A stretch of 64,000 nt of DNA from Prosthecobacter debontii (GTDB lineage Bacteria > Verrucomicrobiota > Verrucomicrobiia > Verrucomicrobiales > Verrucomicrobiaceae), in assembly GCF_900167535.1 (NCBI RefSeq), contig NZ_FUYE01000016.1:62001-126000 (forward strand). The letters run 5' to 3'. Of this stretch, positions 1 to 64,000 are shown one piece after another. Both the position numbers and the translations under genes were made by a program. The notes below the pieces were generated by a model. The model ran no database searches, was not told the origin of the DNA, and saw only the letters and a list, made by a program, of their open reading frames with translations. Positions within the stretch are counted from its first letter, which is position 1, and the number at the start of each line of letters is the position of its first letter.

Positions 1-1
1 C

Positions 2-250
2 TACGTCCTTTCCCCCCGCATCTTTGATCATCTGGAAAAGACCCCGAAAGGCAAGGGCGGCGAGCTGCAACTCACCGACGCCATGGCCTCCCTCATGCAG
101 GAGGAGACCCTCCACGGCCTCCGCTACGACGGCCAGCGCCACGACATCGGCAACAAGCTCGACTTCATCAAAGCCAACCTCCACTTCGGCCTCCAGCACC
201 CCGACATCGGGGAGGCGCTGAAGGCGTGGGTGAAGGAGTTGGCTCTTTGA
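2..250 (+). CDS. galU: UTP-glucose-1-phosphate uridylyltransferase, C-terminal part
   Basis: Only the last 82 codons are in the window; the gene begins upstream. The reading frame starts at base 2 and ends with TGA at 248-250. The translation begins YVLSPRIFDHLEKTP, then KGGELQLTDAM and later RHDIGNKLDFIKAN. This matches the C-terminal end of bacterial GalU, where the E-x-QLTDA segment lines the sugar-nucleotide pocket and the HD-x-GNK stretch follows. By family knowledge GalU makes UDP-glucose from UTP and glucose-1-phosphate in the cytoplasm for polysaccharide synthesis. A REP-like hairpin pair follows about 30 bp after the stop. The identification rests on the C-terminal third only but is quite specific. 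Confidence 0.88.
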   Translation, partial: YVLSPRIFDHLEKTPKGKGGELQLTDAMASLMQEETLHGLRYDGQRHDIGNKLDFIKANLHFGLQHPDIGEALKAWVKELAL

Positions 251-280
251 CCTGCCCGCGGGGTCTTGGGCATTCACCGT

Positions 281-354
281 TCGGAGCCCCGCCTTCAGGC
301 GGAATCTCGGGAGCTGGCTGAGGTCAAAGAGTCCGGCTCAAGCCGGGGCTCCGA
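281..354. repeat. REP-like inverted pair in the 251-613 gap
   Basis: The 11-bp arms TCGGAGCCCCG (281-291) and CGGGGCTCCGA (344-354) are perfect inverse complements. Inside are two smaller hairpins, GCCT-TC-AGGC (291-300) and CCGGCT-CA-AGCCGG (333-346). The same unit, CCGGCT-NN-AGCCGG followed by a CTCCGA core, recurs at 2280, 7851 and, less completely, at 5665. This resembles a REP/BIME element. I see no gene in the rest of the 251-613 gap. Confidence 0.6.
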
Positions 355-613
355 GCGGCGGAGGCAGAGCGAAGGGTAGGCCGGATGTGTTCGGTCGAGG
401 ACATGCAGCTGCATCGAGCGACTTTGCGACCGAACTATCCGGCTGTCTTTGGATACGGCAGTCGTGACAGTGAACGACACGTCTTCCGCAGCCGGATCGT
501 TTGGCCAAGGAATGGGCTGGTGTCACCAGATCATTTGCGCCAAACACGATTGTGCTTGGAGGACGTTGATGAGTCGGCACACCGTGGATGAGGCCCCCTA
601 TCCCCCGACGTGT

Positions 614-1057
614 ATGAAGACCTGGCCCAAAGTTCTCCTCGTTTTGGCACTCGTGGCGGTTGTCGGTTGGGCTGCGGGGCCGGTGGTGACACGCATCCTG
701 CATTTTCGGCCTCGGGCTTGCAATCTGAAGAGTCTGTCACCCGATGGCTCGGTGTGGGTGTATGGCCTGCCTTTCCAAGGCGTTGAGCCGCATCCGTTGG
801 ATCGTTGCCTCCGACTTTACATGCCAGAGCATGCCTGCTGCCAGACGACCATCCTCTGCGAGGGCGACATCCGCATCGTTTGGCTGAACGACCCTGATCG
901 GAGTTTTTCGGTGTTCAAGAGGGAGGAGCGGGTGATGACCTGGCGCACGGTGGGAGATGAGCCCAAATGCACCTTCGGCGCCCATCGGATCACCTATGAT
1001 CCCCATGAGCTATGGGCCCGCACGGGCCGTGCGGGCCCTGAACCGAGTCTGCCGTGA
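614..1057 (+). CDS. Hypothetical membrane-anchored or secreted protein
   Basis: This 147-residue protein is of no recognised family. An N-terminal hydrophobic stretch (residues about 5-25, LLVLALVAVVGWAAG) looks like a signal anchor or uncleaved signal peptide, with the rest predicted outside the cytoplasm. The remainder contains six cysteines and a charged, tryptophan-containing C-terminal half. The frame is open upstream to 449, but the ATG at 614 is preferred because it places the hydrophobic segment at the N terminus; the upstream extension has no membrane or signal character. It stands alone between a repeat-containing gap and a primase-like gene. The function is unknown and expression is unproven. 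Confidence 0.5.
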   Translation: MKTWPKVLLVLALVAVVGWAAGPVVTRILHFRPRACNLKSLSPDGSVWVYGLPFQGVEPHPLDRCLRLYMPEHACCQTTILCEGDIRIVWLNDPDRSFSVFKREERVMTWRTVGDEPKCTFGAHRITYDPHELWARTGRAGPEPSLP

Positions 1058-1151
1058 ATCGGTGTTTAAAACTCAATGATTCACTAAAAACGCAAATAAT
1101 CACATTTCGGGTTTGATTTCTGGTTAGCCTGTTCCATGAAGGCAGGCAGGT

Positions 1152-2225
1152 ATGCAAAACGATTTGCGGTTACTGAAAGACAAGCTGCTCATCCCTGAGG
1201 TGTGGCAGAGACTCGGCCTCCAAGGCTCCCCGGGAAAAGCTTGCCGATCCCCGTTCAGGCAGGATCGACACCCCTCCTTCTCCATCCATGAGGCGGGCCG
1301 CCGCTGGAAGGATCACGGCACGGGGCAGAGCGGGGATGTCATCGACTTCATCGCCGCGGCGTGTCAGGTGGACAATGCCGAGGCCACGCGGCGTTTCCTG
1401 GCGCTGGCCGGGGTGCAGCCTCAGCCCAGTGGCTCGACATCCCAATCCTGCGCGACGAAGGCCCACCGTGGCGGTCGTCCGGTGAGCCTCAAGAGCCAGC
1501 GCCCCAATTCAACGCCAACCCCAAGTCCCGGCCCAGGCCCAGGCCCAGGCAATCCCGGCACGGTTTTGCATCGCGGTTCCGCCGCCAATGTGGAGGCCGT
1601 GGCCCGCTCACGCGGCCTCGATCCTGCCGCGGTCGCCCTGGCGCGAGGGCTGGGCACGCTGGCCTTTGCCGAGATCTGCGGCAGCCCCTGCTGGCTGCTG
1701 GGGGACGGTGCGCAGCGCATCGTCGAGGCTCGGCGTATGGATGGTCTGCCCTTCCCCGAGTATGCGGGGCTAGGCGAGCGCAAGGCGCACACGCTGCGCG
1801 GGAGCCACAAGGACTGGCCGGTGGGCGCGGCGGTGCTGAAGGACCTGCCCCACATCCGCGCCCTCATGCTGGTGGAGGGCGGGCCGGATTACCTGGCTGC
1901 GCTGCATTTCATTCTGAGGGCCGAGGCCTGGGATGTGCTGCCCATCGCCATGCTGGGGCGCAGTGCAGGCAGCCGCATCGCCCCCGAGGCGCTGGACCTC
2001 ATCGGCGGACGCCCCGTGCGCATCTATCCGCATCAGGATGCCGATGGCGGCGGACTGGCCAGTGCCAAGACCTGGGCCGACCAACTCCACGCCCATGGCA
2101 GCGCGGTTCAGATCTTTCAGCTCTGCGAACTTCACCGTCAGGATGGCCGCCCGATCAAAGACCTGAACGACGCGGTGGAACTGGACTCGACCGAGCACCT
2201 GCATCTTCAAAAACTCACCCCCTAA
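1152..2225 (+). CDS. Primase-like protein with degenerate CHC2 finger and Toprim domain
   Basis: The 357-residue protein has an N-terminal CHC2-like region (residues 30-70: C31, then PFRQD, PSFSI, and WKDHGTGQSGDVIDF) and a C-terminal Toprim domain (VEGGPDYLAA at 241-250 with E242; DAD at 296-298). In canonical primase fingers four Cys/His residues bind zinc. Here only C31 is in place and the C-x-C side is replaced by KDHG, as in primases of mobilizable elements that carry a W-x-DHG-x-G variant. A Pro/Gly linker encoded by three GGCCCA hexamers (about 1530-1550) separates the domains. A RepA-like ATPase gene follows after a 160-bp repeat-bearing gap, suggesting a primase-helicase replication pair of mobile origin. 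No integrase or origin was recognised beside it. Confidence 0.75.
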   Translation: MQNDLRLLKDKLLIPEVWQRLGLQGSPGKACRSPFRQDRHPSFSIHEAGRRWKDHGTGQSGDVIDFIAAACQVDNAEATRRFLALAGVQPQPSGSTSQSCATKAHRGGRPVSLKSQRPNSTPTPSPGPGPGPGNPGTVLHRGSAANVEAVARSRGLDPAAVALARGLGTLAFAEICGSPCWLLGDGAQRIVEARRMDGLPFPEYAGLGERKAHTLRGSHKDWPVGAAVLKDLPHIRALMLVEGGPDYLAALHFILRAEAWDVLPIAMLGRSAGSRIAPEALDLIGGRPVRIYPHQDADGGGLASAKTWADQLHAHGSAVQIFQLCELHRQDGRPIKDLNDAVELDSTEHLHLQKLTP

Positions 2226-2248
2226 CAAATTTTGATATCAAATAAACG

Positions 2249-2303
2249 CGGGCGAAAAGCCCAGACTCCCCAAACCCTACCGGCTGAAGCCGGGACTCCG
2301 AAC
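2249..2303. repeat. REP-like unit, one good and one degenerate copy
   Basis: CCGGCT-GA-AGCCGG begins at 2280 and is followed by GACTCCGAAC, the same layout as the hairpin at 333-354. A weaker copy (GGGC-GAAAA-GCCC then AGACTCC) precedes it from 2249. The pair lies in the gap between the primase-like and RepA-like genes. It could act in mRNA stability, but no T-tract is present, so it is not a clear terminator. Confidence 0.55.
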
Positions 2304-2385
2304 CCGTGACTCGGTCCAATGACCCCACCTTCGGGAAACCAAGAACCAACAACAACGAACCAAGAACGAACACCCACACCCTCCC

Positions 2386-3492
2386 ATGACCCCGGAAGAA
2401 CGCATCATCACCTACATCCCTGAGCCTGTCACCGAGACCCTCAGCGCCCCATCGGCTGAGGTTCAAGAGGAGCCACCACCGCCGCGCATCACCTTCGAGC
2501 CGCCTTCGTTTTACCTGAATTACGTCGTGCCGCCCGATGCTCTGCTCATCGGGGAGCATCACTTCGTCCGGGGAGACATCACCGTCATCGGCGGCGTGCC
2601 TGGCTGTGGGAAATCTCGCCTGCTCACCTCCCTCGCCATCGCCGGGAAGCTCGGCCCAGGACACGAATGGATGGGCCTCTCCGTCAATGCCCATTTCAAG
2701 ACCGCCATCATCCAGAATGAAAACGGCCTCGTGCGCGTCCGCAATGAATTGCGCGCCATCCAGGTGCAGGGGCATGATCTGGATGACTGGTTGCACATCA
2801 CCCCGCCACCGCCCTTTGGCATCGGCTTTACCGACCCTGTTTTCCGCGAGGAACTGCAAGTCTGGCTCCAGCAGATCCAGCCCGGCATCCTGGCCATTGA
2901 TCCCTGGAACCGCTGTGTGGACGATGATAAGGCCAGGGACTACCGGGCCGTCATCGAGGCCATCCACTCCGTCATCCCCGCCGAGATCCCCAAGCCCGCC
3001 ATCGTCATCGTCCATCACCTGCGCAAGCAAAGCCTCGGTGACCCGCGCCGTCGTGGGCGTGACCTGCTCAATGAACTCTCCGGCAGCTACATCATCGGCA
3101 GCGCCTGCCGCGCCGCCTTTGTCCTGGAGCCCGTCACCGCCCAGGGCAGCGATGACCGCCTCCTCTTCACCTGCGCGAAGAACAACGACGGCCCCATGGG
3201 CGAGCCCACCGTCTGGCACCGTCGCGATGGCCTCTTCGCCCGCTGCACAGACTTCGATTGGGATGAGTGGGAGAATGGTGGGCCTAACAAACGACGTGCC
3301 ATCGACCTCGAAGACCTAGCCGCCGTCTTTGAGGACGGAGATAAAACGATGTCGCGAAAAGAGGCTGCGCTTGCCCTTCAAAGCCATTGCCCCGCTTCCG
3401 CCCGAAGCTCCGTTTATGAAGCCCTCCGGACGGACGGGCGCTTCAGCCGCCACCTTTCGGAGGTTAGCGGATTCCTGATCTTCCGTCCGTGA
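2386..3492 (+). CDS. RepA/RecA-fold ATPase (AAA_25-like)
   Basis: The 368-residue protein has a Walker A motif GGVPGCGKS (residues 69-77), a Walker B-like strand ILAID (168-172) and the IVIVHHLRK segment (about 207-215) typical of RepA-type hexameric helicases and related RecA-fold ATPases. The C-terminal 60 residues (after KRRAIDLEDL) look like a winged-helix domain. RepA-type proteins unwind DNA at plasmid or phage origins, and pairing with the preceding Toprim protein fits a replication module. The ATG at 2386 is the only sensible start. A complete replicon is not visible (no iterons, Rep initiator or recombinase), so this may be a domesticated or remnant element. The exact biochemical role is inference. 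Confidence 0.75.
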   Translation: MTPEERIITYIPEPVTETLSAPSAEVQEEPPPPRITFEPPSFYLNYVVPPDALLIGEHHFVRGDITVIGGVPGCGKSRLLTSLAIAGKLGPGHEWMGLSVNAHFKTAIIQNENGLVRVRNELRAIQVQGHDLDDWLHITPPPPFGIGFTDPVFREELQVWLQQIQPGILAIDPWNRCVDDDKARDYRAVIEAIHSVIPAEIPKPAIVIVHHLRKQSLGDPRRRGRDLLNELSGSYIIGSACRAAFVLEPVTAQGSDDRLLFTCAKNNDGPMGEPTVWHRRDGLFARCTDFDWDEWENGGPNKRRAIDLEDLAAVFEDGDKTMSRKEAALALQSHCPASARSSVYEALRTDGRFSRHLSEVSGFLIFRP

Positions 3493-3528
3493 ATGAAAGC
3501 GTGGCAGCGGTGCAGGGCTGACTCGGCA

Positions 3529-3580
3529 GTCCAGAAGTCAGTCCTGGAAAAATCCGGGATTGGCCGGACTGGACTGGAAT
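3529..3580 (-). terminator. Terminator-like 52-bp repeat, copy A
   Basis: Read on the minus strand this lies 4 bp after the HNH stop codon and contains a GC stem (TCCGG / CCGGA) followed by TTTTTCC, so it fits an intrinsic terminator. It matches the inverse complement of 5211-5262 at 49 of 52 positions; the three differences sit together at the hairpin loop (3558-3560). See copy B for the intact 7-bp stem. Confidence 0.6.
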
Positions 3581-3584
3581 GAAA

Positions 3585-4294
3585 TCAGATCAAAGTCGCC
3601 CGAGCTTCCTCAAGTGTCATCCATCGGCCGGTATGAGCGATCAGGCGGTGTAATAGTCGGTGGCAGTTCGCACATAGTAAAGCCACATCCTGCAAGCTGG
3701 ATACACGCTCGCCTGTGAACAAAGGATTTAAATGATGGGCTTCAAAAATCGCATCTTCATAGGACTCATTGGCCGACTTTGCCACGACTTGACAGATATC
3801 GCAGCTTAACGCTCCTTTACTGCGCCTGTGCTTCAGCAATCGGCTTCGGAGTCTAGGATCTCGTTCACGTCGTTTGTGCAGTTCTGTGACCAGTCGTCCC
3901 TCCCTAAACTGGTCATCTTCCACCTCAAGGCGCAGTTTATCCAAGGAGTCTAAAGCCCGGTGAATCAAGTCGGCCTGATACCGAAGTTCGTCAGCATTTT
4001 CTCCCAACTCCTCCCATATCTGACGATCCATATTCGACACATGCGCCAAGCCCTTTCCAGTCGCCACATTTCTGAAGTTTTGTATTTTAAAGGCGACGCC
4101 TGAAGGATTTCGAAACGAGGGTTTTCGGGCTGCCAGGGCATGGTATGGCAGCCGTCTTAGGTCCTCTGATAGCTTTTGAACAAGGGGGTGCTTTGAAGAC
4201 ACTCCCTCTCCCCGAGTTGAACATAGAGGGCCAAAGCGAGAATGGTCTCCTCGCGAGTCCAATCGGGGTTGCCATGTCCATTGGTTTTTGCCAT
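3585..4294 (-). pseudogene. HNH endonuclease (McrA-like) with apparent frameshift near the start
   Basis: The C-terminal half carries a clear HNH nuclease core: CDICQ, then FEAHHLNPL, then LLCANCHRLLH, two Cys pairs for structural zinc around the catalytic histidines. The natural family N terminus (MAKTNGHGNPDWTREET, then ILALALYVQLGE) is encoded from an ATG at 4294 but in a different frame. That frame must shift near 4203-4213 (a CCCTCTCCCC tract on the plus strand) to join SSKHPLVQKLSEDL and the rest. In relatives these two parts are contiguous (W-T-R-x-E, LALxLY, then SxxHPxV-x-LS). The main frame can be extended to 4331, but that extension has no family similarity. The shift could be a true mutation, a base-calling error in the G/A run, or recoding. 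Such nucleases usually cut DNA, sometimes methylated DNA; the substrate here is unknown. Confidence 0.8.
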
Positions 4295-4340
4295 GCGTAA
4301 ATGATTCACTGTAGAAAATGCTGAAGGTCAAGCCTGTCCA

Positions 4341-4370
4341 GTCCGATCAATGACCGGACTTTTATCGGAC
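4341..4370. repeat. Inverted repeat in the divergent HNH/membrane gene promoter region
   Basis: GTCCGAT (4341-4347) and ATCGGAC (4364-4370) form a perfect 7-bp inverted repeat with a 16-nt spacer that itself contains CCGGAC. It lies in the 244-bp gap between two divergent genes, so it could be an operator. A run of nine G residues (4455-4463) closer to the plus-strand gene is a slippage-prone tract. No convincing -35/-10 pair was assigned. Confidence 0.4.
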
Positions 4371-4538
4371 TCGGAATTCGGACAACCCCCAGCCAGCTTT
4401 CTGACCCATCAATCGGCGATAGCAAACTCGCACGCTCCGTTTGCACACCCGTCGGGGGGGGGAACCGGACTGGGAAAAAATAGAGGCCTTGGAGAGTTGA
4501 ATCTCGACATCGGAAGCCGGGGGAAATAGAACAGGCCC

Positions 4539-5198
4539 ATGCGTGTGAAATGGACTGTGGGGAGGATCATTCTGGCTGTCCTGGCTGTTGGCTTTCTAGG
4601 CATCGGGTTGACCTCGTTATGGCTGGGTTTTCAAAACGACCGCGATTTTGAAACCTGGGGAAACCACCTTCTAATGGAAGGCCCAGTGGATCTCTCGGAG
4701 CCTGGAGAGTTTACCTTCTCCTGCGTGCAGCTCAGCAAGATTCCCCACTCCGCTCAACTGCGGTTAAAGCTGCCCGAAGAGTTTCAGGAAAAAGATCGCG
4801 AAGAACTGATGGAGATGATGGCACCTTTAGAGGCCACCTTAACCGTCGGGCCGGAGGTGGAACTCAATATGCCCCTCTTACTTAAACATCGGACCTTGAG
4901 AGACAAACAGGTGCCGCTTTTTCGAATCCCTTTGTTAGGCAAGGGAACCCATGAGGCTAAACTGAAAGTCGAGCACGGCGTGCCTGCCCTGAAAGGTGTG
5001 CCCCAGAGGATCGAAGGGCGTTACCGTCTATGTGGCTGCGAACAGCTGGTGGGGGTAGTTGGCAAAGTGTTGGGAACGGTCTTGATCCTTCTGGGCCTTC
5101 CCTTCGCCATTCCGCTGGTGTGCGGCATTCTCCGGGAAAGGAAAGTCACGGTCACTGCTGATCCCACTCGGCCAGGAAAGACCGACGAGCCATCCTAG
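4539..5198 (+). CDS. Hypothetical protein with two transmembrane segments
   Basis: The 219-residue protein has an N-terminal membrane helix (about residues 9-30, IILAVLAVGFLGIGLTSLWL), an extracytoplasmic-type middle of about 140 residues, and a second helix near residues 175-197 (VLGTVLILLGLPFAIPLVCG) with a short basic tail. No family was recognised. It is divergent from the HNH gene, and its stop is followed after 12 bp by the same 52-bp terminator repeat found after that gene, so the two genes form one symmetrical unit of about 1.7 kb. A toxin/antitoxin, immunity or membrane-effector role would be speculation. The start is the first ATG of the frame after a G-rich leader. Confidence 0.6.
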   Translation: MRVKWTVGRIILAVLAVGFLGIGLTSLWLGFQNDRDFETWGNHLLMEGPVDLSEPGEFTFSCVQLSKIPHSAQLRLKLPEEFQEKDREELMEMMAPLEATLTVGPEVELNMPLLLKHRTLRDKQVPLFRIPLLGKGTHEAKLKVEHGVPALKGVPQRIEGRYRLCGCEQLVGVVGKVLGTVLILLGLPFAIPLVCGILRERKVTVTADPTRPGKTDEPS

Positions 5199-5210
5199 TT
5201 CCAGTTTTCC

Positions 5211-5262
5211 ATTCCAGTCCAGTCCGGCCAGGGCCGGATTTTTCCAGGACTGACTTCTGGAC
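5211..5262 (+). terminator. Terminator-like 52-bp repeat, copy B
   Basis: The hairpin TCCGGCC-AG-GGCCGGA is followed directly by TTTTTCC, a textbook intrinsic terminator 12 bp after the stop of the two-TM protein gene. The full 52 bp recurs in inverse orientation at 3529-3580 with only three mismatches. The identity extends well beyond the hairpin (CCAGGACTGACTTCTGG), so the copies share recent ancestry and do not merely share function. Confidence 0.7.
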
Positions 5263-5385
5263 AAGCGTCCTGAGCGACGACGCGAACCGGGCCACTGACG
5301 CCGGGCTCGCTTTGGTCTGGACTCCTTTTCGCCAGCGTGTCAGACTCTGGGGGATGAAGGGCGCAAATTAACCGCAAATCCAACC

Positions 5386-5559
5386 ATGAAATCGTTCTTC
5401 TTTTGGCTCAGTGTCGCTCTGGGGATAGGGGCCTTGATGGGGTCCATCTTGCGTCCAGGTGTCTTGGAGATTGTGATCGTCATCGCCGCTTTGAATGGCC
5501 TTTTTTATGGTCTCCGAAGCTTCAAAAGCCGCAAGGCCGATCCCAAGGTGAGCTGCTGA
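5386..5559 (+). CDS. Small membrane protein, 57 residues
   Basis: This short frame (ATG at 5386, TGA at 5557) encodes MKSFFFWLSVALGIGALMG at the N terminus, then a second hydrophobic stretch (VLEIVIVIAALNGLFYGL) and a basic, lysine/arginine-rich tail. It looks like a two-helix small membrane protein. No family was recognised. It has no obvious operon partner. A Shine-Dalgarno sequence is not evident, so the call rests on the hydrophobic pattern and a clean start and stop. Confidence 0.4.
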   Translation: MKSFFFWLSVALGIGALMGSILRPGVLEIVIVIAALNGLFYGLRSFKSRKADPKVSC

Positions 5560-5664
5560 AGTTGGGGCCATCGTCTCACTTGCGAAGTGGGTGAAACGAT
5601 GACGTGAAGATGGGGGTGGCCCGAGGTCCATCCATCTCCGGTTGCGTCATGAGGCTTGGATGAG

Positions 5665-5685
5665 TTTGAAGCCGGGGCTCCGAGC
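5665..5685. repeat. Partial REP-like unit
   Basis: TTTGAAGCCGGGGCTCCGAGC matches the right half of the repeat at 340-355, but the left CCGGCT arm is missing. Apart from this unit I see nothing in the 5560-5834 gap. Confidence 0.45.
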
Positions 5686-5834
5686 CATGCCAGCGGCGTG
5701 GTGGACGCTTTTGCTCTATTGGCTAGCGCGTGGGTCGGTTTCCGTTTTGATAGGAATCACGAATGGCGGTCTGACCCATTCGTGGAGCTTGACTGTTCGC
5801 CCAAACCACAGAGTCTAGCCAGTCATTGATCCCC

Positions 5835-6077
5835 ATGAAATCCTGCACCGCGAAGAAGGCTGCCATCCTGAGTTTGATCTTCGGTGGATTGGTCATTGCC
5901 ATCGGGATGTATGTCACCGACGTGCATCTCGCGGGAAGAATCACACCCGCTCAGGATGAGGAAATCAGCGGATTGTTCGGTAATCTCCTGGGGATCGGAC
6001 TCGTGGCGATTTGGGTGCCGTTTTTTTTACGCTGGATGACGGGCATCCGGGATCGGTTGCTCAAGAACCCGAAGTGA
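5835..6077 (+). CDS. Small two-TM membrane protein, 80 residues
   Basis: The protein has two predicted membrane helices, AAILSLIFGGLVIAIGMYV near the N terminus and LLGIGLVAIWVPFFL near the C terminus, joined by an acidic loop (PAQDEEISG). The ATG at 5835 is chosen over an in-frame TTG at 5826. No family was recognised and it stands alone, 12 bp from the end of the convergent CDP-alcohol phosphatidyltransferase gene. Function unknown. Confidence 0.5.
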   Translation: MKSCTAKKAAILSLIFGGLVIAIGMYVTDVHLAGRITPAQDEEISGLFGNLLGIGLVAIWVPFFLRWMTGIRDRLLKNPK

Positions 6078-6089
6078 AAACAGCCTCTT

Positions 6090-6812
6090 TTACCTGCCTG
6101 CCTGCAAGCCCCTGACGATGAGGTTTAACCGGCGGGCAAAGGTGATGAGGGAGCCGATGAGGATGACGACCAAGGCCCAGTAGATGGCCACGGGCTCGCG
6201 ACTGGCGAGGCTCTCGCCCAGGGCGATGAGGCTGCCGAGGGTGAGGACGGCCATGCGGTGTTGTTTGGCCATGGGGCCCATGAAGCTCTGCTGGCCGGTG
6301 AGGGTGCCCTGGAGGAGGCGGACGTAGGCGGTGGCCATGGCGAGGACGGCGCAGGACCAGCCGAGGGGGAGGGCCTCGAAGAGCTTGATGACGCCGGGCT
6401 CGATGCGGGTGCTGTAGCCGGCACCGACGAGGATGAGCACATCGGCGATGCGGTCAGGCACTTCGTTGTAGATGGGGCCGGTGGCGGAGGCCTTGCCTCC
6501 TTCCACCGCCACCATGCCATCCATGAGGTTGCACAGGAGGCGGAACTGGATGCCGGCGGCGGCTCCGAACCAGAGCAGGGCATTGCCCAGAGGGGTGGTG
6601 GCGTCGGTGACGAACAAAAAGCATGTCATGGCCCCGGCGGCAAAGAGGATGCTGAGCACGGAGATGGCATTGGGTGAGATGCCGGAGGCGATGAGGGCGC
6701 GGGAGAGCAGGCGGGCCCATCCGGTCTGGCGGGACTTCAGCTCGCGGCGGGGGCCGTGTTTGGCGTCGGCCTCGGGGGTAGGGGCTGGGGCGGAGTCGGG
6801 TGAAGAGGCCAT
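6090..6812 (-). CDS. CDP-alcohol phosphatidyltransferase family membrane protein, variant motif
   Basis: The 240-residue multi-helix protein is of the CDP-alcohol phosphatidyltransferase fold, which transfers a phosphatidyl or related phospho-alcohol group inside the membrane. The signature is normally D-x2-DG-x2-AR-x8-G-x3-D-x3-D. Here it reads NLMDGMVAVEGG, then TGPIYNEVPDRIAD. The spacing is kept, but the first Asp is Asn, the Arg is Val and the third Asp is Asn. The start at 6812 (MASSPDSAP) is preferred over 6857 because the longer form adds only a non-conserved leader. The gene is divergent from an AraC regulator with 71 bp between starts, so it may be its target. Substrate unknown; the altered acidic residues make classical chemistry uncertain. 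Confidence 0.75.
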   Translation of the reverse strand: MASSPDSAPAPTPEADAKHGPRRELKSRQTGWARLLSRALIASGISPNAISVLSILFAAGAMTCFLFVTDATTPLGNALLWFGAAAGIQFRLLCNLMDGMVAVEGGKASATGPIYNEVPDRIADVLILVGAGYSTRIEPGVIKLFEALPLGWSCAVLAMATAYVRLLQGTLTGQQSFMGPMAKQHRMAVLTLGSLIALGESLASREPVAIYWALVVILIGSLITFARRLNLIVRGLQAGR

Positions 6813-6883
6813 AAAAGGAGATTTGTCACAGAGAATACCCATCGGCGAGACGTTCAAGGGGGACGTTTGTTTACGATGCTATC

Positions 6884-7771
6884 ATGGTGACCCAGTCGCG
6901 AACCAAATCTCAGTTTGAGCGCATTGACATGCCGGAAGACTCTTCCTTTGCCTGGAAAGAGATCTCGGGGCGGCATTTCATGGCGCCGTTTCATCATCAC
7001 CCGGAGATCGAGCTGACGCTGATCACGGCGGGGTATGGGCAGCGTTTTGTGGGGAATACGGTGGAGCCGTTCCAGGCGGGGGATGTGGTGCTGCTGGGGC
7101 CGCACCTGCCGCATGCGTGGTTCAGTGACAGCCGCTGCCGGAAGTCCGAGGCCATCGTGGTGCAGTTTCACCCGGAGACGCTGGGCGGCGGGGTGCTGAA
7201 GGCACCGGAGCTGGAGGCGGTGCGGCAACTGCTGAAGGAGGCCGTGCAGGGCATCATCGTGCAGCGGGCGCTGGCGGGGGAGATGCTGCGGCGGCTGGGG
7301 GAGCTGAGCGGGCTGAGCCCGGTGCAGCGTCTGACGCTGCTGCTGGATGTACTGGAGCAGGTGGCCCGCGCCCCGGAGTCCACCGCACGGCGGCTGAAGG
7401 CGGCCATGCCTGAGGAGACGGTGTCTCTGGTGGACCGGAAGCGGCTGGATGAGGTGCTGCGCTACATCCATGCGCATCATCAGCAGGCGGTGACGCTGAC
7501 GGATGTGGCCAAGGTGGCGGGTCTGGGGCCGGAGTCCTTCAGCCGTTTCTTCCGTCGGCTCACCGGGCGCACCTTCATCGAGACGCTGATCCAGATCCGC
7601 CTAGCTAGTGCTCAGGCGCTGCTGCGGGAGAGCACGGACACCATCGCGGCGGTGGCCTATGCCTGTGGGTTTGAGGACTTGTCCAATTTCAATCGCCAGT
7701 TCCGCCGAGCCTATGGCATCACACCGAGTGAGGCACGGCGCCAGAGCCTGACGGGGCCGCTGGGGGGATAG
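6884..7771 (+). CDS. AraC-family transcriptional regulator
   Basis: The 295-residue protein has an N-terminal cupin-like sensor (FHHHPEIELTLI and GDVVLLGPHLPHAW, residues about 35-90) and a C-terminal pair of AraC helix-turn-helix motifs (TLTDVAKVAGLGPESFSRFF, then DTIAAVAYACGFEDLSNFNR, residues about 205-280). This is the usual layout of sugar-responsive AraC activators. It is divergent from the phosphatidyltransferase gene. The ATG at 6884 gives a normal family length; MPEDSS at 6929 is an alternative. The effector is unknown. No other sugar genes are adjacent. Confidence 0.88.
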   Translation: MVTQSRTKSQFERIDMPEDSSFAWKEISGRHFMAPFHHHPEIELTLITAGYGQRFVGNTVEPFQAGDVVLLGPHLPHAWFSDSRCRKSEAIVVQFHPETLGGGVLKAPELEAVRQLLKEAVQGIIVQRALAGEMLRRLGELSGLSPVQRLTLLLDVLEQVARAPESTARRLKAAMPEETVSLVDRKRLDEVLRYIHAHHQQAVTLTDVAKVAGLGPESFSRFFRRLTGRTFIETLIQIRLASAQALLRESTDTIAAVAYACGFEDLSNFNRQFRRAYGITPSEARRQSLTGPLGG

Positions 7772-7850
7772 AGCGCTGGAGAGGCCAAGGCGGGAGTGAA
7801 AACAAGCTCGTTGTTAGGCTGAGCTCATGGTTCCATCGTTGCGCACCAGC

Positions 7851-7876
7851 TTCCGGCTGAAGGCGGGGCTCCGAAC
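7851..7876. repeat. REP-like unit
   Basis: TTCCGGCTGAAGGCGG followed by GGCTCCGAAC is a close copy of the repeat at 2280-2303 with one change in the hairpin arm. It lies between the AraC gene and the coiled-coil gene, where transcription converges. Confidence 0.55.
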
Positions 7877-7922
7877 TTGGAATCCCGAATCAGTAACTCT
7901 GAATGGAGCCGACTGGGCGGGA

Positions 7923-8534
7923 TCAGGAGAGTTTACTCCGGATGGTCTGCAGGAGGCTCTTGGACTCTTTAGGAGCAGCTTCCTGAGCCGCTTTTTCGGC
8001 CATGGCTTTTTTGACGGGGACGGACTGATCGGTGGGATCGTTTTTCACAGCGGTTCCCACGGCGGCTTGGGTCACCCGTTTCATTTGGTCCTCAATTTGG
8101 GTAACGCGGGTGGCATTTTCTGTGACTAGCGGCAAGTCTTGGTCGATCCTTTGCTGGTTATCCCGGATGCGGCGCTGGAGCTCCGCCTCGCGCGCAGATC
8201 CTGGCACAGCGGTCGCCAGTTCTTCCTGAGCGAATTTCACATTGTCGCGACAGTCGTTGACCATCGCCGTCACCGCCTTGAGCCGATCAATGGCACGGTC
8301 CCGATCTTCCATCAGGGCAGGCAGGGTTTTGGTGAGCTCTTTGGCTTGGTCCAGTCGGTCCTTCACAATCGCTTGGACTTTGGCTTTTTCTTCTTTGGTC
8401 ATGCCATTGCAGAGTGGGTTTTCCACGCCGCAGGCGGCTTTGAGTTTACTGGAGGAGGGATTGAAGCTGCCGCTGCTGACCAGTTGCTTAGCGGCTTCTT
8501 GGGCGGCGAGTTCGATTTCTTGTGGAGTGGCCAT
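7923..8534 (-). CDS. Coiled-coil protein, tandem paralogue 2
   Basis: The 203-residue soluble protein has no signal peptide or membrane segment. It starts MATPQEIELAAQEAAKQL and is related to the upstream gene at 8608-9225, which starts MATPEQIETAAQ. Both share an A-C-x-V-x-NPL segment near residue 35-42 and an R-D-R-A-I-x-R segment near residues 80-85. The central region (about 60-155) is heptad-rich, with many E, Q, K and R residues, and is likely a coiled coil. The C terminus is lysine/serine rich. Function not recognised. The pair probably arose by tandem duplication and is co-transcribed (73-bp gap). Confidence 0.6.
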   Translation of the reverse strand: MATPQEIELAAQEAAKQLVSSGSFNPSSSKLKAACGVENPLCNGMTKEEKAKVQAIVKDRLDQAKELTKTLPALMEDRDRAIDRLKAVTAMVNDCRDNVKFAQEELATAVPGSAREAELQRRIRDNQQRIDQDLPLVTENATRVTQIEDQMKRVTQAAVGTAVKNDPTDQSVPVKKAMAEKAAQEAAPKESKSLLQTIRSKLS

Positions 8535-8602
8535 AACAGGTGTCTATTTGGCGACGGTTTCGGAAGTGTGACGAGATTTTGAAAAGGGTTCACATTTCCA
8601 GT

Positions 8603-8616
8603 CGGGCTCAAGCCCG
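8603..8616. repeat. Hairpin CGGGCT-CA-AGCCCG over the paralogue 1 stop codon
   Basis: A perfect 6-bp stem with a CA loop overlaps the end of the 8608-9225 gene. It resembles the core of the REP-like family (stem with a 2-nt loop) but the CTCCGA flank is absent. It may be a diverged copy or a local attenuator between the two paralogues. Confidence 0.4.
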
Positions 8617-9225
8617 CGACAGCTTGCTGGGAAAAGGCAGGAGGGGGCTCGGAGTGGCCTGCGGGGTGGCGGCGATGGCGGCTTTTTCGGCAAGGCCTGG
8701 ATTCACGGGGATGGAAGCATCCATGAGATTGCCCCTGATGGCGGCGGCGAAGGCGGACTGCGCGGTCTGCTGCATCTGGGCATCCAGCTTGGTGATCTCA
8801 CGCTCAAAGTGGGCTTCTTCCCGCCGTGTCTTGACGAGGCCCTGTTCGTTTTGCTGAATGCGGTCGGTGTAGTGCTGGACGAAGAGGGCATCCAGGCCGG
8901 TCTGGCGGAGCTGCTGACTGGCAAAGGCCTGGTCCATGAGGTGGTTCTTGGTCAGGTTACGGGCGGCATTCTGGCGGTTGATGGCGCGGTCACGTGCCTC
9001 TTTGAGTTCAGGCAGCATATGCGCGATCCGGCGCGCTTCCTGGAGGCGCCGGGTGACGGTGCGCTGTAGAAGGGCCCGTTCCTCATCGGAAAAACCGAGC
9101 GCGAGGGGATTGCCCACTTCACAGGCATCTTGGATGCGGTTGGAGGCATGATGAAAACAGCCCTGAGCGGTCAGCTCTGTCGCCACGAATTGGGCGGCTG
9201 TTTCGATTTGTTCGGGAGTTGCCAT
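8608..9225 (-). CDS. Coiled-coil protein, tandem paralogue 1
   Basis: The 205-residue soluble protein is homologous to the next gene downstream. Its start MATPEQIETAAQ, the AC-x-V-x-NPL motif near residue 35 and the RDRAINRQ motif near residue 81 are shared. The middle is charged and probably coiled coil; the last 25 residues are proline/serine rich. There is no signal peptide, so it should be cytoplasmic. No known family was recognised. The gene is in the same direction as uvrC, 111 bp downstream of it, but a stem-loop in between argues for separate expression. Confidence 0.6.
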   Translation of the reverse strand: MATPEQIETAAQFVATELTAQGCFHHASNRIQDACEVGNPLALGFSDEERALLQRTVTRRLQEARRIAHMLPELKEARDRAINRQNAARNLTKNHLMDQAFASQQLRQTGLDALFVQHYTDRIQQNEQGLVKTRREEAHFEREITKLDAQMQQTAQSAFAAAIRGNLMDASIPVNPGLAEKAAIAATPQATPSPLLPFPSKLSRA

Positions 9226-9264
9226 AGTATAGGTAATACCGTGTGGGCAAATCTCTGTAACAGA

Positions 9265-9313
9265 CTTTCGTCAGAACAGGCTGATTCGAACCATTTTGGG
9301 TTCCTGACGAAAG
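9265..9313. repeat. Stem-loop between uvrC and the paralogue pair
   Basis: CTTTCGTCAGAAC (9265-9277) pairs with GTTCCTGACGAAAG (9300-9313), apart from one extra base, around a 22-nt loop. It lies just after the uvrC stop and before the paralogue start, all on the minus strand. It may terminate uvrC transcripts, though no U-rich tail follows, or shape the leader of the paralogue gene. Confidence 0.45.
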
Positions 9314-9336
9314 AGGGGCTGCGGTGTAACCGCCCT

Positions 9337-10956
9337 TCACTCCGCACTGCTGCGGGAGGCGAGGAAGTCCACGATGGTGGCGGCTAGGGTCTGGCTGATG
9401 CCGGGGATCTCGGCGATCTGGGTGGCGCTGGCTTTACGCAGGCGGGTGACGGAGCCGAAGGCTTTCAGGAGGGCGGCTTTACGATTCTGACTGACGCCAG
9501 GGCAGTCATCGAGCAGGCTTTCCTCCACACGACGTCCGAGCAGGAGTTGGTGGTAGCCATTGGCCCAGCGGTGGGCTTCGTCACGAATGCGCTGGAGCAG
9601 CTTCAGAGCCCCCATCTCATGGGGCAGCACGAGCGGGTCGGGATCATGCGGGCGATAGATTTCCTCATGCTCTTTGGCCAAGCCGATGAGGGGGAGATCG
9701 GAGAGGCCGAGGCGCTGAAGTTCCTTCATGGCCATGCCGAGCTGGCCTTTGCCTCCGTCCACGATGACGAGGTCCGGCAGGCGGATGAACTTGGTTTTCT
9801 TACCCTTGCTTTCAGCGGGGGCAGGGGGCTCCTGGGTCTCCAGGCGGCGCATCATCTCCAGCGGGGTTTCCTGCGAGTAGTCGCCATCTTCCCCCATGAC
9901 CTCGCGGCCCTCCAGGAGGATGCGGGAGAAGCGGCGGCGGATCACCTCAGCCATGCTGATGAAGTCGTTTTGACCCGTGACGGCCCGGATGCGGTAGCGG
10001 CGGTAGTTGGCATTGTCCGGCACGCCGTCTTTAAACCTCACCATGCTGGCCACGCAGTGGGCGGTGCCGATGTTGGCGATGTCGAAGCACTCCATGACGA
10101 GCGGTGGCTTCTCCAAACCGAGAGCTTCCTGCAGTTCTTTGACATCCGCCATGGGGTCGATGGTGGAGATGACCTTGGCTCGTGCTCCGCGCTGGAAGGT
10201 GCGGGTGGGGCTGAAGGTCTTTTTCAGATCTTCCACCATGTCTCGGAGTTCGGCGGCTTTTTCGAAGTCCAGCTTCTGCGCCGCTTTCTGCATCTCTTCT
10301 TCGAGGAGGGAGATGAGGCTCTTGCTGCCTTTACCGTCCAGGTAGGCGCAGGCTTGCTCCATGAGAGCCCGATACTCGGTGATGCTGACGCGGCCGATGC
10401 AGGGGGCGGAGCAGTTTTTGATGATGTCGTTGGAGCAGTGCTTGTAGGTCTGCTCATCGGGCCGGATGGGCTGGCAGACGCGCAGGCCGAATTTCTTATT
10501 CAGCCAGTTCAGGGTGGTGCGCAGGGCTCCGGAGTGGGCAAAGGGGCCAAAGTAGCGGGCGCCGTCGTCGCGCTTTAACCGGGTGAGGGTGAAGCGGGGG
10601 AAGTCGTCCTGCAGGTTCACCCGCACCATGAGGAAGCGTTTATCGTCACGGAAGCTGATGTTGTATTTCGGGCGAAATTCTTTGATCAGCTTCCCCTCCA
10701 GGAGCAGGGCCTCGGGCTCGTTGCGGACTTGATGGATGTCGAAGTCCCAGATGCTGGCGATGAGGGCGCGGGTTTTCCGATCCACCAGCTTCGACCTCGC
10801 GGGGGTGAAGTAGTTGGAGAGGCGTTTGCGCAGATCACGCGCTTTTCCCACGTAGATGACGCTGTTGAGGCGGTCGCGCATGACATAGACGCCGGGCGTG
10901 TGGGGCACGTCACGGAGCTTCGCCATGAGGTCAGGTTTGGAGCGGGGATCTGGCAC
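9337..10956 (-). CDS. uvrC: Excinuclease ABC subunit C
   Basis: The 539-residue UvrC makes both incisions around bulky DNA lesions after UvrA/UvrB recognition. An N-terminal GIY-YIG nuclease (TPGVYVMRDRLNSVIYVGKA) is followed by a cysteine cluster (VCQPIRPDEQ, then HCSNDIIKNCSAPCIGR) of the type reported to hold an Fe-S cluster, a UVR helix pair (EEEMQKAAQKLDFEKAAELR) that binds UvrB, an RNase H-like nuclease (VMECFDIAN, then VIVDGGKGQL) and C-terminal helix-hairpin-helix DNA-binding motifs. It is somewhat shorter than the E. coli protein (610). The start is GTG at 10956; an internal ATG at 10926 (MAKLRDVPHTPGVY) is equally plausible. It is divergent from the YdeP-like gene. Confidence 0.95.
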   Translation of the reverse strand: MPDPRSKPDLMAKLRDVPHTPGVYVMRDRLNSVIYVGKARDLRKRLSNYFTPARSKLVDRKTRALIASIWDFDIHQVRNEPEALLLEGKLIKEFRPKYNISFRDDKRFLMVRVNLQDDFPRFTLTRLKRDDGARYFGPFAHSGALRTTLNWLNKKFGLRVCQPIRPDEQTYKHCSNDIIKNCSAPCIGRVSITEYRALMEQACAYLDGKGSKSLISLLEEEMQKAAQKLDFEKAAELRDMVEDLKKTFSPTRTFQRGARAKVISTIDPMADVKELQEALGLEKPPLVMECFDIANIGTAHCVASMVRFKDGVPDNANYRRYRIRAVTGQNDFISMAEVIRRRFSRILLEGREVMGEDGDYSQETPLEMMRRLETQEPPAPAESKGKKTKFIRLPDLVIVDGGKGQLGMAMKELQRLGLSDLPLIGLAKEHEEIYRPHDPDPLVLPHEMGALKLLQRIRDEAHRWANGYHQLLLGRRVEESLLDDCPGVSQNRKAALLKAFGSVTRLRKASATQIAEIPGISQTLAATIVDFLASRSSAE

Positions 10957-11094
10957 AGGAATAAGATGAACGTCCCTCAGGCGGGCGCAAGATGCGGGCA
11001 GCGGAGGATTCTTTTATCCGCGACGTGCTGAATTGTCTTGTGCGGTTGGCTTGCATTTGGGCGTAATTAGATTTGCTTGCCCACCCCACCAACC

Positions 11095-13374
11095 ATGTCT
11101 GCGCCCATCATCCCTGCCCAGCCGCCGGAAAAGCTCACCGGCATCCAAGTCGGTAAGACGAAGCTTTCCGCAGCCGGGGTGCCTGCGGTGGCCAATTCCC
11201 TGAAGCATGTCTATGGCAACAGCGGGCTGCTGCGCGGCACGGCGGCCATGCTGAAGCTGAATCAGATGGGCGGCTTTGACTGCCCGAGCTGTGCTTGGCC
11301 AGACCCGGATGACCATCGCAGTGCCTTCGAGTTCTGTGAGAACGGGGCCAAGGCGATCGCTTCCGAGACGACCAAGAAGCGGGTGACACCGGATTTCTTT
11401 GCCGATAACAGTGTGGCGGAGCTGGCCGAGTGGAGTGACTACGAGATGGATCAGGCCGGGCGCATCACGCAGCCCGTGGTGCTGCGTGAGGGGGCCTCTC
11501 ACTATGAGGAGATCTCCTGGGACGATGCCTTTCAACTCATCGCGCATGAGCTGAATGCCCTAGCCTCCCCAGATGAGGCGGTGTTTTACACCTCCGGTCG
11601 TGCCACCAATGAGGCGGCGTTTTTGTATCAGCTTTTCGTCCGTCAATTCGGCACCAACAACCTGCCGGACTGCTCCAACATGTGCCATGAGTCCAGCGGC
11701 GCGGCTTTGAATCAAAGCATCGGCGTGGGGAAGGGGACTGTGACGCTCAAGGACCTGGAGACGGCGGAGACGGTCCTGATCATGGGGCAGAACCCCGGCA
11801 CGAATCACCCGCGCATGCTGAGCAGCCTGCAAAAGGCGGTGGAAAATGGAGCCACGATCATCGCGGTGAACCCCATGAAGGAAGCGGGTCTCACCGGCTT
11901 CATGCATCCTCAGCAGATGAAGGGCATGCTGGGCAGGGCGACTCCGCTGGCCAAGCATTTCCTCCAGGTGAAGCTGAATGGCGACCAGGCTCTGCTGAAG
12001 GGCATCGCCAAAACGCTGGTGGAGGATGGCACGCTGGATCAGGCCTTCATCAAGGAGCACACCCACGGTTTTGAAGCCTACCTCCAGCATCTAGTCGGGC
12101 TGAACTGGGCTGACCTGGAAAACCTGAGCGGTATCTCCCAGGCGGACATGCAGATGGTGGCCCGCCAATGTGCCAGTGGGGATCGCAAACTGATCACCTG
12201 CTGGGCCATGGGCCTGACCCAGCATAAGAACGCGGTGGCGACGATCCAGGAAGTGGTGAATATCCACCTGCTGCTGGGTGCCCTCGGCCGTGAGAGCGCC
12301 GGGGTCTGCCCCGTGCGTGGTCACAGCAATGTGCAGGGAGACCGCACCATGGGCATCTTTGAAAAGATGCCGGAGTGGTTCATGGATAACCTGGACCGGG
12401 TCTTCGAATTCAAATCCCCTCGCCATCATGGCTGGGATGTGGTGGCCGCCATCAAGGCCATGCATGAAGGGCGCGGCAAGGTGTTCTATGCTCTGGGGGG
12501 CAATTTCCTCCAGGCCACGCCGGATACGGAATACACCGCCGAGGCGCTGCGCCGCTGCAACCTCACCGTGCACATCTGCACGAAGCTGAACCGCAGTCAC
12601 TTGGTCACAGGCCGCACCGGGCTGATTCTGCCTTGCCTGGGCCGCAGTGAATGGGAGGAAGGGGGAGATCTCACGCAGTTTTGCTCGGTGGAAAACAGCA
12701 TGAGCGTCGTGCATGCCTCCCATGGCACTCTGGAGCCTGCTTCACCCCACCTGCTCAGTGAGCCCGCCATCATCGCCCGCACCGCTGCCGCCACACTGGG
12801 GGATCGCTCGAAGGTGAATTGGCTGGAGCTGGCCAGCAATTACGACCTGATCCGTGACCTCATCGAAAAAGTCATCCCTGGCTTTGAAAACTTCAATGAT
12901 CGGGTGCGTCAACCGGGCGGCTTTTACCTGCCCAGCACCGTGCGCGAGCGCGTCTGGAAGACCCGCACCGGTAAAGCGGAATTCAACACGCATGCTCTGG
13001 ATATCCTGGTGCCAGGACAGGGGCAACTGGTGCTCCAGACCTTCCGCAGCCACGATCAATTCAACACCACCGTGTATGGCCTGAATGACCGTTACCGGGG
13101 CATCGGCAATGAACGCCGCATCATCTTCATGAATCCGCAGGATATGAAGGACCGCGAGATCGGGCCGCTGGAGCCTGTGGATCTGACCAGCCACTTCCGT
13201 GGAGAAACCCGCCATGCCCATGGTTTCCTGGCCATTCCTTATGACCAGCCCGCAGGAAGTTGTGCAGCCTATTTCCCTGAAGCAAACGTTTTAGTTCCGA
13301 TCGATAGCTACGCGGATGTCAGCCTGACGCCGACCTCCAAGAGCGTATTGATCACCGTCAAACCCTCCGTTTAA
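11095..13374 (+). CDS. FdhF/YdeP-type molybdopterin oxidoreductase
   Basis: The 759-residue molybdoenzyme resembles E. coli YdeP and the formate dehydrogenase alpha family. A short Cys motif near the N terminus (FDCPSC at 62-66, then C81) has three cysteines where [4Fe-4S] members have four. The active-site region is DCSNMCHESSG (C193, C197). The MGD-binding segments (GQNPGTNHPRM, then GHSNVQGDRTMG) are recognisable, and the C-terminal domain (FNTTVYGLNDRYRG) fits the family. No Tat signal is present, so it is cytoplasmic. The natural substrate of YdeP proteins is not settled; acid resistance and formate-like roles have been proposed. The ATG at 11095 is chosen over an upstream TTG at 11077. 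The next gene starts 24 bp after its stop, so they may be co-transcribed. Confidence 0.85.
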   Translation: MSAPIIPAQPPEKLTGIQVGKTKLSAAGVPAVANSLKHVYGNSGLLRGTAAMLKLNQMGGFDCPSCAWPDPDDHRSAFEFCENGAKAIASETTKKRVTPDFFADNSVAELAEWSDYEMDQAGRITQPVVLREGASHYEEISWDDAFQLIAHELNALASPDEAVFYTSGRATNEAAFLYQLFVRQFGTNNLPDCSNMCHESSGAALNQSIGVGKGTVTLKDLETAETVLIMGQNPGTNHPRMLSSLQKAVENGATIIAVNPMKEAGLTGFMHPQQMKGMLGRATPLAKHFLQVKLNGDQALLKGIAKTLVEDGTLDQAFIKEHTHGFEAYLQHLVGLNWADLENLSGISQADMQMVARQCASGDRKLITCWAMGLTQHKNAVATIQEVVNIHLLLGALGRESAGVCPVRGHSNVQGDRTMGIFEKMPEWFMDNLDRVFEFKSPRHHGWDVVAAIKAMHEGRGKVFYALGGNFLQATPDTEYTAEALRRCNLTVHICTKLNRSHLVTGRTGLILPCLGRSEWEEGGDLTQFCSVENSMSVVHASHGTLEPASPHLLSEPAIIARTAAATLGDRSKVNWLELASNYDLIRDLIEKVIPGFENFNDRVRQPGGFYLPSTVRERVWKTRTGKAEFNTHALDILVPGQGQLVLQTFRSHDQFNTTVYGLNDRYRGIGNERRIIFMNPQDMKDREIGPLEPVDLTSHFRGETRHAHGFLAIPYDQPAGSCAAYFPEANVLVPIDSYADVSLTPTSKSVLITVKPSV

Positions 13375-13398
13375 GCTCTTCTTGCCCCTTTTTTTGCT

Positions 13399-14172
13399 AT
13401 GAAACGTGCCCTGTTCGCCGCTTGCCTTTTTGCCACCTCCCTCGCCAGTGCCGCCATCGTGGAGAAGGCGGTGGAATACAAAGCCGGAGATGTGCAGTGT
13501 GAGGGCTGGCAGGCCTATGATGATGCCAGCGATGCCAAGCGCCCTTCGGTGCTGATCGTTCACCAATGGACGGGCGTCAGCGATAATGAAAAGATGCGCG
13601 CGCGCATGCTGGCAGAGCTCGGTTACAATGTCTTCGTGGCCGATGTCTATGGCAAAGGCATCCGCCCCCAACCTCCCGAGTCCGGGAAGGAAGCGGGCAA
13701 ATACAAATCCAACCGTCCCCTGCTGCGTGAGCGTGTGAAGGCGGGGTTAGCCGTGCTGAGCAAAGATGCCCGCACCGATACGGCGAAGATCGCCTGCATC
13801 GGCTACTGCTTCGGCGGCACCGCCGCTATTGAGCTGGGCCGCAGTGGTGCCCCTGTGAAGGGCATCGTCAGCTTCCACGGCGGGCTGGACTCCCCCACGC
13901 CTGCGGACGGGAAGAAGATCAAAGGGAAAGTCCTGGCCCTCCATGGTGCCGATGACCCCTTTGTGCCTGCCAAGGATCTGGCCGCCTTTGAGCAAGAGAT
14001 GAAGGACTCTGGGGTGGATTACAAACTCGTCCAGTATCCGGGTGCCGTGCATAGTTTCACTCAAGTGAGCGCCGGGAATGACAACTCCAAAGGAGCCGCG
14101 TATAATGAAGCCGCCGATAAAGCCTCCTGGGAGGAAATGAAGGCCTTCTTCAAGAGAATCTTCGCCGACTGA
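13399..14172 (+). CDS. Secreted dienelactone hydrolase-family protein
   Basis: The 257-residue alpha/beta hydrolase has a cleavable signal peptide (MKRALFAACLFATSLASA). The catalytic triad of dienelactone hydrolases is visible: Cys137 in GYCFGG, Asp186 in HGADDPFVP and His218 in GAVHSFT. Family members hydrolyse lactones or esters. Export to the periplasm or surface suggests action on environmental substrates; the exact substrate cannot be read from sequence. It follows the YdeP-like gene by 24 bp and precedes the TraB-like gene by 6 bp, so the three probably form one transcription unit. Confidence 0.88.
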   Translation: MKRALFAACLFATSLASAAIVEKAVEYKAGDVQCEGWQAYDDASDAKRPSVLIVHQWTGVSDNEKMRARMLAELGYNVFVADVYGKGIRPQPPESGKEAGKYKSNRPLLRERVKAGLAVLSKDARTDTAKIACIGYCFGGTAAIELGRSGAPVKGIVSFHGGLDSPTPADGKKIKGKVLALHGADDPFVPAKDLAAFEQEMKDSGVDYKLVQYPGAVHSFTQVSAGNDNSKGAAYNEAADKASWEEMKAFFKRIFAD

Positions 14173-14178
14173 TCGATC

Positions 14179-15075
14179 ATGAAAGCACCGCGAGTCATCC
14201 TGATGCTGGTCGCGGTGCTGACAGCACCTCTCCACAGTGCTGAGCCTGCTCCGCCGACACCCGCACCGGTAGCCATTAAGCCGGTCGAGCAGGGAACCGA
14301 TTTCCTCCGCTTTGTGGAAGGCGATGACAAGGATGTGCTGCAAACGGCCATTGTCCGTTATGTCTCTCCGGCAGGCGTGCCGGTGGACCTCGTGGGGGCT
14401 GTTCACATCGCCGATAAGGCCTACTTCGACGCCCTGAACGCCCGGTTTAAAACCTATGACGCCGTGCTCTATGAACTGGTCGGGCGTCCCATTGAGGAGC
14501 GAGACACCCTGAAGCCAGGAGACGGCTCGGAAAAGCTCCAGTGGCTGGGCCAAGTGCAAGAAATGATGCGCAATACCTTGAAGCTGGAAAGCCAGCTCCA
14601 ATGCATCGATTACAAAGCAGCCAACTTTGTTCATGCTGACATGAGCCTGGAAGGATTCTTCGATGCGCAGGACCAGAAGAAAGAGACCTTTCTCACCCTA
14701 TGGGTCAAAGCCATGCAAGCCCAGAGCGGTCTTCAGCGTGACCATGAGCAACCGAGCATGCTGGAACTCATCATGATCCTGCGTCAGGAAGACAGCTCCA
14801 CGGAATTGAAACGCCTTGTCGGTCGTGAGTTCGACAGCATGGAAAAGCTCATCACAGGCATCGAGAGCACCGGCAGCACCAGCATCATCGGTGAGCGCAA
14901 CAAGCACGCTCTCTCCGTGATGGAACGTGAGATCCAAGCCGGTAAAAAGAGGCTGGCCATCTTCTATGGCGCGGCCCATCTGCCCGATATGGAGCAGCGC
15001 CTGATCCAGTGTGGTTTCAAGCTTCAGAATGTCGATTGGGTCACCGCCTGGAATCTGCCGTGGTCGGAGGAGTGA
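14179..15075 (+). CDS. TraB/GumN-like secreted protein
   Basis: The 298-residue protein begins with a signal peptide (MKAPRVILMLVAVLTAPLHS). The first conserved block, VDLVGAVHIADKAYFDAL, contains the GxxH of TraB/PrgY/GumN proteins. The later ERNKHAL and IFYGAAHLPDMEQRL segments match the second and third blocks of that superfamily, which is related to the Tiki metalloproteases. Membership in the superfamily is fairly secure; peptidase activity is inferred, since bacterial members have rarely been tested. It lies 6 bp after the dienelactone hydrolase gene and converges with the hypothetical gene at 15099. Confidence 0.7.
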   Translation: MKAPRVILMLVAVLTAPLHSAEPAPPTPAPVAIKPVEQGTDFLRFVEGDDKDVLQTAIVRYVSPAGVPVDLVGAVHIADKAYFDALNARFKTYDAVLYELVGRPIEERDTLKPGDGSEKLQWLGQVQEMMRNTLKLESQLQCIDYKAANFVHADMSLEGFFDAQDQKKETFLTLWVKAMQAQSGLQRDHEQPSMLELIMILRQEDSSTELKRLVGREFDSMEKLITGIESTGSTSIIGERNKHALSVMEREIQAGKKRLAIFYGAAHLPDMEQRLIQCGFKLQNVDWVTAWNLPWSEE

Positions 15076-15098
15076 GTCTGACGAAAAAGAAGGCAGCG

Positions 15099-15593
15099 TT
15101 AGCGGCCTGGAGCCTCCCAGGTATCGAGAGGCTTCATCGCCTCACCTACTGCGTGGAGTTCCTGAAACCAAGCCTGCATGGAATCCAGATGGGCGGCTTC
15201 CAAAAAGGCTTCATTCACGGACTTGGGACTCAGAACCAGGAGCCAGAGATCACCGTGGAGAGTTTGAAACTGGATCGCCCCTTTCGAAGCGTCCGTCACG
15301 ATCGCAACCTCAACTCTTTCAGACGAGTCTCTCTGTCCGAGTGACCAATAGCTCAGACCGCGCATGATCCGACCTCTGGTGCGGGTCAAAGCACTGTGAA
15401 ACTCCACCGGGTAGCCCGCTCGGCCCACGGACTTGGAGAGGAGAAGGCAGACGTGAAAAAACTCCACGGCATCATAGCTCGGTCCAGGCGAGTCCTTGGC
15501 CTTGGTCGGAGTCTCTGCCAAGACCCATGATATCAAGATGAGGAGAGGGAGCCATGCGTAGCGGGTGAGGCGAGTCTGCGTTTTCATGTCCAT
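15099..15593 (-). CDS. Hypothetical exported protein
   Basis: The 164-residue protein carries an N-terminal signal-like stretch (LTRYAWLPLLILISWVLAE) and then a soluble domain with no recognised family. The frame stays open upstream, and a second candidate start at 15698 (MKRIFSSVLAFLLLGLRC) also looks like a lipoprotein signal. So either the longer form is the true one with two hydrophobic segments, or one start is spurious. The shorter form is given. It converges with the TraB-like gene and lies left of the tRNA. Function unknown. Confidence 0.5.
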   Translation of the reverse strand: MDMKTQTRLTRYAWLPLLILISWVLAETPTKAKDSPGPSYDAVEFFHVCLLLSKSVGRAGYPVEFHSALTRTRGRIMRGLSYWSLGQRDSSERVEVAIVTDASKGAIQFQTLHGDLWLLVLSPKSVNEAFLEAAHLDSMQAWFQELHAVGEAMKPLDTWEAPGR

Positions 15594-15780
15594 GCGTCCA
15601 GAGAAGACCCGCCAAGGTGAGGGAAGGGGCCTCGCCTGTCCATCGCAACGAAGCCCTAGCAATAGGAATGCGAGCACACTGGAAAAGATCCTCTTCATCG
15701 GCCCGATGGGACGTCCTTTGATGACCCCGGTCTTCCATCTCGGAGAACATGTTTTTTTGATCAAAAAGCGAAAACATCTC

Positions 15781-15807
15781 TTGCATCTTTTACGTCCCGG
15801 CTATTAT
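15781..15807 (+). promoter_or_regulatory. Possible promoter for tRNA-Leu
   Basis: TTGCAT (15781-15786) and TATTAT (15802-15807) are separated by 15 bp and lie 27 bp upstream of the tRNA start. The boxes resemble sigma-70 -35 and -10 elements; the spacing is a little short. This is inference from sequence only. Confidence 0.35.
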
Positions 15808-15833
15808 TCACGCCCCTGCAAATCAGCACCCCT

Positions 15834-15918
15834 GCTCGGGTGGCGGAATTGGTATACGCGCAAGACTAAGGATCTTGTGCCGAAAGGCTTAAGGGTTCGA
15901 GTCCCTTCCCGAGCACCA
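15834..15918 (+). tRNA. tRNA-Leu, anticodon AAG
   Basis: The gene folds as a class II tRNA: acceptor GCTCGGG / CCCGAGC, D stem GCG / CGC, anticodon stem CAAGA / TCTTG, a 13-nt variable arm with GCC-GAAA-GGC, and T stem AAGGG-TTCGAGT-CCCTT. CCA is encoded. The 7-nt anticodon loop is CTAAGGA, so positions 34-36 are AAG (leucine, codon CTT, and other CTN if A34 is deaminated to inosine). Most bacteria use GAG for this box, so A34 is unusual. Confidence 0.92.
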
Positions 15919-15942
15919 CTTATCAAAAGTGGTTTTTCTTTT
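15915..15942 (+). terminator. Intrinsic terminator after tRNA-Leu
   Basis: ACCACT (15915-15920) pairs with AGTGGT (15928-15933) around a 7-nt loop, followed by TTTTCTTTT. The stem re-uses the encoded ACCA end of the tRNA. The rest of the 15943-16211 gap has only the hairpin listed next. Confidence 0.65.
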
Positions 15943-16046
15943 GAGATTTCAAGGTCTCAAAATCGGTCTCTCGGAGCACGCGTCTGAGCCGTGGATGGAA
16001 GCATGAAACTCATGGCGAAGTGACAGGCTTGAAAGTCTCCTGAAGG

Positions 16047-16080
16047 CTCGAAAGGAAAAGACTCCTGTGGGAAGAGTCTT
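16047..16080 (-). terminator. Possible terminator of the PEP-CTERM gene
   Basis: On the minus strand AAGACTC (16080-16074) pairs with GAGTCTT (16064-16058) and is followed by a T-rich run, TTCCTTTCG. It lies 132 bp after the stop of the large PEP-CTERM gene. The stem is modest, so this is tentative. Confidence 0.45.
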
Positions 16081-16211
16081 ACCCTGCTTTGACTCGGATA
16101 ACCGACCTCTGGTGAGGAGGCGGTGGGATGGGAGCCCGTACCCTTCCATGCTGTCCCTTCACGGGAATGAAGACGGGGGGCTACTCACAGCCGCCCCGCT
16201 CCTGGAGTGAT

Positions 16212-19200
16212 TTAAGCGCGCACTTTCACGGAACGCTTGCGATAGGTGGTCAGCATCATCATGCCGAACGCCAGCAAGAGCATGCGTGAAGGCTCAGGCA
16301 CCACGGTGGCGCTGATGATGCTCAAGACACCCGTGTCGAACAAAGCGGAGGTATCCCAAGCCAGGCCCTCAGGAAGGCTCGGCAGATCATAATTGACCGT
16401 ATTCGTGATCGGTGTGGAGAGATTCGTCCAATCGAAGATCCGCCACTGATCATCCACAGCCCATTGAGTCATGCCATTGGGATTGGACACTCGGATCAAT
16501 GTATCTGAGGAAAAGCTGGCGTTGCCGAGAATGATTGCGAGATCTGCCGCCGTCGAGAGTCCGGTGTTATTGCCCAATCCAGCACCGCTGAAGAGATCGA
16601 ACGCGATGGTGGCAAAACTGGTTAGGTTGAGGCTGCCGGTGCCGGAAGTTTGCAGTGTGAGCGTGCTGGCCGCGGTGGCCGTGTAGCCGGGTAATTCTGT
16701 GCCGACCTGAAGTGTGCCACCGATGATGTCGATGTTCTTATCCGCCGCCGGGGTCACTCGGCCACTGCCGCCGAAGACGCCGTTGGCGTTGACGGTCAGG
16801 GTGCCGCTGCCGGTGCCTGACCCTGTGGTGTTGGTGACCAATAAAGTGCCTCCATCGACGGTCGTGCCACCGCTGTAGGTGCTCGCTCCGGTCATGATCC
16901 AGGTGCCGGTGCCTACTTTTTCAACCTTGCTGACCGCGACGCTGGCATCCGCATAGCTGACGATTTCATTGGCCCCAGTGTTAGTGCCACCCAATCGCAG
17001 CAGGCGATCCACTGTATTGGCACCGGCGGCGGTGAAGGCGGTGGTGAATTTGACGGTGCCTGTGCCGGTGTTTTCCAGCACCGCAGTGACGCTCGAGACA
17101 TCTTCAGGAATGTCGCCATTGGTCACATTCAGGGGGCGGTTGGTCACGGAGTCGGTGCTGCCAATGTAGCGGAGGGTGCCGACGGCGGCGAAATTCTTGG
17201 CACTCGTCGTGGCGGTGGCGATGTCGATGATGTGAGTCGTGCTGCTCGAATCTCCCGTGCCGAGAGAACTGGCTAGGCCGCGGTCGGCGAGGGTGGTGGC
17301 CTCAATGGTGTTTTGCAGAATGCTGGTCTTGCCGTTGAAAGTATTGGCAGGGCCGAGCTGCAAGGTGCCGAGAGAGATCTGGAGGTTGAGGTTGTTTTCA
17401 TTCGTGCCCGTCCCCCCGATCATGCCGGCCCGGAAGTCGGCGACTCCGGTGACATAGTGGAGGAAGATTCCCGAGGCGGAGGTCCCGCCGACAACCGCGT
17501 TACCGGTGCCGGAGCCTTCGATTCTGAGCCCTCCGTAGGCGGTGACGGCGTAGTTGTTGCTCGCGCTGCCGAGGATCAATTTACCACTGGTGCTGCCGCT
17601 GCCGAGGGTGAAGGTGGTGCCTGCGTAAATGTAATAGCTGATGGCTGTGGACACGGTTTTCGAGAGCTGAAGAGCGCCGTCTTGAATACGCACACCACCA
17701 CTCATGTCACTCCCGCCTTGAACATAAGCTTGGTTATACTCGAGGACCAAAGTTCCTGCTCCAGTTTTGGTCAGGTTCGAGGCAACTGCCGCAGTTCCGC
17801 CTGCATTGAGAGCATTCAGAATGCGGCTGCTGATGACCAAAGGAGCTGCCGTGTTGTTCTGGAAAATCACCAGATCGGTCGAACCTTGTGCTGCGCGGAT
17901 GCTTCCTCCGGTAATGGTCGTGGTATTGGCTCCGACATTCGGAGTCACCAGGATACCTCCTGTGCTCAGGATGCGATCGGTGGCATTCAGTGTGATGGTC
18001 GTCGCTTGAGCTTGATTGAACCGCAGGCTGGAGATGGCGGTATTCGCGCTCAGGGAGGTGCCGGTGATGGTGGCGGCAATGTCCGCATTTCCTGTGAGGC
18101 TAGAGGCTGTGCTTGCCGTATAAAGCCCCAGGGTTGAAAGACCTGTGATGGGGCGCACTCCCCCGACCAACGTGCCTGTCGCAGCCCAATCTGAAAGGCC
18201 TACGGTGGCATAGGCCACACCGCCTGTGCCCGTCAGTAGGGCATTGTTGGTGCCCGAGGTGGTCCGGATCTCGCCACTGGTCGGCAGCGTGAAATTCAGC
18301 GTCGCTCCAATGTTGCGGGTGATGGCGGCTAGGTTGATGGTGGCGCTACCCGTGCCTGTTGAACTGGCGGAAAGCGATGAGGAGCCACTGTTCAACGCTA
18401 AAGCGCCGAAGGATTGGCTGCTGGTCCCATCGGCGAGACCGGTCATCTGTAACTTACCCCCTCCCAGGACGAGCACACCGATCGTGGTGCTCAGTGTGGC
18501 TCCGTTGGCCAACATGTTTGACGCGGGGGCCGTGCCATTATTGAAGTTCAGATGCAGGACCCCATTGGTGATCGTGGTGTTTCCGCTGGCGGTGCTGGAG
18601 CCAAACAGGGTGACGGTGCCACTGCCTTCCTTGGTCAACAGGCCGCTGGCTGCGGTGATATTGCCTCGCACTTCGATATTTCCCGCTCCCGAGAAGGTAA
18701 GCCCTGTGGCACTGATTTGTGCGGCGAGACCGCCAGCGAGAATCAGAGTGCCGCTGTCTGAGGCAATGCGTGTGCTGGATTGCATGCGCACGGTAGGCGT
18801 GATGGTGTTGGTCCCACTCAGATTGCGGATCGCTCCATCCAAATTGACACCGTGACCATTGACCTGAATGGTTTCAGCGAGCGTGATATTGCCGGGGAGG
18901 TTCAGGGAGCCTCCGGCCATGACTTTGGTGCCACCGGCGGTCGTGCCCAGAGCGGTATTGTTCTGGATCTCCAATGCACCGCTGTGGATGACCACGGTGC
19001 CGGTGAAGGTGTTCGCTGCCGTCAGAATCGTTTTTCCGGTGCCGTTGATATTGAGGCTTACGGCTCCGCTGCCATTGTTAGCGATGACGGAGTTGATCTG
19101 TAGGCTGCCATTGTTGGACATGTTGGTCAGCATCAGTTGCCCTGCGGTGTTACTCGCGCCACCGGCAGTGAGGATGCTGCCATCACCAAGCGTGCCGATC

Positions 19201-20837
19201 TCCAGCATTTTGGCCCCAGTGACGATTTGAATCCCGCCCGTAGCACCGAGCCTCAAGGTAGTGCCGTAGAAATCGATCAGTCGATCAGCGGAGGTGTCCA
19301 GCATGGAAATGGAGGCAATGTCGCTGATTGCACCTATGAAAGAGACCATTTGATCCGAACCATTCGTGACGGCGAGATGAGACTGTGCTGAATAGCCTGC
19401 CAACCCATTCACGATGTTGTCATTGGCAAAAACAAGATCGCCACTGAAGCTGCCTATCACACCGTTAGTTAGGCTAGCCCAGCTCCCCAGCTTACCATCG
19501 GCGCTACGGTAGGTGGCCCAGGTGCCGATGAGGCCGTCTGACCCTGTCGCGGTAATGACGCCGGAAACGGGCGCGTTGATGGCCAACACCGCGTTGCCGG
19601 TACGGCTGATGGGGCCGAGGTTCAAATTCATGCTGCCACCCACACCTGAACTCAGTTGAATGGCGGTGGCGCTCTGCTGGACGCTGAGGCTGCTGAAGTT
19701 TTGCACGTTGTCTTCGCCGATATCGCCTTGGAGTCGTAGGACCGTTGGCGTGGCAAGACCGCCGATGAGTTGGAGGCCGCCTGCGGTTTGCCCATGATAG
19801 AGGAGGTCGCTGGTCGGTGCGGTAGCGGCGGTGAAGTCGAGGACGTTCGTGCCGCCCTCGGTGCCGATGGATTCTGAAGTGCTGAAAAGCGTCACAGCCC
19901 GGCCGAAGATGGTGCTGCCTGTGTAGGTGCTGGCCGTGGTGTAGTTGGTGGTCAGAGCGGAGATGGTATTCACAGGCGAGTAGGCGGTGCGGTTAAAGGC
20001 CCAACTGCCTCCGCTCTCGCCAATGCCGCCGCTGATTGTCGTATTCAGCACGTTGATATGAGTATGCAGACGGGAGTCTGCGGTCATCGTGATCGCTCCG
20101 CTGAAAATGGTATTGGAGGCATCCACGCGGATGGCTCCATAGTTGGAGGATCCGGCTCCAGCCATGGAGATGGCCATGGCGTAGGTGCCTGCGCCAGTCG
20201 GGTTAAAAACCGAGTAGTTTTGGACATCAATGGCACTGACTGCAGCGATGTAGTTGGGGCTGCCCACGCTGAGATAAATACCGCTGGTAGCTCCAGGAGC
20301 GCTCTTGAGGGTCAGGGTGCCGGTGAGTTCACTGTTGACGGCACTGATACGCGCAAAGCCTACGTTGGCCCCGCCTGACTTTTGGAAGGTTAAGTCTTGG
20401 CCTTTGAGGGCTGAGGTAAAAGTGATCCATTGATTTCCAGTACCCCCCCCCGAAGCGCCGTTGGCGATATTGATGATGCCGCTCGTGCCAAAGTTTAAAG
20501 TGCCGCCGCTGAAGCTGTGAGAAAGGCTTCCTAAAGAAGAGCCGAGTGTATTGAAGGTCATCCCTGCCAGCTTGATTTCCCCCTCCACGGTAATCGCACC
20601 GCCGCTGGTGCTGGTGGTATTGCCGAATTCTGCAATTGCCAGCCCGCTGTTGTCCCAGGCACTGTAGCTGCCATCCTTAAGCCAACGCAGATTGGTGGAG
20701 ACAGCGCTATTGGTGCTCCAGTTACCTCCGCCGTTTTGGATCCCGTCGAGACCGAGATCGCCATCGAACTGATAGGTCTGGCCGTAGGTGATGGATGCGA
20801 CCGTGAGGAAGCTGAGGAGGAACGAGGGAAGTTTCAT
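16212..20837 (-). CDS. Large beta-strand-repeat surface protein with PEP-CTERM tail
   Basis: The 1541-residue exported protein has a signal peptide (MKLPSFLLSFLTVASITYG), then about 1450 residues of Gly/Ser/Thr/Asn-rich beta-solenoid repeats including autotransporter-associated strand repeats (for example MTGASTYSGGTTVDGGTL and LTAANTFTGTVVIHSG). It ends with a PEP-CTERM signal: VVPEPS, a hydrophobic helix and the basic tail YRKRSVKVRA. PEP-CTERM proteins are processed by exosortase during export to the surface or matrix; no exosortase gene is in the window. There is no outer-membrane beta-barrel, so it is not a classical autotransporter. The start at 20837 is chosen because the upstream 24 codons precede the signal peptide. 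Ligand or adhesion role unknown. Confidence 0.88.
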   Translation of the reverse strand: MKLPSFLLSFLTVASITYGQTYQFDGDLGLDGIQNGGGNWSTNSAVSTNLRWLKDGSYSAWDNSGLAIAEFGNTTSTSGGAITVEGEIKLAGMTFNTLGSSLGSLSHSFSGGTLNFGTSGIINIANGASGGGTGNQWITFTSALKGQDLTFQKSGGANVGFARISAVNSELTGTLTLKSAPGATSGIYLSVGSPNYIAAVSAIDVQNYSVFNPTGAGTYAMAISMAGAGSSNYGAIRVDASNTIFSGAITMTADSRLHTHINVLNTTISGGIGESGGSWAFNRTAYSPVNTISALTTNYTTASTYTGSTIFGRAVTLFSTSESIGTEGGTNVLDFTAATAPTSDLLYHGQTAGGLQLIGGLATPTVLRLQGDIGEDNVQNFSSLSVQQSATAIQLSSGVGGSMNLNLGPISRTGNAVLAINAPVSGVITATGSDGLIGTWATYRSADGKLGSWASLTNGVIGSFSGDLVFANDNIVNGLAGYSAQSHLAVTNGSDQMVSFIGAISDIASISMLDTSADRLIDFYGTTLRLGATGGIQIVTGAKMLEIGTLGDGSILTAGGASNTAGQLMLTNMSNNGSLQINSVIANNGSGAVSLNINGTGKTILTAANTFTGTVVIHSGALEIQNNTALGTTAGGTKVMAGGSLNLPGNITLAETIQVNGHGVNLDGAIRNLSGTNTITPTVRMQSSTRIASDSGTLILAGGLAAQISATGLTFSGAGNIEVRGNITAASGLLTKEGSGTVTLFGSSTASGNTTITNGVLHLNFNNGTAPASNMLANGATLSTTIGVLVLGGGKLQMTGLADGTSSQSFGALALNSGSSSLSASSTGTGSATINLAAITRNIGATLNFTLPTSGEIRTTSGTNNALLTGTGGVAYATVGLSDWAATGTLVGGVRPITGLSTLGLYTASTASSLTGNADIAATITGTSLSANTAISSLRFNQAQATTITLNATDRILSTGGILVTPNVGANTTTITGGSIRAAQGSTDLVIFQNNTAAPLVISSRILNALNAGGTAAVASNLTKTGAGTLVLEYNQAYVQGGSDMSGGVRIQDGALQLSKTVSTAISYYIYAGTTFTLGSGSTSGKLILGSASNNYAVTAYGGLRIEGSGTGNAVVGGTSASGIFLHYVTGVADFRAGMIGGTGTNENNLNLQISLGTLQLGPANTFNGKTSILQNTIEATTLADRGLASSLGTGDSSSTTHIIDIATATTSAKNFAAVGTLRYIGSTDSVTNRPLNVTNGDIPEDVSSVTAVLENTGTGTVKFTTAFTAAGANTVDRLLRLGGTNTGANEIVSYADASVAVSKVEKVGTGTWIMTGASTYSGGTTVDGGTLLVTNTTGSGTGSGTLTVNANGVFGGSGRVTPAADKNIDIIGGTLQVGTELPGYTATAASTLTLQTSGTGSLNLTSFATIAFDLFSGAGLGNNTGLSTAADLAIILGNASFSSDTLIRVSNPNGMTQWAVDDQWRIFDWTNLSTPITNTVNYDLPSLPEGLAWDTSALFDTGVLSIISATVVPEPSRMLLLAFGMMMLTTYRKRSVKVRA

Positions 20838-21040
20838 CGGGGGGATGGGCTGATCTCCCCCTGGATGATGGCCGTGGACTTCCTGGACGAGCCAGTGGCT
20901 ATCCTTCAAACAATGCTCCGGGGGGATGCCTTCATCATAGCATTGCCCGTGCCTGAAACTCTGGTTAGGCCGTGGTTCGGCACAACAGTATCAATTGTTG
21001 GGCCAAGCGGAATAGAGGAATGCCGGAGCCCAATCATCAC

Positions 21041-21074
21041 AAAAAACCCCCGTCAGACCATTGTCTGAAGGGGG
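21041..21074 (-). terminator. Intrinsic terminator of the TIM-barrel gene
   Basis: On the minus strand CCCCC-TT-CAGAC, loop AATG, and GTCTG-A-CGGGGG form a strong hairpin followed by TTTTTT (21046-21041). It lies 26 bp past the stop of the 21100-21915 gene. I see no gene in 20838-21040. Confidence 0.8.
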
Positions 21075-21099
21075 ATTCGTAGTGTGGCTTGAGCAAGTC

Positions 21100-21915
21100 T
21101 TATAGGCCCATGACTTCCTTCATGTAGCGGATGCTTTCGCGGGCGATGTGCTGAGGGCCTGGCTCATAATTGAAGACTTCCACGGAGAGATAACCCTGGT
21201 AGTCCACCTCGCGCAGAGCGGCGATAATTGGCTCAAACTTCACCTCACCCATCCCAGGGCCGAGGAGGTTCGGGTCATTGGCATGGAAGTGAACGAACCA
21301 GTCCTTGCTGTCACGAATGATGTCCGGGATGGATTTCGATTCGTCGCTCATGGCCTTCACGTCGAGATGCAGCTTGCAGCTCGGGTGGTCCACTGCTTGG
21401 CAGAGGCGGATGGTTTCCTCAGCGGTATTGAGGAAATTGGTTTCCTTGCGGCCCAGAGGTTCCATCGCGATGACCACCCCATATTTGCCGGCTTCTTCAG
21501 CCACTTCACGCACGGTTTCGACCGCGCGATCAAAGGCGTCTTCGTATTTCCATTCGGGGAGTAGATTGCGTGCTTTCGGGCTGCCCCAGACCATGATGCG
21601 GCCACCCGTCATGGCGCAGATTCGTGCGAGATGTTTGCCGAAATGGGCAGTCTCTTTTCGCTGTTGGGCATCAGGGGTGGTGATGTGAAACCAAGTGGGC
21701 TTGGTCAGCAGCCAATGCAGGCCGAGAATCTCAAGACCGAAGGAGGAGGCCACCTGGCTCAGTCTCAGAGCATCGGCTTCGGTCAGATTCCGCGGATCAT
21801 CCTTGAGCGTGAAGGGAGCCAGTTCGAGCGCGTGGTAGCCAGCCGCAGCGGCATCTTCACACACTTTCTCAAACGGCCAGTTGGGGTAGGTTTCGTTGCA
21901 AATGGCAAAGCGCAT
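21100..21915 (-). CDS. Sugar phosphate isomerase/epimerase-like TIM barrel
   Basis: The 271-residue protein is of the xylose isomerase-like (AP endonuclease family 2) fold. Recognisable pieces are an N-terminal MRFAICNETYPNW strand, AGYHALELAPF, VVIAMEPLGRKETNF with the metal-ligand Glu, CKLHLDVKAM, WFVHFHANDPN with paired His and Asn/Asp, and YLSVEVFNYE near the end. Members isomerise or epimerise sugars and inositols using a divalent metal; the substrate cannot be assigned. It has no signal peptide. It ends in its own terminator and is 78 bp downstream of the ADP-ribosylglycohydrolase homologue on the same strand. Confidence 0.82.
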   Translation of the reverse strand: MRFAICNETYPNWPFEKVCEDAAAAGYHALELAPFTLKDDPRNLTEADALRLSQVASSFGLEILGLHWLLTKPTWFHITTPDAQQRKETAHFGKHLARICAMTGGRIMVWGSPKARNLLPEWKYEDAFDRAVETVREVAEEAGKYGVVIAMEPLGRKETNFLNTAEETIRLCQAVDHPSCKLHLDVKAMSDESKSIPDIIRDSKDWFVHFHANDPNLLGPGMGEVKFEPIIAALREVDYQGYLSVEVFNYEPGPQHIARESIRYMKEVMGL

Positions 21916-21993
21916 AGGGGCGTGAGCGTGGAATGGAGGGGCGCACGCGTCAACCCTGGCTTGAGATTTTACGCCGTGGCTTCAGCCTGCGGA

Positions 21994-22938
21994 TTATTCG
22001 CTCAGGTGCGAGAACAGTTGGTCGAGGGCTTTTTGGATGCGATCCCGCTGGCTCAGCTTTTCCAGCCAAGCGTTGGGGATACCCTCGATGCCGTGTAAAG
22101 CGCCCAGCCAAGCGCCGATCATGCTGGCACGTCCAGCACTGTCACCACCCGCACGGATGGTGCTCAGCACCGCATCTTCGAAGGAGTCAGGATGCTTCCA
22201 GGCAGCATGGAGCGCGGAGGGAAGACTCTGCGGCAGCGGACAGCTCTGACCAAACCTGCCCGTGGCTGTTTCGACATCCAACTCACGGAGCATGTAGGCG
22301 AACTCGAAATAGTCCGAACCATCACAACTGACCTCACGGGACTTGCGAGTGAGTTCAAAGGCATCGCGAAAAGGAACGCCTGTCAGGATGGTGCGGAGCA
22401 GCATGCCATGGGCGATGCTGCAGGCGACGGCGGTCGGGTGATTTTGGGTGACCAAAGTGAGCCGACGGATGGCATCCGCCATGGAGAGAAAGTCTTCTCT
22501 TTGATAGGCCACCACCACAGGAGCGAGACGACTCACCGTCGCCATCTGGGAGTCATCAGCACCATTTTGAAAGTGACCGGGCTGCTGTTGCAGGTGCTCC
22601 AAAGTTTGGCGAGTGGCTTTGTCTAAATAGCTTCGGCAATTCGGATGGCCAAAGAAACTCTGGAAGCGCATGCCAAAGTCATTTTCACGGAAACGCCCTC
22701 CACAGGCAGCGAGTGATTCCAAGACCAGCAGAGCGGCATCTCCGTAGTGGGTTTGCTCCCCTGGCTTCTTGCCTTCGTGGTAGTGGCCCGGCTTGGGAGC
22801 CTCAAATCCCACGACTCCCCCCGGATATTTGGCCTTCATTTCCTCCAGGTCATAGATCCAATGAGTGCCCAGTGCAGCGGCATCGCCGACGAATTGGCCC
22901 CAGATAGCTCCTTGAAGACTGGTGAGAGAAACGTTCAC
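21994..22938 (-). CDS. ADP-ribosylglycohydrolase-fold protein with altered metal motifs
   Basis: The 314-residue all-alpha protein is of the ADP-ribosylglycohydrolase (DraG/ARH) superfamily: GAIWGQFVGDAAALGTHWIY at the N terminus and GGDSAGRASMIGAWLGALHG at the C terminus. In active DraG/ARH enzymes the metal ligands come from a T-D-D-T motif and a GGDTDT motif. Here they read THYGDAA and GGDSAG, so several acidic ligands are replaced. It may have a different substrate or be non-hydrolytic. The start is GTG at 22938. It follows nasA by 59 bp on the same strand and may be read through from the nitrate operon; DraG itself is a nitrogen-control enzyme, but a DRAT partner is not present. The link is suggestive only. 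Confidence 0.75.
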   Translation of the reverse strand: MNVSLTSLQGAIWGQFVGDAAALGTHWIYDLEEMKAKYPGGVVGFEAPKPGHYHEGKKPGEQTHYGDAALLVLESLAACGGRFRENDFGMRFQSFFGHPNCRSYLDKATRQTLEHLQQQPGHFQNGADDSQMATVSRLAPVVVAYQREDFLSMADAIRRLTLVTQNHPTAVACSIAHGMLLRTILTGVPFRDAFELTRKSREVSCDGSDYFEFAYMLRELDVETATGRFGQSCPLPQSLPSALHAAWKHPDSFEDAVLSTIRAGGDSAGRASMIGAWLGALHGIEGIPNAWLEKLSQRDRIQKALDQLFSHLSE

Positions 22939-22997
22939 GTCTTTGTTTGTGCCGCAGATCCGTGATCAGGGCAAGTGCTGACGTGTGCATGTTTGAT

Positions 22998-25187
22998 CTA
23001 AACCTCACAAAGTGAAACCTTTACGGCACAGTGCTTGTAGCTGGGCTGCCGACTGTGAGGATCGACGGCCCAGTAGGTCAACTGATTGACGCGGGCGTCA
23101 TGCATAGGCAAAAAGACCTGTCCTTTGGAAACCGTCGGAGACACTCGTGCCTTGGCGATTAACGAGGCTCGACGTGATGAAATGACGGTCTTGTCACCAT
23201 CACGAATGCCGAGCTTCAGGGCGTCATCAGGATGGATCTCAATGAGGAGTTCCTCAGGAGCTAGTTTTTTGAGGACTTCCGATTTCTTCGTGCGAGTTTC
23301 CGTATGCCACTGAGCACTGGTGCCTCGACCTGTCAGTAGAATGAGGGGAAACTCTGAATCTGGGAGTTCGGGAGGAAGCTGAGGGACATCGAAAACAAAA
23401 CGTGCGCGTTGGTCGGCGGTGTAAAAGAGGCCATCCGAGAACAGGCGGCGTTCTGTCTCGAAGGACGATGAAGCGGCTCCGCTCAGTGGCCATTGGATGC
23501 CTCCTCGATTCTCGATCATTGAATAGTCCGTGATGCCTGAGATGTCACAGGGTTGATCTTCGGTACAGCGCTTGAGGATGTGAAACACCGCCTCAGGGCT
23601 GGTCCACTCGGCAAACATGTCCCCCAGGCCCCAGGCATGAGCGATGAGCCGATAGATGCGGAGGTCGCTGAGAGCTTGGCCCGGAGCCTTGCGGACTTGG
23701 CGACTGACGCCGATTCGGCGCTCGGAATTGATGAAGGTGCCTTCTTTCTCCCCCCACCCGGCCGCTGGTAAAAACAGGTGCGCTTGGCGCGAGGTCTCCG
23801 TGGTGGCATACATGTCCTGCACCACGAGGAAATCGAGCTTGCCCATCAATTCATTGAAGCGGTTTTGGTTAATCCAGGAGTGGCTTGGGTTCGTGGCAAT
23901 GATCCACAGCGCCCGAATCTTACCCGTCTCAATGCCTTCCAGGATTTGATCATAAGCGAGGCTCGGTTGATCGGGGATCTGCGATTCTGGAATGCGCAGG
24001 GCTTGGGCGATTTTGGCGCGATGCAGCGGATTTTTGAAATCATGTCCACCGATCAGATTGGTGGTGTTGGAAAACAGGCGTGATCCCATCGCATTGCACT
24101 GACCGGTGATGGAGTTGGCCCCGGTGCCTGGCTTACCGATGTTCCCCGTCATCAGGGCGAGATTGATGATGGCCTGCGCCGTGCGGGTGGCTTGGTGGCT
24201 TTGATTGACCCCCATGGTCCACCAAAAGGAAACGCGTGGTGTGCCCAGGCGGATGGTATCAGCAAAGCACTGCAGTTGCTCTTCGCTCAGGCCGGTTTCT
24301 TGAGAGACTCGGGCTGGAGTGTAATCTTGGATAAAAGCGGAGAAAGCCTCGAAGTCAGCGGTATGCTCTTCAATGAACGTCGTGTCCAAGGCGTTGTCTC
24401 GGATGAGCAGGTGAGCGAGACCATACAGCAGGGTGAGATCGCTCTTGGGCTGGATAGCATAGTGCTGGTGAGCGGCCATGGCCGTCTCGGTCGTGCGTGG
24501 ATCGACGACGATGATCTTTGGATCGCGTGGATTGCGTAGCACACGCTGCCACATGATGGGGTGAGCAATGCAGGGATTGGCACCGATGAAGACCAGGACA
24601 TCACTCTCTTCGAAATCCCCATAGGTAAAGGGTGGCGCATCGAAGCCAAAGCTCTCTTTGTAGGCGGTCACCGCCGTGGCCATGCATTGGCGGGTATTGC
24701 CATCTCCATGGATCATACCCATACCGAATTTGGCCAGGGTTCCCAGGAAAGCCATTTCCTCGCACATGATCTGGCCGGTGCTGATGAAAGCGACCGACTC
24801 TGGTCCGTGCTGGGCCATCACCTCTTTCATGCGCGTGCAAAACACATCCATGGCGGCAGACCAATCAATGGGCTGCCCGTGGTGCAAGGGCGTAGTAGCA
24901 CGGTCTGGGGCATCCAGGGGCGTCAGAGCTTCCCAGCCTTTGGGGCAGGCGGTGCCGAGATTGACGGGGTAGTCGGGGTCGGGTGTGGCATTGATCGCCT
25001 CACCTTCTTTGAGGTGAAGTTTTAACCCACACCCGGTGGAGCAAAAGCCACAGATGGAGCGTGCCGTGCCATCCGGTTGCAGGCGCAGGGGAAGCTGACC
25101 CAAACCAAACCGAGAAGGCTCACGGACCAAGTCTGCCGTCAGGGGGCCATTCCATTCTCGGAGGGTGAGGGCAGGTAGCGTAAGCAT
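22998..25187 (-). CDS. nasA: Assimilatory nitrate reductase, catalytic subunit
   Basis: The 729-residue molybdenum bis-MGD enzyme reduces nitrate to nitrite in the cytoplasm. The N-terminal [4Fe-4S] motif is C46-x2-C49-x3-C53-x27-C81 ([11 protein letters not shown], then TACPKG). The Mo-ligand cysteine is C168 in [10 protein letters not shown], typical of NasA/NarB/NapA. The later [20 protein letters not shown] and [17 protein letters not shown] blocks are typical. Length matches cyanobacterial NarB; it lacks the C-terminal [2Fe-2S] domain of Klebsiella NasA. No Tat signal is seen. It starts 2 bp after the stop of the DmsB-DmsC fusion gene, implying translational coupling and that the fusion is its electron donor. 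It is the last gene of the 13-gene nitrate run. Confidence 0.92.
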
Positions 25188-25189
25188 GA

Positions 25190-26818
25190 TTAGTTCCCTG
25201 GCATTTTAGGGCCTGAACAGGCCGTGAAGAAATAGATCCGCTCAATGAGCTGGCTGGTGAAAGCGAGAGCCGTCCACAATGCGAAGAGGATGGGGCGTGA
25301 GAAACCTCCTGCGACGAGCAGCGGTAAAAGGAGACCCGTCAGGACGAATAAAAACCTGCGGGCGGCGAGTTGTGGGGCGTGCAGAAACTCCATGCTGCGT
25401 GCTGAGCGATGACGAGCGCTTTTTTCATCCTTCAGCGCCGTTTCTTGTTCCCGGTTTTCTATCCCAAACATCAACCATTGCAGAACGAGTGCGGATAAAA
25501 AGAAAAGCGAGGCGTTCGGGCTACCTCTAAACGCTGACACCGTGGAGGTCAGGGCCGTGCCAAGAATCAGCAGGGTGCCGATAAACTTCAATGACACCAA
25601 CTTGGCAGACCAATAGGGCCGGCGCGTATCCACATAGACCATGATGGACGTGGCGACGGCAACGATGCCGACCAGAGTGGAGAGGACCCAAGCAGGCTTC
25701 ACCAAAAGGGGGAGGGGAAGCAACCATGCCGCAAGGGCCATGGAGCCTGCACCAGCATAGGCACCAAAAGCGAGGATCTCGCGAGACAGCCAGGACTTGC
25801 GCCAGCCCATGAATGCCCTCCATGCCTTGAGGGGCTGACCGAGGTGTAGGACACTGAGGTGAATGCCCGCAAAGCCGATGGCAAAAGCAACCCCGCTGAT
25901 CCAACCCGCGTCGTCGATCGTTAGCGCCTGAAGGCCAAGACCCAGAGTTGCTGTGAGGAAAGCCCCCGCGCTCATTTGAGTCATCACCAGCATCCACGAC
26001 AGAGGCATGTGCGCATGATCTTTGACCAGACGACCTTCATCGGCCGCATGAGCTTGCTCGGGGAGGGGGCGTTTGCTGGTATAGCGTGTGGTGGGGCCGG
26101 TGTAAGAACTGTCAAAGGCTCCTGCGATGATTTGGCCTTCACGCTCGACCTCACCGACCTTACGGTTAATGATCTTGATGGCTTCGTTGGGGCAAGCCTG
26201 CACACAAGCAGGCGCTTCTCCTTCTGAAAGGCGCCCGTGGCACATGTCACACTTACGGACGATGCCGCGTTTGAAGTTGAACTTCGGAACGTCGTAGGGG
26301 CACTTCAAGATGCAATAGCTGCAGCCGATGCATTGATCATCCAGATGCCGAACGATGCCTGTGATGCGGTCCTTATCGTAAGCGAGAACAGGACAACCGT
26401 CTGCACAGGCGGGGTCCACGCAGTGATGACATGCTGTGGTGACCGTTTGCAGATAGGGTTGCTTGCGGGTGCCGACGAGAAGGCCCATGTCTCTCCAGGC
26501 CTCATCGTCGTCCAAGCCATTGAGTGAGTGGCAGGCTGCAACACAGGCTTTGCAACCTGTGCAGGCGTCGAGATTCACTTCAAAGGCATATTGCTCATCG
26601 CTGTCTGGACGACTGAGTGGGATGAGATGGGAAAAGCGTTTGGAGGGCGCCTTTGAATCGTAGGCTTCGGAAAAGAGCGCGACAGGCGTGCGGAGCGTTT
26701 GCTGTTCTTCCAACAGGGATTCGAGCAGAAGACCGTGAATGGCTTGAGGATCAGGGGAGCTGGCATCGGGCTTCGGAACGGGTTTTCCCGAAGCTGATGG
26801 GTCCAAGTCGCAAATCAT
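25190..26818 (-). CDS. DmsB-DmsC fusion: four-cluster ferredoxin plus membrane quinol anchor
   Basis: The 542-residue fusion has residues about 80-215 carrying sixteen cysteines in four [4Fe-4S] groups (C86/89/92/96, C130/133/138/142, C163/166/169/173, C190/193/205/209), the DmsB/NrfC type. From about residue 265 onward there are eight or so hydrophobic helices of the DmsC/NrfD-type anchor, which oxidises quinol. In DMSO reductase these are two proteins. The upstream neighbour is nirA (20-bp gap) and the downstream one nasA (2-bp gap). The likely role is passing electrons from the quinol pool to NasA. No Tat signal is seen, so the Fe-S domain should face the cytoplasm, opposite to periplasmic DmsAB. 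The orientation is inference. Confidence 0.88.
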
Positions 26819-26838
26819 AAGCAGCAGATCCTCAAGGG

Positions 26839-28590
26839 CTATTCTTCGCAGAAAATCTCCTGGAGTTGGCCAACGCTGTGCCTGTTACAGAACTGGTGAA
26901 AGGATTCGTCCGTCTCCCGTTTTTTGAGGAATCCCTTCAGCATTTGTTCCAAGGTCGTGCCCAGGGATTCAAAGGGAACACCGCTGAAGACTTGGCGGCC
27001 AATCTTTCGGTTTTCACCGAAGCCACCGCCGACGGTGATGTGGTAGCCTTCACCTGACTCGGATTTCACCTTGGTGCCCAGCAGCCCGATATCGCCCATG
27101 AAATGCTGGGCGCAGCTATGAGGGCAGCCTGTGAAATGAATGTTCACGGGTTGATCCAGCTTCACTCGCTTATCCAGATACTCCATCATGGCGATGGCGT
27201 GCCCCTTGGTGTCAGTGGCGGCGAATTTGCAGTAACGATTGCCCGTGCATGCGACGAAACCACTCTTAAGGTTAGACTGCTCACAGGGGAAACCTAGTTT
27301 CCGCAAGGACTTGGCCACCGTGGCTGCGTAGGGGGCTTTGATATTGGGGATGATGAAGTTTTGCCAAACGGTGAGGCGGATTTCGCCACTTCCATAGCTG
27401 TCTGCCAGGTCGGCAATCCGCTGCATCTGTTTGGCGGTGAGTTGTCCGACAGGCACGCTGGCTCCAACGTAAACCAGGCCCTCTTGCTTTTGCGGATAAA
27501 CGCCGACGTGCGAGTGCCCCTGCTGAGAAAACGATCTTGCGGCTTGGATACTAGCCTCGGCCTTAAGGCGGGTCAGTTTGAAGGGCAGGAAGGTTTCGGT
27601 TTCGCTCAGGACACCTTCGAGGCCCATATTCTCGACGACGTATTTGAATCGTGCCTTCTTCCGGTTGGTGCGGTCTCCATGTTTGATGAAGACACGCAGC
27701 AGGGCGACGATGACGTCGTTGATTTGTTCGGGTTTGACAATGACTCCCCAATCGCTGGCGAAGGTCTGATGGCCGGTCACGCCTCCTAGCGCGATGCGGA
27801 AATAGATGCCGGGCTCGATGCCCTGATCGTTCTCTTCGATCTTAACAGCACTGGCTCCGATGTCGTTGGTGTCTTCAACGGCGCTGATCAAACCTCCGCC
27901 ATCGTAGGCAATGTTGAATTTTCTGGGGAGGTCATAAAACTCCTTGGTGCCGATGATGAGGGTGGCGAGTTCATTGACAAAGGGGCGCACATCAATCAGT
28001 TCGTGCGGGTCATAACCGGCGCACGGATTCATGGTGATGTTGCGGATGTTATCGGCTCCGGCTCCCTTCGAGTGGAGGCCGCAAGACTGGATGCGGCGCA
28101 GCACTTCCGGGCAGTTTTTGGGCTCGATCAGTCGGATCTGGAAGTTGTTCCGTGTGGTGATCTGGATGTATCCCGTCGTCAGTTCAGTGGCGATGGCGGC
28201 CAGTTCACGCAGTTGATAGCTTTTGACCACACCGCCGGGGATGCGCAGGCGGCACATGTAGCCGTCCTTCACTGGATTGAGCCAAAAGAGGCCATTCCAC
28301 TTATAACGAAAGACGGACTCTGGCTCAGGCTTCGCGTTCCAGCGGGCATCCATGACCAGTTGTTCGATGGCATCGAAGGGGTGCAGCTCGCGCTTGATGC
28401 GCTCTTCCTTAGTGAGGTCATCCAGAGATGGGCCGTCGGGAAGGGCGGGGGCCGGAGCAGGTGCTCCCGATAGATCGGCAAAGGAGATCCCACCGGCGGC
28501 GATGCCGGCGAAGAAACCTTCGAGATAACGTTTTTGCTCAGATGAAAAATCTGATGTGGAAGAAGAGGGTAAGGTAGAAAGGGCGGTCAT
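26839..28590 (-). CDS. nirA: Assimilatory nitrite reductase, sirohaem type
   Basis: The 583-residue protein belongs to the ferredoxin-type nitrite/sulfite reductase family, which reduces nitrite to ammonium with sirohaem and a [4Fe-4S] cluster. The coupled-centre cysteines are C448-x5-C454 (ACTGNRYC) and C489-x3-C493 (GCPHSC). Two ferredoxin-like half-domains flank two sirohaem-binding blocks (YIQITTRNNFQIRLI, then GSGEIRLTVWQNF). Context favours nitrite over sulfite as substrate. The N-terminal extension (FSSEQKRYLEGFFAGI, from residue 15) is nearly the same as that of the adjacent CysJ-type flavoprotein and may dock the two proteins. It lies 20 bp before the DmsB-DmsC fusion and 73 bp after the flavoprotein gene. 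Confidence 0.92.
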   Translation of the reverse strand: MTALSTLPSSSTSDFSSEQKRYLEGFFAGIAAGGISFADLSGAPAPAPALPDGPSLDDLTKEERIKRELHPFDAIEQLVMDARWNAKPEPESVFRYKWNGLFWLNPVKDGYMCRLRIPGGVVKSYQLRELAAIATELTTGYIQITTRNNFQIRLIEPKNCPEVLRRIQSCGLHSKGAGADNIRNITMNPCAGYDPHELIDVRPFVNELATLIIGTKEFYDLPRKFNIAYDGGGLISAVEDTNDIGASAVKIEENDQGIEPGIYFRIALGGVTGHQTFASDWGVIVKPEQINDVIVALLRVFIKHGDRTNRKKARFKYVVENMGLEGVLSETETFLPFKLTRLKAEASIQAARSFSQQGHSHVGVYPQKQEGLVYVGASVPVGQLTAKQMQRIADLADSYGSGEIRLTVWQNFIIPNIKAPYAATVAKSLRKLGFPCEQSNLKSGFVACTGNRYCKFAATDTKGHAIAMMEYLDKRVKLDQPVNIHFTGCPHSCAQHFMGDIGLLGTKVKSESGEGYHITVGGGFGENRKIGRQVFSGVPFESLGTTLEQMLKGFLKKRETDESFHQFCNRHSVGQLQEIFCEE

Positions 28591-28663
28591 GGCTCAAGGC
28601 GGCTGAGGTTTGACGGATGCCTGTTAGGGACAAGGGAGGCGTGATCTCTAAGAGAGGGAGGGC

Positions 28664-30313
28664 TCAATACACATCCCGCTGATAGCGTTTGTTTTTCTTC
28701 ATCTCAGCGATGTAAGCGGCGGCTTCGTCGGCTGATTTACCGCCCGCGGTTTGGATGATTTCATGGAGGGCGGTGTCCACGTCTTTGGCCATGCGCTTGG
28801 CATCTCCACAGACATAAAAGTGAGCCCCTTCTTCCAGCCACTGCCAGAGTTCGCTGGCGGCCTGGATCATGCGGGTCTGGACGTAGATCTTCTCTTCTTG
28901 ATCACGAGAGAAAGCGGTATCCAGGCGGGTGAGGACTCCTTTGCGAACCCACTCGATGATTTGATCCTGATAGAGGAAATCGGTCGTGCGACGCTGGTCT
29001 CCGAAGAATAACCAATTTTTACCAGGTGATCCGGTGGCTTCACGTTCTTCAAGGAAGGCACGGAAGGGCGCAATGCCGGTGCCTGGGCCGACCATGATGA
29101 CCGGTTTCTTGGGATCTTCCGGCAGGCGGAAGTGTTTAGCGACATGGAAGAAGACGCCTGTTGTTTCTCCAAGAGGCAGGCGATCAGCCAAGAACGTGGA
29201 GGCCACGCCCTTGTGCTGCAAGCCGTGCAATTCGTAACGGACAGCACCGACACAGAGATGAACTTCTTCTGGGTGCGCTTTGAGGCTCGAAGCAATGGAG
29301 TAAAGGCGTGGTTGAAGCTTCCTCAAGCCGCCGATGAAATCTGAGAGGGTGATGGGATTGACGGGGATGACTCCATGCAGATGCCGGATTTCATAGAATC
29401 CGATCAGGGCGTCTCTCAGGGGAGCAACACCATCATCGGGGAGGGCCACATCGGCATTCGGGTCCAAGGCATGAGCGGAGATGATGCTATCCACCACTTC
29501 GGGGCAGTTCTTGACATAGACCCCGAGGGCATCTCCGACTTCATAGTCTAAGCCCGATCCCGCGAGGGAGAAGGCAATGTGGCGTGTGTCCTTAGCGCTG
29601 CCCGAGGTATTGAGCGCGAGGTTGGCCAGGAGTGGTGCTGGGAAGGGGTTTTTCTTGGTGTAGCCCGTTTCTTGAACGGAGGGTTCTGCGACAACCGCTG
29701 GAGCCAGCGTGAGGGTCGTCGTGGGTTCACTGGCCAAGGCATCGAAAGCGGAACTGCTCCAGGTTTTAGCGAGATCGTCGAATTCGACATCGCAATCCAC
29801 GCGGTCAATGATCCGGGTGGCACCGAGTTCGGCGAGCCGCGCGTCCATCTTTTTCCCCGCTAAGCAGAAGGTGTCGGCATAGTTCATGTCTCCCAGTGCC
29901 AAGACGCTGTATTTGACACCGGCTAAGCTCGGGCTGTTTCCATTTTGATTGATCGCGTCCCAGAACGAGGTGGCATTGTCCGGCATGTCACCCTCACCCC
30001 AGGTGCTGGTGATGAGTAACACATTTTGTTCGCGCACGAGATCCGCCGGTTGCAGCGAATCGAGGCCTGCTGCGCGCGCAGCAAAACCTCGACCCGCTGC
30101 TTCCCTGGCCAGCCGCTTGGCCAAACTTTCTGCGTTGCCGCTTTGACTGCCGAAGGCAATCAACAACGGACGTTGTGACGAGGCAGAGGACCCAAGTGAG
30201 GTCGGGCCTGCTGAGGCTCCTCGATTGAGGAGACCCGCTAAAAAGCCATTGAGCCAGGCTCTTTGCTCTGCCGAAAAGGGGGCGGATTCAGGTATGATCG
30301 GAACGGTGTTCAT
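28664..30313 (-). CDS. CysJ-type diflavin reductase, likely NADPH donor for NirA
   Basis: The 549-residue flavoprotein has, in order, an N-terminal docking-type segment (FSAEQRAWLNGFLAGL), a flavodoxin domain (FGSQSGNAESLAKRL and STWGEGDMPDNA, about 50-190), an FAD domain (RLYSIASSL) and an NADPH domain (VGPGTGIAPFRAFLEER, FFGDQRRTTDF). It ends RYQRDVY, the usual C terminus of CysJ and cytochrome P450 reductases. In E. coli CysJ feeds electrons to the sulfite reductase haemoprotein. Here its neighbour is NirA, so it most likely passes NADPH electrons to nitrite reduction. It sits 36 bp after the globin gene. Confidence 0.9.
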   Translation of the reverse strand: MNTVPIIPESAPFSAEQRAWLNGFLAGLLNRGASAGPTSLGSSASSQRPLLIAFGSQSGNAESLAKRLAREAAGRGFAARAAGLDSLQPADLVREQNVLLITSTWGEGDMPDNATSFWDAINQNGNSPSLAGVKYSVLALGDMNYADTFCLAGKKMDARLAELGATRIIDRVDCDVEFDDLAKTWSSSAFDALASEPTTTLTLAPAVVAEPSVQETGYTKKNPFPAPLLANLALNTSGSAKDTRHIAFSLAGSGLDYEVGDALGVYVKNCPEVVDSIISAHALDPNADVALPDDGVAPLRDALIGFYEIRHLHGVIPVNPITLSDFIGGLRKLQPRLYSIASSLKAHPEEVHLCVGAVRYELHGLQHKGVASTFLADRLPLGETTGVFFHVAKHFRLPEDPKKPVIMVGPGTGIAPFRAFLEEREATGSPGKNWLFFGDQRRTTDFLYQDQIIEWVRKGVLTRLDTAFSRDQEEKIYVQTRMIQAASELWQWLEEGAHFYVCGDAKRMAKDVDTALHEIIQTAGGKSADEAAAYIAEMKKNKRYQRDVY

Positions 30314-30349
30314 TGGAATGAAAGCGGCTTCTTCCAGAAAACAAAGGCG

Positions 30350-30769
30350 TTAAGCGGTGGGCTCCTTGGCGGCTGCCTTCATGACGTCGGCAAGGAGGGT
30401 GTAGGTGGCCGTCCAGGCTTCTGCCACCTCGGGGGTGTAGGCATCTCCCAAACCCTTTTCCAAGGTCCAAAGCAAAGCTCCGGCAACGGTGTCATAGTGC
30501 GCGTCAGTGACGCCATAGGCCACGTGCCGACGGCCCAGCGCCTGCACGGCTGGAACGATCTCATCCAGATGGTCCAGGCCTCTGACGGCGATGGTGATCA
30601 TCTGCATGAGCTTCTTACCTTGCTCCTTGATATCGGAGGTGAAGAGCGGGCGGAGGGAGGGGTCCATCTCAAACAGACGATTGTAAAACAATTCGGCAGC
30701 GGTTTCTGAGATGGGGACAACCTGAGCCCAAGTCGTTTGGACCAGTGTTTTTTGTTCGGGTGTAATCAT
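30350..30769 (-). CDS. Single-domain globin (Vitreoscilla type)
   Basis: The 139-residue globin has His82 in GRRHVAYGV as the likely proximal haem ligand, and HYDTVAGALLWTLEKGLGD and AWTATYTLLADVM align with helices G and H of Vitreoscilla haemoglobin and the globin part of flavohaemoglobin. No reductase domain is attached. In a nitrate/nitrite operon such globins are often linked to nitric oxide removal; the adjacent diflavin reductase could keep its haem reduced. Both ideas are inference. It lies in line with its neighbours (45 and 36 bp gaps). Confidence 0.88.
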   Translation of the reverse strand: MITPEQKTLVQTTWAQVVPISETAAELFYNRLFEMDPSLRPLFTSDIKEQGKKLMQMITIAVRGLDHLDEIVPAVQALGRRHVAYGVTDAHYDTVAGALLWTLEKGLGDAYTPEVAEAWTATYTLLADVMKAAAKEPTA

Positions 30770-30814
30770 GGCAGGGCTGAGTGGGGTGGGTTTGGGAGGT
30801 GTGGGAAAACGCCT

Positions 30815-31405
30815 CTAGTTGGAGGCGGTGAGAGGGATGCGGATGACGACGCCACCCATGACATCTCCTTCTTTGAAGTCGGTGCGGGGGGAGTCGTCGT
30901 GGCCGTTATGGCACTTCACGCAGGCTGCAGCGATGGCGATGTCTGGATAGACCGCAGTGAAGTATTTTTTGCCGCCAAGCGTCTCTTCCGTGTAGTAGTT
31001 CTGGCCGACGTTTTTGACGATGTGCGCCAGGCCGGTTTTTTCGGCGTCCGTTTTCGGCGAGTTTTGCTTGTTGATCGGCCACTCGGAAAGCAGGGCATAG
31101 GTGAAGCCTTTCTTTTTCCCGGCGACCATCTCGGCTCCCATGCGGAACATTTGAGCCGGTAGGGGCAGGGCTTTGTCATCTTGCCAGTGTTCGCTAGCCT
31201 TGATGACCTTCTCTTCGTTTTGCAGACGGTTGACGACGGCTTTCGTGTAAACCGTGCGGTCAGACTCCATGACTGCATGCAGCGCATCAGCCATTTGTTG
31301 AGGTGAGATTCCGCCGGCGGATCCAGTTTCTGATTTGCCTCCGCAGGAGCTGAGAAGGCCGATGATTGCCGCAAGTGCCAGAATAGATGTTGAGGATGTT
31401 TTCAT
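30815..31405 (-). CDS. Haem-binding lipoprotein, Tll0287-like domain
   Basis: The 196-residue protein has a lipoprotein signal (LALAAIIGLLSSCGG, lipid-carrying Cys about residue 21) and a single c-type haem site CVKCH near residue 168 (AACVKCHNGH). The YYTEETLGGKKYFTAVYPDIA and MGGVVIRIPL segments match the Tll0287-like/DUF3365 domain found in haem sensor or electron-transfer proteins. Export to the outer side of the membrane is expected. It follows the multihaem cytochrome gene by 21 bp. It could pass electrons or sense redox; the real role is unknown. Confidence 0.78.
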   Translation of the reverse strand: MKTSSTSILALAAIIGLLSSCGGKSETGSAGGISPQQMADALHAVMESDRTVYTKAVVNRLQNEEKVIKASEHWQDDKALPLPAQMFRMGAEMVAGKKKGFTYALLSEWPINKQNSPKTDAEKTGLAHIVKNVGQNYYTEETLGGKKYFTAVYPDIAIAAACVKCHNGHDDSPRTDFKEGDVMGGVVIRIPLTASN

Positions 31406-31426
31406 GATGCAGGGTGGGGGATGATG

Positions 31427-32794
31427 TCATTGCTTTTTGGCGGACGCTTTCCGGCGGCTAAGCACCATCTCGATGGATTCGATGTGATGTTCAGGATGTC
31501 CGTCAAAATTGGTTGGGCCGAGTTTCGGATCGGCCAAAGAGTCGAGAGAAAAACCAAGGCCATGGCAGTTGATGCAGACGCCCCGGGCCATCTTCTCCAC
31601 AGGTCGGAGATTCATGCTCTGGTTATGCTGCACGCTCACGGTGGTGAGTTCGCCTTTCACATGCGTCTCCCGGGGCATGTGGCAGGTGGCACAACTGACG
31701 CCACTGCCTGCGGGGGTCTTACCGCTGATCTCGGAGAGCCAGAGCTGATAGTGAGAAGATTCTTTGTAAGCCAAGCTATGATTGTCCGCGTGGCATTGCA
31801 GGCAGGACTCCACGGCTGCACGGCGGGTGTTGCTGTCATGAGGGCTGTGGCAGGAGTTGCAGGTCAGGCTGAGGTGTGCCGACTTCTCTTGCATGGGCAG
31901 GCGTGCTTGGCCTGGCTGCATGGCTGGGAGTCCCTGAGCCAATCTCATGCCGTGCAGCCCTGCGAGAAAACCTTCATTCTCTTGCTTGTGGCATTCCGTG
32001 CAGGAATCCATGCCGGGTTGATCTCGCCATTCGGTTTCTTTGCCATGGCAAGAGGTGCAGTTGACGGCTGCGGCTGCGTGAGCGGAGGCGGCCCAGTCAT
32101 TCAAGATCTTGTCTGCATTGGGGCCACTGGGGAGGCGTCCGTCATGTTGAGCCGAGGACAGTGAAGCCGTCATCGGAACTCCATGGGCCGTGTCTTTTGG
32201 AGCTTGTCCATGACCGTGAACCTTGGTGCGCTCCGGCAGAAGGGCGCGCAGCAGTTGAGCCGGTTCGGAGGCATGTTTGGCGAGGAAGTCCTCATACAGA
32301 GCGGTGTTGTCGTGATAGTTATGGCAACCGACATTCAGACAGGTGGCGAAACTCATGCCTTCATGGCTCGGGCGCTCTTGGGCCACATCGGCATGGCAGT
32401 GGAGGCAGTAGTCGATGGGCTGCGTCACCCCCATGGCGGTCGTGGCTTCGGGACGATGTTCGATATGGCAAGTGATGCACTTGTCGGCGGCGATCGTGGT
32501 GAGGCGATCTGCGTTGCGTGGATCGGTAAATTTGGCCATCGGGTGTGAATCTTTGGCCGCTGCCAAGGCGCTGCCGTGGCAATCGATGCAGGATTGCTCA
32601 CGCACACCGCCCCAAGGTTCATGGCAGGCCGTGCATTTCATCTCGATCTGGTAATGGCCGTGCGTCGTCGCCCCTGGAAGGAAGACAGTGGAGGCTCCAT
32701 CATCCTCGCGGAAGCGGCCAGCCAGATAGCTGCTCAGCAAAGCGGCAGAGCCGATGCCTAGCACCCAGGGCAAGATGGAGAGGGACGTGTTCAA
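31427..32794 (-). CDS. Membrane-anchored multihaem cytochrome c, about 11 haems
   Basis: The 455-residue protein starts at TTG 32794, which overlaps the TGA stop of the preceding gene (TTGA), so it is translationally coupled. The frame is open upstream but that part duplicates the C terminus of the upstream gene in another frame. An N-terminal helix (LSILPWVLGIGSAALLSSYL) anchors a periplasmic domain with ten CXXCH sites (CTACH, CIDCH, CITCH, CLHCH, CTSCH, CTECH, CNSCH, CLQCH, CATCH, CINCH) and one CLNVGCH, a CX4CH site. It is cytochrome c3-like in style. With the cytochrome b fusion encoded just before it, it may form a membrane-crossing electron chain. The terminal acceptor is unknown; it is not a recognisable NrfA. 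Confidence 0.85.
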   Translation of the reverse strand: MNTSLSILPWVLGIGSAALLSSYLAGRFREDDGASTVFLPGATTHGHYQIEMKCTACHEPWGGVREQSCIDCHGSALAAAKDSHPMAKFTDPRNADRLTTIAADKCITCHIEHRPEATTAMGVTQPIDYCLHCHADVAQERPSHEGMSFATCLNVGCHNYHDNTALYEDFLAKHASEPAQLLRALLPERTKVHGHGQAPKDTAHGVPMTASLSSAQHDGRLPSGPNADKILNDWAASAHAAAAVNCTSCHGKETEWRDQPGMDSCTECHKQENEGFLAGLHGMRLAQGLPAMQPGQARLPMQEKSAHLSLTCNSCHSPHDSNTRRAAVESCLQCHADNHSLAYKESSHYQLWLSEISGKTPAGSGVSCATCHMPRETHVKGELTTVSVQHNQSMNLRPVEKMARGVCINCHGLGFSLDSLADPKLGPTNFDGHPEHHIESIEMVLSRRKASAKKQ

Positions 32795-34791
32795 TAGCGA
32801 TAAACAGTGAGAATGTGAAACAGCACCAGCACCAGGAGGGGCCAAGTGAGTAAGGCATGGACGCAGGTCCAGCCTACCTGGAGCCAACGGGCGGAGACGG
32901 GGGAAAGCCGATGGGCGAGTGCAATCACGGCACCGGAAAGGGCTCCGGTGATGGCCAAGGTCAGCATGTTCATCATGAGCACCTTGTTCAGATTAAAACC
33001 CAGGCGGAAACCGGTATGACTGACCAACACCATGAGTGACAACACCCCCAGGGAGGTGTGGATGATTCTCCATGCACCATAGTCCCCCAGATGCATCAAG
33101 GCGCGGACCCGCTTGCGCAAGGGTAGAAGGAGGGCCAAAACCATCAAGCCTAACAAGGTGTATCCCGTGACTTGCTTCCAGAAACCATCCAGCCAGATCA
33201 GATCGTAACGGAAGCCGGAGACGGTTGGGCTCAGCGGAATGGGGGAGAGCACCGCATGGAGCAGCGGTAGCAGCGTCGCCACGACGCAAGTCCATAACAG
33301 TGGCTTGGCCAGACGCACCGCAGGTGAGGTCGTGCTGCCGCAGAGTTGGGCCAGCAGTGGCCGACAGGAACCGCAGACAGTGCCAGCTCCTGTTTCCGCA
33401 GAGAGGGCCGCAACGGTCTTGCAGCCGGCCGCATAAGCACAGCTCAGTTGGCCACGAGTCACGCCTGTGCATTGGCAGACGGCGGCAGTGGCAGGCCACT
33501 GGGTCACATCCTGGCTGATGGGTTTCCACGGAGAGCCTGTTTTGACAAAGCGGGCTTGTTCCCAGAAGCGTAGCCGTTGCTTCTGCATCACCGCGGTTTG
33601 CAATCTGCCGACATCCTCGGTGCTGCCAAAGAGACTGACTCCACTCACCCGGCCTTCGTGAAGAAGGATCTGTTTCAGCATGCCTTGGTTCTTCCAGGTC
33701 AATAGGTTCCCTTCGGCTCGGATATCGCCGATGGTGACCACGTCCGTTCCGGCCAGTTTAAGCCTAACGGGATATTCAGTGGGCGTGAAGCGAGAATCCC
33801 GTCCCGCCAGCTTTTCAGCCAAGACCCGAGCCATGTCGAAGCCTGGGGCGGCAAATCCATAAAAGACCCCGCGTGGCACGGCGCACTCGCCAATGGCAAA
33901 GATAGCAGGGTCGGAGGTTTCCAGTGTTTCATTGACCAGAATGCCACCTCGGGCACCGGTCTGTAGGCCGCAGGCTTGGGCCAGCTCATCACGAGGCTCC
34001 ACGCCCGCTGCCATGACGATCATATCGGCGGTGAGCGTGCGTTCGTCTCGGAAGTGCAATTGCAGGGAAGCCTCCTCCTGAGTGATGGCGGTGGTAATGC
34101 AGCCGGTCAGTACTTTGAGCCCGCTGGCCTTGACGCGTTGCTCCAGCAATTGGGAGGCTTCAGCATGGAGCTGACGGGTCATCAGGCCATGCGCTGTCTC
34201 CAGCACATGAGTCTGCACGCCAAGATCCAGGAGGGCGCGTCCAGCTTCCAAGCCCAACAGACCCCCACCTAACACTGCCGCAGTCTTTGCCGTTGCGGCC
34301 CGCTGACGGATGGCGGCCAAATCGGCCAAGGTGCGATACACAAAAACATCAGGTAAGTCGGCCCCTGGCACGGACAATCGTCTGGCGGAGGAACCGGTCG
34401 CGAGGATCAAGACATCGTAAGCATGGATGTGTCCTGATCGAGTTGTGACCTGCCGCTGCTCTCGATCAATGTGCGCGGCGGCATCGCCTAAAGTTACCGT
34501 AATGCCGTGCTCCGAATACCAGGAGGCTGGAGCTAACTCAAGGTGAGCTTCTCCGCTACTGCTGAGCCCCTGCGTGAGATGAATGCGGTCGTAGGCAAAA
34601 ATGTTTTCTTCGGCAAGAATGGTTAGACTGAAGCCGTCGTGCCCCAGCTTGACCCACTCCACACAGAAACGGTGACTCACCATTCCGTGACCGATCATCA
34701 GCAGTCTCTGCTTCTTGGAAGACACGACCCCGCCCGCCGCTGCCTGGGAGAGAGGCAGCGCGGGAGCTTCGGCGGGCGGGTGTGTTTTCAT
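32791..34791 (-). CDS. Fusion of NirB-like FAD/NAD(P) reductase, BFD [2Fe-2S] domain and two-haem cytochrome b
   Basis: The 666-residue fusion has residues about 28-420 as a NirB/NasB-type FAD-NAD(P)H oxidoreductase (MIGHGMVSHRF at 32, VLGGGLLGLEAGRAL near 175, FAIGECAVPRG). Residues 438-476 form a BFD-type [2Fe-2S] domain (C439-x-C441 and C473-x2-C476). The remainder is five or so membrane helices. Two helices each carry two histidines spaced 14 apart (H578/H592 and H645/H659), the arrangement that holds two b haems in ferric reductase and NADPH oxidase type proteins. The sirohaem part of NirB is absent. It probably moves electrons from NAD(P)H across the membrane to the multihaem cytochrome encoded next, whose start overlaps its stop. 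Direction and partner are inference. Confidence 0.85.
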   Translation of the reverse strand: MKTHPPAEAPALPLSQAAAGGVVSSKKQRLLMIGHGMVSHRFCVEWVKLGHDGFSLTILAEENIFAYDRIHLTQGLSSSGEAHLELAPASWYSEHGITVTLGDAAAHIDREQRQVTTRSGHIHAYDVLILATGSSARRLSVPGADLPDVFVYRTLADLAAIRQRAATAKTAAVLGGGLLGLEAGRALLDLGVQTHVLETAHGLMTRQLHAEASQLLEQRVKASGLKVLTGCITTAITQEEASLQLHFRDERTLTADMIVMAAGVEPRDELAQACGLQTGARGGILVNETLETSDPAIFAIGECAVPRGVFYGFAAPGFDMARVLAEKLAGRDSRFTPTEYPVRLKLAGTDVVTIGDIRAEGNLLTWKNQGMLKQILLHEGRVSGVSLFGSTEDVGRLQTAVMQKQRLRFWEQARFVKTGSPWKPISQDVTQWPATAAVCQCTGVTRGQLSCAYAAGCKTVAALSAETGAGTVCGSCRPLLAQLCGSTTSPAVRLAKPLLWTCVVATLLPLLHAVLSPIPLSPTVSGFRYDLIWLDGFWKQVTGYTLLGLMVLALLLPLRKRVRALMHLGDYGAWRIIHTSLGVLSLMVLVSHTGFRLGFNLNKVLMMNMLTLAITGALSGAVIALAHRLSPVSARWLQVGWTCVHALLTWPLLVLVLFHILTVYRY

Positions 34792-34830
34792 CGGGTGGTT
34801 TTTTGAGAGACCGGAGGGATGAATTGAGAT

Positions 34831-36213
34831 TTAGAAATCAATCTGAAGCTGCAGGTAGCCGAAGTGAGCGTTGTCACCGGCACCCGTGTCGTTCAGGTAG
34901 TCTCCTGCCATGTAGAGGCTGTAGCCGGTTTGGAGGGCCACATGGGCGTTGAGCTTGTAGATGGCGGTGAAGTCGAACTCTTGACCACGGAAGCTGCTGG
35001 CATCACGCGCGGCGGCATTGACCGGGCGCACGGCAGTGACACCGTTCACACGTCTCCAGGCATCATCGTTGCTGGCATTCCAGTAGAGATGATAGTCCAG
35101 CATGACCTTCAGCTTTGAGGTGGGGCTGAAGCTGATGTTGAGCTGGGGATTGTGAACGTTGACCCAGCCGGAGGTATCCATGTAACCGTAGAACAGGTGG
35201 TTCGTGGGATACAGGTTCTGGAAGGTCTCGATATCTCCATCCGCAGGATCTTGATCACCCGTGGCATAGTTGTATTGCAAGCCGACGCGTGGTTTCCAAG
35301 GATGCTTGAAGTTATACCCGAGACCCCAGTGACCCGCAAAAGCGGTGAGATCTCGTCCGCTGACCTCGCCGGTTTGGAAGGCCATTTCGGTTTCATAATC
35401 CCAGCCACCCAGCTTTTTCGGATCGCCCTTCCACAGGGTTCCGATGGTGTAGAAGCTGGTGTCTCCCAGGCGTGGTCCGAAGGCACCGTTGCCGTCGTCG
35501 CGTTTATGGAGAACGTAGAAGTCGGTGGTGGTATTGATGGGCACCCACTGAGTGCTCAGGTAGAGACCACTGAACATTTCGTTCACAGTGTCATCGTCAT
35601 CGAGGAAGGTGGATTTGTTCCACTCGTGATCTTTGAAAACGACGGGGCTGCCGCTGAAGAGATCCAGAGACCATGAGGAGGCTGCATAGCGCAGTTTCAG
35701 AGCATCGAAGGCTCGTGCGCTGTTTAGCCACTCGAGAGGTCCGATCAGGCGCTGATCCCCGTAAGCGAGAAACTGGCGACCAGCGGTGACACTGACGCCT
35801 TTTTTCAAGTCTCCCGCTTGGACATAGGCCTTCAATATATCGAAGGTATCATCACCCTCCGCGCCAAAAGTTCCCATCTCATTCGGACGGCTGCCGCCGA
35901 TCTCGCGCAGGTCTTGACCCTGGACATACAGCTTCAGCCAAGGGGCGACACTGTAGCCGATGCCTAACCTGAAACGTTGGAGCAGCCAGGAAGCGTCTTG
36001 AGGGCCGTTGACGGCGGAGTTGAAGTCGAAGTTGTTTTCACGGATCTCTGCGCGCATCTTCTCCTGAATGTCCACAGTCAGCTTGCCGTCAAAGAAGGTG
36101 ATCGGAGCGTAACCGGGAGGGGGAGGCGGCGCGGGAGGTGCCGGTGGAGTTGCAGTGGGGGTTCCCGCATGGGCGAGGGAGGCCGATGCGAGCAGGAGTG
36201 CTAGCCTTTTCAT
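34831..36213 (-). CDS. Alginate-export-family outer membrane porin
   Basis: The 460-residue protein has a signal peptide (MKRLALLLASASLAHA) followed by a Pro/Ala-rich linker and a long series of amphipathic strands with aromatic ends, closing with YLQLQIDF, a C-terminal Phe of the outer-membrane beta-barrel type. Segments such as RFRLGIGYSVAPWLKLYVQGQD and AGRQFLAYGDQRLIGPLEW are typical of the AlgE/alginate export porin family. In this operon it is more likely a nitrate/nitrite entry porin than an alginate exporter; this is context inference. The start at 36213 is chosen for the signal peptide. Confidence 0.82.
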   Translation of the reverse strand: MKRLALLLASASLAHAGTPTATPPAPPAPPPPPGYAPITFFDGKLTVDIQEKMRAEIRENNFDFNSAVNGPQDASWLLQRFRLGIGYSVAPWLKLYVQGQDLREIGGSRPNEMGTFGAEGDDTFDILKAYVQAGDLKKGVSVTAGRQFLAYGDQRLIGPLEWLNSARAFDALKLRYAASSWSLDLFSGSPVVFKDHEWNKSTFLDDDDTVNEMFSGLYLSTQWVPINTTTDFYVLHKRDDGNGAFGPRLGDTSFYTIGTLWKGDPKKLGGWDYETEMAFQTGEVSGRDLTAFAGHWGLGYNFKHPWKPRVGLQYNYATGDQDPADGDIETFQNLYPTNHLFYGYMDTSGWVNVHNPQLNISFSPTSKLKVMLDYHLYWNASNDDAWRRVNGVTAVRPVNAAARDASSFRGQEFDFTAIYKLNAHVALQTGYSLYMAGDYLNDTGAGDNAHFGYLQLQIDF

Positions 36214-36254
36214 TGATGGGTGGGGGTGTGTGTTGGGTGTTGCATGTATCGGGG

Positions 36255-38039
36255 CTAAGCGGCGGCTTGCAGGGAAAGGGATGCGGCGCGACGCAAGAGA
36301 GTGGCGTCGGCACGGCGGTGATGGGTGGTGACTCCACGCAGGTGGGCCCGCTCTTCCAGGAAGGAGAGCAGGTGCTCGCGGTAGTGATGCCACTCGGGCT
36401 GCTCCATGAGCAGCTTGCGGTGACGCGGGCGTGGTAGATCAATGTGGAGGATCTCGGCGGCGGTGGCGGCTGGGCCATCACTCATCATCACGACTTGATC
36501 GGAGAGGTAGATGGCTTCATCCACATCATGAGTGACCATGATCGCGGTGGTGCCAGTGCGCTCACGCAGATTCAGCAAGACATCCTGGAGTTCGAGTTTG
36601 GTCAGCTTATCCAGCATGCCAAACGGCTCGTCGAGCAGCAGCACCTTCGGTTGGAGCGCAAAAGCTCGGGCTAGACCGACACGCTGGCGCATGCCTTGAG
36701 AGAGTGCGCCGGGCTTTTTATCAAAGCTGCCCCCTAAACCTAAGGTTTCGAGGTAATGAGCGGCGATGTCCTTCTGCTCCGTCTTGCTGAGCTGATAAAA
36801 CACCTGGCGGACGCCGAGCATGACGTTCTCCAGTGCGCTCATCCATGGCAGTAGGTTGGGGCTCTGGAAGACCATGCCGCGATCAGGTCCAGCCCCATCG
36901 ATTTCGCGTCCATCCACAATGATGCCGCCATGAGTGATGCTGCTCAGGCCGGCCACCATGCCGAGAACGGTGCTTTTGCCGCAACCGCTGTGGCCGATGA
37001 TCGAGACCAATTCACCGCGCTGAATATTGAGGTTGAAATCACGGACGATCACAGCCTCGCCACGCGGAGTCGGGTAACTTTTCGCCAATTGAGAGATGCT
37101 TACAAAGCCATGTCCTGAGCCATGGGGAGCCGTTTGATCCTTAGCTTTAACAGGCTGAATGGCGCTGTGAGCGGGAGCCCAGCGAAAGGTAAAGGTCGGC
37201 CGTGAGCTGCGGATATCCACCGGTGTGGCTTCGGGTAGAGCACGGATGCTGCTGCTCTCGGCTTGGTCATCCCGCTGCGCGATGAGGAAGTCGAGAAGGC
37301 GGGTGCGTGAGGCGAGAATCTTCGGATCTGCCAGCAGCGTCGCCCGGTCCCGTGGATGTGCTTTATCGATCATCTCTACGGCACCGAGGGTGGCAGCAGG
37401 TCCCATGGTCAGCGGGATCACCTTGTCTGCCATGTACAGCGCCTCATCGACATCATTGGTGATGAGGAGGATGGTCTGTCCGGTGCGCTTTTTTAGCTCC
37501 AGGATCTGATCCTGTAACTCGGATCTCGTCAGGGCATCGAGAGCGCTCAGGGGCTCATCCAGTAGAAGCACTCTTGGCGCAAAAGATAACGCACGGGCGA
37601 CCGAGACACGCTGCCGCATGCCTCCGGAGAGCTCACGCGGCAGCTTGCGGGTGGCGGGTGTGAGTTTCACCTGATCCACCGCATCGGCAACTCGAGTGCT
37701 GCGTTGCTCGGCCGTCTCGCTTTGACACACTTGATCGACCGCTAGAGCCACATTTCCCTGCACGCTCAACCAAGGAAGCAGTGCGTAGGTTTGAAAGACC
37801 AAACCACGCTCTGGACCTGGTCCTGTCACAGGCTTGCCATCAAAGAGCACCTGCCCCTGATCCGGCTTTACCAGACCAGCGATTAGGTTCACCAAAGTGG
37901 TCTTCCCACTGCCGGAATAACCAACGATGGCGACGAGTTCTCCTTCCTCAATGGAGAGATTGAGATCTCGAAGAACTTCGGTCCTCTGGCCGCTGCTGCC
38001 AAAGCCGACGTTGACGTGTTTAATTTCGATCAGAGACAT
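36255..38039 (-). CDS. Nitrate ABC transporter, fused NrtC-NrtD ATPase
   Basis: The 594-residue protein contains two complete ABC ATPase modules. The first has GYSGSGKTTLVN, signature LSGGMRQRVSVARAL and LLLDEPLSALD; the second has GHSGCGKSTVLG, signature LSQGMRQRVGLARAF and LLLDEPFGMLD. In cyanobacteria NrtC and NrtD are separate and NrtC carries an extra NrtA-like C-terminal sensor. Here the two ATPases are joined by a linker and no NrtA-like domain is present. It powers uptake with the permease encoded 11 bp upstream. The start at 38039 (MSLIEIKHVNVGFG) is clear; the longer frame to 38195 covers the permease gene. Confidence 0.9.
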   Translation of the reverse strand: MSLIEIKHVNVGFGSSGQRTEVLRDLNLSIEEGELVAIVGYSGSGKTTLVNLIAGLVKPDQGQVLFDGKPVTGPGPERGLVFQTYALLPWLSVQGNVALAVDQVCQSETAEQRSTRVADAVDQVKLTPATRKLPRELSGGMRQRVSVARALSFAPRVLLLDEPLSALDALTRSELQDQILELKKRTGQTILLITNDVDEALYMADKVIPLTMGPAATLGAVEMIDKAHPRDRATLLADPKILASRTRLLDFLIAQRDDQAESSSIRALPEATPVDIRSSRPTFTFRWAPAHSAIQPVKAKDQTAPHGSGHGFVSISQLAKSYPTPRGEAVIVRDFNLNIQRGELVSIIGHSGCGKSTVLGMVAGLSSITHGGIIVDGREIDGAGPDRGMVFQSPNLLPWMSALENVMLGVRQVFYQLSKTEQKDIAAHYLETLGLGGSFDKKPGALSQGMRQRVGLARAFALQPKVLLLDEPFGMLDKLTKLELQDVLLNLRERTGTTAIMVTHDVDEAIYLSDQVVMMSDGPAATAAEILHIDLPRPRHRKLLMEQPEWHHYREHLLSFLEERAHLRGVTTHHRRADATLLRRAASLSLQAAA

Positions 38040-38050
38040 GGTCGGTAGGA

Positions 38051-39190
38051 TCAGAGGGTCTGACTTTCGAAGGTGACTAGGCGCTGGAGAGCGAGCATGA
38101 AGCGGTCGAGAATGAAGCCGATGAAACCGATGGCGAAGACGGCCACGACGATCTGGGCCATGCTTTCGGTCGATCCATTTTGGAATGTGTCCCACACGAA
38201 CTTCCCGAGTCCGGGGTTCTGGGCGAGCATGTCAGCGGCGATGAGCACCATCCAGCCCACGCCGATCGAAAGCCGCATTCCCGTGAAGATCAGGGGTAGG
38301 GCTGCGGGAAGGATGATCTTCCATATCCGCTGCCATGCATTCAGCTTCAGCACGCGTGCCACGTTCAGATAATCTTTATCCACACCTGCCACACCGACGG
38401 CTGTATTGATCAACGTGGGCCACAGGGAGCAGAGGGTGACGGTGCCTGCGGAGATGAGCAAGGCACGCGAGATATTACTGCCATCGGCAGGGCTGTAGAG
38501 TGCCGTAACAAAAACGAACACGATGGGTAGCCAAGCGAGGGGGGACACGGGCTTGAAGATCTGAATCAACGGATTCATGGCGAGGTTAAAGCGCGGACTC
38601 AAACCGCATAGAAAGCCGAGCGGCACGGCGATGAGCGTGGCTGCACCGATGCCGATTCCTACCGTGATGAGGCTGGTGATAATCTGCGTGCCAAAGGTGG
38701 GCGGACCTGCGTAGCGTTTGCTACGGTAGTTCTCCGCTTTTTCACGGTACTGAGAGGCCGAAGAATTTTTTCCTGCGGCTTCGGCATCGCGGGCTTTCGT
38801 TTCCCACTTCTGCGCGATGGCTTCCATGCTGGCTTTGAACTCGGTTTTCTTCACCGCTTCATTGCGGGCGAATTCGCGCATACCTTGCCAGGCGCTCCAC
38901 GTTTCTGCGGGGCTAGGGATACGCTGGCTATCGGTGTGAACGGTGTGCGAGCACAAGGTCCAAAAGCCCATAAACAGAGCGATGACCACCCCCGGCAGGA
39001 CGGTATTCATGACGATCTGCTGCCACTGAGAGCGCACATCATGCCCGGCAATGAGGCGGATAATGGGGCTGAAGTAGCCTAGACCCAGCTTTTCAAGCAG
39101 GGCAGCACTGGCGAGCATTTTTAGAGGCTCCCGTTTGGCCTTCGAGGGCTCGGGCGGGGATGTGGACGATTCACAGGTGATGGTATTCAT
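38051..39190 (-). CDS. nrtB: Nitrate ABC transporter permease
   Basis: The 379-residue inner membrane permease of the NrtB/SsuC/TauC type has hydrophobic helices near residues 50-70, 160-185, 205-235, 240-260, 305-330 and 345-370. The ABC coupling loop fits LNVARVLKLNAWQRIWKIILPAALP. Between the first and second helices is a charged insert of about 75 residues (MEAIAQKWETKARDAEAAG) that is longer than in typical NrtB. The ATPase gene follows after 11 bp and the binding-protein gene precedes by 31 bp. The start at 39190 (MNTITCESS) is chosen over the longer frame. Confidence 0.88.
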   Translation of the reverse strand: MNTITCESSTSPPEPSKAKREPLKMLASAALLEKLGLGYFSPIIRLIAGHDVRSQWQQIVMNTVLPGVVIALFMGFWTLCSHTVHTDSQRIPSPAETWSAWQGMREFARNEAVKKTEFKASMEAIAQKWETKARDAEAAGKNSSASQYREKAENYRSKRYAGPPTFGTQIITSLITVGIGIGAATLIAVPLGFLCGLSPRFNLAMNPLIQIFKPVSPLAWLPIVFVFVTALYSPADGSNISRALLISAGTVTLCSLWPTLINTAVGVAGVDKDYLNVARVLKLNAWQRIWKIILPAALPLIFTGMRLSIGVGWMVLIAADMLAQNPGLGKFVWDTFQNGSTESMAQIVVAVFAIGFIGFILDRFMLALQRLVTFESQTL

Positions 39191-39221
39191 GGCGGCGGCG
39201 GCTTTCAGGGACAGGGGGAGA

Positions 39222-40577
39222 TCACTTGAGTCCGATCTCGAAGGACTTAAGATAGTCATTGGGTTTGTGCCCATCGTAGGTCTTGCCATCGATGAACTCC
39301 GAGGTGGCCGGGCGGTAGCCATCTGTGCCGAGAGGGAAATCTGCTTCGGTGAAAAAACCTTCCTTGATCAGTAGCTTGGCGGCCTGCTCATACAAATCGG
39401 CTCGATAGACAGACTTTGCGGTTTCGGCATACCACGCGTCTGGCTTCTGTTCTTTCACTTGGCCCCAGCGCACCATCTGGGTCAGATACCAGACACAGTC
39501 ACTCAGCCAGGGATAGGAGGCATGATGTTTGAAGAAGACATTGAAGTCAGGGGCAGGCCGCTTGTCTCCAGGCTCATATTCAAAGGTGCCAGTCATACTG
39601 TTGGCAATGACAGCTTCATCGGCGCCGACGTAGTTAGGGGCGCTCAGAATTTTGACGGCCTCTTTACGGTTCTCCGCATTGGCATCCAGCCATGCACAGG
39701 CACGAATGATTGCCTTGGTCAGTGCTAACGTGGTGTTCGGATTGGTTTCGGCAAAAGCCTTGGTGATGCCGAAGACCTTCTCTGGATTGTAGGCCCAGAT
39801 TTCGTGGTCTGTGATCACTGGGACACCGATTTTTTTGAAAACGGCTTGCTGGTTCCAAGGTTCACCGACGCAGTAACCGACAATGGTGCCCGCTTCCAGA
39901 GTGGAAGGCATTTGCGGCGGCGGCGTGACGGAGATGACGAGGTCGCCATTGAGCACTCCAGGGATGTTTTCTTCGCCGGATTTCGGATCGAAGTAGTAGC
40001 CAGGACTGATCCCTCCAGCGGCTAACCAATAACGCAACTCATAGTTATGTGTGGAAACCGGGAAGACCATGCCGAACTGCAAGGGCTTGCCAGCGGATTT
40101 GGCTTCCATCACGATCGGCTTGAAAGAGTCCGCTTTGATCGGGTGTTCGGGTTTACCATCGCTACCCAGGGGGATGGCTTTTTTCATTTGCGCCCATACC
40201 GCATTGGATACCGTGATGGCGTTGCCATTGTAATCCAGGCTGACAGGAGTAATCACCTCGGCTTTCGTGCCAAAACCCACCGTGGCGCCAATGGGTTGTC
40301 CCGCCAGCATATGGGCACCGTCCAGCTCGCCAGAAATCACCCGGTCGAGCAGGACTTTCCAGTTCGCCTGGGCTTCGACTTCGACAATCAGGCCCTCGTC
40401 TTCAAAAAAACCTTTTTCCTTGGCAATGACGAGGGGTGCACAGTCGGTGAGTTTGATGAAGCCGAGGCGGAGTTGATCTTTCTCCACATCGAGCAGTTCG
40501 GTTTCTGCGCCGAAGGCGGAGAGGCTGAGGAGGGCCAAAAGGCCGGGTACAGTCAGGTAGGTCTGGGGTTTGCGCAT
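39222..40577 (-). CDS. nrtA: Nitrate-binding protein, exported
   Basis: The 451-residue substrate-binding protein has a signal peptide ([14 protein letters not shown]). Motifs of the NrtA/CmpA family are present: [54 protein letters not shown] and [12 protein letters not shown], which line the nitrate pocket. It should capture nitrate in the periplasm and hand it to NrtB. It is paralogous to the unexported protein encoded 17 bp upstream. The start at 40577 (MRKPQTYLT) is chosen to include the signal peptide. Confidence 0.92.
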
Positions 40578-40594
40578 GATGATTTGGCAATGGG

Positions 40595-41692
40595 TTAGGC
40601 TGATAGGGAAGGGGATGTTTTCTTGGTCTTGGACGCGGCGGTGGCGGCGGGCGGTAAGAGGTGATCCGCGCTCCAGCATTCACGCAGAGCCTCGGAAGCT
40701 TCGGCTCTTTGAGTCGCCAGGATGAGGCCGTGCTGGACGAACTGATTCAGCAGCCACATGCCCCGCTCATTCAGAGGTTCATTGGCCTCACGGCGGTGAA
40801 AGATGTGGAAGGCGGAGGCGTCCATGCTTTGGCCGGTGCCGAGGTCGAGAGGACCAATGAGGGACTTTTTCAAAATCGCTTCGCCATTGAGGAAGTAACC
40901 GCTGGCTGCCAGGATGCGGACGACCTCGGGGCGATTCTCTAAGACATCGCAAAAAGCGCAGGCCTCTCGCAGGGCGGCTGTGATGGCTTGGGCTTGGTCC
41001 AGATGACTGCTGATGAAACTCTCATTCATCAGCAACACTTTCTCAGGGTGATTGGGGGCCAATTGCTCGCTGGTGGCGACGATCCAACCAACGGCTTTAT
41101 CCACGGCCACAGAGTTCCAAGGTTCTCCCACGCAGTAGCCATCGATCAGCCCGGCGGCCATGTTGGCGGCCATCTGAGTGGGGGGCAATGCGACGATGCG
41201 GACGTCTTGATCGGGATTGATACCACCCGAGATCAGCCACTGGCGCAGCAGGAAGTGGTGCGCTGCATAGCGGGAGACCATGCCGAAGGTGAGCCGCCGA
41301 GATGTGGTGCTGCGGATCAGTTTCTTTAGGCTGGCGGCATCCCGGACCCCGCGATTCCACAAGTCCCGGCTGAGGGTGATGGCATCTCCATGGAGATTGA
41401 AAACGAACGGAGCCACGACGCGAGAAGGTGGTGTGCTCAGACCTAACCGCATGGCTAGCGCGAGACCCGCGATGGCATGCGCAGCATCCACCTGGCCGTA
41501 GAGGAGCTTTTCCCGGATGGTGGCCCAGCCGACCTCGCAGCTCAGCTCCACCTGCACACCGTGCTTCCGAAAGAGATCTTGCTCTTTCGCCACCAGCAGA
41601 GGGGCACAGTCTGCCAGCGGGATAAACCCGATGCGGACTGGCTGAATGACCCCGGAGAGAGAGGGGCCTGAAACAAGGGCGGCTTTTGGCAT
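40595..41692 (-). CDS. NasS-like cytoplasmic nitrate-binding sensor
   Basis: The 365-residue protein is homologous to NrtA ([72 protein letters not shown]) but without a signal peptide, so it is cytoplasmic. A strong Shine-Dalgarno sequence (AAAGGAGGGCG) precedes the ATG at 41692, which fixes the start; the longer frame to 41788 overlaps the operator and the divergent gene. In NasS-NasT systems NasS binds nitrate and releases the RNA-binding antiterminator NasT. NasT is not in this window, so either it is elsewhere or NasS-like protein works with the divergent LysR regulator. It is the first gene of the 13-gene nitrate run. Confidence 0.82.
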
Positions 41693-41773
41693 AACGCCCT
41701 CCTTTATCAGCAGCGGTGGTGCCACCGTGCCAAACTCATGCAGAAACAACGCGCAATCTTTTTCACATGGTGT

Positions 41774-41788
41774 ATGAATGATATTCAT
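41774..41788. promoter_or_regulatory. Palindromic LysR-type operator candidate
   Basis: ATGAAT-GAT-ATTCAT is a perfect 6-bp inverted repeat with a 3-nt centre and fits the T-N11-A pattern of LysR binding boxes. It overlaps the start codon(s) of the lysR gene (41778 and 41787) and lies in the 85-bp divergent region in front of the nitrate operon. It is a good candidate for autoregulation and operon control. Binding is inferred. Confidence 0.5.
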
Positions 41789-42689
41789 GGATCAGCCCCT
41801 CGATACTCGGCAGCTTCGCGCCTTTATCTCCCTCGCCCGCAGTGGTAGCTTCACGCAGGCCGGGCGGGAACTGCACCTCACTCAGTCAGCCATCAGTCAT
41901 GGCATCAAGGCCCTGGAGACAGACCTCGACTGTCAGCTTTTTCATCGCCAGGGAAAGAGTGTTCATCTCACTCATCATGGTCGCGAGTTGCTGCCTCATG
42001 CAGAAACCATCATGCGCGCGATGAGTCAGGCACGTGCTTCTTTAGGGGCTCTGGATAAGAATCCGCGCGGGCGCCTAACCATTGGTTGCACACCAGCAGC
42101 GTCTCAATACATCCTGCCGACGGTTTTTCGCGAGTTTAAGGAAAGTTTCCCCCAGTATGAAATCCGTGTGTTGCCTGGGGAGACCCCGGAGATCATGGAG
42201 AAACTGCAGGACAATCAAGTGGACCTCGCGGTGACGTTGGGCCCGCCAGACACCTCACAACTCGTCTGCCAGACCATCTTCGAGGACGAGCTAGAGTTCC
42301 TGGTTTCTCCTCTGCATCCCTGGGTTTCGAAAGTGCCCAAGATTAAAGATGCGGTGACGGAGACCTTCATTGTTTCCAGTCGAAGCAGTCTGAATTTCCT
42401 GATGATCCAAGAGTATTTTTTGAAACAAGGAGTGCGTCTTCAGCACTTCATCGAGCTGGGGAGCAGTGAAGCCATCAAGGAACTGGCCAAACTGGGATTG
42501 GGCATCGCTGTGGCAGCGCGCTGGATTGCGCAGTCGGAGATTGCGGCGGGGCAACTCGTGCCCATTCGGCTACCCAAGGCCAAGCTGCGCCGCCGGTGGG
42601 TGACATCGTTTTTAAAGGGGCGTCCCTTGAATCTCGCCGAACGCACCTTTATCGGTTTGTGTGAAGAGGTGGGACGTCGGATGAATTGA
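41778..42689 (+). CDS. LysR-family regulator, probable nitrate operon controller
   Basis: The 303-residue LysR protein has an N-terminal winged helix (RQLRAFISLARSGSFTQAGR, then LHLTQSAISHGIKALE) and a C-terminal two-lobe effector domain beginning RGRLTIGCTPAASQYILP. Starts at 41778 (MIFMDQPL) and 41787 (MDQPLDTR) are both possible; neither has a clear Shine-Dalgarno, and the operator palindrome covers both. Divergent placement and the shared 85-bp promoter region make it the likely regulator of the nitrate genes, as CbbR/NtcB/Cbl-type LysR proteins do elsewhere. The effector is unknown. Confidence 0.88.
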   Translation: MIFMDQPLDTRQLRAFISLARSGSFTQAGRELHLTQSAISHGIKALETDLDCQLFHRQGKSVHLTHHGRELLPHAETIMRAMSQARASLGALDKNPRGRLTIGCTPAASQYILPTVFREFKESFPQYEIRVLPGETPEIMEKLQDNQVDLAVTLGPPDTSQLVCQTIFEDELEFLVSPLHPWVSKVPKIKDAVTETFIVSSRSSLNFLMIQEYFLKQGVRLQHFIELGSSEAIKELAKLGLGIAVAARWIAQSEIAAGQLVPIRLPKAKLRRRWVTSFLKGRPLNLAERTFIGLCEEVGRRMN

Positions 42690-42714
42690 GTTTTCTCGCT
42701 TCTCGCTTTTCCGC

Positions 42715-43281
42715 ATGGATTCTGTTTCACCCTATCAGCATTGCTCCCGATGTGGTGCGGGAGCTTTGATTTCAGTCTCTCGACGAGAGTTTGTTTGTTC
42801 GCCTTGTGGTTATAGGCACTTCATTACGCCGGTGCCTGCCGCCGTAGCTTTGATCTTGGATGATGAGGGGCGTCTGCTCGTGACTCGTCGTGGTCACGAG
42901 CCTGGCTTTGGCAAACTTGGACTGCCGGGCGGGGTTATCGAGCCCGGTGAGACGGCCGAGGAAGCCGCATCTCGTGAGACCTTGGAGGAGGTGGGGCTCG
43001 CCGTTCCCGTGGGTGCCTTCGAATCTTTCCTGACTTTGCCTAACATCTATTGGTTTCAAGATTACCCATGGCCCACCTTGGATCTGTTTTATCTGGCTCG
43101 CGTGCCTAGCTTTGAAAGTGCGCAGGCTTGCCCTGAAGAAGTTTCCGAATTGTTCTTCATCTCGCTGGCCGAGGTTTCGGTGGCGGACTTCGCCTTTGAG
43201 TCCAATGCTCGTGCTGTGACCAAGCTGCAAGAATATGCTGCTCAGTCTGTTGTTAGCTTTCGTTCTCCTTCTCACCCATGA
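42715..43281 (+). CDS. Nudix hydrolase with zinc ribbon
   Basis: The 188-residue protein has an N-terminal zinc ribbon (C-x2-C at HCSRCG and C-x2-C at VCSPCG) and a Nudix box GGVIEPGETAEEAASRETLE continuing EVGL, matching G-x5-E-x7-RE-x2-EE-x-G. Zinc-ribbon Nudix proteins include NADH pyrophosphatase; the substrate is not fixed by this sequence. It overlaps the next gene by 4 bp (ATGA at 43278-43281), so the two are translationally coupled. It lies 25 bp after the lysR stop. Confidence 0.85.
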   Translation: MDSVSPYQHCSRCGAGALISVSRREFVCSPCGYRHFITPVPAAVALILDDEGRLLVTRRGHEPGFGKLGLPGGVIEPGETAEEAASRETLEEVGLAVPVGAFESFLTLPNIYWFQDYPWPTLDLFYLARVPSFESAQACPEEVSELFFISLAEVSVADFAFESNARAVTKLQEYAAQSVVSFRSPSHP

Positions 43282-44048
43282 CGCATTCACTTTTCGACCT
43301 TTCTGGAAAAAAGGCTCTCGTGACCGGTGGCAGTAAAGGCCTTGGCAAGGCCATGGCGCGCGGATTTGCTGAAGCCGGTGCGGATGTCATGATCTCTAGC
43401 CGTAGTGAAAATGAGCTGACAGCTGCGGCTGCCGAGATTCAGGAAGGTCTTTCGATCAAGGTGGAGTGGATGGTGGCCGACATGACCGACCGTGCCCAAG
43501 TGAAGGCCCTGGCTTCAGAGGCTGAGCAACGCTTGGGGAAAGTCGATATCTTGATCAATAACGCAGGGGCGAATCATCCCCAGGCAATCGATGAAATCAC
43601 AGATGAGGTATGGGATCGAATGGTTGAGCTTGATCTTACCAGTTGCATGGCGCTGACTCGTTATCTCGTCCCGGGTATGAAGGAGAGAAAATGGGGACGT
43701 GTGATTCACATCTCGTCGGTGCTCGGAGTGGGCTCTAAAGAAAAGCGTAACGCCTACTCGGCCTGTAAAGCGGCTCTCATCGGTCTGGCTAAAGCTAGCG
43801 CCATCGACCTCGGCCCTTTCAACATCACCGTTAATTGCCTCTGTCCCGGTCCTTTTCTGACGGATCTGCCCATGAGCCTGCTCAGTGAGTCGGAGAAGCA
43901 AGCCTTTGCCAACCGCACGGCCCTTCAGCGCTGGGGACTCCCTCGTGAGCTTGCTGGACCGGCTCTCATGCTGGCCAGTGAGGCGGGGAGTTACATCACA
44001 GGGGAAGCTCTGCTGGTGGATGGCGGAGCGTTTGCTCGGGCTTTGTAA
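43278..44048 (+). CDS. Short-chain dehydrogenase/reductase
   Basis: The 256-residue classical SDR has a cofactor motif TGGSKGLG (16-23), NNAG (94-97), catalytic Ser147 (HISSVLG), Tyr160 and Lys164 (YSACK), and a C-terminal ITGEALLVDGG that is typical of gluconate 5-dehydrogenase and 3-oxoacyl-ACP reductase relatives. It is cytoplasmic. The substrate is unknown. Its start overlaps the Nudix stop. The next gene is 52 bp downstream. Confidence 0.88.
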   Translation: MTHSLFDLSGKKALVTGGSKGLGKAMARGFAEAGADVMISSRSENELTAAAAEIQEGLSIKVEWMVADMTDRAQVKALASEAEQRLGKVDILINNAGANHPQAIDEITDEVWDRMVELDLTSCMALTRYLVPGMKERKWGRVIHISSVLGVGSKEKRNAYSACKAALIGLAKASAIDLGPFNITVNCLCPGPFLTDLPMSLLSESEKQAFANRTALQRWGLPRELAGPALMLASEAGSYITGEALLVDGGAFARAL

Positions 44049-44100
44049 TTACTATAAAGTTTGCTGGCGTTCTACGAGAGGTGTCGTTCAGTTAAATGGA

Positions 44101-45354
44101 ATGTCTTCGGCTCCATCTCTCTCCATTCTCAATTCACCGCGTCTTGCCACAGGGCTCGTGGTCGTGACATTTTTGATTTATGCGGTCTTGGCGGTGCTGC
44201 GTCACTCGGATCACCCGATCTGGGATGAGGCCCGATATCTGGAATACGCGAGGAATCTGACGCATGGATTCTATGTGACGGACGAAGATCCTAACTTTGT
44301 CAATGGCCCGGCTTATCCCATCGTTTTGATGCCCTTCTGTCAGAGTCCGCAGGCCGCGCTCGGGGGGCGGTTATTGAATGCCTTTTTCATGGCGGCTACC
44401 GTGGCCTTTGTCTGGCTGACCGTCCGGCGTTATGCCAATGGCCCGTGGGCTCTGGCGGGAGCGGCCTTGACAGGGTTTCACCCCACCTTGTTATGGATGG
44501 GCTTCGCCCTGATGAGTGAACCCATGTCGGTTTTTTCTCTGACCGGTTTTGTCTTGGCCTTCACGACTGCACTCCGGCAGCGTAGCTGGGCCTGGAGCCT
44601 GCTTGCCGCTCTATTTTTCGGGTGGCTGATCATGACTCGCGTGTTCTTTGGGCACGTGTTGATGGCGACCGCCGTGCTCTGTCTAGCCTTGCTGCTCATC
44701 CGGGAATGGCGGGCAGCCCTCGTGCGGACACTGGCCATACTGGCGCTCTCCTTCGGGCTTTGTGTTCCCTACCTGGCCTACACTCAAGCTAAGACAGGGG
44801 AGTTTCTGTGCTGGTCCACAAACGCAGGCGAACTGCTTTACTGGATGAGCAGTCATCATGAGGGGGAAAACGGACACTGGTTTGGCAAGGCGGATGTTCG
44901 CTCCGTGCCTGAGGTGGCTGTTCTTCACGACGCCTTTTATGAGCAGGTGCTCAAGCATCCTATTCTGGAACGGGAGGCCATGCTGAAAGCGGCTGCTGTG
45001 GCCAATTTTAAGTCCAATCCAGGCAAGGTGGCTTACAATTGGGTATGTAACCTCACTCGCTTGGCTTTTGGATTCCCACGCTCTCATCAGCCGGAAGAAC
45101 TCCGCACGGTCGTGCTCATCCTGGCCAATGGTCCCTTGATTCTGATGGCCATTGTGGCCGGATATCTCGGGCTGCGATTCTGGCGCACCATGCCTGTCGA
45201 AATCTGGATTCTCATGGGGATGACGGCTTTTTATCTCGGTGGAACGACCCTGGCCCCCTGTCTGCCGCGCTATTTTGTGCTGATGGTTCCCGTCCTCTGG
45301 TTGGGGGTGGCACAGGCTTGGCACCGTCACTTGCAGGTAACGATCAAGCCCTGA
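44101..45354 (+). CDS. Membrane glycosyltransferase, GT39/ArnT-like
   Basis: The 417-residue polytopic membrane protein has an acidic motif in the first extracytoplasmic loop (HPIWDEARYLEYARNL), typical of dolichyl/undecaprenyl-phosphate sugar transferases of the PMT/ArnT superfamily, followed by about ten hydrophobic helices. The frame stays open upstream to 43885 across the SDR gene, but the ATG at 44101 (MSSAPSLSIL) gives a normal N terminus. It probably transfers a sugar from a lipid carrier outside the cytoplasm. Acceptor unknown. Confidence 0.75.
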   Translation: MSSAPSLSILNSPRLATGLVVVTFLIYAVLAVLRHSDHPIWDEARYLEYARNLTHGFYVTDEDPNFVNGPAYPIVLMPFCQSPQAALGGRLLNAFFMAATVAFVWLTVRRYANGPWALAGAALTGFHPTLLWMGFALMSEPMSVFSLTGFVLAFTTALRQRSWAWSLLAALFFGWLIMTRVFFGHVLMATAVLCLALLLIREWRAALVRTLAILALSFGLCVPYLAYTQAKTGEFLCWSTNAGELLYWMSSHHEGENGHWFGKADVRSVPEVAVLHDAFYEQVLKHPILEREAMLKAAAVANFKSNPGKVAYNWVCNLTRLAFGFPRSHQPEELRTVVLILANGPLILMAIVAGYLGLRFWRTMPVEIWILMGMTAFYLGGTTLAPCLPRYFVLMVPVLWLGVAQAWHRHLQVTIKP

Positions 45355-45455
45355 AAAGATCAAATCGGCACTGGAATTGAGCCGAGGAGGCGTTAACATC
45401 GTCCTCCCAGCCAAAGGCGTGCGTATGTCTTGGCACGGCTCTTTCCAACCTCTCT

Positions 45456-46670
45456 ATGCCCAGCAAGAAGACTCCAGTCTGTGACTCCGTTGAATCCGTC
45501 ATCGCGGACATCCACGCCGGCAGGATGGTCATTGTGACGGACGATGAAGATCGCGAAAATGAAGGTGATTTGATCTGTGCTGCCGAAGCCATCACCCCTG
45601 AAATGGTGACGTTCATGGTGCGAGAGGGGGGCGGAATGCTCTGCGTGCCGGTGTCGCTGGAGATCGCCACCCAGCTCAATTTGGAGAGCATGGTGCCGGA
45701 AAATCGGGAAGCTTTTCGGACGGATTTCACGGTCACGGTTGATGCTGCTGTCGGTATCACGACAGGTATCAGCTCCGCTGACCGGGCTCGCACCATCCGA
45801 CTCTTAGCGGATGCGAAGAGCACCATTGCTGATTTCGTCCAACCTGGACACATCAATCCGCTCGTGGCGAAACCCGGGGGCGTTCTGCGCCGTGCTGGAC
45901 ATACTGAGGCGGCGGTGGATCTCTGCCGTCTGGCTGGCCTGCGTCAGGCGGGGGTGCTCATCGAAATCATGAATCCGGACGGCACGATGGCACGCATGCC
46001 GGATCTCAAGAAGTTTGCGAAAAAGCATAAACTCAAGATCTGTTCGATTGCGGATCTCATCGCTTACCGTCGCCGCAGCGAGAAGCTGGTGGAGAAAATG
46101 GAGGTGGTGGACATGCCCACCGACTTCGGAACTTTCAAGCTGCACCTGTATAAGAGCAGCCTGGATGGCGTGCATCATGTGGCTCTGGTGATGGGTGAGA
46201 TCGATGCAGAGACACCCACCCTCGTGCGAGTGCACAGTGAGTGCCTTACCGGAGACATCTTTGCCTCCCGCCGCTGCGACTGTGGCAGTCAGCTACACGC
46301 TGCCATGAATAAAGTGTCCGAAGCCGGGCGCGGCGTCATCATCTACATGCGCGGTCATGAGGGGCGCGGGATCGGTCTGCACGGCAAGATCATGGCCTAT
46401 AAACTGCAAGAGCAGGGTCTGGATACGGTTGAGGCTAATCTCAAGCTCGGCTTTGCGATGGACCTTCGGGACTATGGAATCGGTGCCCAAATCATCTCAG
46501 ATCTCGGCGTGCGTAAGATTCGCCTCATGACCAACAATCCACGTAAAGTCGTGGGGCTGGAAGGTCATAAACTGGAGATTGTGGAGCAGGTGCCCGTGAT
46601 CTCTCAGCCCAATCCGCACAATCAAAAATACCTGGAAACCAAAAAGAAGAAGCTCGGTCATAAACTCTAA
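45456..46670 (+). CDS. ribBA: Bifunctional DHBP synthase / GTP cyclohydrolase II
   Basis: The 404-residue fusion starts the riboflavin pathway. The N-terminal half (DDEDRENEGDLICAAEAIT, MLCVPVSLE, RAGHTEAAVDL) is 3,4-dihydroxy-2-butanone-4-phosphate synthase. The C-terminal half has the zinc cysteines of GTP cyclohydrolase II (SECLTGDIFASRRCDCG) and MRGHEGRGIGL and LMTNNPRK blocks. It is followed by ribH and nusB at short distance. No FMN riboswitch was recognised in the 101-bp leader. Both halves look intact. Confidence 0.94.
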   Translation: MPSKKTPVCDSVESVIADIHAGRMVIVTDDEDRENEGDLICAAEAITPEMVTFMVREGGGMLCVPVSLEIATQLNLESMVPENREAFRTDFTVTVDAAVGITTGISSADRARTIRLLADAKSTIADFVQPGHINPLVAKPGGVLRRAGHTEAAVDLCRLAGLRQAGVLIEIMNPDGTMARMPDLKKFAKKHKLKICSIADLIAYRRRSEKLVEKMEVVDMPTDFGTFKLHLYKSSLDGVHHVALVMGEIDAETPTLVRVHSECLTGDIFASRRCDCGSQLHAAMNKVSEAGRGVIIYMRGHEGRGIGLHGKIMAYKLQEQGLDTVEANLKLGFAMDLRDYGIGAQIISDLGVRKIRLMTNNPRKVVGLEGHKLEIVEQVPVISQPNPHNQKYLETKKKKLGHKL

Positions 46671-46711
46671 TGAGCGAAGTGTTTCCCTCCTGATTTCTTT
46701 CTCCTCCCTCC

Positions 46712-47215
46712 ATGTCACAACACGGTCCCAGTCGTCCACGCCCCATCCAAGATCGCGTCTCCATCGCGATCGTGGCCAGTTTGTATAACAATCAGTTTGT
46801 CCAAGGCTTGCTGGATGCGGGTCGTGCGGAGTTGGAGGAATTGGCTCCCAATGCCATCATTACCGTTTACCGCGTTCCAGGAGCGTTTGAGATTCCGGTC
46901 TGTGCTGAACTGGTGATCAAAAACACCAAGCCGGATGCCGTCATCACCTATGGTGTCATTATCCGCGGTTCCACCGAGCACGCTGATCTCGTTGGGGCTT
47001 CCGTCACGGAGGCATTACAACAAATGGCCGTGCGTCATACCACTCCGGTGGTCCACGAGGTACTGCTGGTGAATTCTGAGGCTCAGGCGCAAGAGCGCTG
47101 CCTCGGCACTGAGATCAATCGTGGCACGGAAGCCGCCCAAGCGGCAGTCAATATGGTGGCGTTGTTCCGTAAAATGCGCGCCAATTTCACCGGTCAACCT
47201 GAAGAGCTTGCCTAA
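46712..47215 (+). CDS. ribH: 6,7-dimethyl-8-ribityllumazine synthase
   Basis: The 167-residue enzyme condenses the DHBP product of RibBA with the pyrimidine intermediate to form lumazine. Family blocks are present: IVASLYNNQFVQGLLDAG, VYRVPGAFEIP, YGVIIRGSTEHADLV and NRGTEAAQAAVNM. The ATG at 46712 is 41 bp past ribBA, and nusB starts 3 bp after its stop. The ribH-nusB order is common in bacteria. Confidence 0.94.
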   Translation: MSQHGPSRPRPIQDRVSIAIVASLYNNQFVQGLLDAGRAELEELAPNAIITVYRVPGAFEIPVCAELVIKNTKPDAVITYGVIIRGSTEHADLVGASVTEALQQMAVRHTTPVVHEVLLVNSEAQAQERCLGTEINRGTEAAQAAVNMVALFRKMRANFTGQPEELA

Positions 47216-47218
47216 ACC

Positions 47219-47638
47219 ATGGGAAAACGACGCGAAGGACGCGAAGCTGCCGTCCAATTTCTCTTTGCTCATGAGCTTCATGGCGAGCACACGGCTGAAG
47301 AGCAGGAAGCCTTTTGGACCATTCATAATGCGAAGACCTCCGTGCGCACGTATGCGGAGACTTTGATTCAAGGTGTATTGGCGGATATTCCCGCCATCGA
47401 CGCTCTGATCGAGCCCGTGCTGGAAAACTTCCGCATTCAGCGTCTTGCGGCCGTGGATCGTAATGTCCTGCGTCTGGCGGTCTATGAACTCGTCCATGTG
47501 CCGGATGTGCCAGCGGCTGTCGTGATTAACGAAGCCATTGAAATCGCTAAAGCGCTCGGGGCAGGGGAATCCGGTTCCTTTGTGAACGGTATTCTGCACA
47601 AAATCGCCCAAAAAGTCAGGAGTAAATCAAACACCTGA
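47219..47638 (+). CDS. nusB: Transcription antitermination factor NusB
   Basis: The 139-residue all-helical protein shows REGREAAVQFLFAHEL at the N terminus and RNVLRLAVYELVHVPDVP with VVINEAIEIAKALG near the C terminus, all typical of NusB. It binds boxA RNA with NusE during rRNA transcription. It is coupled to ribH (3-bp gap) and followed by a terminator hairpin. Confidence 0.94.
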   Translation: MGKRREGREAAVQFLFAHELHGEHTAEEQEAFWTIHNAKTSVRTYAETLIQGVLADIPAIDALIEPVLENFRIQRLAAVDRNVLRLAVYELVHVPDVPAAVVINEAIEIAKALGAGESGSFVNGILHKIAQKVRSKSNT

Positions 47639-47669
47639 CATCAGCGGCAGGTCAGAAGTGAGACGATTC

Positions 47670-47700
47670 GTGGTCAAAAGGTTTCGAAATGACCACTTTT
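47670..47700 (+). terminator. Terminator after nusB
   Basis: GTGGTCA (47670-47676) and TGACCAC (47690-47696) form a 7-bp stem followed by TTTT. It closes the ribBA-ribH-nusB unit 31 bp after the nusB stop. Confidence 0.6.
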
Positions 47701-47741
47701 GTGCAAAACCAGCAAAAGGAAGTGCACAAAAGAGAAAAGAC

Positions 47742-47771
47742 TTGTTGATCCAATCACTGCCGCTTTGATAA
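47742..47771 (+). promoter_or_regulatory. Possible promoter of the MotA/ExbD-like operon
   Basis: TTGTTG (47742-47747) and TGATAA (47766-47771) are 18 bp apart, 55 bp upstream of the GTG start, after the nusB terminator. An AAGGAG ribosome site precedes the GTG. This is a tentative sigma-70 match. Confidence 0.35.
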
Positions 47772-47826
47772 AACTCCATTTTGCCAAAACCCCAATCAAA
47801 CATCAGGAACCAAGGAGAATCGAACT

Positions 47827-49260
47827 GTGAAATTCAAGTGCCCATCTTGTGACATGCAGCTGAAGGCCGAGCCCGAAATGGCTGGCAAAGTTGTCCGCTG
47901 CCCAGGTTGCAACAGCAAGCTTTCCATTCCAGCCAATCTGGGAGGTCTGCCTCCTCCCTCCGGACTGCCAAGTCCAACGGGCGTCTCGGCTCCTGAAGGT
48001 GGGGATTACAGTGGCGACGGTGCCTCCTATCAAGCTCCGGAGGGAGCTGGTGAGGAGCAACAGCAGACCTATTACGAACAGCATCAGCGGGCTCGTGGTG
48101 GCTGGGAAGAATCTGATCCCACCAACCCAAGCCTGTTCGGTTCCCTCAGCATCGGGGTGATCGCTACCCTGGCTTGGTATGGCATCTTGTTCCCCTTCGG
48201 TGTGGGAGCTTACAATTCTCCTGCCGTGAATACGATGGATTACATCCACGATCTCTTTTATGAGCGCACGTGGGTGAACTACACGGAAACTTTCTTCTTC
48301 TTCTGGGCCGTGGGCATCCTGTGGCTGAAGATGAAAAAGCTGCGTCATCAAAAGGATGCCATGTTCCTCGACATTCTGCCGACTGACATCAGCCAGGAAG
48401 TCAATTCTCAGAATGTCAGTCAGTTCATCGATCACCTCTACGGTCTGCCATCTCGTCTGCGTGACAGCATGATGGTCAACCGTATTCGCAAGGGCTTGGA
48501 ACTCTTCGAAGTTCGTCAGAACAACGGTGAAGTCAGCGGTATGCTGGATGCTCAGAGTAACATTGATGGCGCCCGTATCGGCGGCAGTTACTCGCTGGTG
48601 AAAGTCTTCTTGTGGGCCATTCCGATTCTCGGGTTCATCGGGACGGTGTTGGGTCTCTCTCAGGCCATTGGTAGCATGGACCTCACAAACGTCTCCGACA
48701 TGGATAAGATCATGGCTTCCATCGGTAACGTGACCAGCGGTCTGGGAACGGCCTTCGATACTACCCTCCTCGGTCTGGTTCTGGCCATGTTCTTGAACTT
48801 CCCGATGAATGCCTTATCCAAGGCTGAAGACGATAACCTGAACAACATCGATGCCTTCTGTAACGAAGTGTTGATGCCTCGTCTCAATGACGGTGGCGGT
48901 CTGGCCGGTGGTGACACCAATGGCATGATGGATGTGCTGGTCAAAGCTGTGGCCAATGCCCAGAAGGAATTCCTGGTGGACCTCAATTCGCTGTCTGCCA
49001 AAATCAAAGAGCAGGCGGACAACCTCGACAAACGTGCGACCGCCCACCAAGAGCGTGTGGACGCCGAATTTGCCGCGACTCTCAATCGCATGCGCGAGGA
49101 ATTCTCGAACGCGGTCAAAGACAGCGTCAAGACTACCACCGACTACACACGTGCGCTGGCGACCGGCATCCAAGGCCTGAACAACGTCCTGACTGAGCTG
49201 GGCAGCAAGCAAGTCATCGTGCAGCAGGTGCAGAAGAAAGGCTGGTTCAGCCGCCAGTAA
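47827..49260 (+). CDS. MotA/TolQ/ExbB-type proton channel with N-terminal zinc ribbon
   Basis: The 477-residue protein has an N-terminal zinc ribbon (Cys 5, 8, 25, 28 in CPSC and CPGC) and Pro/Gly/Gln-rich linker to residue 100. Four hydrophobic helices follow near 107-127, 153-168, 258-280 and 305-330. The third and fourth, with AIPILGFIGTVLGLSQAIG and LGTAFDTTLLGLVLAM, match the TolQ/ExbB/MotA channel core. Residues about 370-460 form a long charged coiled coil. It starts at GTG 47827 after an AAGGAG site. The next two genes encode ExbD-like single-helix proteins, so the three probably form a proton-driven machine. Its target is unknown. Confidence 0.85.
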   Translation: MKFKCPSCDMQLKAEPEMAGKVVRCPGCNSKLSIPANLGGLPPPSGLPSPTGVSAPEGGDYSGDGASYQAPEGAGEEQQQTYYEQHQRARGGWEESDPTNPSLFGSLSIGVIATLAWYGILFPFGVGAYNSPAVNTMDYIHDLFYERTWVNYTETFFFFWAVGILWLKMKKLRHQKDAMFLDILPTDISQEVNSQNVSQFIDHLYGLPSRLRDSMMVNRIRKGLELFEVRQNNGEVSGMLDAQSNIDGARIGGSYSLVKVFLWAIPILGFIGTVLGLSQAIGSMDLTNVSDMDKIMASIGNVTSGLGTAFDTTLLGLVLAMFLNFPMNALSKAEDDNLNNIDAFCNEVLMPRLNDGGGLAGGDTNGMMDVLVKAVANAQKEFLVDLNSLSAKIKEQADNLDKRATAHQERVDAEFAATLNRMREEFSNAVKDSVKTTTDYTRALATGIQGLNNVLTELGSKQVIVQQVQKKGWFSRQ

Positions 49261-49317
49261 TTTCTTTCCAAAAACTCCCCTCTCTTTTTCCTCCCTCCTT
49301 AATTTTTTCATTCTGCT

Positions 49318-50211
49318 ATGGCCCAGCGACGTGAGTCATCCGGCGACGAGGTCTCGCTTTTCCCATTCTTGAGTATTCTAGCGTGTCTCATCGGCGCGCT
49401 AGTCCTCATCATTGTCGTGCTTGTGGTTGCACAGGCCGGGAAAGCGGAAGGTCGCACTCCAGACGAGATCCGCATGGCGCAGGATTTCCAGCGCATGAAA
49501 AAGGAGCTTGAGGAGCGCAAGAAGCTGGATGTCATCTTGAAAGAGAAGCTGGCTGAACTGGAGAAACTCCAGAAGCAGATTGATGAAACCCAACAGCGTT
49601 ACATCAAGCTGCGTAAACTCCTGGACTCCTCCAAGGAAGTCCAGGAGCAGAACAAGGAGATCAGCCAGAAACTTCAGAAAGAACTCGATGACCTTTTGAC
49701 GGAAATCGACGGTCTGAAAATCCAGCAAACGGAGACCAAGAAAGAGATCGCTGCTTTGATGGCAGAGATCAAAAAGCGGCAGGTGTCGCCAGATAAAAAG
49801 ATCCCACCCGTTGTGGTCCAGCCTTCAGGTTCCGGCATGACGGATGAAACCAAGGTCTATTTCGTCGAATGCTCCTCTGGTGGTCTGAAAGTCTTAGGCG
49901 CTTGGGGCGAAGATTATCGCTTGGGAGCTACTCCCAGTATCGTGGTCGCTGATGTCAGCTACAATCACTTCCTGACCGAAGTGGCGAAGAACAAAAACTC
50001 ACTGATTCTCTTCCTCATCCGTGACGATGGTCAGGGTGCCTATAATACAGGGGCAGGGCGTGCCGAAAACGATTACAACATCCGCACAGGTAAGCTTCCA
50101 ATCCCTGGTCGCGGGGTGTTAGATTTGGCTTTGTTTGACAAGTATCGTGGCAAGATCCCGCCACCGCCTGCTACTAGCAGTGCTCCCGCGACACCTGCGC
50201 CCAAAAAGTAA
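49318..50211 (+). CDS. ExbD/TolR-like protein 1, membrane aspartate replaced
   Basis: The 297-residue protein has one membrane helix (SLFPFLSILACLIGALVLII, about residues 13-38), a long charged coiled coil (about 55-160) and a C-terminal domain of about 110 residues. The segment FPFLSILACL lines up with the PFIDVMLVLL helix of ExbD, but the proton-carrying Asp is Ser19 here. D10 and E11 lie just before the helix. The domain after residue 175 (VYFVECSSGGLKVLGAWG) was not recognised. It sits between the channel gene and the next ExbD-like gene, with 57 and 28 bp gaps. Confidence 0.65.
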   Translation: MAQRRESSGDEVSLFPFLSILACLIGALVLIIVVLVVAQAGKAEGRTPDEIRMAQDFQRMKKELEERKKLDVILKEKLAELEKLQKQIDETQQRYIKLRKLLDSSKEVQEQNKEISQKLQKELDDLLTEIDGLKIQQTETKKEIAALMAEIKKRQVSPDKKIPPVVVQPSGSGMTDETKVYFVECSSGGLKVLGAWGEDYRLGATPSIVVADVSYNHFLTEVAKNKNSLILFLIRDDGQGAYNTGAGRAENDYNIRTGKLPIPGRGVLDLALFDKYRGKIPPPPATSSAPATPAPKK

Positions 50212-50239
50212 GTTTTAACCTTCAACCTTTCTCAAATTC

Positions 50240-51790
50240 ATGGCTAAAAGAAGATCTGGTGGAGGCGGCGAACTCAATCTTGACTCGCTGATGGACGCTG
50301 TCACAAACGTGGTCGGCGTGCTCATGATCGTGTTGGTGATGATGGCTCTCAACACAGCCCGCACAGTCCAAAAAATCCTTTCGGACCTGCCTCCTGTGAC
50401 CAAGGAAGAGCACGAGCAGATGCAGGCACAGATCAAAGCGCTGCCACCGCCTCCTGCTGATCCCAAAAAGATCGAGGAAGATAAAATCCAAGCCGAAGCT
50501 GATCTCAAGAAAGCCATTGAGCAGCTACGCAGCGTGGACACGTCCGACATGGCTGCAAAAATGAAGTTCATGGATCTGGATTCTTTCCGGGCGAAGTTGG
50601 AAGAAGCCAAGAAAAAGCGTGATGGCGAAAAGACCGAGTTGGATAAACTCTTGGCTGAGATCGAAAGACTGAAGGCTCTGTTGGATGAAACTCCTGTCTA
50701 TGAGCCGCCACCGCCTAAGTATGTGCGGTTGCCGAATCCAAGGCCTTTCCCAGAGAAGGCTGTTAAAACTCGTGTCTTGGTTGCTGAGCAAGGCGTGTTG
50801 ATGCTCAATGAACAGGAGTTTGTGAAACCCATCATTGATGGGCTTGATAAGGTGAAGAGCCAACTCGAATACAAAGAGACCAAAATTGATCCTTTTAAGG
50901 ACATGCTGACCAAAATTTTTGGTTCGCCTCAGGCAGCTCAGCAGGCTTGGCCGGAGATTGCTCCACTGGTGAACACTTTCCAAATGGATCAAGTGGCCAA
51001 TGCCTACAAAGCCTTAGCTGCAGCTGGTCTTCAGCCTAACAAAGCGATGCTGACAGCGCTGGGGGATGTGACTTTGGCCATCCGTTCAAATCTACAGTCG
51101 GTTGCCGAAGCCGTGGTGGCCGCGACCAAAGGTGATTTGGCTAAATGGCTGGCCTTGGATCCCTCGAAAGATCCCTTGAAGCCAACGCTTAAAGCGGTGC
51201 AGGAAGGTAACAAAATCACCTTCACTTACGGTTCGAAGACAGCCGAAGTCAAAACCAGTGCTAAAGACGTCTTGAATTATTTCATCAAAGATCTTGCCGA
51301 TCTCGATGGGGTCAAAAACCGCGGCCGCAGCAAGGTGATCTATGACGCCTTCAAGATCCAGGCCATGCTCGAGAAGGCGGCTTCCAGTCCGACCATCACG
51401 GGTGCGTTTGCCATCAAACCTATGATTCGCCCTGGTTCGACCACGGTGCAAATTGCCTTGGCTCCTAAAGCAGGTGGGGGAGAAACCTTGGCTCAAATGC
51501 AGGCGGAGGGCTCTAATTATCAGCGCACGATGCGTCAGATCAAAGGTGATCCAAACGGTGTGGCGGTTTTCCAAGTAATGTCGAATGCCTTCGATACTTA
51601 TCTTGAGGCACGTAAAATTGCCGATGACATTGGCGTTCCTGCGGCTTGGGAATTTCTGGCCAAGCTGGATCTTACCGTCAATGTAAATGGCTACGAAGTT
51701 CAGCGCTTCGCGGAGGCTCCTAAGCCGGTTCCACCTAAACCAGGGCAGGATACCGTGACGATCAAACCCCCCACAGGAGGTTTGGACTAG
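50240..51790 (+). CDS. ExbD/TolR-like protein 2, membrane aspartate present
   Basis: The 516-residue protein starts with a basic leader and a single membrane helix (LNLDSLMDAVTNVVGVLMIV), in which Asp19 fits the conserved Asp of ExbD/TolR. A coiled-coil region (about 60-150) rich in Glu and Lys follows, then a large periplasmic-type C-terminal domain that was not recognised. It is the third gene of the channel operon, 28 bp after its neighbour. With the upstream partner it would form a two-stator arrangement reminiscent of the MotA-like/TolR-like Agl proteins of gliding, but no motility gene is nearby. Confidence 0.65.
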   Translation: MAKRRSGGGGELNLDSLMDAVTNVVGVLMIVLVMMALNTARTVQKILSDLPPVTKEEHEQMQAQIKALPPPPADPKKIEEDKIQAEADLKKAIEQLRSVDTSDMAAKMKFMDLDSFRAKLEEAKKKRDGEKTELDKLLAEIERLKALLDETPVYEPPPPKYVRLPNPRPFPEKAVKTRVLVAEQGVLMLNEQEFVKPIIDGLDKVKSQLEYKETKIDPFKDMLTKIFGSPQAAQQAWPEIAPLVNTFQMDQVANAYKALAAAGLQPNKAMLTALGDVTLAIRSNLQSVAEAVVAATKGDLAKWLALDPSKDPLKPTLKAVQEGNKITFTYGSKTAEVKTSAKDVLNYFIKDLADLDGVKNRGRSKVIYDAFKIQAMLEKAASSPTITGAFAIKPMIRPGSTTVQIALAPKAGGGETLAQMQAEGSNYQRTMRQIKGDPNGVAVFQVMSNAFDTYLEARKIADDIGVPAAWEFLAKLDLTVNVNGYEVQRFAEAPKPVPPKPGQDTVTIKPPTGGLD

Positions 51791-51936
51791 CCTCTCCCTG
51801 CGCGTCATTTTACTTCTGTGGCTTGCCCTTCAAAAGCTCTTGAAGCCACAACGTCCCGTTTCTCCATTTGACCTTCTCTAAGGCGCGGTCTAAAAACCCC
51901 GAACATTCCGCATCCATGCGGGTCTAAGCTGATTCT

Positions 51937-52545
51937 ATGCATTCTGCCCATCCTCTGTTTCGTCTTTCTTTGGCTCTTAGCTTCCTGGCATTGGCTGGGT
52001 CTTCCTGGGCTACCCAACTCCCTCTTGATCATCCTTGTGCAGGTTTGGTGAAGAAGTATCTCGAAAGTGTGGTTTCGCAGGACTGGAAGACTGCCGCAGC
52101 GATGCTTCTGCCGAGCTCACTGGAGCGGAAGCAGAAAGAGACCATTGCCATCATCAAGACGGCTCCGACCATGACGGAAGAAGCCCAGATGCTTGAGCGC
52201 TTCGGCGTGAAAGAAATTCGTGAGCTTGAAACCCTCAGCCCCCAGGAGTTCTACATCACAGACCGCACTGCTTGGCATAAGCGCATCAATGCCGCTCCTG
52301 AAGTGACCAAGAAGAAGCAGGACACGCTTAAAATTGATGTGCTGGGTCTGGTGGAAGAAAAGGACAAAGGTTATGTCCATGCGACTGTCCGCACTTCTCA
52401 GGAAACCCTCACCGACCGGATCGAAGAACTCTTCCTCATCTCCTTTGTCAAAGAGGGGGATAAGTGGCTGATCTGGCCTGAAATGAAAGACCGTCCGATC
52501 ATCACCCCGCTTGATGGTGCGAAGAAGGACGAGGACAAGAAATAA
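51937..52545 (+). CDS. Hypothetical secreted protein
   Basis: The 202-residue protein has a signal peptide (LFRLSLALSFLALAGSSWA) and a charged mature region ending in a Lys/Asp-rich tail (KKDEDKK). The layout (AAMLLPSSLERKQKE, LFLISFVKEGDKWLIW) resembles exported NTF2-like or DUF4878-type domains, but this is weak. It lies 146 bp after the channel operon and is followed by a hairpin terminator. Function unknown. Confidence 0.55.
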   Translation: MHSAHPLFRLSLALSFLALAGSSWATQLPLDHPCAGLVKKYLESVVSQDWKTAAAMLLPSSLERKQKETIAIIKTAPTMTEEAQMLERFGVKEIRELETLSPQEFYITDRTAWHKRINAAPEVTKKKQDTLKIDVLGLVEEKDKGYVHATVRTSQETLTDRIEELFLISFVKEGDKWLIWPEMKDRPIITPLDGAKKDEDKK

Positions 52546-52583
52546 CATTGTGTTTTGACGAGGCCTTGTAGGCTTCATATCTG

Positions 52584-52637
52584 CGGCTGACTGTCCGATG
52601 GAGTTTTTCCGTCACCGACAAGTCAGCCGTTTGCTTT
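52584..52637 (+). terminator. Hairpin terminator before mnmE
   Basis: CGGCTGACT (52584-52592) pairs with AGTCAGCCG (52621-52629) around a 28-nt loop, then TTTGCTTTT. It lies 38 bp after the stop of the secreted protein. The loop is long, so confidence is moderate. Confidence 0.5.
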
Positions 52638-52661
52638 TAATCTCACGCACTTTTTTCTTCG

Positions 52662-54008
52662 ATGCTCCAGGACACGATTGCTGCTATCTCGACGGCTTTG
52701 GGTGAGGCTGCCATTAGCGTCATTCGCATCACTGGAGGAGGGGCTTTCCCCCTGGCAGAAAAGGTTTTTCGCGGGTCGCGATCCTTGCACGAGCTTCAAC
52801 GACGGCAGGCCCATTTGGTGACAGCTGTCGATGCCTCCGGGGACACGTTAGACCAGGGCTTGCTCCTGCTGTTTTCCGCCCCCGCAAGTTACACGGGAGA
52901 AGATGTCGTCGAGTTTCACGGTCACGGAGGGCTCTTAGTCACGCAGAAACTCTTGGAAGCTGTTTTGACGGCTGGAGCACGACCTGCCGAGCCGGGTGAG
53001 TTTACCCAGCGGGCGTTTCTGAACGGCAAAATGGATCTTACCCAGGCGGAAGCTGTCATGGACTTGATCCATGCTCAAAGCACGCTGGCACTGAAAGCCG
53101 CTCATGAGCAACTCGGCGGTGCCATCGGGCGCGAAGCTACGGTCTTGAGGGAAGAACTCATCCCCGTCTTAGCTCATGTCGAGGCATACATTGATTTTCC
53201 TGAAGAGGATATCTCTCCCGACACGGGCGCGGCTTTAGTGGCCAAAATGGATCATGTGCTGGAGCGCACTCACCGACTACTGGCCACCAGTGAGCAAGGT
53301 AGGATCCTGCGTCACGGAGCCCGCACAGTCATTTGCGGTGAGCCGAATGTCGGTAAATCGAGCTTACTGAATCTTTTGTTAGGTTTTGAGCGTGCCATTG
53401 TCAGCTCGATCGCCGGCACGACGCGAGATACCATTGAGGAGATCATCCAGGTTCACGGCATCCCTTTGCGGCTGGTCGATACGGCGGGTCTCCGCTCCAG
53501 CACGGATGATATCGAGCGCATTGGCATCGAGCGCACACAGCGCGAGCTTGAGCGTGCAGATCTTGTGCTTGAGGTGGTGGATGGCAGCCTGCCTCCTGCT
53601 CAGGCAAAACGTGTTACACTCCCTCCTGGTGCAGAGGGACGTCATCTCTTGATTCTCAATAAAGCAGATCAAGGTCTTGCTCCTGGCTGGCAGGAGGGGA
53701 TCTCTTTATCATGCCGTGAGACAACGGGCGTCGATGCCCTTCGTGATGCCATCCGCGCGGTCGTTATGCGCGCAGGCACGATGCAGGCGGACCACCCTGT
53801 CGCCATCAATGCGCGTCATAAAGCTTGCTTTGAGCGCATTGCAGACCGGGTCATGGCGGCGCGTGTGGCCTTGATCGATGGGGCAGGTCCAGAATATGTA
53901 GCGCTGGATCTGCGTGAGGCTCTGCAAGCGCTTGGAGAGGTAACTGGCGGTGTCGATATCGAGCAGATTCTGGATGTGATCTTTTCCTCGTTCTGCATCG
54001 GGAAATAA
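52662..54008 (+). CDS. mnmE: tRNA modification GTPase MnmE
   Basis: The 448-residue MnmE (TrmE) works with MnmG to modify wobble uridine in tRNAs. The N-terminal tetrahydrofolate-binding domain is seen in YTGEDVVEFHGHGG and EPGEFTQRAFLNGKMDLTQA. The G domain has GEPNVGKSSLLN, the switch DTAGLR and NKAD, and the protein ends FCIGK, the invariant C-terminal Cys motif. All key motifs are intact. It converges with the lipoprotein gene at 54032. Confidence 0.95.
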   Translation: MLQDTIAAISTALGEAAISVIRITGGGAFPLAEKVFRGSRSLHELQRRQAHLVTAVDASGDTLDQGLLLLFSAPASYTGEDVVEFHGHGGLLVTQKLLEAVLTAGARPAEPGEFTQRAFLNGKMDLTQAEAVMDLIHAQSTLALKAAHEQLGGAIGREATVLREELIPVLAHVEAYIDFPEEDISPDTGAALVAKMDHVLERTHRLLATSEQGRILRHGARTVICGEPNVGKSSLLNLLLGFERAIVSSIAGTTRDTIEEIIQVHGIPLRLVDTAGLRSSTDDIERIGIERTQRELERADLVLEVVDGSLPPAQAKRVTLPPGAEGRHLLILNKADQGLAPGWQEGISLSCRETTGVDALRDAIRAVVMRAGTMQADHPVAINARHKACFERIADRVMAARVALIDGAGPEYVALDLREALQALGEVTGGVDIEQILDVIFSSFCIGK

Positions 54009-54031
54009 CGGCACCACCACCCTATCTGGCT

Positions 54032-54577
54032 TTAGCGGCGAGATTCGAAAGCATCGTAATAGCCTCGTTCAAAGCTGCGCCGAAAGCGTGGATCATAACT
54101 TCCCACATGGGCACCGGCATCCGCTTGCCTTCCGGCCACACGATCTCTCAAGCCATATTCATACCCCTGGTTGTAAGAGGGATCGTTGCTCGGAGCTTGT
54201 GTGGAAGGCGAGTCGTCGGGATACGCTGGAGTCGGTCGGTTTTGACCATATCCCGGGGCGGCACTGGAGTTGGACTGATAGCCTTGGGTGTAGCCATCCT
54301 GATACGCTTGGGCTTGAGCCGAGTTGTAACCATAAGGATTGGACGAACCGCGTCTTAGGCCGCTGCGGCCGTCATCGGCTCCGTCCTTCCATCCGCGAGT
54401 GTAGGCCTGCTGAGATTGATTTCGGTCATACTCCCGCATGTCAGAGCGGTATTCCTCCCGTCCTGATGGATAGGGAGGCGGTGCCATTGGCGGACCGAAG
54501 GGAGAAATGGGATTCCCGTAAGGATCGACGCATTGAGTAAGCGCCAGGGGTAGGCAGCAAAGAATCAGAAGACGCAT
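54032..54577 (-). CDS. Small lipoprotein with GY-x2-G repeats
   Basis: The 181-residue protein has a lipoprotein signal (LILCCLPLALTQCVD; lipobox LTQC) and a hydrophilic, Gly/Tyr/Ser/Pro/Gln-rich mature region with repeated GWKDGADDGRSG, GYTQGYQS and GYEYGLRDR units, each followed by Asp/Arg. No family was recognised. It converges with mnmE (23-bp gap) and lies 91 bp upstream of the bcp stop on the same strand. It probably sits in an envelope membrane. Confidence 0.55.
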   Translation of the reverse strand: MRLLILCCLPLALTQCVDPYGNPISPFGPPMAPPPYPSGREEYRSDMREYDRNQSQQAYTRGWKDGADDGRSGLRRGSSNPYGYNSAQAQAYQDGYTQGYQSNSSAAPGYGQNRPTPAYPDDSPSTQAPSNDPSYNQGYEYGLRDRVAGRQADAGAHVGSYDPRFRRSFERGYYDAFESRR

Positions 54578-54668
54578 GGAACTGGTTTTAGCTCAAACGG
54601 TGCTGAATGGCGAAGCGTTTAAACGATTTCTTGGGGGTAAATGAGATCTTCTCGTGTTGGCCGGGAAC

Positions 54669-55142
54669 TCACAGAACCTCCATGATTTGCGCTAAGTGTG
54701 CCTCTGGCTTTACTTTCGGGAAAATGGCTTTGATCAGGCCATCAGGTGAAATCACGAATGTGGTGCGTTCGGTGCCCATGTATTTTTTGCCATACATGTT
54801 TTTCTCCACCCAAACACCGTAGGCGTTCACGATCTTCTGATCGGGATCGCTGAGGATGGGGAAGGGTAAGGAGTGCTTTTGAATGAACTTCTCGTGACTC
54901 TTCACGCTGTCGATACTGACCCCAAAGACTTTCGCTCGGTTTTTGAGATCACTCCATCCATCGCGGAGCGCACAGGCTTGTTTCGTGCAGCCAGGGGTGT
55001 CATCTTTGGGATAAAAGTAAAGAACCACGGTATGGCCTTGGAGATCGGCGAGGCTGATTTCAGAACCACTGCGATAGCCACCTCCCACAACGGGGGCATT
55101 GAAGGCGGGGGCAGGGGAACCAAGATCGGGATAGGTCGTCAT
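54669..55142 (-). CDS. bcp: Thioredoxin-dependent thiol peroxidase
   Basis: The 157-residue peroxiredoxin of the Bcp/PrxQ group has peroxidatic Cys52 and resolving Cys57 in DDTPGCTKQACALRD, and FPILSDPDQKIVNAYGVW. Such enzymes reduce hydroperoxides in the cytoplasm. The start at 55142 (MTTYPDLGSPAPAF) gives the normal family length; 55172 and 55181 are alternatives. The longer open frame to 55715 lies opposite the sulfatase gene and is not counted. Confidence 0.9.
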   Translation of the reverse strand: MTTYPDLGSPAPAFNAPVVGGGYRSGSEISLADLQGHTVVLYFYPKDDTPGCTKQACALRDGWSDLKNRAKVFGVSIDSVKSHEKFIQKHSLPFPILSDPDQKIVNAYGVWVEKNMYGKKYMGTERTTFVISPDGLIKAIFPKVKPEAHLAQIMEVL

Positions 55143-55241
55143 CGGCTGGATTAACGCACCGAGTTCAGACATGCGCTGCATCTTTTTACAGAGGAACGAT
55201 TCGGAGAGGTAAGACCCGTCTTTCACGGGCGTTTTCACGCC

Positions 55242-56747
55242 ATGGGATGGGTTCAATATTTTCGTTGGGTAGCAGGTGTCTCCACCTGTGTTTGGAGCAT
55301 GACAGTTCAGGCGGCAGAGCGGCCAAACATCTTGCTGATACTGCCAGATCAGATGCGCGCTAGCGCCATGGGCTGTGATGGTAACCCCGATGTCAAAACG
55401 CCGAACATTGATCGCCTCGCCGAGGAGGGCATGCGATTCAAACGCACCTATGCCAATGTGCCGGTCTGCTGTCCCGCACGGGCCATCATGCTGACCGGCA
55501 CTTACCCTCATGTGAACGGGATGATCGCCAATGACCTGCGTCTGCGCGAGGAGCAGGCGACCTTGGCTGAGAAACTCCAAGAGGCAGGTTATCGCACGGG
55601 TTTTGTCGGTAAATGGCACCTCGATGGTGGCCCACGCGATCCCGGTTTTGTGCCGCCGGGGCCACGCCGCCAAGGCTTTGAATTTTGGGCGGCTTATGAG
55701 TGCCATCATCGGCATTTCGAGCCCACTTACTTTCGCGATACCCCTGAGATGATCACGGTGCAGAAGTTCGAGCCTGAGGCTTCCTGCGACTTCGCTGTGG
55801 AGTTCCTACGCTCTCAGCCCAAGGATAAGCCCTTCTTTCTCACTGTGCAGATGGGACCACCTCATGATCCCTATGGTGCGCCGGAGGAATACATGAAGCA
55901 GTATGATCCGGCGAAGCTGACTCCACCCGTGAGCTGGCAAGCCGGAAGTGAAAGCCGACCCACGCCCAAGGCGGGGCTGCGTCGTGGGCCTCTGGCCAAT
56001 CGCTTCGTGCCTCTGGGGGGGCGGGAGGAGATCGCAGCTTACTACGCCGCTATCACGGCTATCGATGATCAGGTCGGGCGTCTGCTTCAAGTACTCAAGG
56101 AAACCGGAGCGGATGAGGATACCCTCATCCTTTTCATCTCTGACCATGGCGATATGCTGGGAGATCACGGGCTGCGCCGGAAGCGTAAACCGCATGATGA
56201 ATCTGCGCGTGTCCCAGGCATCTTCCGCTGGCTGCACAAGATTCCTCAGGGCCGCGTGGTGGACACGCTGTTTAGCCATGTGGATGTAGCACCGACTTTG
56301 TTAGGCCTAGCCGGCCTGGATGTGCCACCCCAGATGCAGGGGGCCGATCTCTCCAAGGTGGCTTTGGGGCAAACCACCGAGGGACCTGAAGCGGTGTTGC
56401 TCCAGATTTTTGTGCCGTTCAATCCTGATCAAGTCAGCAAGCCATGGCGTGGGCTCGTGACCCAGGACTACACCTATGCTCGGTTTGAAGACGAGCCTTG
56501 GGTGCTTTTCGATCATGCGGTGGATCCCCACGAGATGAATAATTTGGCGACCGATCCCAAGCATACCGCTCTGCGTGGCCGACTGGATAAGCAGTTGAGC
56601 GCTTTGATGGAAAAGAATGGAGATTCATGGTCTTTCAATTCCAGCGACCTCGTTGAAGAAGGGGGGCGGCTCTATCGCTTCGAAACCTTTTACACTTTGG
56701 ACGAGTTTCGAGCCTGGGCCAAAGCCAACCCCGAGAAGGCGAAGTAA
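55242..56747 (+). CDS. Secreted sulfatase 1
   Basis: The 501-residue type I sulfatase has a signal peptide ending near residue 25 (MTVQAAE). Calcium ligands are at ILPDQMRAS, and the formylglycine motif is C76-C-P-A-R (PVCCPARAIMLTG). FLTVQMGPPHDPY and LFISDHGDMLGDHGL supply further active-site residues. It hydrolyses sulfate esters, probably of polysaccharides, outside the cytoplasm. The Cys needs modification by a sulfatase-maturing enzyme that is not in the window. A second sulfatase follows in the same direction. Confidence 0.9.
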   Translation: MGWVQYFRWVAGVSTCVWSMTVQAAERPNILLILPDQMRASAMGCDGNPDVKTPNIDRLAEEGMRFKRTYANVPVCCPARAIMLTGTYPHVNGMIANDLRLREEQATLAEKLQEAGYRTGFVGKWHLDGGPRDPGFVPPGPRRQGFEFWAAYECHHRHFEPTYFRDTPEMITVQKFEPEASCDFAVEFLRSQPKDKPFFLTVQMGPPHDPYGAPEEYMKQYDPAKLTPPVSWQAGSESRPTPKAGLRRGPLANRFVPLGGREEIAAYYAAITAIDDQVGRLLQVLKETGADEDTLILFISDHGDMLGDHGLRRKRKPHDESARVPGIFRWLHKIPQGRVVDTLFSHVDVAPTLLGLAGLDVPPQMQGADLSKVALGQTTEGPEAVLLQIFVPFNPDQVSKPWRGLVTQDYTYARFEDEPWVLFDHAVDPHEMNNLATDPKHTALRGRLDKQLSALMEKNGDSWSFNSSDLVEEGGRLYRFETFYTLDEFRAWAKANPEKAK

Positions 56748-56895
56748 CCTAGCATGATGGAATGATCTCCTGGGTAGGAAGTCTGTGAGATCAGCCTCGA
56801 GCTTCACTTCATTGCCTTCCCAGTGACCGGGCGTTTTTCAATGTCTGTGGCATGAGGTTGCAAGCGATGCCCGCGAATGCTCCAATGGCGGGCAC

Positions 56896-58938
56896 ATGTT
56901 CTCTTCGAGAAAATTTCTTCTGCTTTGGCTCGTCCTCTGGCCATGGCTTGACGTAGCTGCCGCGCCTGTTCGCAGTGCGTATGGCAAACCCAATGTTCTT
57001 TTCATCATTGCCGATGATCTGCGGGACTATCCCGCTTGGCTTGGCGGGCATCCCCAAGCCCAGACGCCCAACATGGATCGCTTGGCCAAGATGGGCATGC
57101 GCTTCACCAATGCCCATTGCAATTACGCCCTGTGCAATCCTTCCCGCACAAGCCTTCTCACGGGGCTGTTACCCTCCAGCAGTGGGGTTTTTGGCAATGA
57201 GCAGGACTGGCGGCGCAGCGTGCAGGTCCAGGGGAAAATGACGTTGCCCGAGTATTTTAAATCCCGCGGGTTTCTGACAGCTGCGGGCGGGAAGATTTTT
57301 CATGCGAATCACGGTGGACCGGAGGGACGGCTTGCGGGTTGGCATGGAGGGCGTCGCGGCTTCGAGCAAGATGCGGCATGGGAGACCCGCTTTCCTGAGC
57401 CAGGAGTCCAGATCCCTGATCTACCCGTTCACACGGGGCAGAATTTCAATGGCCTCGATATCTGGCATTGGGATTGGGGTAAGATCGATGTGCCTGATGC
57501 CCTGACGGACGATGGAGCGGTGGTTTCTTGGGCAACGGATTTTCTCTCGAAGAAGACGCGCAAACCCTTCTTCCTTTCAGTGGGACTTTATCGACCGCAT
57601 TCCCCTTGGTATGTGCCGCAGAAGTACTTCGATATGTTTCCTCTCGAAGGCATTCAGCTTCCCGAGGTGAAGGCCGATGACCTGGCTGATGTTCCAGACT
57701 TTGCCAAAGGCCAGGAGAAGCCCGGGGGGAATCATGACCGCATCGTCCAGGCCGGAAAATGGAAAGAGGCTGTGCAGGCTTATCTGGCCAGCGTGGCTTT
57801 TTGTGATGCCATGCTGGGGCAAGTGGTCGATGCCGCTCTAGCTGGACCCAATGCCAAAAATACGATCATCGCCTTCACGGCGGACCACGGCTGGTATCTG
57901 GGGGAAAAACAGATGTGGCATAAAGGAAAGCTCTGGGAGGAAGCCACTCACGTTCCACTCACCATTTATGCCCCTGGAGTCACGAAGCCGGAGACCCTCA
58001 GTGATGAACCCGTCTCGTTGGTTGATCTCTACCCCACATTCTGCGATCTGGTGAAAGTGCCGAAGCCCGAGCACCTGGATGGCAGCAGCCTGCTACCGTT
58101 GCTCAAAGATCCTTCCGCGAAGAGAGCGAAACCTGCCGTTACCGCAATGGGCGGTGGCGAGAAAGTCAGCTATGCCGCGCGAAGCCAGCGCTGGCGCTAC
58201 ATCCGCTATGCGGATGGGAGCGAGGAACTTTATGATCATCAGGCAGATCCCCATGAGTGGACCAATCTGGCCTCAGATCCTGCTCATGCCGGATTGAAGG
58301 AGGAATTGGGGGCTACGTTTCCCAAGGAATTCAAAAGGGCCTCCCGAACGGGAGTCGAAGTGGGGAGCACGCCCAGTGACGACGGTAGCGTGCATCTCAA
58401 GCTGCAGATCGGTGATGATCTGACTCCTGAGGAGTCTCCTCGGCTGGAAGGCCGGGGCATTTTTGTCGATGCTGCTTTTGACTACAATCCGCAGGTGGAT
58501 GCCGACAGCTCATTGGTGACCCAAGGGGGCGAACAAATGGGCTGGGCGCTGCACCTCGTGGCGGGAAAACCCACTCTCACCGTCTTTGTTGACGGGAAAT
58601 CGACCTCCATCAGTGGCGATGGTCTCTCCGCCGGGCGTTGCAATGTCCGAGCCATGATCGATGCCGATGGCCTCATGTCCCTGGCTGTTCCTGGTCGTAG
58701 CGAGGTTCTTGCACCGACCCCTTTTGCAGAGGGGTTTCCCCGCCAACCCAATCAGGGACTGAGGGCGGGACAAAGCTTTGGCCCGCTCTCCAACAAGGCC
58801 TATCCCAACAGCACGCCTTGGGATGGGGCGGTGCAACGCCTGCGAGTGACCGTATTTGCACCGAAGGCAGCGCCGATTCCACCCTCACCAACGCCGGATC
58901 AGCCCCTTCCGCAAGATACGGGTAAGTCGAGCAATTGA
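56896..58938 (+). CDS. Secreted sulfatase 2, iduronate-2-sulfatase-like, with C-terminal extension
   Basis: The 680-residue protein has a signal peptide (LLLWLVLWPWLDVAAA), the metal-binding VLFIIADDLRDY, the formylglycine motif C80-N-P-S-R (ALCNPSRTSLLTG), and FSVGLYRPHSPW and IAFTADHGWYLGEKQMW, matching iduronate-2-sulfatase type enzymes. The C-terminal about 170 residues form an extra domain of beta type with a proline-rich tail (PIPPSPTPDQPLP). Iduronate as the true substrate is inference; marine or plant polysaccharides are possible. It starts 148 bp after sulfatase 1. Confidence 0.9.
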   Translation: MFSSRKFLLLWLVLWPWLDVAAAPVRSAYGKPNVLFIIADDLRDYPAWLGGHPQAQTPNMDRLAKMGMRFTNAHCNYALCNPSRTSLLTGLLPSSSGVFGNEQDWRRSVQVQGKMTLPEYFKSRGFLTAAGGKIFHANHGGPEGRLAGWHGGRRGFEQDAAWETRFPEPGVQIPDLPVHTGQNFNGLDIWHWDWGKIDVPDALTDDGAVVSWATDFLSKKTRKPFFLSVGLYRPHSPWYVPQKYFDMFPLEGIQLPEVKADDLADVPDFAKGQEKPGGNHDRIVQAGKWKEAVQAYLASVAFCDAMLGQVVDAALAGPNAKNTIIAFTADHGWYLGEKQMWHKGKLWEEATHVPLTIYAPGVTKPETLSDEPVSLVDLYPTFCDLVKVPKPEHLDGSSLLPLLKDPSAKRAKPAVTAMGGGEKVSYAARSQRWRYIRYADGSEELYDHQADPHEWTNLASDPAHAGLKEELGATFPKEFKRASRTGVEVGSTPSDDGSVHLKLQIGDDLTPEESPRLEGRGIFVDAAFDYNPQVDADSSLVTQGGEQMGWALHLVAGKPTLTVFVDGKSTSISGDGLSAGRCNVRAMIDADGLMSLAVPGRSEVLAPTPFAEGFPRQPNQGLRAGQSFGPLSNKAYPNSTPWDGAVQRLRVTVFAPKAAPIPPSPTPDQPLPQDTGKSSN

Positions 58939-58981
58939 CCTTGAGCTCATTGAGGTTTAAACCCTATCTTCCATTTCACTC

Positions 58982-59347
58982 ATGCGCTGCCGCATCATCA
59001 AAGACTTTCGTTTCGAAGCCGCCCAAACGCTGCCGAATCTCCCTGACAGCCACAAGTGCACCCGCATGCATGGTCATAGTTTTAAGGTGGAAATCGCTGT
59101 TGAAGGGGAGGTGGACCCCCATATCGGCTGGGTCTATGACCACGCGGAAATCAGCAAAGCCATGAAACCGCTCGTGGACCGCATGGACCATGCTTATCTC
59201 AACGAGATCGAAGGGCTGGAGAATCCCACGATTGAAAACATGGCCGCTTGGCTCTGGCGCAAGCTCGCACCCCAGCTCCCCGGCCTTTGCGAAATCGTCA
59301 TCTACGAAACCCCCTCAGCCCGCTGCGTCTTTCGAGGCGAGTTTTGA
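58982..59347 (+). CDS. QueD/PTPS-family protein with altered zinc ligand
   Basis: The 121-residue protein follows E. coli QueD closely (FRFEAAQTLP, SHKCTRMHGHSF, EVDPHIGWVYDHAEI, RMDHAYLNEIEGLENPT). Cys26, His30, His32 and the DH pair of the active site are kept. The first zinc His, in FEAAH of E. coli, is Gln15 here (FEAAQ). It may still make 6-carboxytetrahydropterin for queuosine with altered metal binding, or have another role. The gene lies 43 bp after sulfatase 2 and has no queuosine neighbours. Confidence 0.85.
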   Translation: MRCRIIKDFRFEAAQTLPNLPDSHKCTRMHGHSFKVEIAVEGEVDPHIGWVYDHAEISKAMKPLVDRMDHAYLNEIEGLENPTIENMAAWLWRKLAPQLPGLCEIVIYETPSARCVFRGEF

Positions 59348-59552
59348 CAGTCAGCTGCTTGCTCTCGCACGATGAAACTAGGCGAGTCCGATACTAAGCA
59401 GGCATCCAGATCAAGGCGAGATCACCAACCCAACAAGATGTGAATCTTGCTGCTACATCTACCGTCTGTTTGTTTGAGCGAGTCGCAAAAACTGCGATGA
59501 TCAATTTCGCAAAGCGTCAGTGACACAAATCGTTTTCCCATTGGCCCTTAGC

Positions 59553-60023
59553 TCAACGGAAAACAGGCGTGAGCAAGAAGGGGCTGGACTGACGAACGGC
59601 AGCAGCCTGGCGACCTTCTTTAGCAGGGCGCACATAAGAAGTGTTCACCACTGCTTCACGTTTGCTAATGGATACATGGCTAACCCGACGATCCAGGGAG
59701 CGTAAAAACTGAACCAGCATGACAATCAAGGCCGAGTTCAAAACGCTGGCAGCCAACAGCAGAACATACTTGCCAACAGTCGCTGCCAGAGTTGCGATCA
59801 TGGACGGGAGCCAACTTGAGACATCCGTGATGGTTCTAAGCATTGAACTCTCCTGGCCGGAGCTGTGAGCGGCGGCGAGATCCAGCATGAAGAAACAGCC
59901 GCCAATGATGAACAAAGTGGCGGTGAGTAAGAACACAAAATCAAAACCAGACAGACGTGCCTGACGAGCTTGGCGGGCGGGAGGCTCGGCCAGCAGCATA
60001 AGTGGGGTGGCTGAACGGATCAT
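59553..60023 (-). CDS. Small membrane protein, unknown
   Basis: The 156-residue protein has two predicted membrane helices, FDFVFLLTATLFIIGGCFFML (residues about 27-47) and ALIVMLVQFL with its flanks (about 87-110), separated by a 40-residue loop and followed by a basic C terminus. No family was recognised. It is on the minus strand in an AT-richer region. The adjacent 59348-59552 gap holds only a short hairpin (AAGAT-GTGA-ATCTT) and no gene. Confidence 0.5.
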   Translation of the reverse strand: MIRSATPLMLLAEPPARQARQARLSGFDFVFLLTATLFIIGGCFFMLDLAAAHSSGQESSMLRTITDVSSWLPSMIATLAATVGKYVLLLAASVLNSALIVMLVQFLRSLDRRVSHVSISKREAVVNTSYVRPAKEGRQAAAVRQSSPFLLTPVFR

Positions 60024-60414
60024 AATAATTGAAATGGATTATAGACTCCATACGCTACGTGCCAACTAAATATTTAAACAAGTTAACAAATTTTTAGTTA
60101 GTGTTCGTTTGATTATGTTGTTGCGAGTTGGCCTAACTGAAGGTGTGGAATGGATGTTGTTACTTGGCTGTATTTCCAGGCTCTTCGGCAGGCAGTGAGA
60201 GTCTGGGGATCAAAGATCAGATGACGCTGAACTCGATGTGCTCTTCCGCGCAAACTCATCTAACCTCACCTTCGGGTAAGCTCACATCGTCGCAGAAGAT
60301 TCAGGCCCTTGAGGGGCCTTGTGCGGGACATGGAGAGTTCGCAAAAAGGACCTATTAAGGACATCCATGGCAGTTCCTTTTTTGCGGAAGGTGGTATCCG
60401 CTAATGCTAGCTGC
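60024..60414. other. AT-rich gap without a clear gene
   Basis: These 391 bp are visibly AT-rich, especially around 60061-60115. Two inverted repeats were noted: AGGCCC / GGGCCT (60303-60319) and CGCAAAAAGGAC / GTTCCTTTTTTGCG (60340-60386), the latter 29 bp past the parA stop and possibly a terminator for it. Short open frames exist but have no family similarity. No parS-like site was seen. Confidence 0.5.
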
Positions 60415-61188
60415 TTATTTGGTGGCACGTCGGGCAAGGAACTCCTCGGCCAGCGCTCTGTAGGCTTGGGAACCACGGCCATTGGGCTCGTATTCAATGA
60501 TGGATTTACCGAAGCTTGGGGCCTCTCCGAGGCGAATGGTGCGCGGAATGATGGTGTTGTAAATCACTTCCGCGAAGTAACTCTTCACATCATTCACCAC
60601 TTGGTTCGCCAGGTTGGCCCGCTGGTCGTACATCGTCATCACGATGCCTTCGAGAAGAAGGTTCGGATTCACGCCGCAGTCACGGATTTGCTGCACGACT
60701 TGGACGATGCTGGAGAGACCCTCTAGGCCGAAATATTCGCACTGGATCGGTACCAGCATTTCATCTGCTGCGGCCAGGGCTGAGGTCATCAGTACGCCAA
60801 GGGAAGGGGGGCAGTCGAGGAAGATGTAATCGAAGTGATTACTATGACGCAGTTGGTCCAATACTTCACGGAGTCGGGTGAGGTGATTGCCGCGCTGAGC
60901 CAGCTCAATCTCACATCCTGCCAATTCCTGATGGCTGCGGATGACGGACAGATGAGGCATGCGCGTGCTACGAATCACCTCATGAGGATCGGTGCCCTCC
61001 ACGAGAGCTGAATAAATACTGCCTCCCTCTTCCTTGGCTAGACCCAGGCCGCTCGTTGCATTGCCTTGGGAGTCCAGATCGATCAGGAGACAGCGCACGC
61101 CCATTTGAGCGAGACATGCTGACAGATTGACGGAGGTGGTTGTTTTACCCACGCCGCCCTTTTGATTGGTGATCGCAACTATCCGCAT
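60415..61188 (-). CDS. ParA/Soj-type ATPase
   Basis: The 257-residue deviant Walker-A ATPase has KGGVGKTTT (10-18), IDLDSQGNATSGLG, FLDCPPSLG and IPRTIRLGEAPSFGKSI, typical of chromosomal Soj/ParA. It partitions chromosome or other cargo with ParB; no parB or parS is in the window. The start at 61188 (MRIVAITNQ) is chosen; the longer frame overlaps the divergent gene. It shares a 55-bp intergenic region with the SNF2 gene. Confidence 0.92.
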   Translation of the reverse strand: MRIVAITNQKGGVGKTTTSVNLSACLAQMGVRCLLIDLDSQGNATSGLGLAKEEGGSIYSALVEGTDPHEVIRSTRMPHLSVIRSHQELAGCEIELAQRGNHLTRLREVLDQLRHSNHFDYIFLDCPPSLGVLMTSALAAADEMLVPIQCEYFGLEGLSSIVQVVQQIRDCGVNPNLLLEGIVMTMYDQRANLANQVVNDVKSYFAEVIYNTIIPRTIRLGEAPSFGKSIIEYEPNGRGSQAYRALAEEFLARRATK

Positions 61189-61243
61189 AAACTTGCCTTG
61201 ACGGGCGACATTGAACGGGAACCATGCCCCGCGCCAGAAAGAA

Positions 61244-64000
61244 ATGGAATTCACGGAGAAATGGTTGGGAGAAATTGGTGGCTGGCAGGCCATGAAGGCT
61301 GCGCGTGGCCTTGTGGACGCCGGGTTGGTCGAGCTGCAAAAAGCGGAGGCCGGACTCGTGCGTGGCCTGGCCGGTAGCGGAAGGATGAAGTTTGCCTGTG
61401 GTCTGCGTATCCGCAGTCGCAGTGATGTGGATAATCTCTGCACCTGTCCATCCTCCCGCCGAGGCCTGATCTGTGAGCATTCGCTGGCGGTGGCACTGGT
61501 GTATCTGAATCCCACGAAACCCGCTGCTGCCAAGGTTCCACCTCCGGGGATTCGTCAAGAGCAAGCTGGAGCAGGCGCACGCGCATCCACACCAGCAGTG
61601 GCATCGGCGCCTTTGCCCCCTGTGCCCAAGGCGCGTCAGCCTCGACGTGTGCTCGGACGCTTTACGCTATTTTTGCCGGAAAACCTCCTCCAGGGCATCA
61701 CTCGCGAGCCCCTGGGCGCTTACGTGAAGTTTGAATCTGGAGGCGAGCCTGAGGAGTCGCTATTCGCGGCTTGGCTGTCCGAGCAGGGGATCAAGGCCCA
61801 GAGTGCACCGATGTCCCTGACGGCCAAAGCCATGGCTGATCTCCTCTCAGTTCTGGCGGATCATCCTCGTGTCATTGCGGGTAAGCCCTCCGGTGGGGGG
61901 GTATCCCTGGCTGTTGCTGCAGAGCCAGTTCGCCTGCCTCTGATCGTCGAAGCCGAAGGCGCTCAGGTGAAGCTCAGTTTGGAAGGTGCGGGACAAGGGC
62001 CTCTTTTCAAAAGTCAGCCTGCAGGGTGGTGGCTGTGCCGGGAAACCCAGAGCCTGTTCAGTCTTCCACCTTTAGAGACAGAGTTGTCTCGTTTGTTGGC
62101 GGAGTTGCCTTGTCGGCGACCCATCGCCTGGTTCATCCAGCAGCGCGAGGCGTTGGCTGAAGGGTTTCTGGTCGAGACCCGAGGGCGCGAGCTGGAACAC
62201 TTCCATGTCGCCCCCGTCCCGTGCACCTTTGAACTGCGTCTGGAAGGTTCTCTCCAGGCCGTCGATGTAACGCTCTCCGCCGAATATCAGGGGTTGAGAT
62301 GGAACATTAACTCTTCCGGGCTTTCTAGCGAAGTGGATAAAAAGTTTCCTCTTCAGGATCAAGAATCTCCGGGGACTTTTTACGTAGCCAACAGAATGGC
62401 CGAAACGCGTCTTTTGGCCCGTCTTCAGTTCTTGGGATTCAAGTCGGCGGGGCTAAGATTGGGCTCGGTGGATACCGAGGTTTTCCGTCTGATAGGGGCG
62501 GAGAGTGTGATGCGCTTTTTTGCCACTGACCTGCCACGTTTGCGTCAGGAGGTGAAGGTGATCGAGGGGGAGAAATGGCGCGTGGCCACTCGCGGCGTGG
62601 CGCGGATTCAACCGCAGGTGCGTCAAGTGCCGATGGACGGAGAACGATCCTCTGGAGCCGATTGGCTGGCCATGGAGTTCGGTTACGAGTCTCCCGATGG
62701 CTTCAAATTGTCTCGCTCGGAAGTGCTGCGCTTGGTGCGGTCTGGTCAGCGCTCAGTCCAGGGCAAGAATGGCAAACGCTACCTGCTTGATCTCCAGCAG
62801 GTGGAGGAGTTTGAGGACACACTGAAGGACGTGCCTCTTCAGATCACGCCAGATGGGGCGCGCATCAGTGCGCTGCACGCCTCCTATTTCTTGCCTGAGC
62901 AGGAGTCTGCCGTCCCGTTACCGGAAGAGAAAAAGACCCTGGACGCATTGGGCGAATTGGGAGCCCGACTTCGCCCCTATCAGCTTCTAGGGGTGCGCTG
63001 GATGACCGGCCTTGCTCAAGCAGGGCGGGGAGGACTTTTGGGCGATGAAATGGGGCTGGGAAAAACCGTCCAGAGTATCGCGGTGGTGTCGAACTACGTG
63101 GGGGAGAAAAGTGACAAAGAGAGACAGGTCTGTCTCATCGTCTGCCCAAAGTCTCTGACAGGCAACTGGCGGGCTGAATTCGAGCGTTTTGCACCCCACC
63201 TGAAGGTGGCTGTTTCACAGGGGGACAAGCGGGATCGAGTGCTCAGTCAATTGAAGGAATTGGATGTGCTCATCACCACCTATCAGTTGGTCGTCCGTGA
63301 TGAGAAGGTGATTCAAAAACAGGCTTGGGGGTTGGTCTTGCTCGATGAGGCCAGCTACATCCGAAATCCTGATACCGACGCGGCCAAAGCTCTCCGCAGT
63401 CTCAAGGCGCATGCACGCATCGCCCTCACCGGCACACCGGTGGAGAACAGCACCCGAGATCTTTGGTCGATCTATCAATTCCTCCTGCCGGGGTATCTGG
63501 GCAGCCGCGATGGCTTCAAAGAGCGCTTTGAGCAGCCGATCCAAACCGCTCTGGGAACTCCTGCCGGACAAGCTGCCAGTGAGCGGCTGAAAAAACTCAT
63601 TCGCCCCTACTTCCTCCGGCGGACGAAACGTGAGGTGCTGAAGGATCTGCCCGAGAAGATTGAGCAGGTGCTCTGGTGCGAACCGAGCCCCGCTCAGGGT
63701 GAGGTCTATCGTCGTCTGCTCGAAGAAGGGCGCGATGAGATCAAGGCGGCTCGCAAACGATCCGGTCAGAATGGGGCCAAGATGACCATGTTCACGGTCT
63801 TGTTGCGTTTGCGTCAGGCTTGCTGTGATCTTCGTCTCACGGGTTTACAGGCGGATACTTTAGGCAAGCTGGAGCGCGAGGACCTCTCGGGTAAGTGGCC
63901 CATGCTGGAAGAGCGTCTGGAGTCCATTCTGGAGGGCGGCGGCAAGGTGCTGATTTTCAGCCAATTCGTGCAGTATCTTCAGCACGTGCGCACCCTGCTC
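61244..64000 (+). CDS. SWIM-domain SNF2 helicase, 3' end beyond the window
   Basis: The frame from ATG 61244 is open to the window end (919 codons), so the gene is incomplete. An N-terminal SWIM zinc motif C66-x-C68 ... C77-x-H79 (LCTCPSSRRGLICEHS) is followed by about 500 residues of less conserved sequence and then a SNF2 ATPase core: LRPYQLLGVRWM, GDEMGLGKTVQS (Walker A at 600-608), LLDEASYIRNP (DEAS at 701-704), ALTGTPVENS and FLRRTKREVLKDLP. The C-terminal helicase lobe begins near VLIFSQFVQYLQ at the edge. Such bacterial proteins are usually ATP-driven DNA translocases linked to transcription or repair. The gene is divergent from parA. Confidence 0.9.
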   Translation, partial: MEFTEKWLGEIGGWQAMKAARGLVDAGLVELQKAEAGLVRGLAGSGRMKFACGLRIRSRSDVDNLCTCPSSRRGLICEHSLAVALVYLNPTKPAAAKVPPPGIRQEQAGAGARASTPAVASAPLPPVPKARQPRRVLGRFTLFLPENLLQGITREPLGAYVKFESGGEPEESLFAAWLSEQGIKAQSAPMSLTAKAMADLLSVLADHPRVIAGKPSGGGVSLAVAAEPVRLPLIVEAEGAQVKLSLEGAGQGPLFKSQPAGWWLCRETQSLFSLPPLETELSRLLAELPCRRPIAWFIQQREALAEGFLVETRGRELEHFHVAPVPCTFELRLEGSLQAVDVTLSAEYQGLRWNINSSGLSSEVDKKFPLQDQESPGTFYVANRMAETRLLARLQFLGFKSAGLRLGSVDTEVFRLIGAESVMRFFATDLPRLRQEVKVIEGEKWRVATRGVARIQPQVRQVPMDGERSSGADWLAMEFGYESPDGFKLSRSEVLRLVRSGQRSVQGKNGKRYLLDLQQVEEFEDTLKDVPLQITPDGARISALHASYFLPEQESAVPLPEEKKTLDALGELGARLRPYQLLGVRWMTGLAQAGRGGLLGDEMGLGKTVQSIAVVSNYVGEKSDKERQVCLIVCPKSLTGNWRAEFERFAPHLKVAVSQGDKRDRVLSQLKELDVLITTYQLVVRDEKVIQKQAWGLVLLDEASYIRNPDTDAAKALRSLKAHARIALTGTPVENSTRDLWSIYQFLLPGYLGSRDGFKERFEQPIQTALGTPAGQAASERLKKLIRPYFLRRTKREVLKDLPEKIEQVLWCEPSPAQGEVYRRLLEEGRDEIKAARKRSGQNGAKMTMFTVLLRLRQACCDLRLTGLQADTLGKLEREDLSGKWPMLEERLESILEGGGKVLIFSQFVQYLQHVRTLL

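Follow-up and report, generated by a model that had tools for sequence, protein, structure and literature searches.

Gene organization of the locus

The window (the whole 64,000-nucleotide stretch of Prosthecobacter debontii DNA that was analysed) carries a minus-strand gene cluster in which one open reading frame joins a NirB-like FAD/NAD head, a BFD [2Fe-2S] domain and a predicted five-helix cytochrome b domain. The frame begins with ATG and encodes 666 residues, and its stop codon is overlapped by the inferred TTG start of a gene for an eleven-haem cytochrome c, for which a longer frame extends to 32887. The features of the cluster are as follows.

22998-25187, minus strand: NasA-type molybdopterin reductase (best models below cut-off)
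25190-26818, minus strand: DmsB-DmsC fusion
26839-28590, minus strand: NirA-type protein (over the NirA-family cut-off; the CobG cut-off is passed too)
28664-30313, minus strand: CysJ-like flavoprotein (Pfam/NCBIfam-type models)
30350-30769, minus strand: single-domain globin (PF00042, E 2.7e-17; the NCBIfam flavohaemoprotein model aligns to its globin part only)
30815-31405, minus strand: Tll0287-like (sCache_heme) mono-haem c protein (PF11845, E 3.4e-20; one CXXCH)
31427-32794, minus strand: eleven-haem cytochrome c (ten CXXCH and one CX4CH; N-terminal hydrophobic segment read from the sequence)
32791-34791, minus strand: fusion protein, 666 residues
33502-34710, minus strand: its FAD/NAD(P)H head, residues ~28-430 (Pyr_redox_2, NirB profile, Foldseek)
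33346-33480, minus strand: its BFD [2Fe-2S] domain, residues 438-482, with C439, C441, C473 and C476 (Fer2_BFD, structure-profile match)
32794-33321, minus strand: its cytochrome b domain, residues ~491-666 (sequence reading, alignment, model)
33058-33060, minus strand: H578 codon
33016-33018, minus strand: H592 codon
32857-32859, minus strand: H645 codon
32815-32817, minus strand: H659 codon
34831-36393, minus strand: Alginate_exp-family outer-membrane barrel (PF13372, E 1.5e-66; true start probably internal)
36255-41788, minus strand: nitrate-type ABC transporter, whole
36255-38195, minus strand: NrtCD (TIGR01184, E 6.4e-167, over cut-off)
38051-39322, minus strand: NrtB (NrtB model, E 1.4e-45, below cut-off)
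39222-40679 and 40595-41788, minus strand: two NrtA-like binding proteins (SsuA-family matches below cut-off)

Substrate names in this cluster rest partly on below-cut-off matches. A promoter scan of positions 30000-37000 returned 0 sites.

A NirB-like head joined to a membrane domain

Pyr_redox_2 matches the head at residues 48-304 (Pfam, E 9.9e-50), and by Foldseek the head resembles NADH-dependent ferredoxin and rubredoxin reductases; with the model of the whole fusion, the best 50 of 1667 matches are FAD enzymes. Fer2_BFD follows at residues 438-482 (Pfam, E 1e-9), and this part also matches structures of bacterioferritin-associated ferredoxins by profile. The four cysteines named in the initial annotation (C439, C441, C473 and C476) are found where it placed them, both by reading the sequence and in the Fer2_BFD match. 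When a combined BFD and cytochrome b profile was searched against solved structures, the BFD part was matched and the other matches were weak and unrelated.

The NirB model TIGR02374 aligns over its positions 1-472 of 794 with residues 30-491 of the fusion, scoring 424 bits where the cut-off is 578. The alignment stops at 472, so the fusion has a head of the NirB kind but lacks the sirohaem half. Pfam likewise gives no match to NIR_SIR, the sirohaem/4Fe-4S half, in the fusion protein and no over-cut-off match after residue 490, where five hydrophobic segments, the predicted membrane helices, are found. TIGR02374, Pfam and these segments bear out the earlier proposal that the FAD/NAD(P) part of NirB has been kept and its sirohaem part replaced by membrane helices. 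That the protein is NirB itself was rejected, the sirohaem half being absent.

The proposed ligand pairs H578/H592 and H645/H659 are also at the positions claimed, in predicted helices 3 and 5. Loops 2 and 4 contain more K/R than loops 1 and 3, a charge distribution favouring N-in/C-out, so the His pairs would face one another across the membrane; N-in/C-out is the topology we predict. Hydropathy, loop charge and an AlphaFold model that contains no haem and has low confidence in its membrane part (block pLDDT 42-69) do not place the histidines at opposite or extramembrane positions. Both haem and flavin would be expected in the protein, judging from its sequence. The initial annotation had read the histidine spacing as that of ferric reductase/NOX proteins, and the pattern is present, at 14 residues, but it is not specific to those proteins: the same spacing is found in bc1/b6f-type cytochromes b.

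A complete fusion is present in 19 genomes, and 18 sequences, from the window and 17 relatives, could be aligned end to end; L095 (a frame of 747 residues that overhangs far at the N-terminus), L102 (located at the end of a contig) and L018/L049 (whose gene is divided between two contigs) were omitted. C439, C441, C473, C476, H578, H592, H645 and H659 are invariant in 18/18, both pair spacings are 14 in every aligned sequence, and apart from the four named histidines no column has His in 14 or more of the 18. When the window's gene is compared with that of L039, the closest relative, dN is much lower than dS in each of the three parts (head, BFD and cytochrome b), with dS near saturation. A plasmid search returned 12 records with a best cover of 34%, annotated as NirB or unannotated.

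Multihaem partners and recurrence of the module

All 21 eleven-haem proteins aligned have the 11 haem motifs, and besides these the alignment (which takes in L095, L102 and L049, and in which L095, L016 and others have N-terminal overhangs) contains 12 invariant histidines, enough for bis-His ligation of all haems, as expected of a wire. The AlphaFold model of this protein is unusable, with a mean pLDDT of 37.2. Against nitrite reductases it gives short matches only, which leave room for an enzymatic role; the 12 invariant non-motif histidines leave no obvious open haem, making a nitrite reductase less likely, and on sequence grounds we set an NrfA- or octahaem-type identity lower. The single sequence of the Tll0287-like protein gave no informative match against solved structures. 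According to the available part of a preprint (PMC12889525), Tll0287 proteins that stand alone bind c haem and show redox-type properties.

The fusion, the eleven-haem cytochrome c, the mono-haem Tll0287 protein and usually the globin recur as a module in at least 21 genomes, including those of distant bacteria; the module genome counts are lower bounds, with misses possible, and the two genome samples overlap. The eleven-haem gene adjoins the fusion in 21/21 loci, and among 288 sampled genomes of the window's phylum the fusion and the eleven-haem gene occur in the same genomes, at least 6 of them. Distances between module proteins correlate (Mantel r 0.81-0.90, 0/2000 permutations; L095 included, Tll0287 row of L017 left out), to which shared host ancestry also contributes.

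A globin lies next to the fusion in 15/21 loci, the window's among them, and is absent from the fetched stretch in the other 6. In 8/21 loci there are genes for a nitrate-type ABC transporter in the vicinity, with none seen in 13. At the Rhizobiales and G779 loci, the Pfam-scanned neighbours (7 proteins at 4 loci, one unmatched) are not nitrogen genes, so a role in N-oxide metabolism may not be general. A NasA-like gene was found in 18 of the 20 module genomes searched, a raw count with no background rate, and it is in the module's own cluster in 3 of these 18 (G000, G220 and G270), many genomes being drafts with the genes on different contigs.

Relatives of the cytochrome b domain

An unnamed cytochrome b at five distant loci (L044, L045, L103, L104 and L105) is homologous to that of the fusion (hhalign 98.2%, E 4.4e-14). 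Both H-x13-H motifs are kept in the four read (all but L105), and a multihaem c frame is nearby in 5/7 distant cytochrome b loci, with none seen at L046 and L047. In L044, L103 and L104 the cytoplasmic partner is a separate cNMP-binding/4Fe-4S gene (Pfam), whereas in the window the head is fused; in L045 and L105 the separate partner gene is placed only by Fe-S similarity. The L044-type cytochrome b also has a longer stretch before its last helix than the fusion, and cNMP_binding was not found by Pfam among 10 proteins of the window cluster.

Ferric reductase/NOX proteins (PF01794) carry NAD(P)H electrons across a membrane, as is proposed for the fusion, and they resemble it in having His pairs in two helices, with spacings of 12-14 in the comparison rows. 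However, the fusion carries its dehydrogenase head at the N-terminus, and the fold of that head is different. PF01794 is absent from the full Pfam table of the window protein (13 families, E up to 10) and is not among the best 25 of 43 families for the 18 fusions together. Profile comparison of the membrane domain with ferric reductases gave hhalign 35.7% (E 3.9e-4, 6 rows), a weak test with shallow sets; two membrane controls gave 0.1-0.3%, and FRD against Ni_hydr_CYTB only 0.2%. As far as these comparisons go, the firm relatives of the fusion's cytochrome b are the unnamed ones, kinship to the NOX/ferric reductases being no more than possible.

Alternative explanations

The fusion could instead be mainly a NasB/Flp-like cytoplasmic donor to assimilatory nitrate reductase and the globin, its membrane part serving as an anchor or as a second, quinol-fed entrance. 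B. subtilis NasB is a NAD(P)H flavoprotein donor of this kind in the Nas system, and in the window the fusion does cluster with NasA- and NirA-type genes. According to the available text of PMC4724949, Bradyrhizobium Flp is a further example of such a donor. However, the NasA-type gene adjoins the DmsB-DmsC fusion and the NirA-type gene adjoins the CysJ-like flavoprotein, so neither is obviously without a donor, and clustering of a NasA-like gene with the module was seen in three genomes, those named above. This reading also leaves the four invariant histidines and the ever-present eleven-haem neighbour unexplained, and we consider it unlikely. Exchange of electrons between the cytochrome b and the quinone pool, as an NADH:quinone or quinol:cytochrome c oxidoreductase, is similarly doubtful. 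Quinone-linked b cytochromes, too, can have His pairs spaced by 14, and 5/18 fusions have weak, below-cut-off Ni_hydr_CYTB matches (best E 0.0046; the family is absent from the window protein's table), but profile comparison of the membrane domain with the Ni_hydr_CYTB set gave hhalign 1.2%, again a weak test with shallow sets.

Inward flow, from periplasmic cytochromes to NAD+ or to a cytoplasmic globin, is very improbable. The cofactor chain is reversible in principle, nothing direct favouring this direction, but the head is similar to reductases that oxidise NAD(P)H, and inward flow would have to overcome both an unfavourable difference in redox potential and the membrane potential. That a NirB fragment was joined to an unrelated membrane gene by chance or in assembly could draw on one search, in which 0/36 relatives gave a full-length match; the relatives with the complete fusion refute a chance event, and together with the low dN/dS in the comparison with L039 they leave this explanation a negligible likelihood.

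Proposed mechanism

A conduit carrying electrons from NAD(P)H to the periplasm through a single polypeptide, as first proposed from the DNA, is well supported at the level of sequence by the NAD(P)H-reductase-like head, the invariant BFD cysteines, the five helices, the loop charges and the constant eleven-haem neighbour. The cytoplasmic FAD head would take electrons from NADH, the presumed donor rather than NADPH, and the BFD [2Fe-2S] cluster would accept them singly and pass them to a b haem on H578/H645 near the cytoplasmic side. A second b haem, on H592/H659 near the periplasmic side, would then hand them to the eleven-haem cytochrome and the mono-haem Tll0287 protein, and this periplasmic arm, with flow presumably outward, would unload them onto a putative final acceptor. 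The module may serve N-oxide metabolism, with the neighbouring globin clearing NO in the cytoplasm and perhaps being reduced by the same FAD head; a role in NO or nitrate metabolism is plausible from the gene neighbourhood. Overall, we think the fusion is probably a flavocytochrome b of the inner membrane that oxidises NADH and supplies electrons to a multihaem cytochrome c in the periplasm, as part of N-oxide metabolism. More speculatively, and with low probability, the four genes could be a transferable nitrosative-stress hub that splits NADH electrons between a globin that removes NO and an eleven-haem wire in the periplasm; in some hosts the wire would lead on through an Alginate_exp-type barrel to acceptors on the outer membrane or outside it.

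If the proposed conduit is correct, one polypeptide would couple NADH to a periplasmic multihaem cytochrome, dispensing with quinone or a separate dehydrogenase, and cytoplasmic reducing power, a globin and an envelope haem network would be joined in one small module of distant bacteria. The module offers a concrete test of the electron source of a stand-alone Tll0287 protein, and equally of what reduces a single-domain globin; the electron donor of the globin Cgb is still unidentified according to the available text of PMC4724949.

Comparison with known systems

The initial annotation knew no name for this architecture, in agreement with our searches of the open-licence literature, which turned up no description of it. 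NirB shares the FAD/NAD head and BFD domain, aligned over profile positions 1-472, but in the fusion a five-helix cytochrome b stands in place of its sirohaem/4Fe-4S half. NasB and Flp, likened here by description and not by sequence comparison, are NAD(P)H flavoproteins of nitrate-assimilation clusters; they are described as cytoplasmic, whereas the fusion has five hydrophobic segments. At the inner membrane, CbcL-type proteins couple b haems to multihaem c, as is proposed for the fusion, but they are quinol-fed and have no NADH head, and the fusion differs by having one. These cytochrome b/c quinol dehydrogenases of Geobacter are named in the available part of PMC7096707. In Bradyrhizobium, a single-domain globin and the NAD(P)H flavoprotein of the nitrate-assimilation operon protect against NO, with a nitrate ABC transporter alongside; the available text mentions neither a multihaem partner nor a cytochrome b in the membrane (PMC4724949). 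In pairing a single-domain globin with an NAD(P)H flavoprotein, 15/21 module loci resemble this Bjgb-Flp system for NO detoxification.

Domains and residues of the fusion protein

The fusion gene and the domains that Pfam finds in its product are:

32791-34791, minus strand: fusion open reading frame, 666 residues
Fusion residues 48-304: Pyr_redox_2
Fusion residues 438-482: Fer2_BFD

Positions 1-472 of the 794 in the NirB model align to fusion residues 30-491, scoring 424 bits against a cut-off of 578, so the head is NirB-like without the sirohaem half, as the initial annotation had read it. Its proposal that membrane helices replace that half agrees with hydropathy, which gives hydrophobic stretches past residue 490, a region with no Pfam match over cut-off. 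We group these stretches into five predicted helices; the AlphaFold model also has five (492-514, 529-560, 571-593, 601-624 and 631-665), with a block pLDDT of only 42-69 there. The eight residues named in that annotation, the BFD cysteines C439, C441, C473 and C476 and the histidines H578, H592, H645 and H659, all lie at those positions in the translated frame. They are invariant in A4, an alignment of 18 fusions including the window’s, in which no other column has His in 14 or more of the 18 rows, and the 14-residue distance noted within each His pair is kept in 18/18. An acidic residue ends the second Rossmann strand in six of the seven rows of A1, another alignment of the fusion, and such an ending usually means NADH.

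With helix limits that we set from hydropathy, the cytochrome b loops of the A4 fusions carry the following K/R and D/E counts: 1-3 and 1-4 (loop 1), 3-5 and 0-1 (loop 2), 0-1 and 0-1 (loop 3), and 2-5 and 0-4 (loop 4). These counts favour a predicted topology with the N-terminus in and the C-terminus out, which would place H578 and H645 on the cytoplasmic side of the membrane and H592 and H659 on the periplasmic side.

Relatives of the cytochrome b domain

Pfam matches to the cytochrome b domain of 18 fusions were all sub-threshold, to DUF4405 in 8/18 and Ni_hydr_CYTB in 5/18. Profile comparison gave 35.7% against a six-row ferric-reductase set, 10.4% against DUF4405 and 1.2% against Ni_hydr_CYTB, and 0.1-0.3% against two membrane controls; with sets this shallow the test is weak, the ferric-reductase set itself reaching only 0.2% against Ni_hydr_CYTB, and Ni_hydr_CYTB 33.6% against DUF4405. 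The sole firm relatives (98.2%, E 4.4e-14) were cytochromes b reached through weak genome-search matches. In loci L044, L103 and L104 Pfam identifies the neighbour of the cytochrome b as a cNMP-binding/4Fe-4S protein; in L045 and L105 similarity alone marks it as an Fe-S protein. All five loci have multihaem c frames nearby; none was flagged in two weaker ones, L046 and L047. Both H-x13-H motifs are readable in the cytochromes b of L044, L045, L103 and L104, and in the three scanned (L044, L103 and L104) no Pfam family exceeds its cut-off. A cNMP-binding/4Fe-4S protein, a two-His-pair cytochrome b and a multihaem cytochrome c form a recurrent set in L044, L103 and L104 (also L045 and L105).

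Distribution of the fusion

Searching a genome collection with the window protein matched seven loci, in metagenome-assembled genomes named Nitrospirota/Nitrospiria (L013, L014), Hyphomicrobiaceae (L015, L016, L019), Muproteobacteria (L017) and Rhodothermales (L018). The match reaches residue 666 in six, that of L017 beginning at residue 108, and stops at residue 403 in L018, at a contig edge. A2, a BFD and cytochrome b alignment of 236 positions, matched over essentially its whole model in 6/288 genomes of the window’s phylum, 3/198 of the phylum of L013, 6/150 of the order of L015 and 1/247 of the phylum of L018; in the phylum of L017 (349 genomes) there were two such matches among those listed (G324 and G779), and in G798 the fusion gene is cut at a contig end. 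Nearly all remaining listed matches cover the BFD part only, often in NirB-sized frames, or a partial membrane domain. The fusion is therefore real, rare in the sampled genomes and scattered. None of 36 relatives that we examined gave a full-length match; G220, one other genome of the window’s genus, gave one in the A2 search of the phylum.

A recurring gene module

Gene order was compared in 21 loci from 21 genomes, with the window proteins as queries. The fusion is complete in 19/21 (cut at a contig end in L049 and L102) and is followed by the eleven-haem gene in every locus; the Tll0287 gene is likewise present in 21/21, that of L017 being read from an ORF list and the L095 fusion frame from a separate reading. 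A globin lies nearby in 15/21 and was not found within the fetched stretch of L041, L042, L043, L049, L101 and L102. Searched alone (E up to 1e-20), the eleven-haem protein returned exactly the same 6/288 genomes of the window’s phylum as the fusion. In the window, the stop codon of the fusion and the TTG inferred as the start of the eleven-haem gene overlap, which suggests translational coupling. Pairwise distances of fusion, eleven-haem protein, Tll0287 protein and globin correlate (r 0.81-0.90, five comparisons, 15-19 loci), with 0/2000 permutations as high, shared host history contributing. Between the window and L039, dN/dS is ~0.06 in the head (dS 2.1) and ~0.13 in the cytochrome b (dS 1.1), with dS near saturation.

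Nitrate-type ABC transporter genes lie within the stretch in 8/21 loci (window, L017, L039-L043 and L095). Among the subset of loci checked, Pfam detects an Alginate_exp barrel in the window, L013 and L041, and L039 and L095 have one as judged by similarity. No nitrogen genes occur among seven neighbouring proteins scanned with Pfam, one of which lacks any match; they come from the Rhizobiales loci L096, L097 and L100 and from L101. Two loci hold further frames:

L013 9123-9983, plus strand: 286-residue protein without a Pfam match, between the barrel and fusion genes; L014 has a 293-residue ORF at the same place
L017 18846-20704, plus strand: NirB-like frame, cut at the locus end, that matches fusion residues 27-487 at 33% and lies downstream of both the module and a nitrate-type transporter

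Function of the module

Further along the window cluster lie genes for a CysJ-like flavoprotein, a NirA-type protein, a DmsB-DmsC fusion and a NasA-type reductase. These names are family-level: NasA models score below cut-off, and the NirA-type protein exceeds both NirA-family and CobG cut-offs. The DmsB-DmsC fusion and two other genes of the window are:

25190-26818, minus strand: fusion of a DmsB-type Fe-S domain and a DmsC-type membrane domain, adjoining the NasA-type reductase, with which it possibly forms a quinol-linked assimilatory nitrate reductase; similar genes occur in L039 and L040
41778-42689, plus strand: LysR-type regulator whose gene runs divergently from the nitrate-type cluster; its matches include, below cut-off, an NCBIfam multihaem cytochrome-associated LysR model
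16212-20909, minus strand: on visual inspection, a repetitive autotransporter-like protein of 1565 residues that ends in a PEP-type C-terminus

That the fusion is simply a nitrate reductase subunit is argued against by the plausible donor genes adjoining both the NirA-type and NasA-type reductases, and by the NasA-like gene sharing a cluster with the module in 3 of the 18 genomes with a NasA-like match (20 searched, several drafts). The eleven-haem protein matches NrfA and octahaem nitrite reductases over short stretches, which makes an enzymatic role possible. Each of its 21 sequences carries 11 haem motifs, ten CXXCH and one CX4CH in 20 of them and eleven CXXCH in L102, and 12 further His are invariant. 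These would suffice for bis-His ligation of all the haems and so favour a wire over an enzyme. We consider it probable that the fusion and this wire form a conduit, in which electrons would pass from NADH through FAD and the [2Fe-2S] cluster to two b haems and on to the eleven-haem periplasmic wire. That the conduit serves N-oxide metabolism, with the globin as partner, is a tentative proposal that we hold at somewhat under even chances, and reduction of the globin by the same head seems rather unlikely. Stand-alone Tll0287 proteins bind c haem and have redox-type properties, according to a preprint (PMC12889525).

Each domain of the fusion is already known. We found neither the fusion nor the module described in the open-licence literature, an absence that is weak evidence. 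Compared with the cytochromes b of the L044, L103 and L104 kind, the fusion has a fused flavoprotein where theirs has a separate Fe-S partner; it looks like a replacement of that partner, and the direction of change is our inference. The nearest experimental precedent for the module is narK-bjgb-flp-nasC of Bradyrhizobium (PMC4724949), where protection against NO comes from a single-domain globin together with an NAD(P)H flavoprotein, the latter being the proposed donor to both NasC and the globin.
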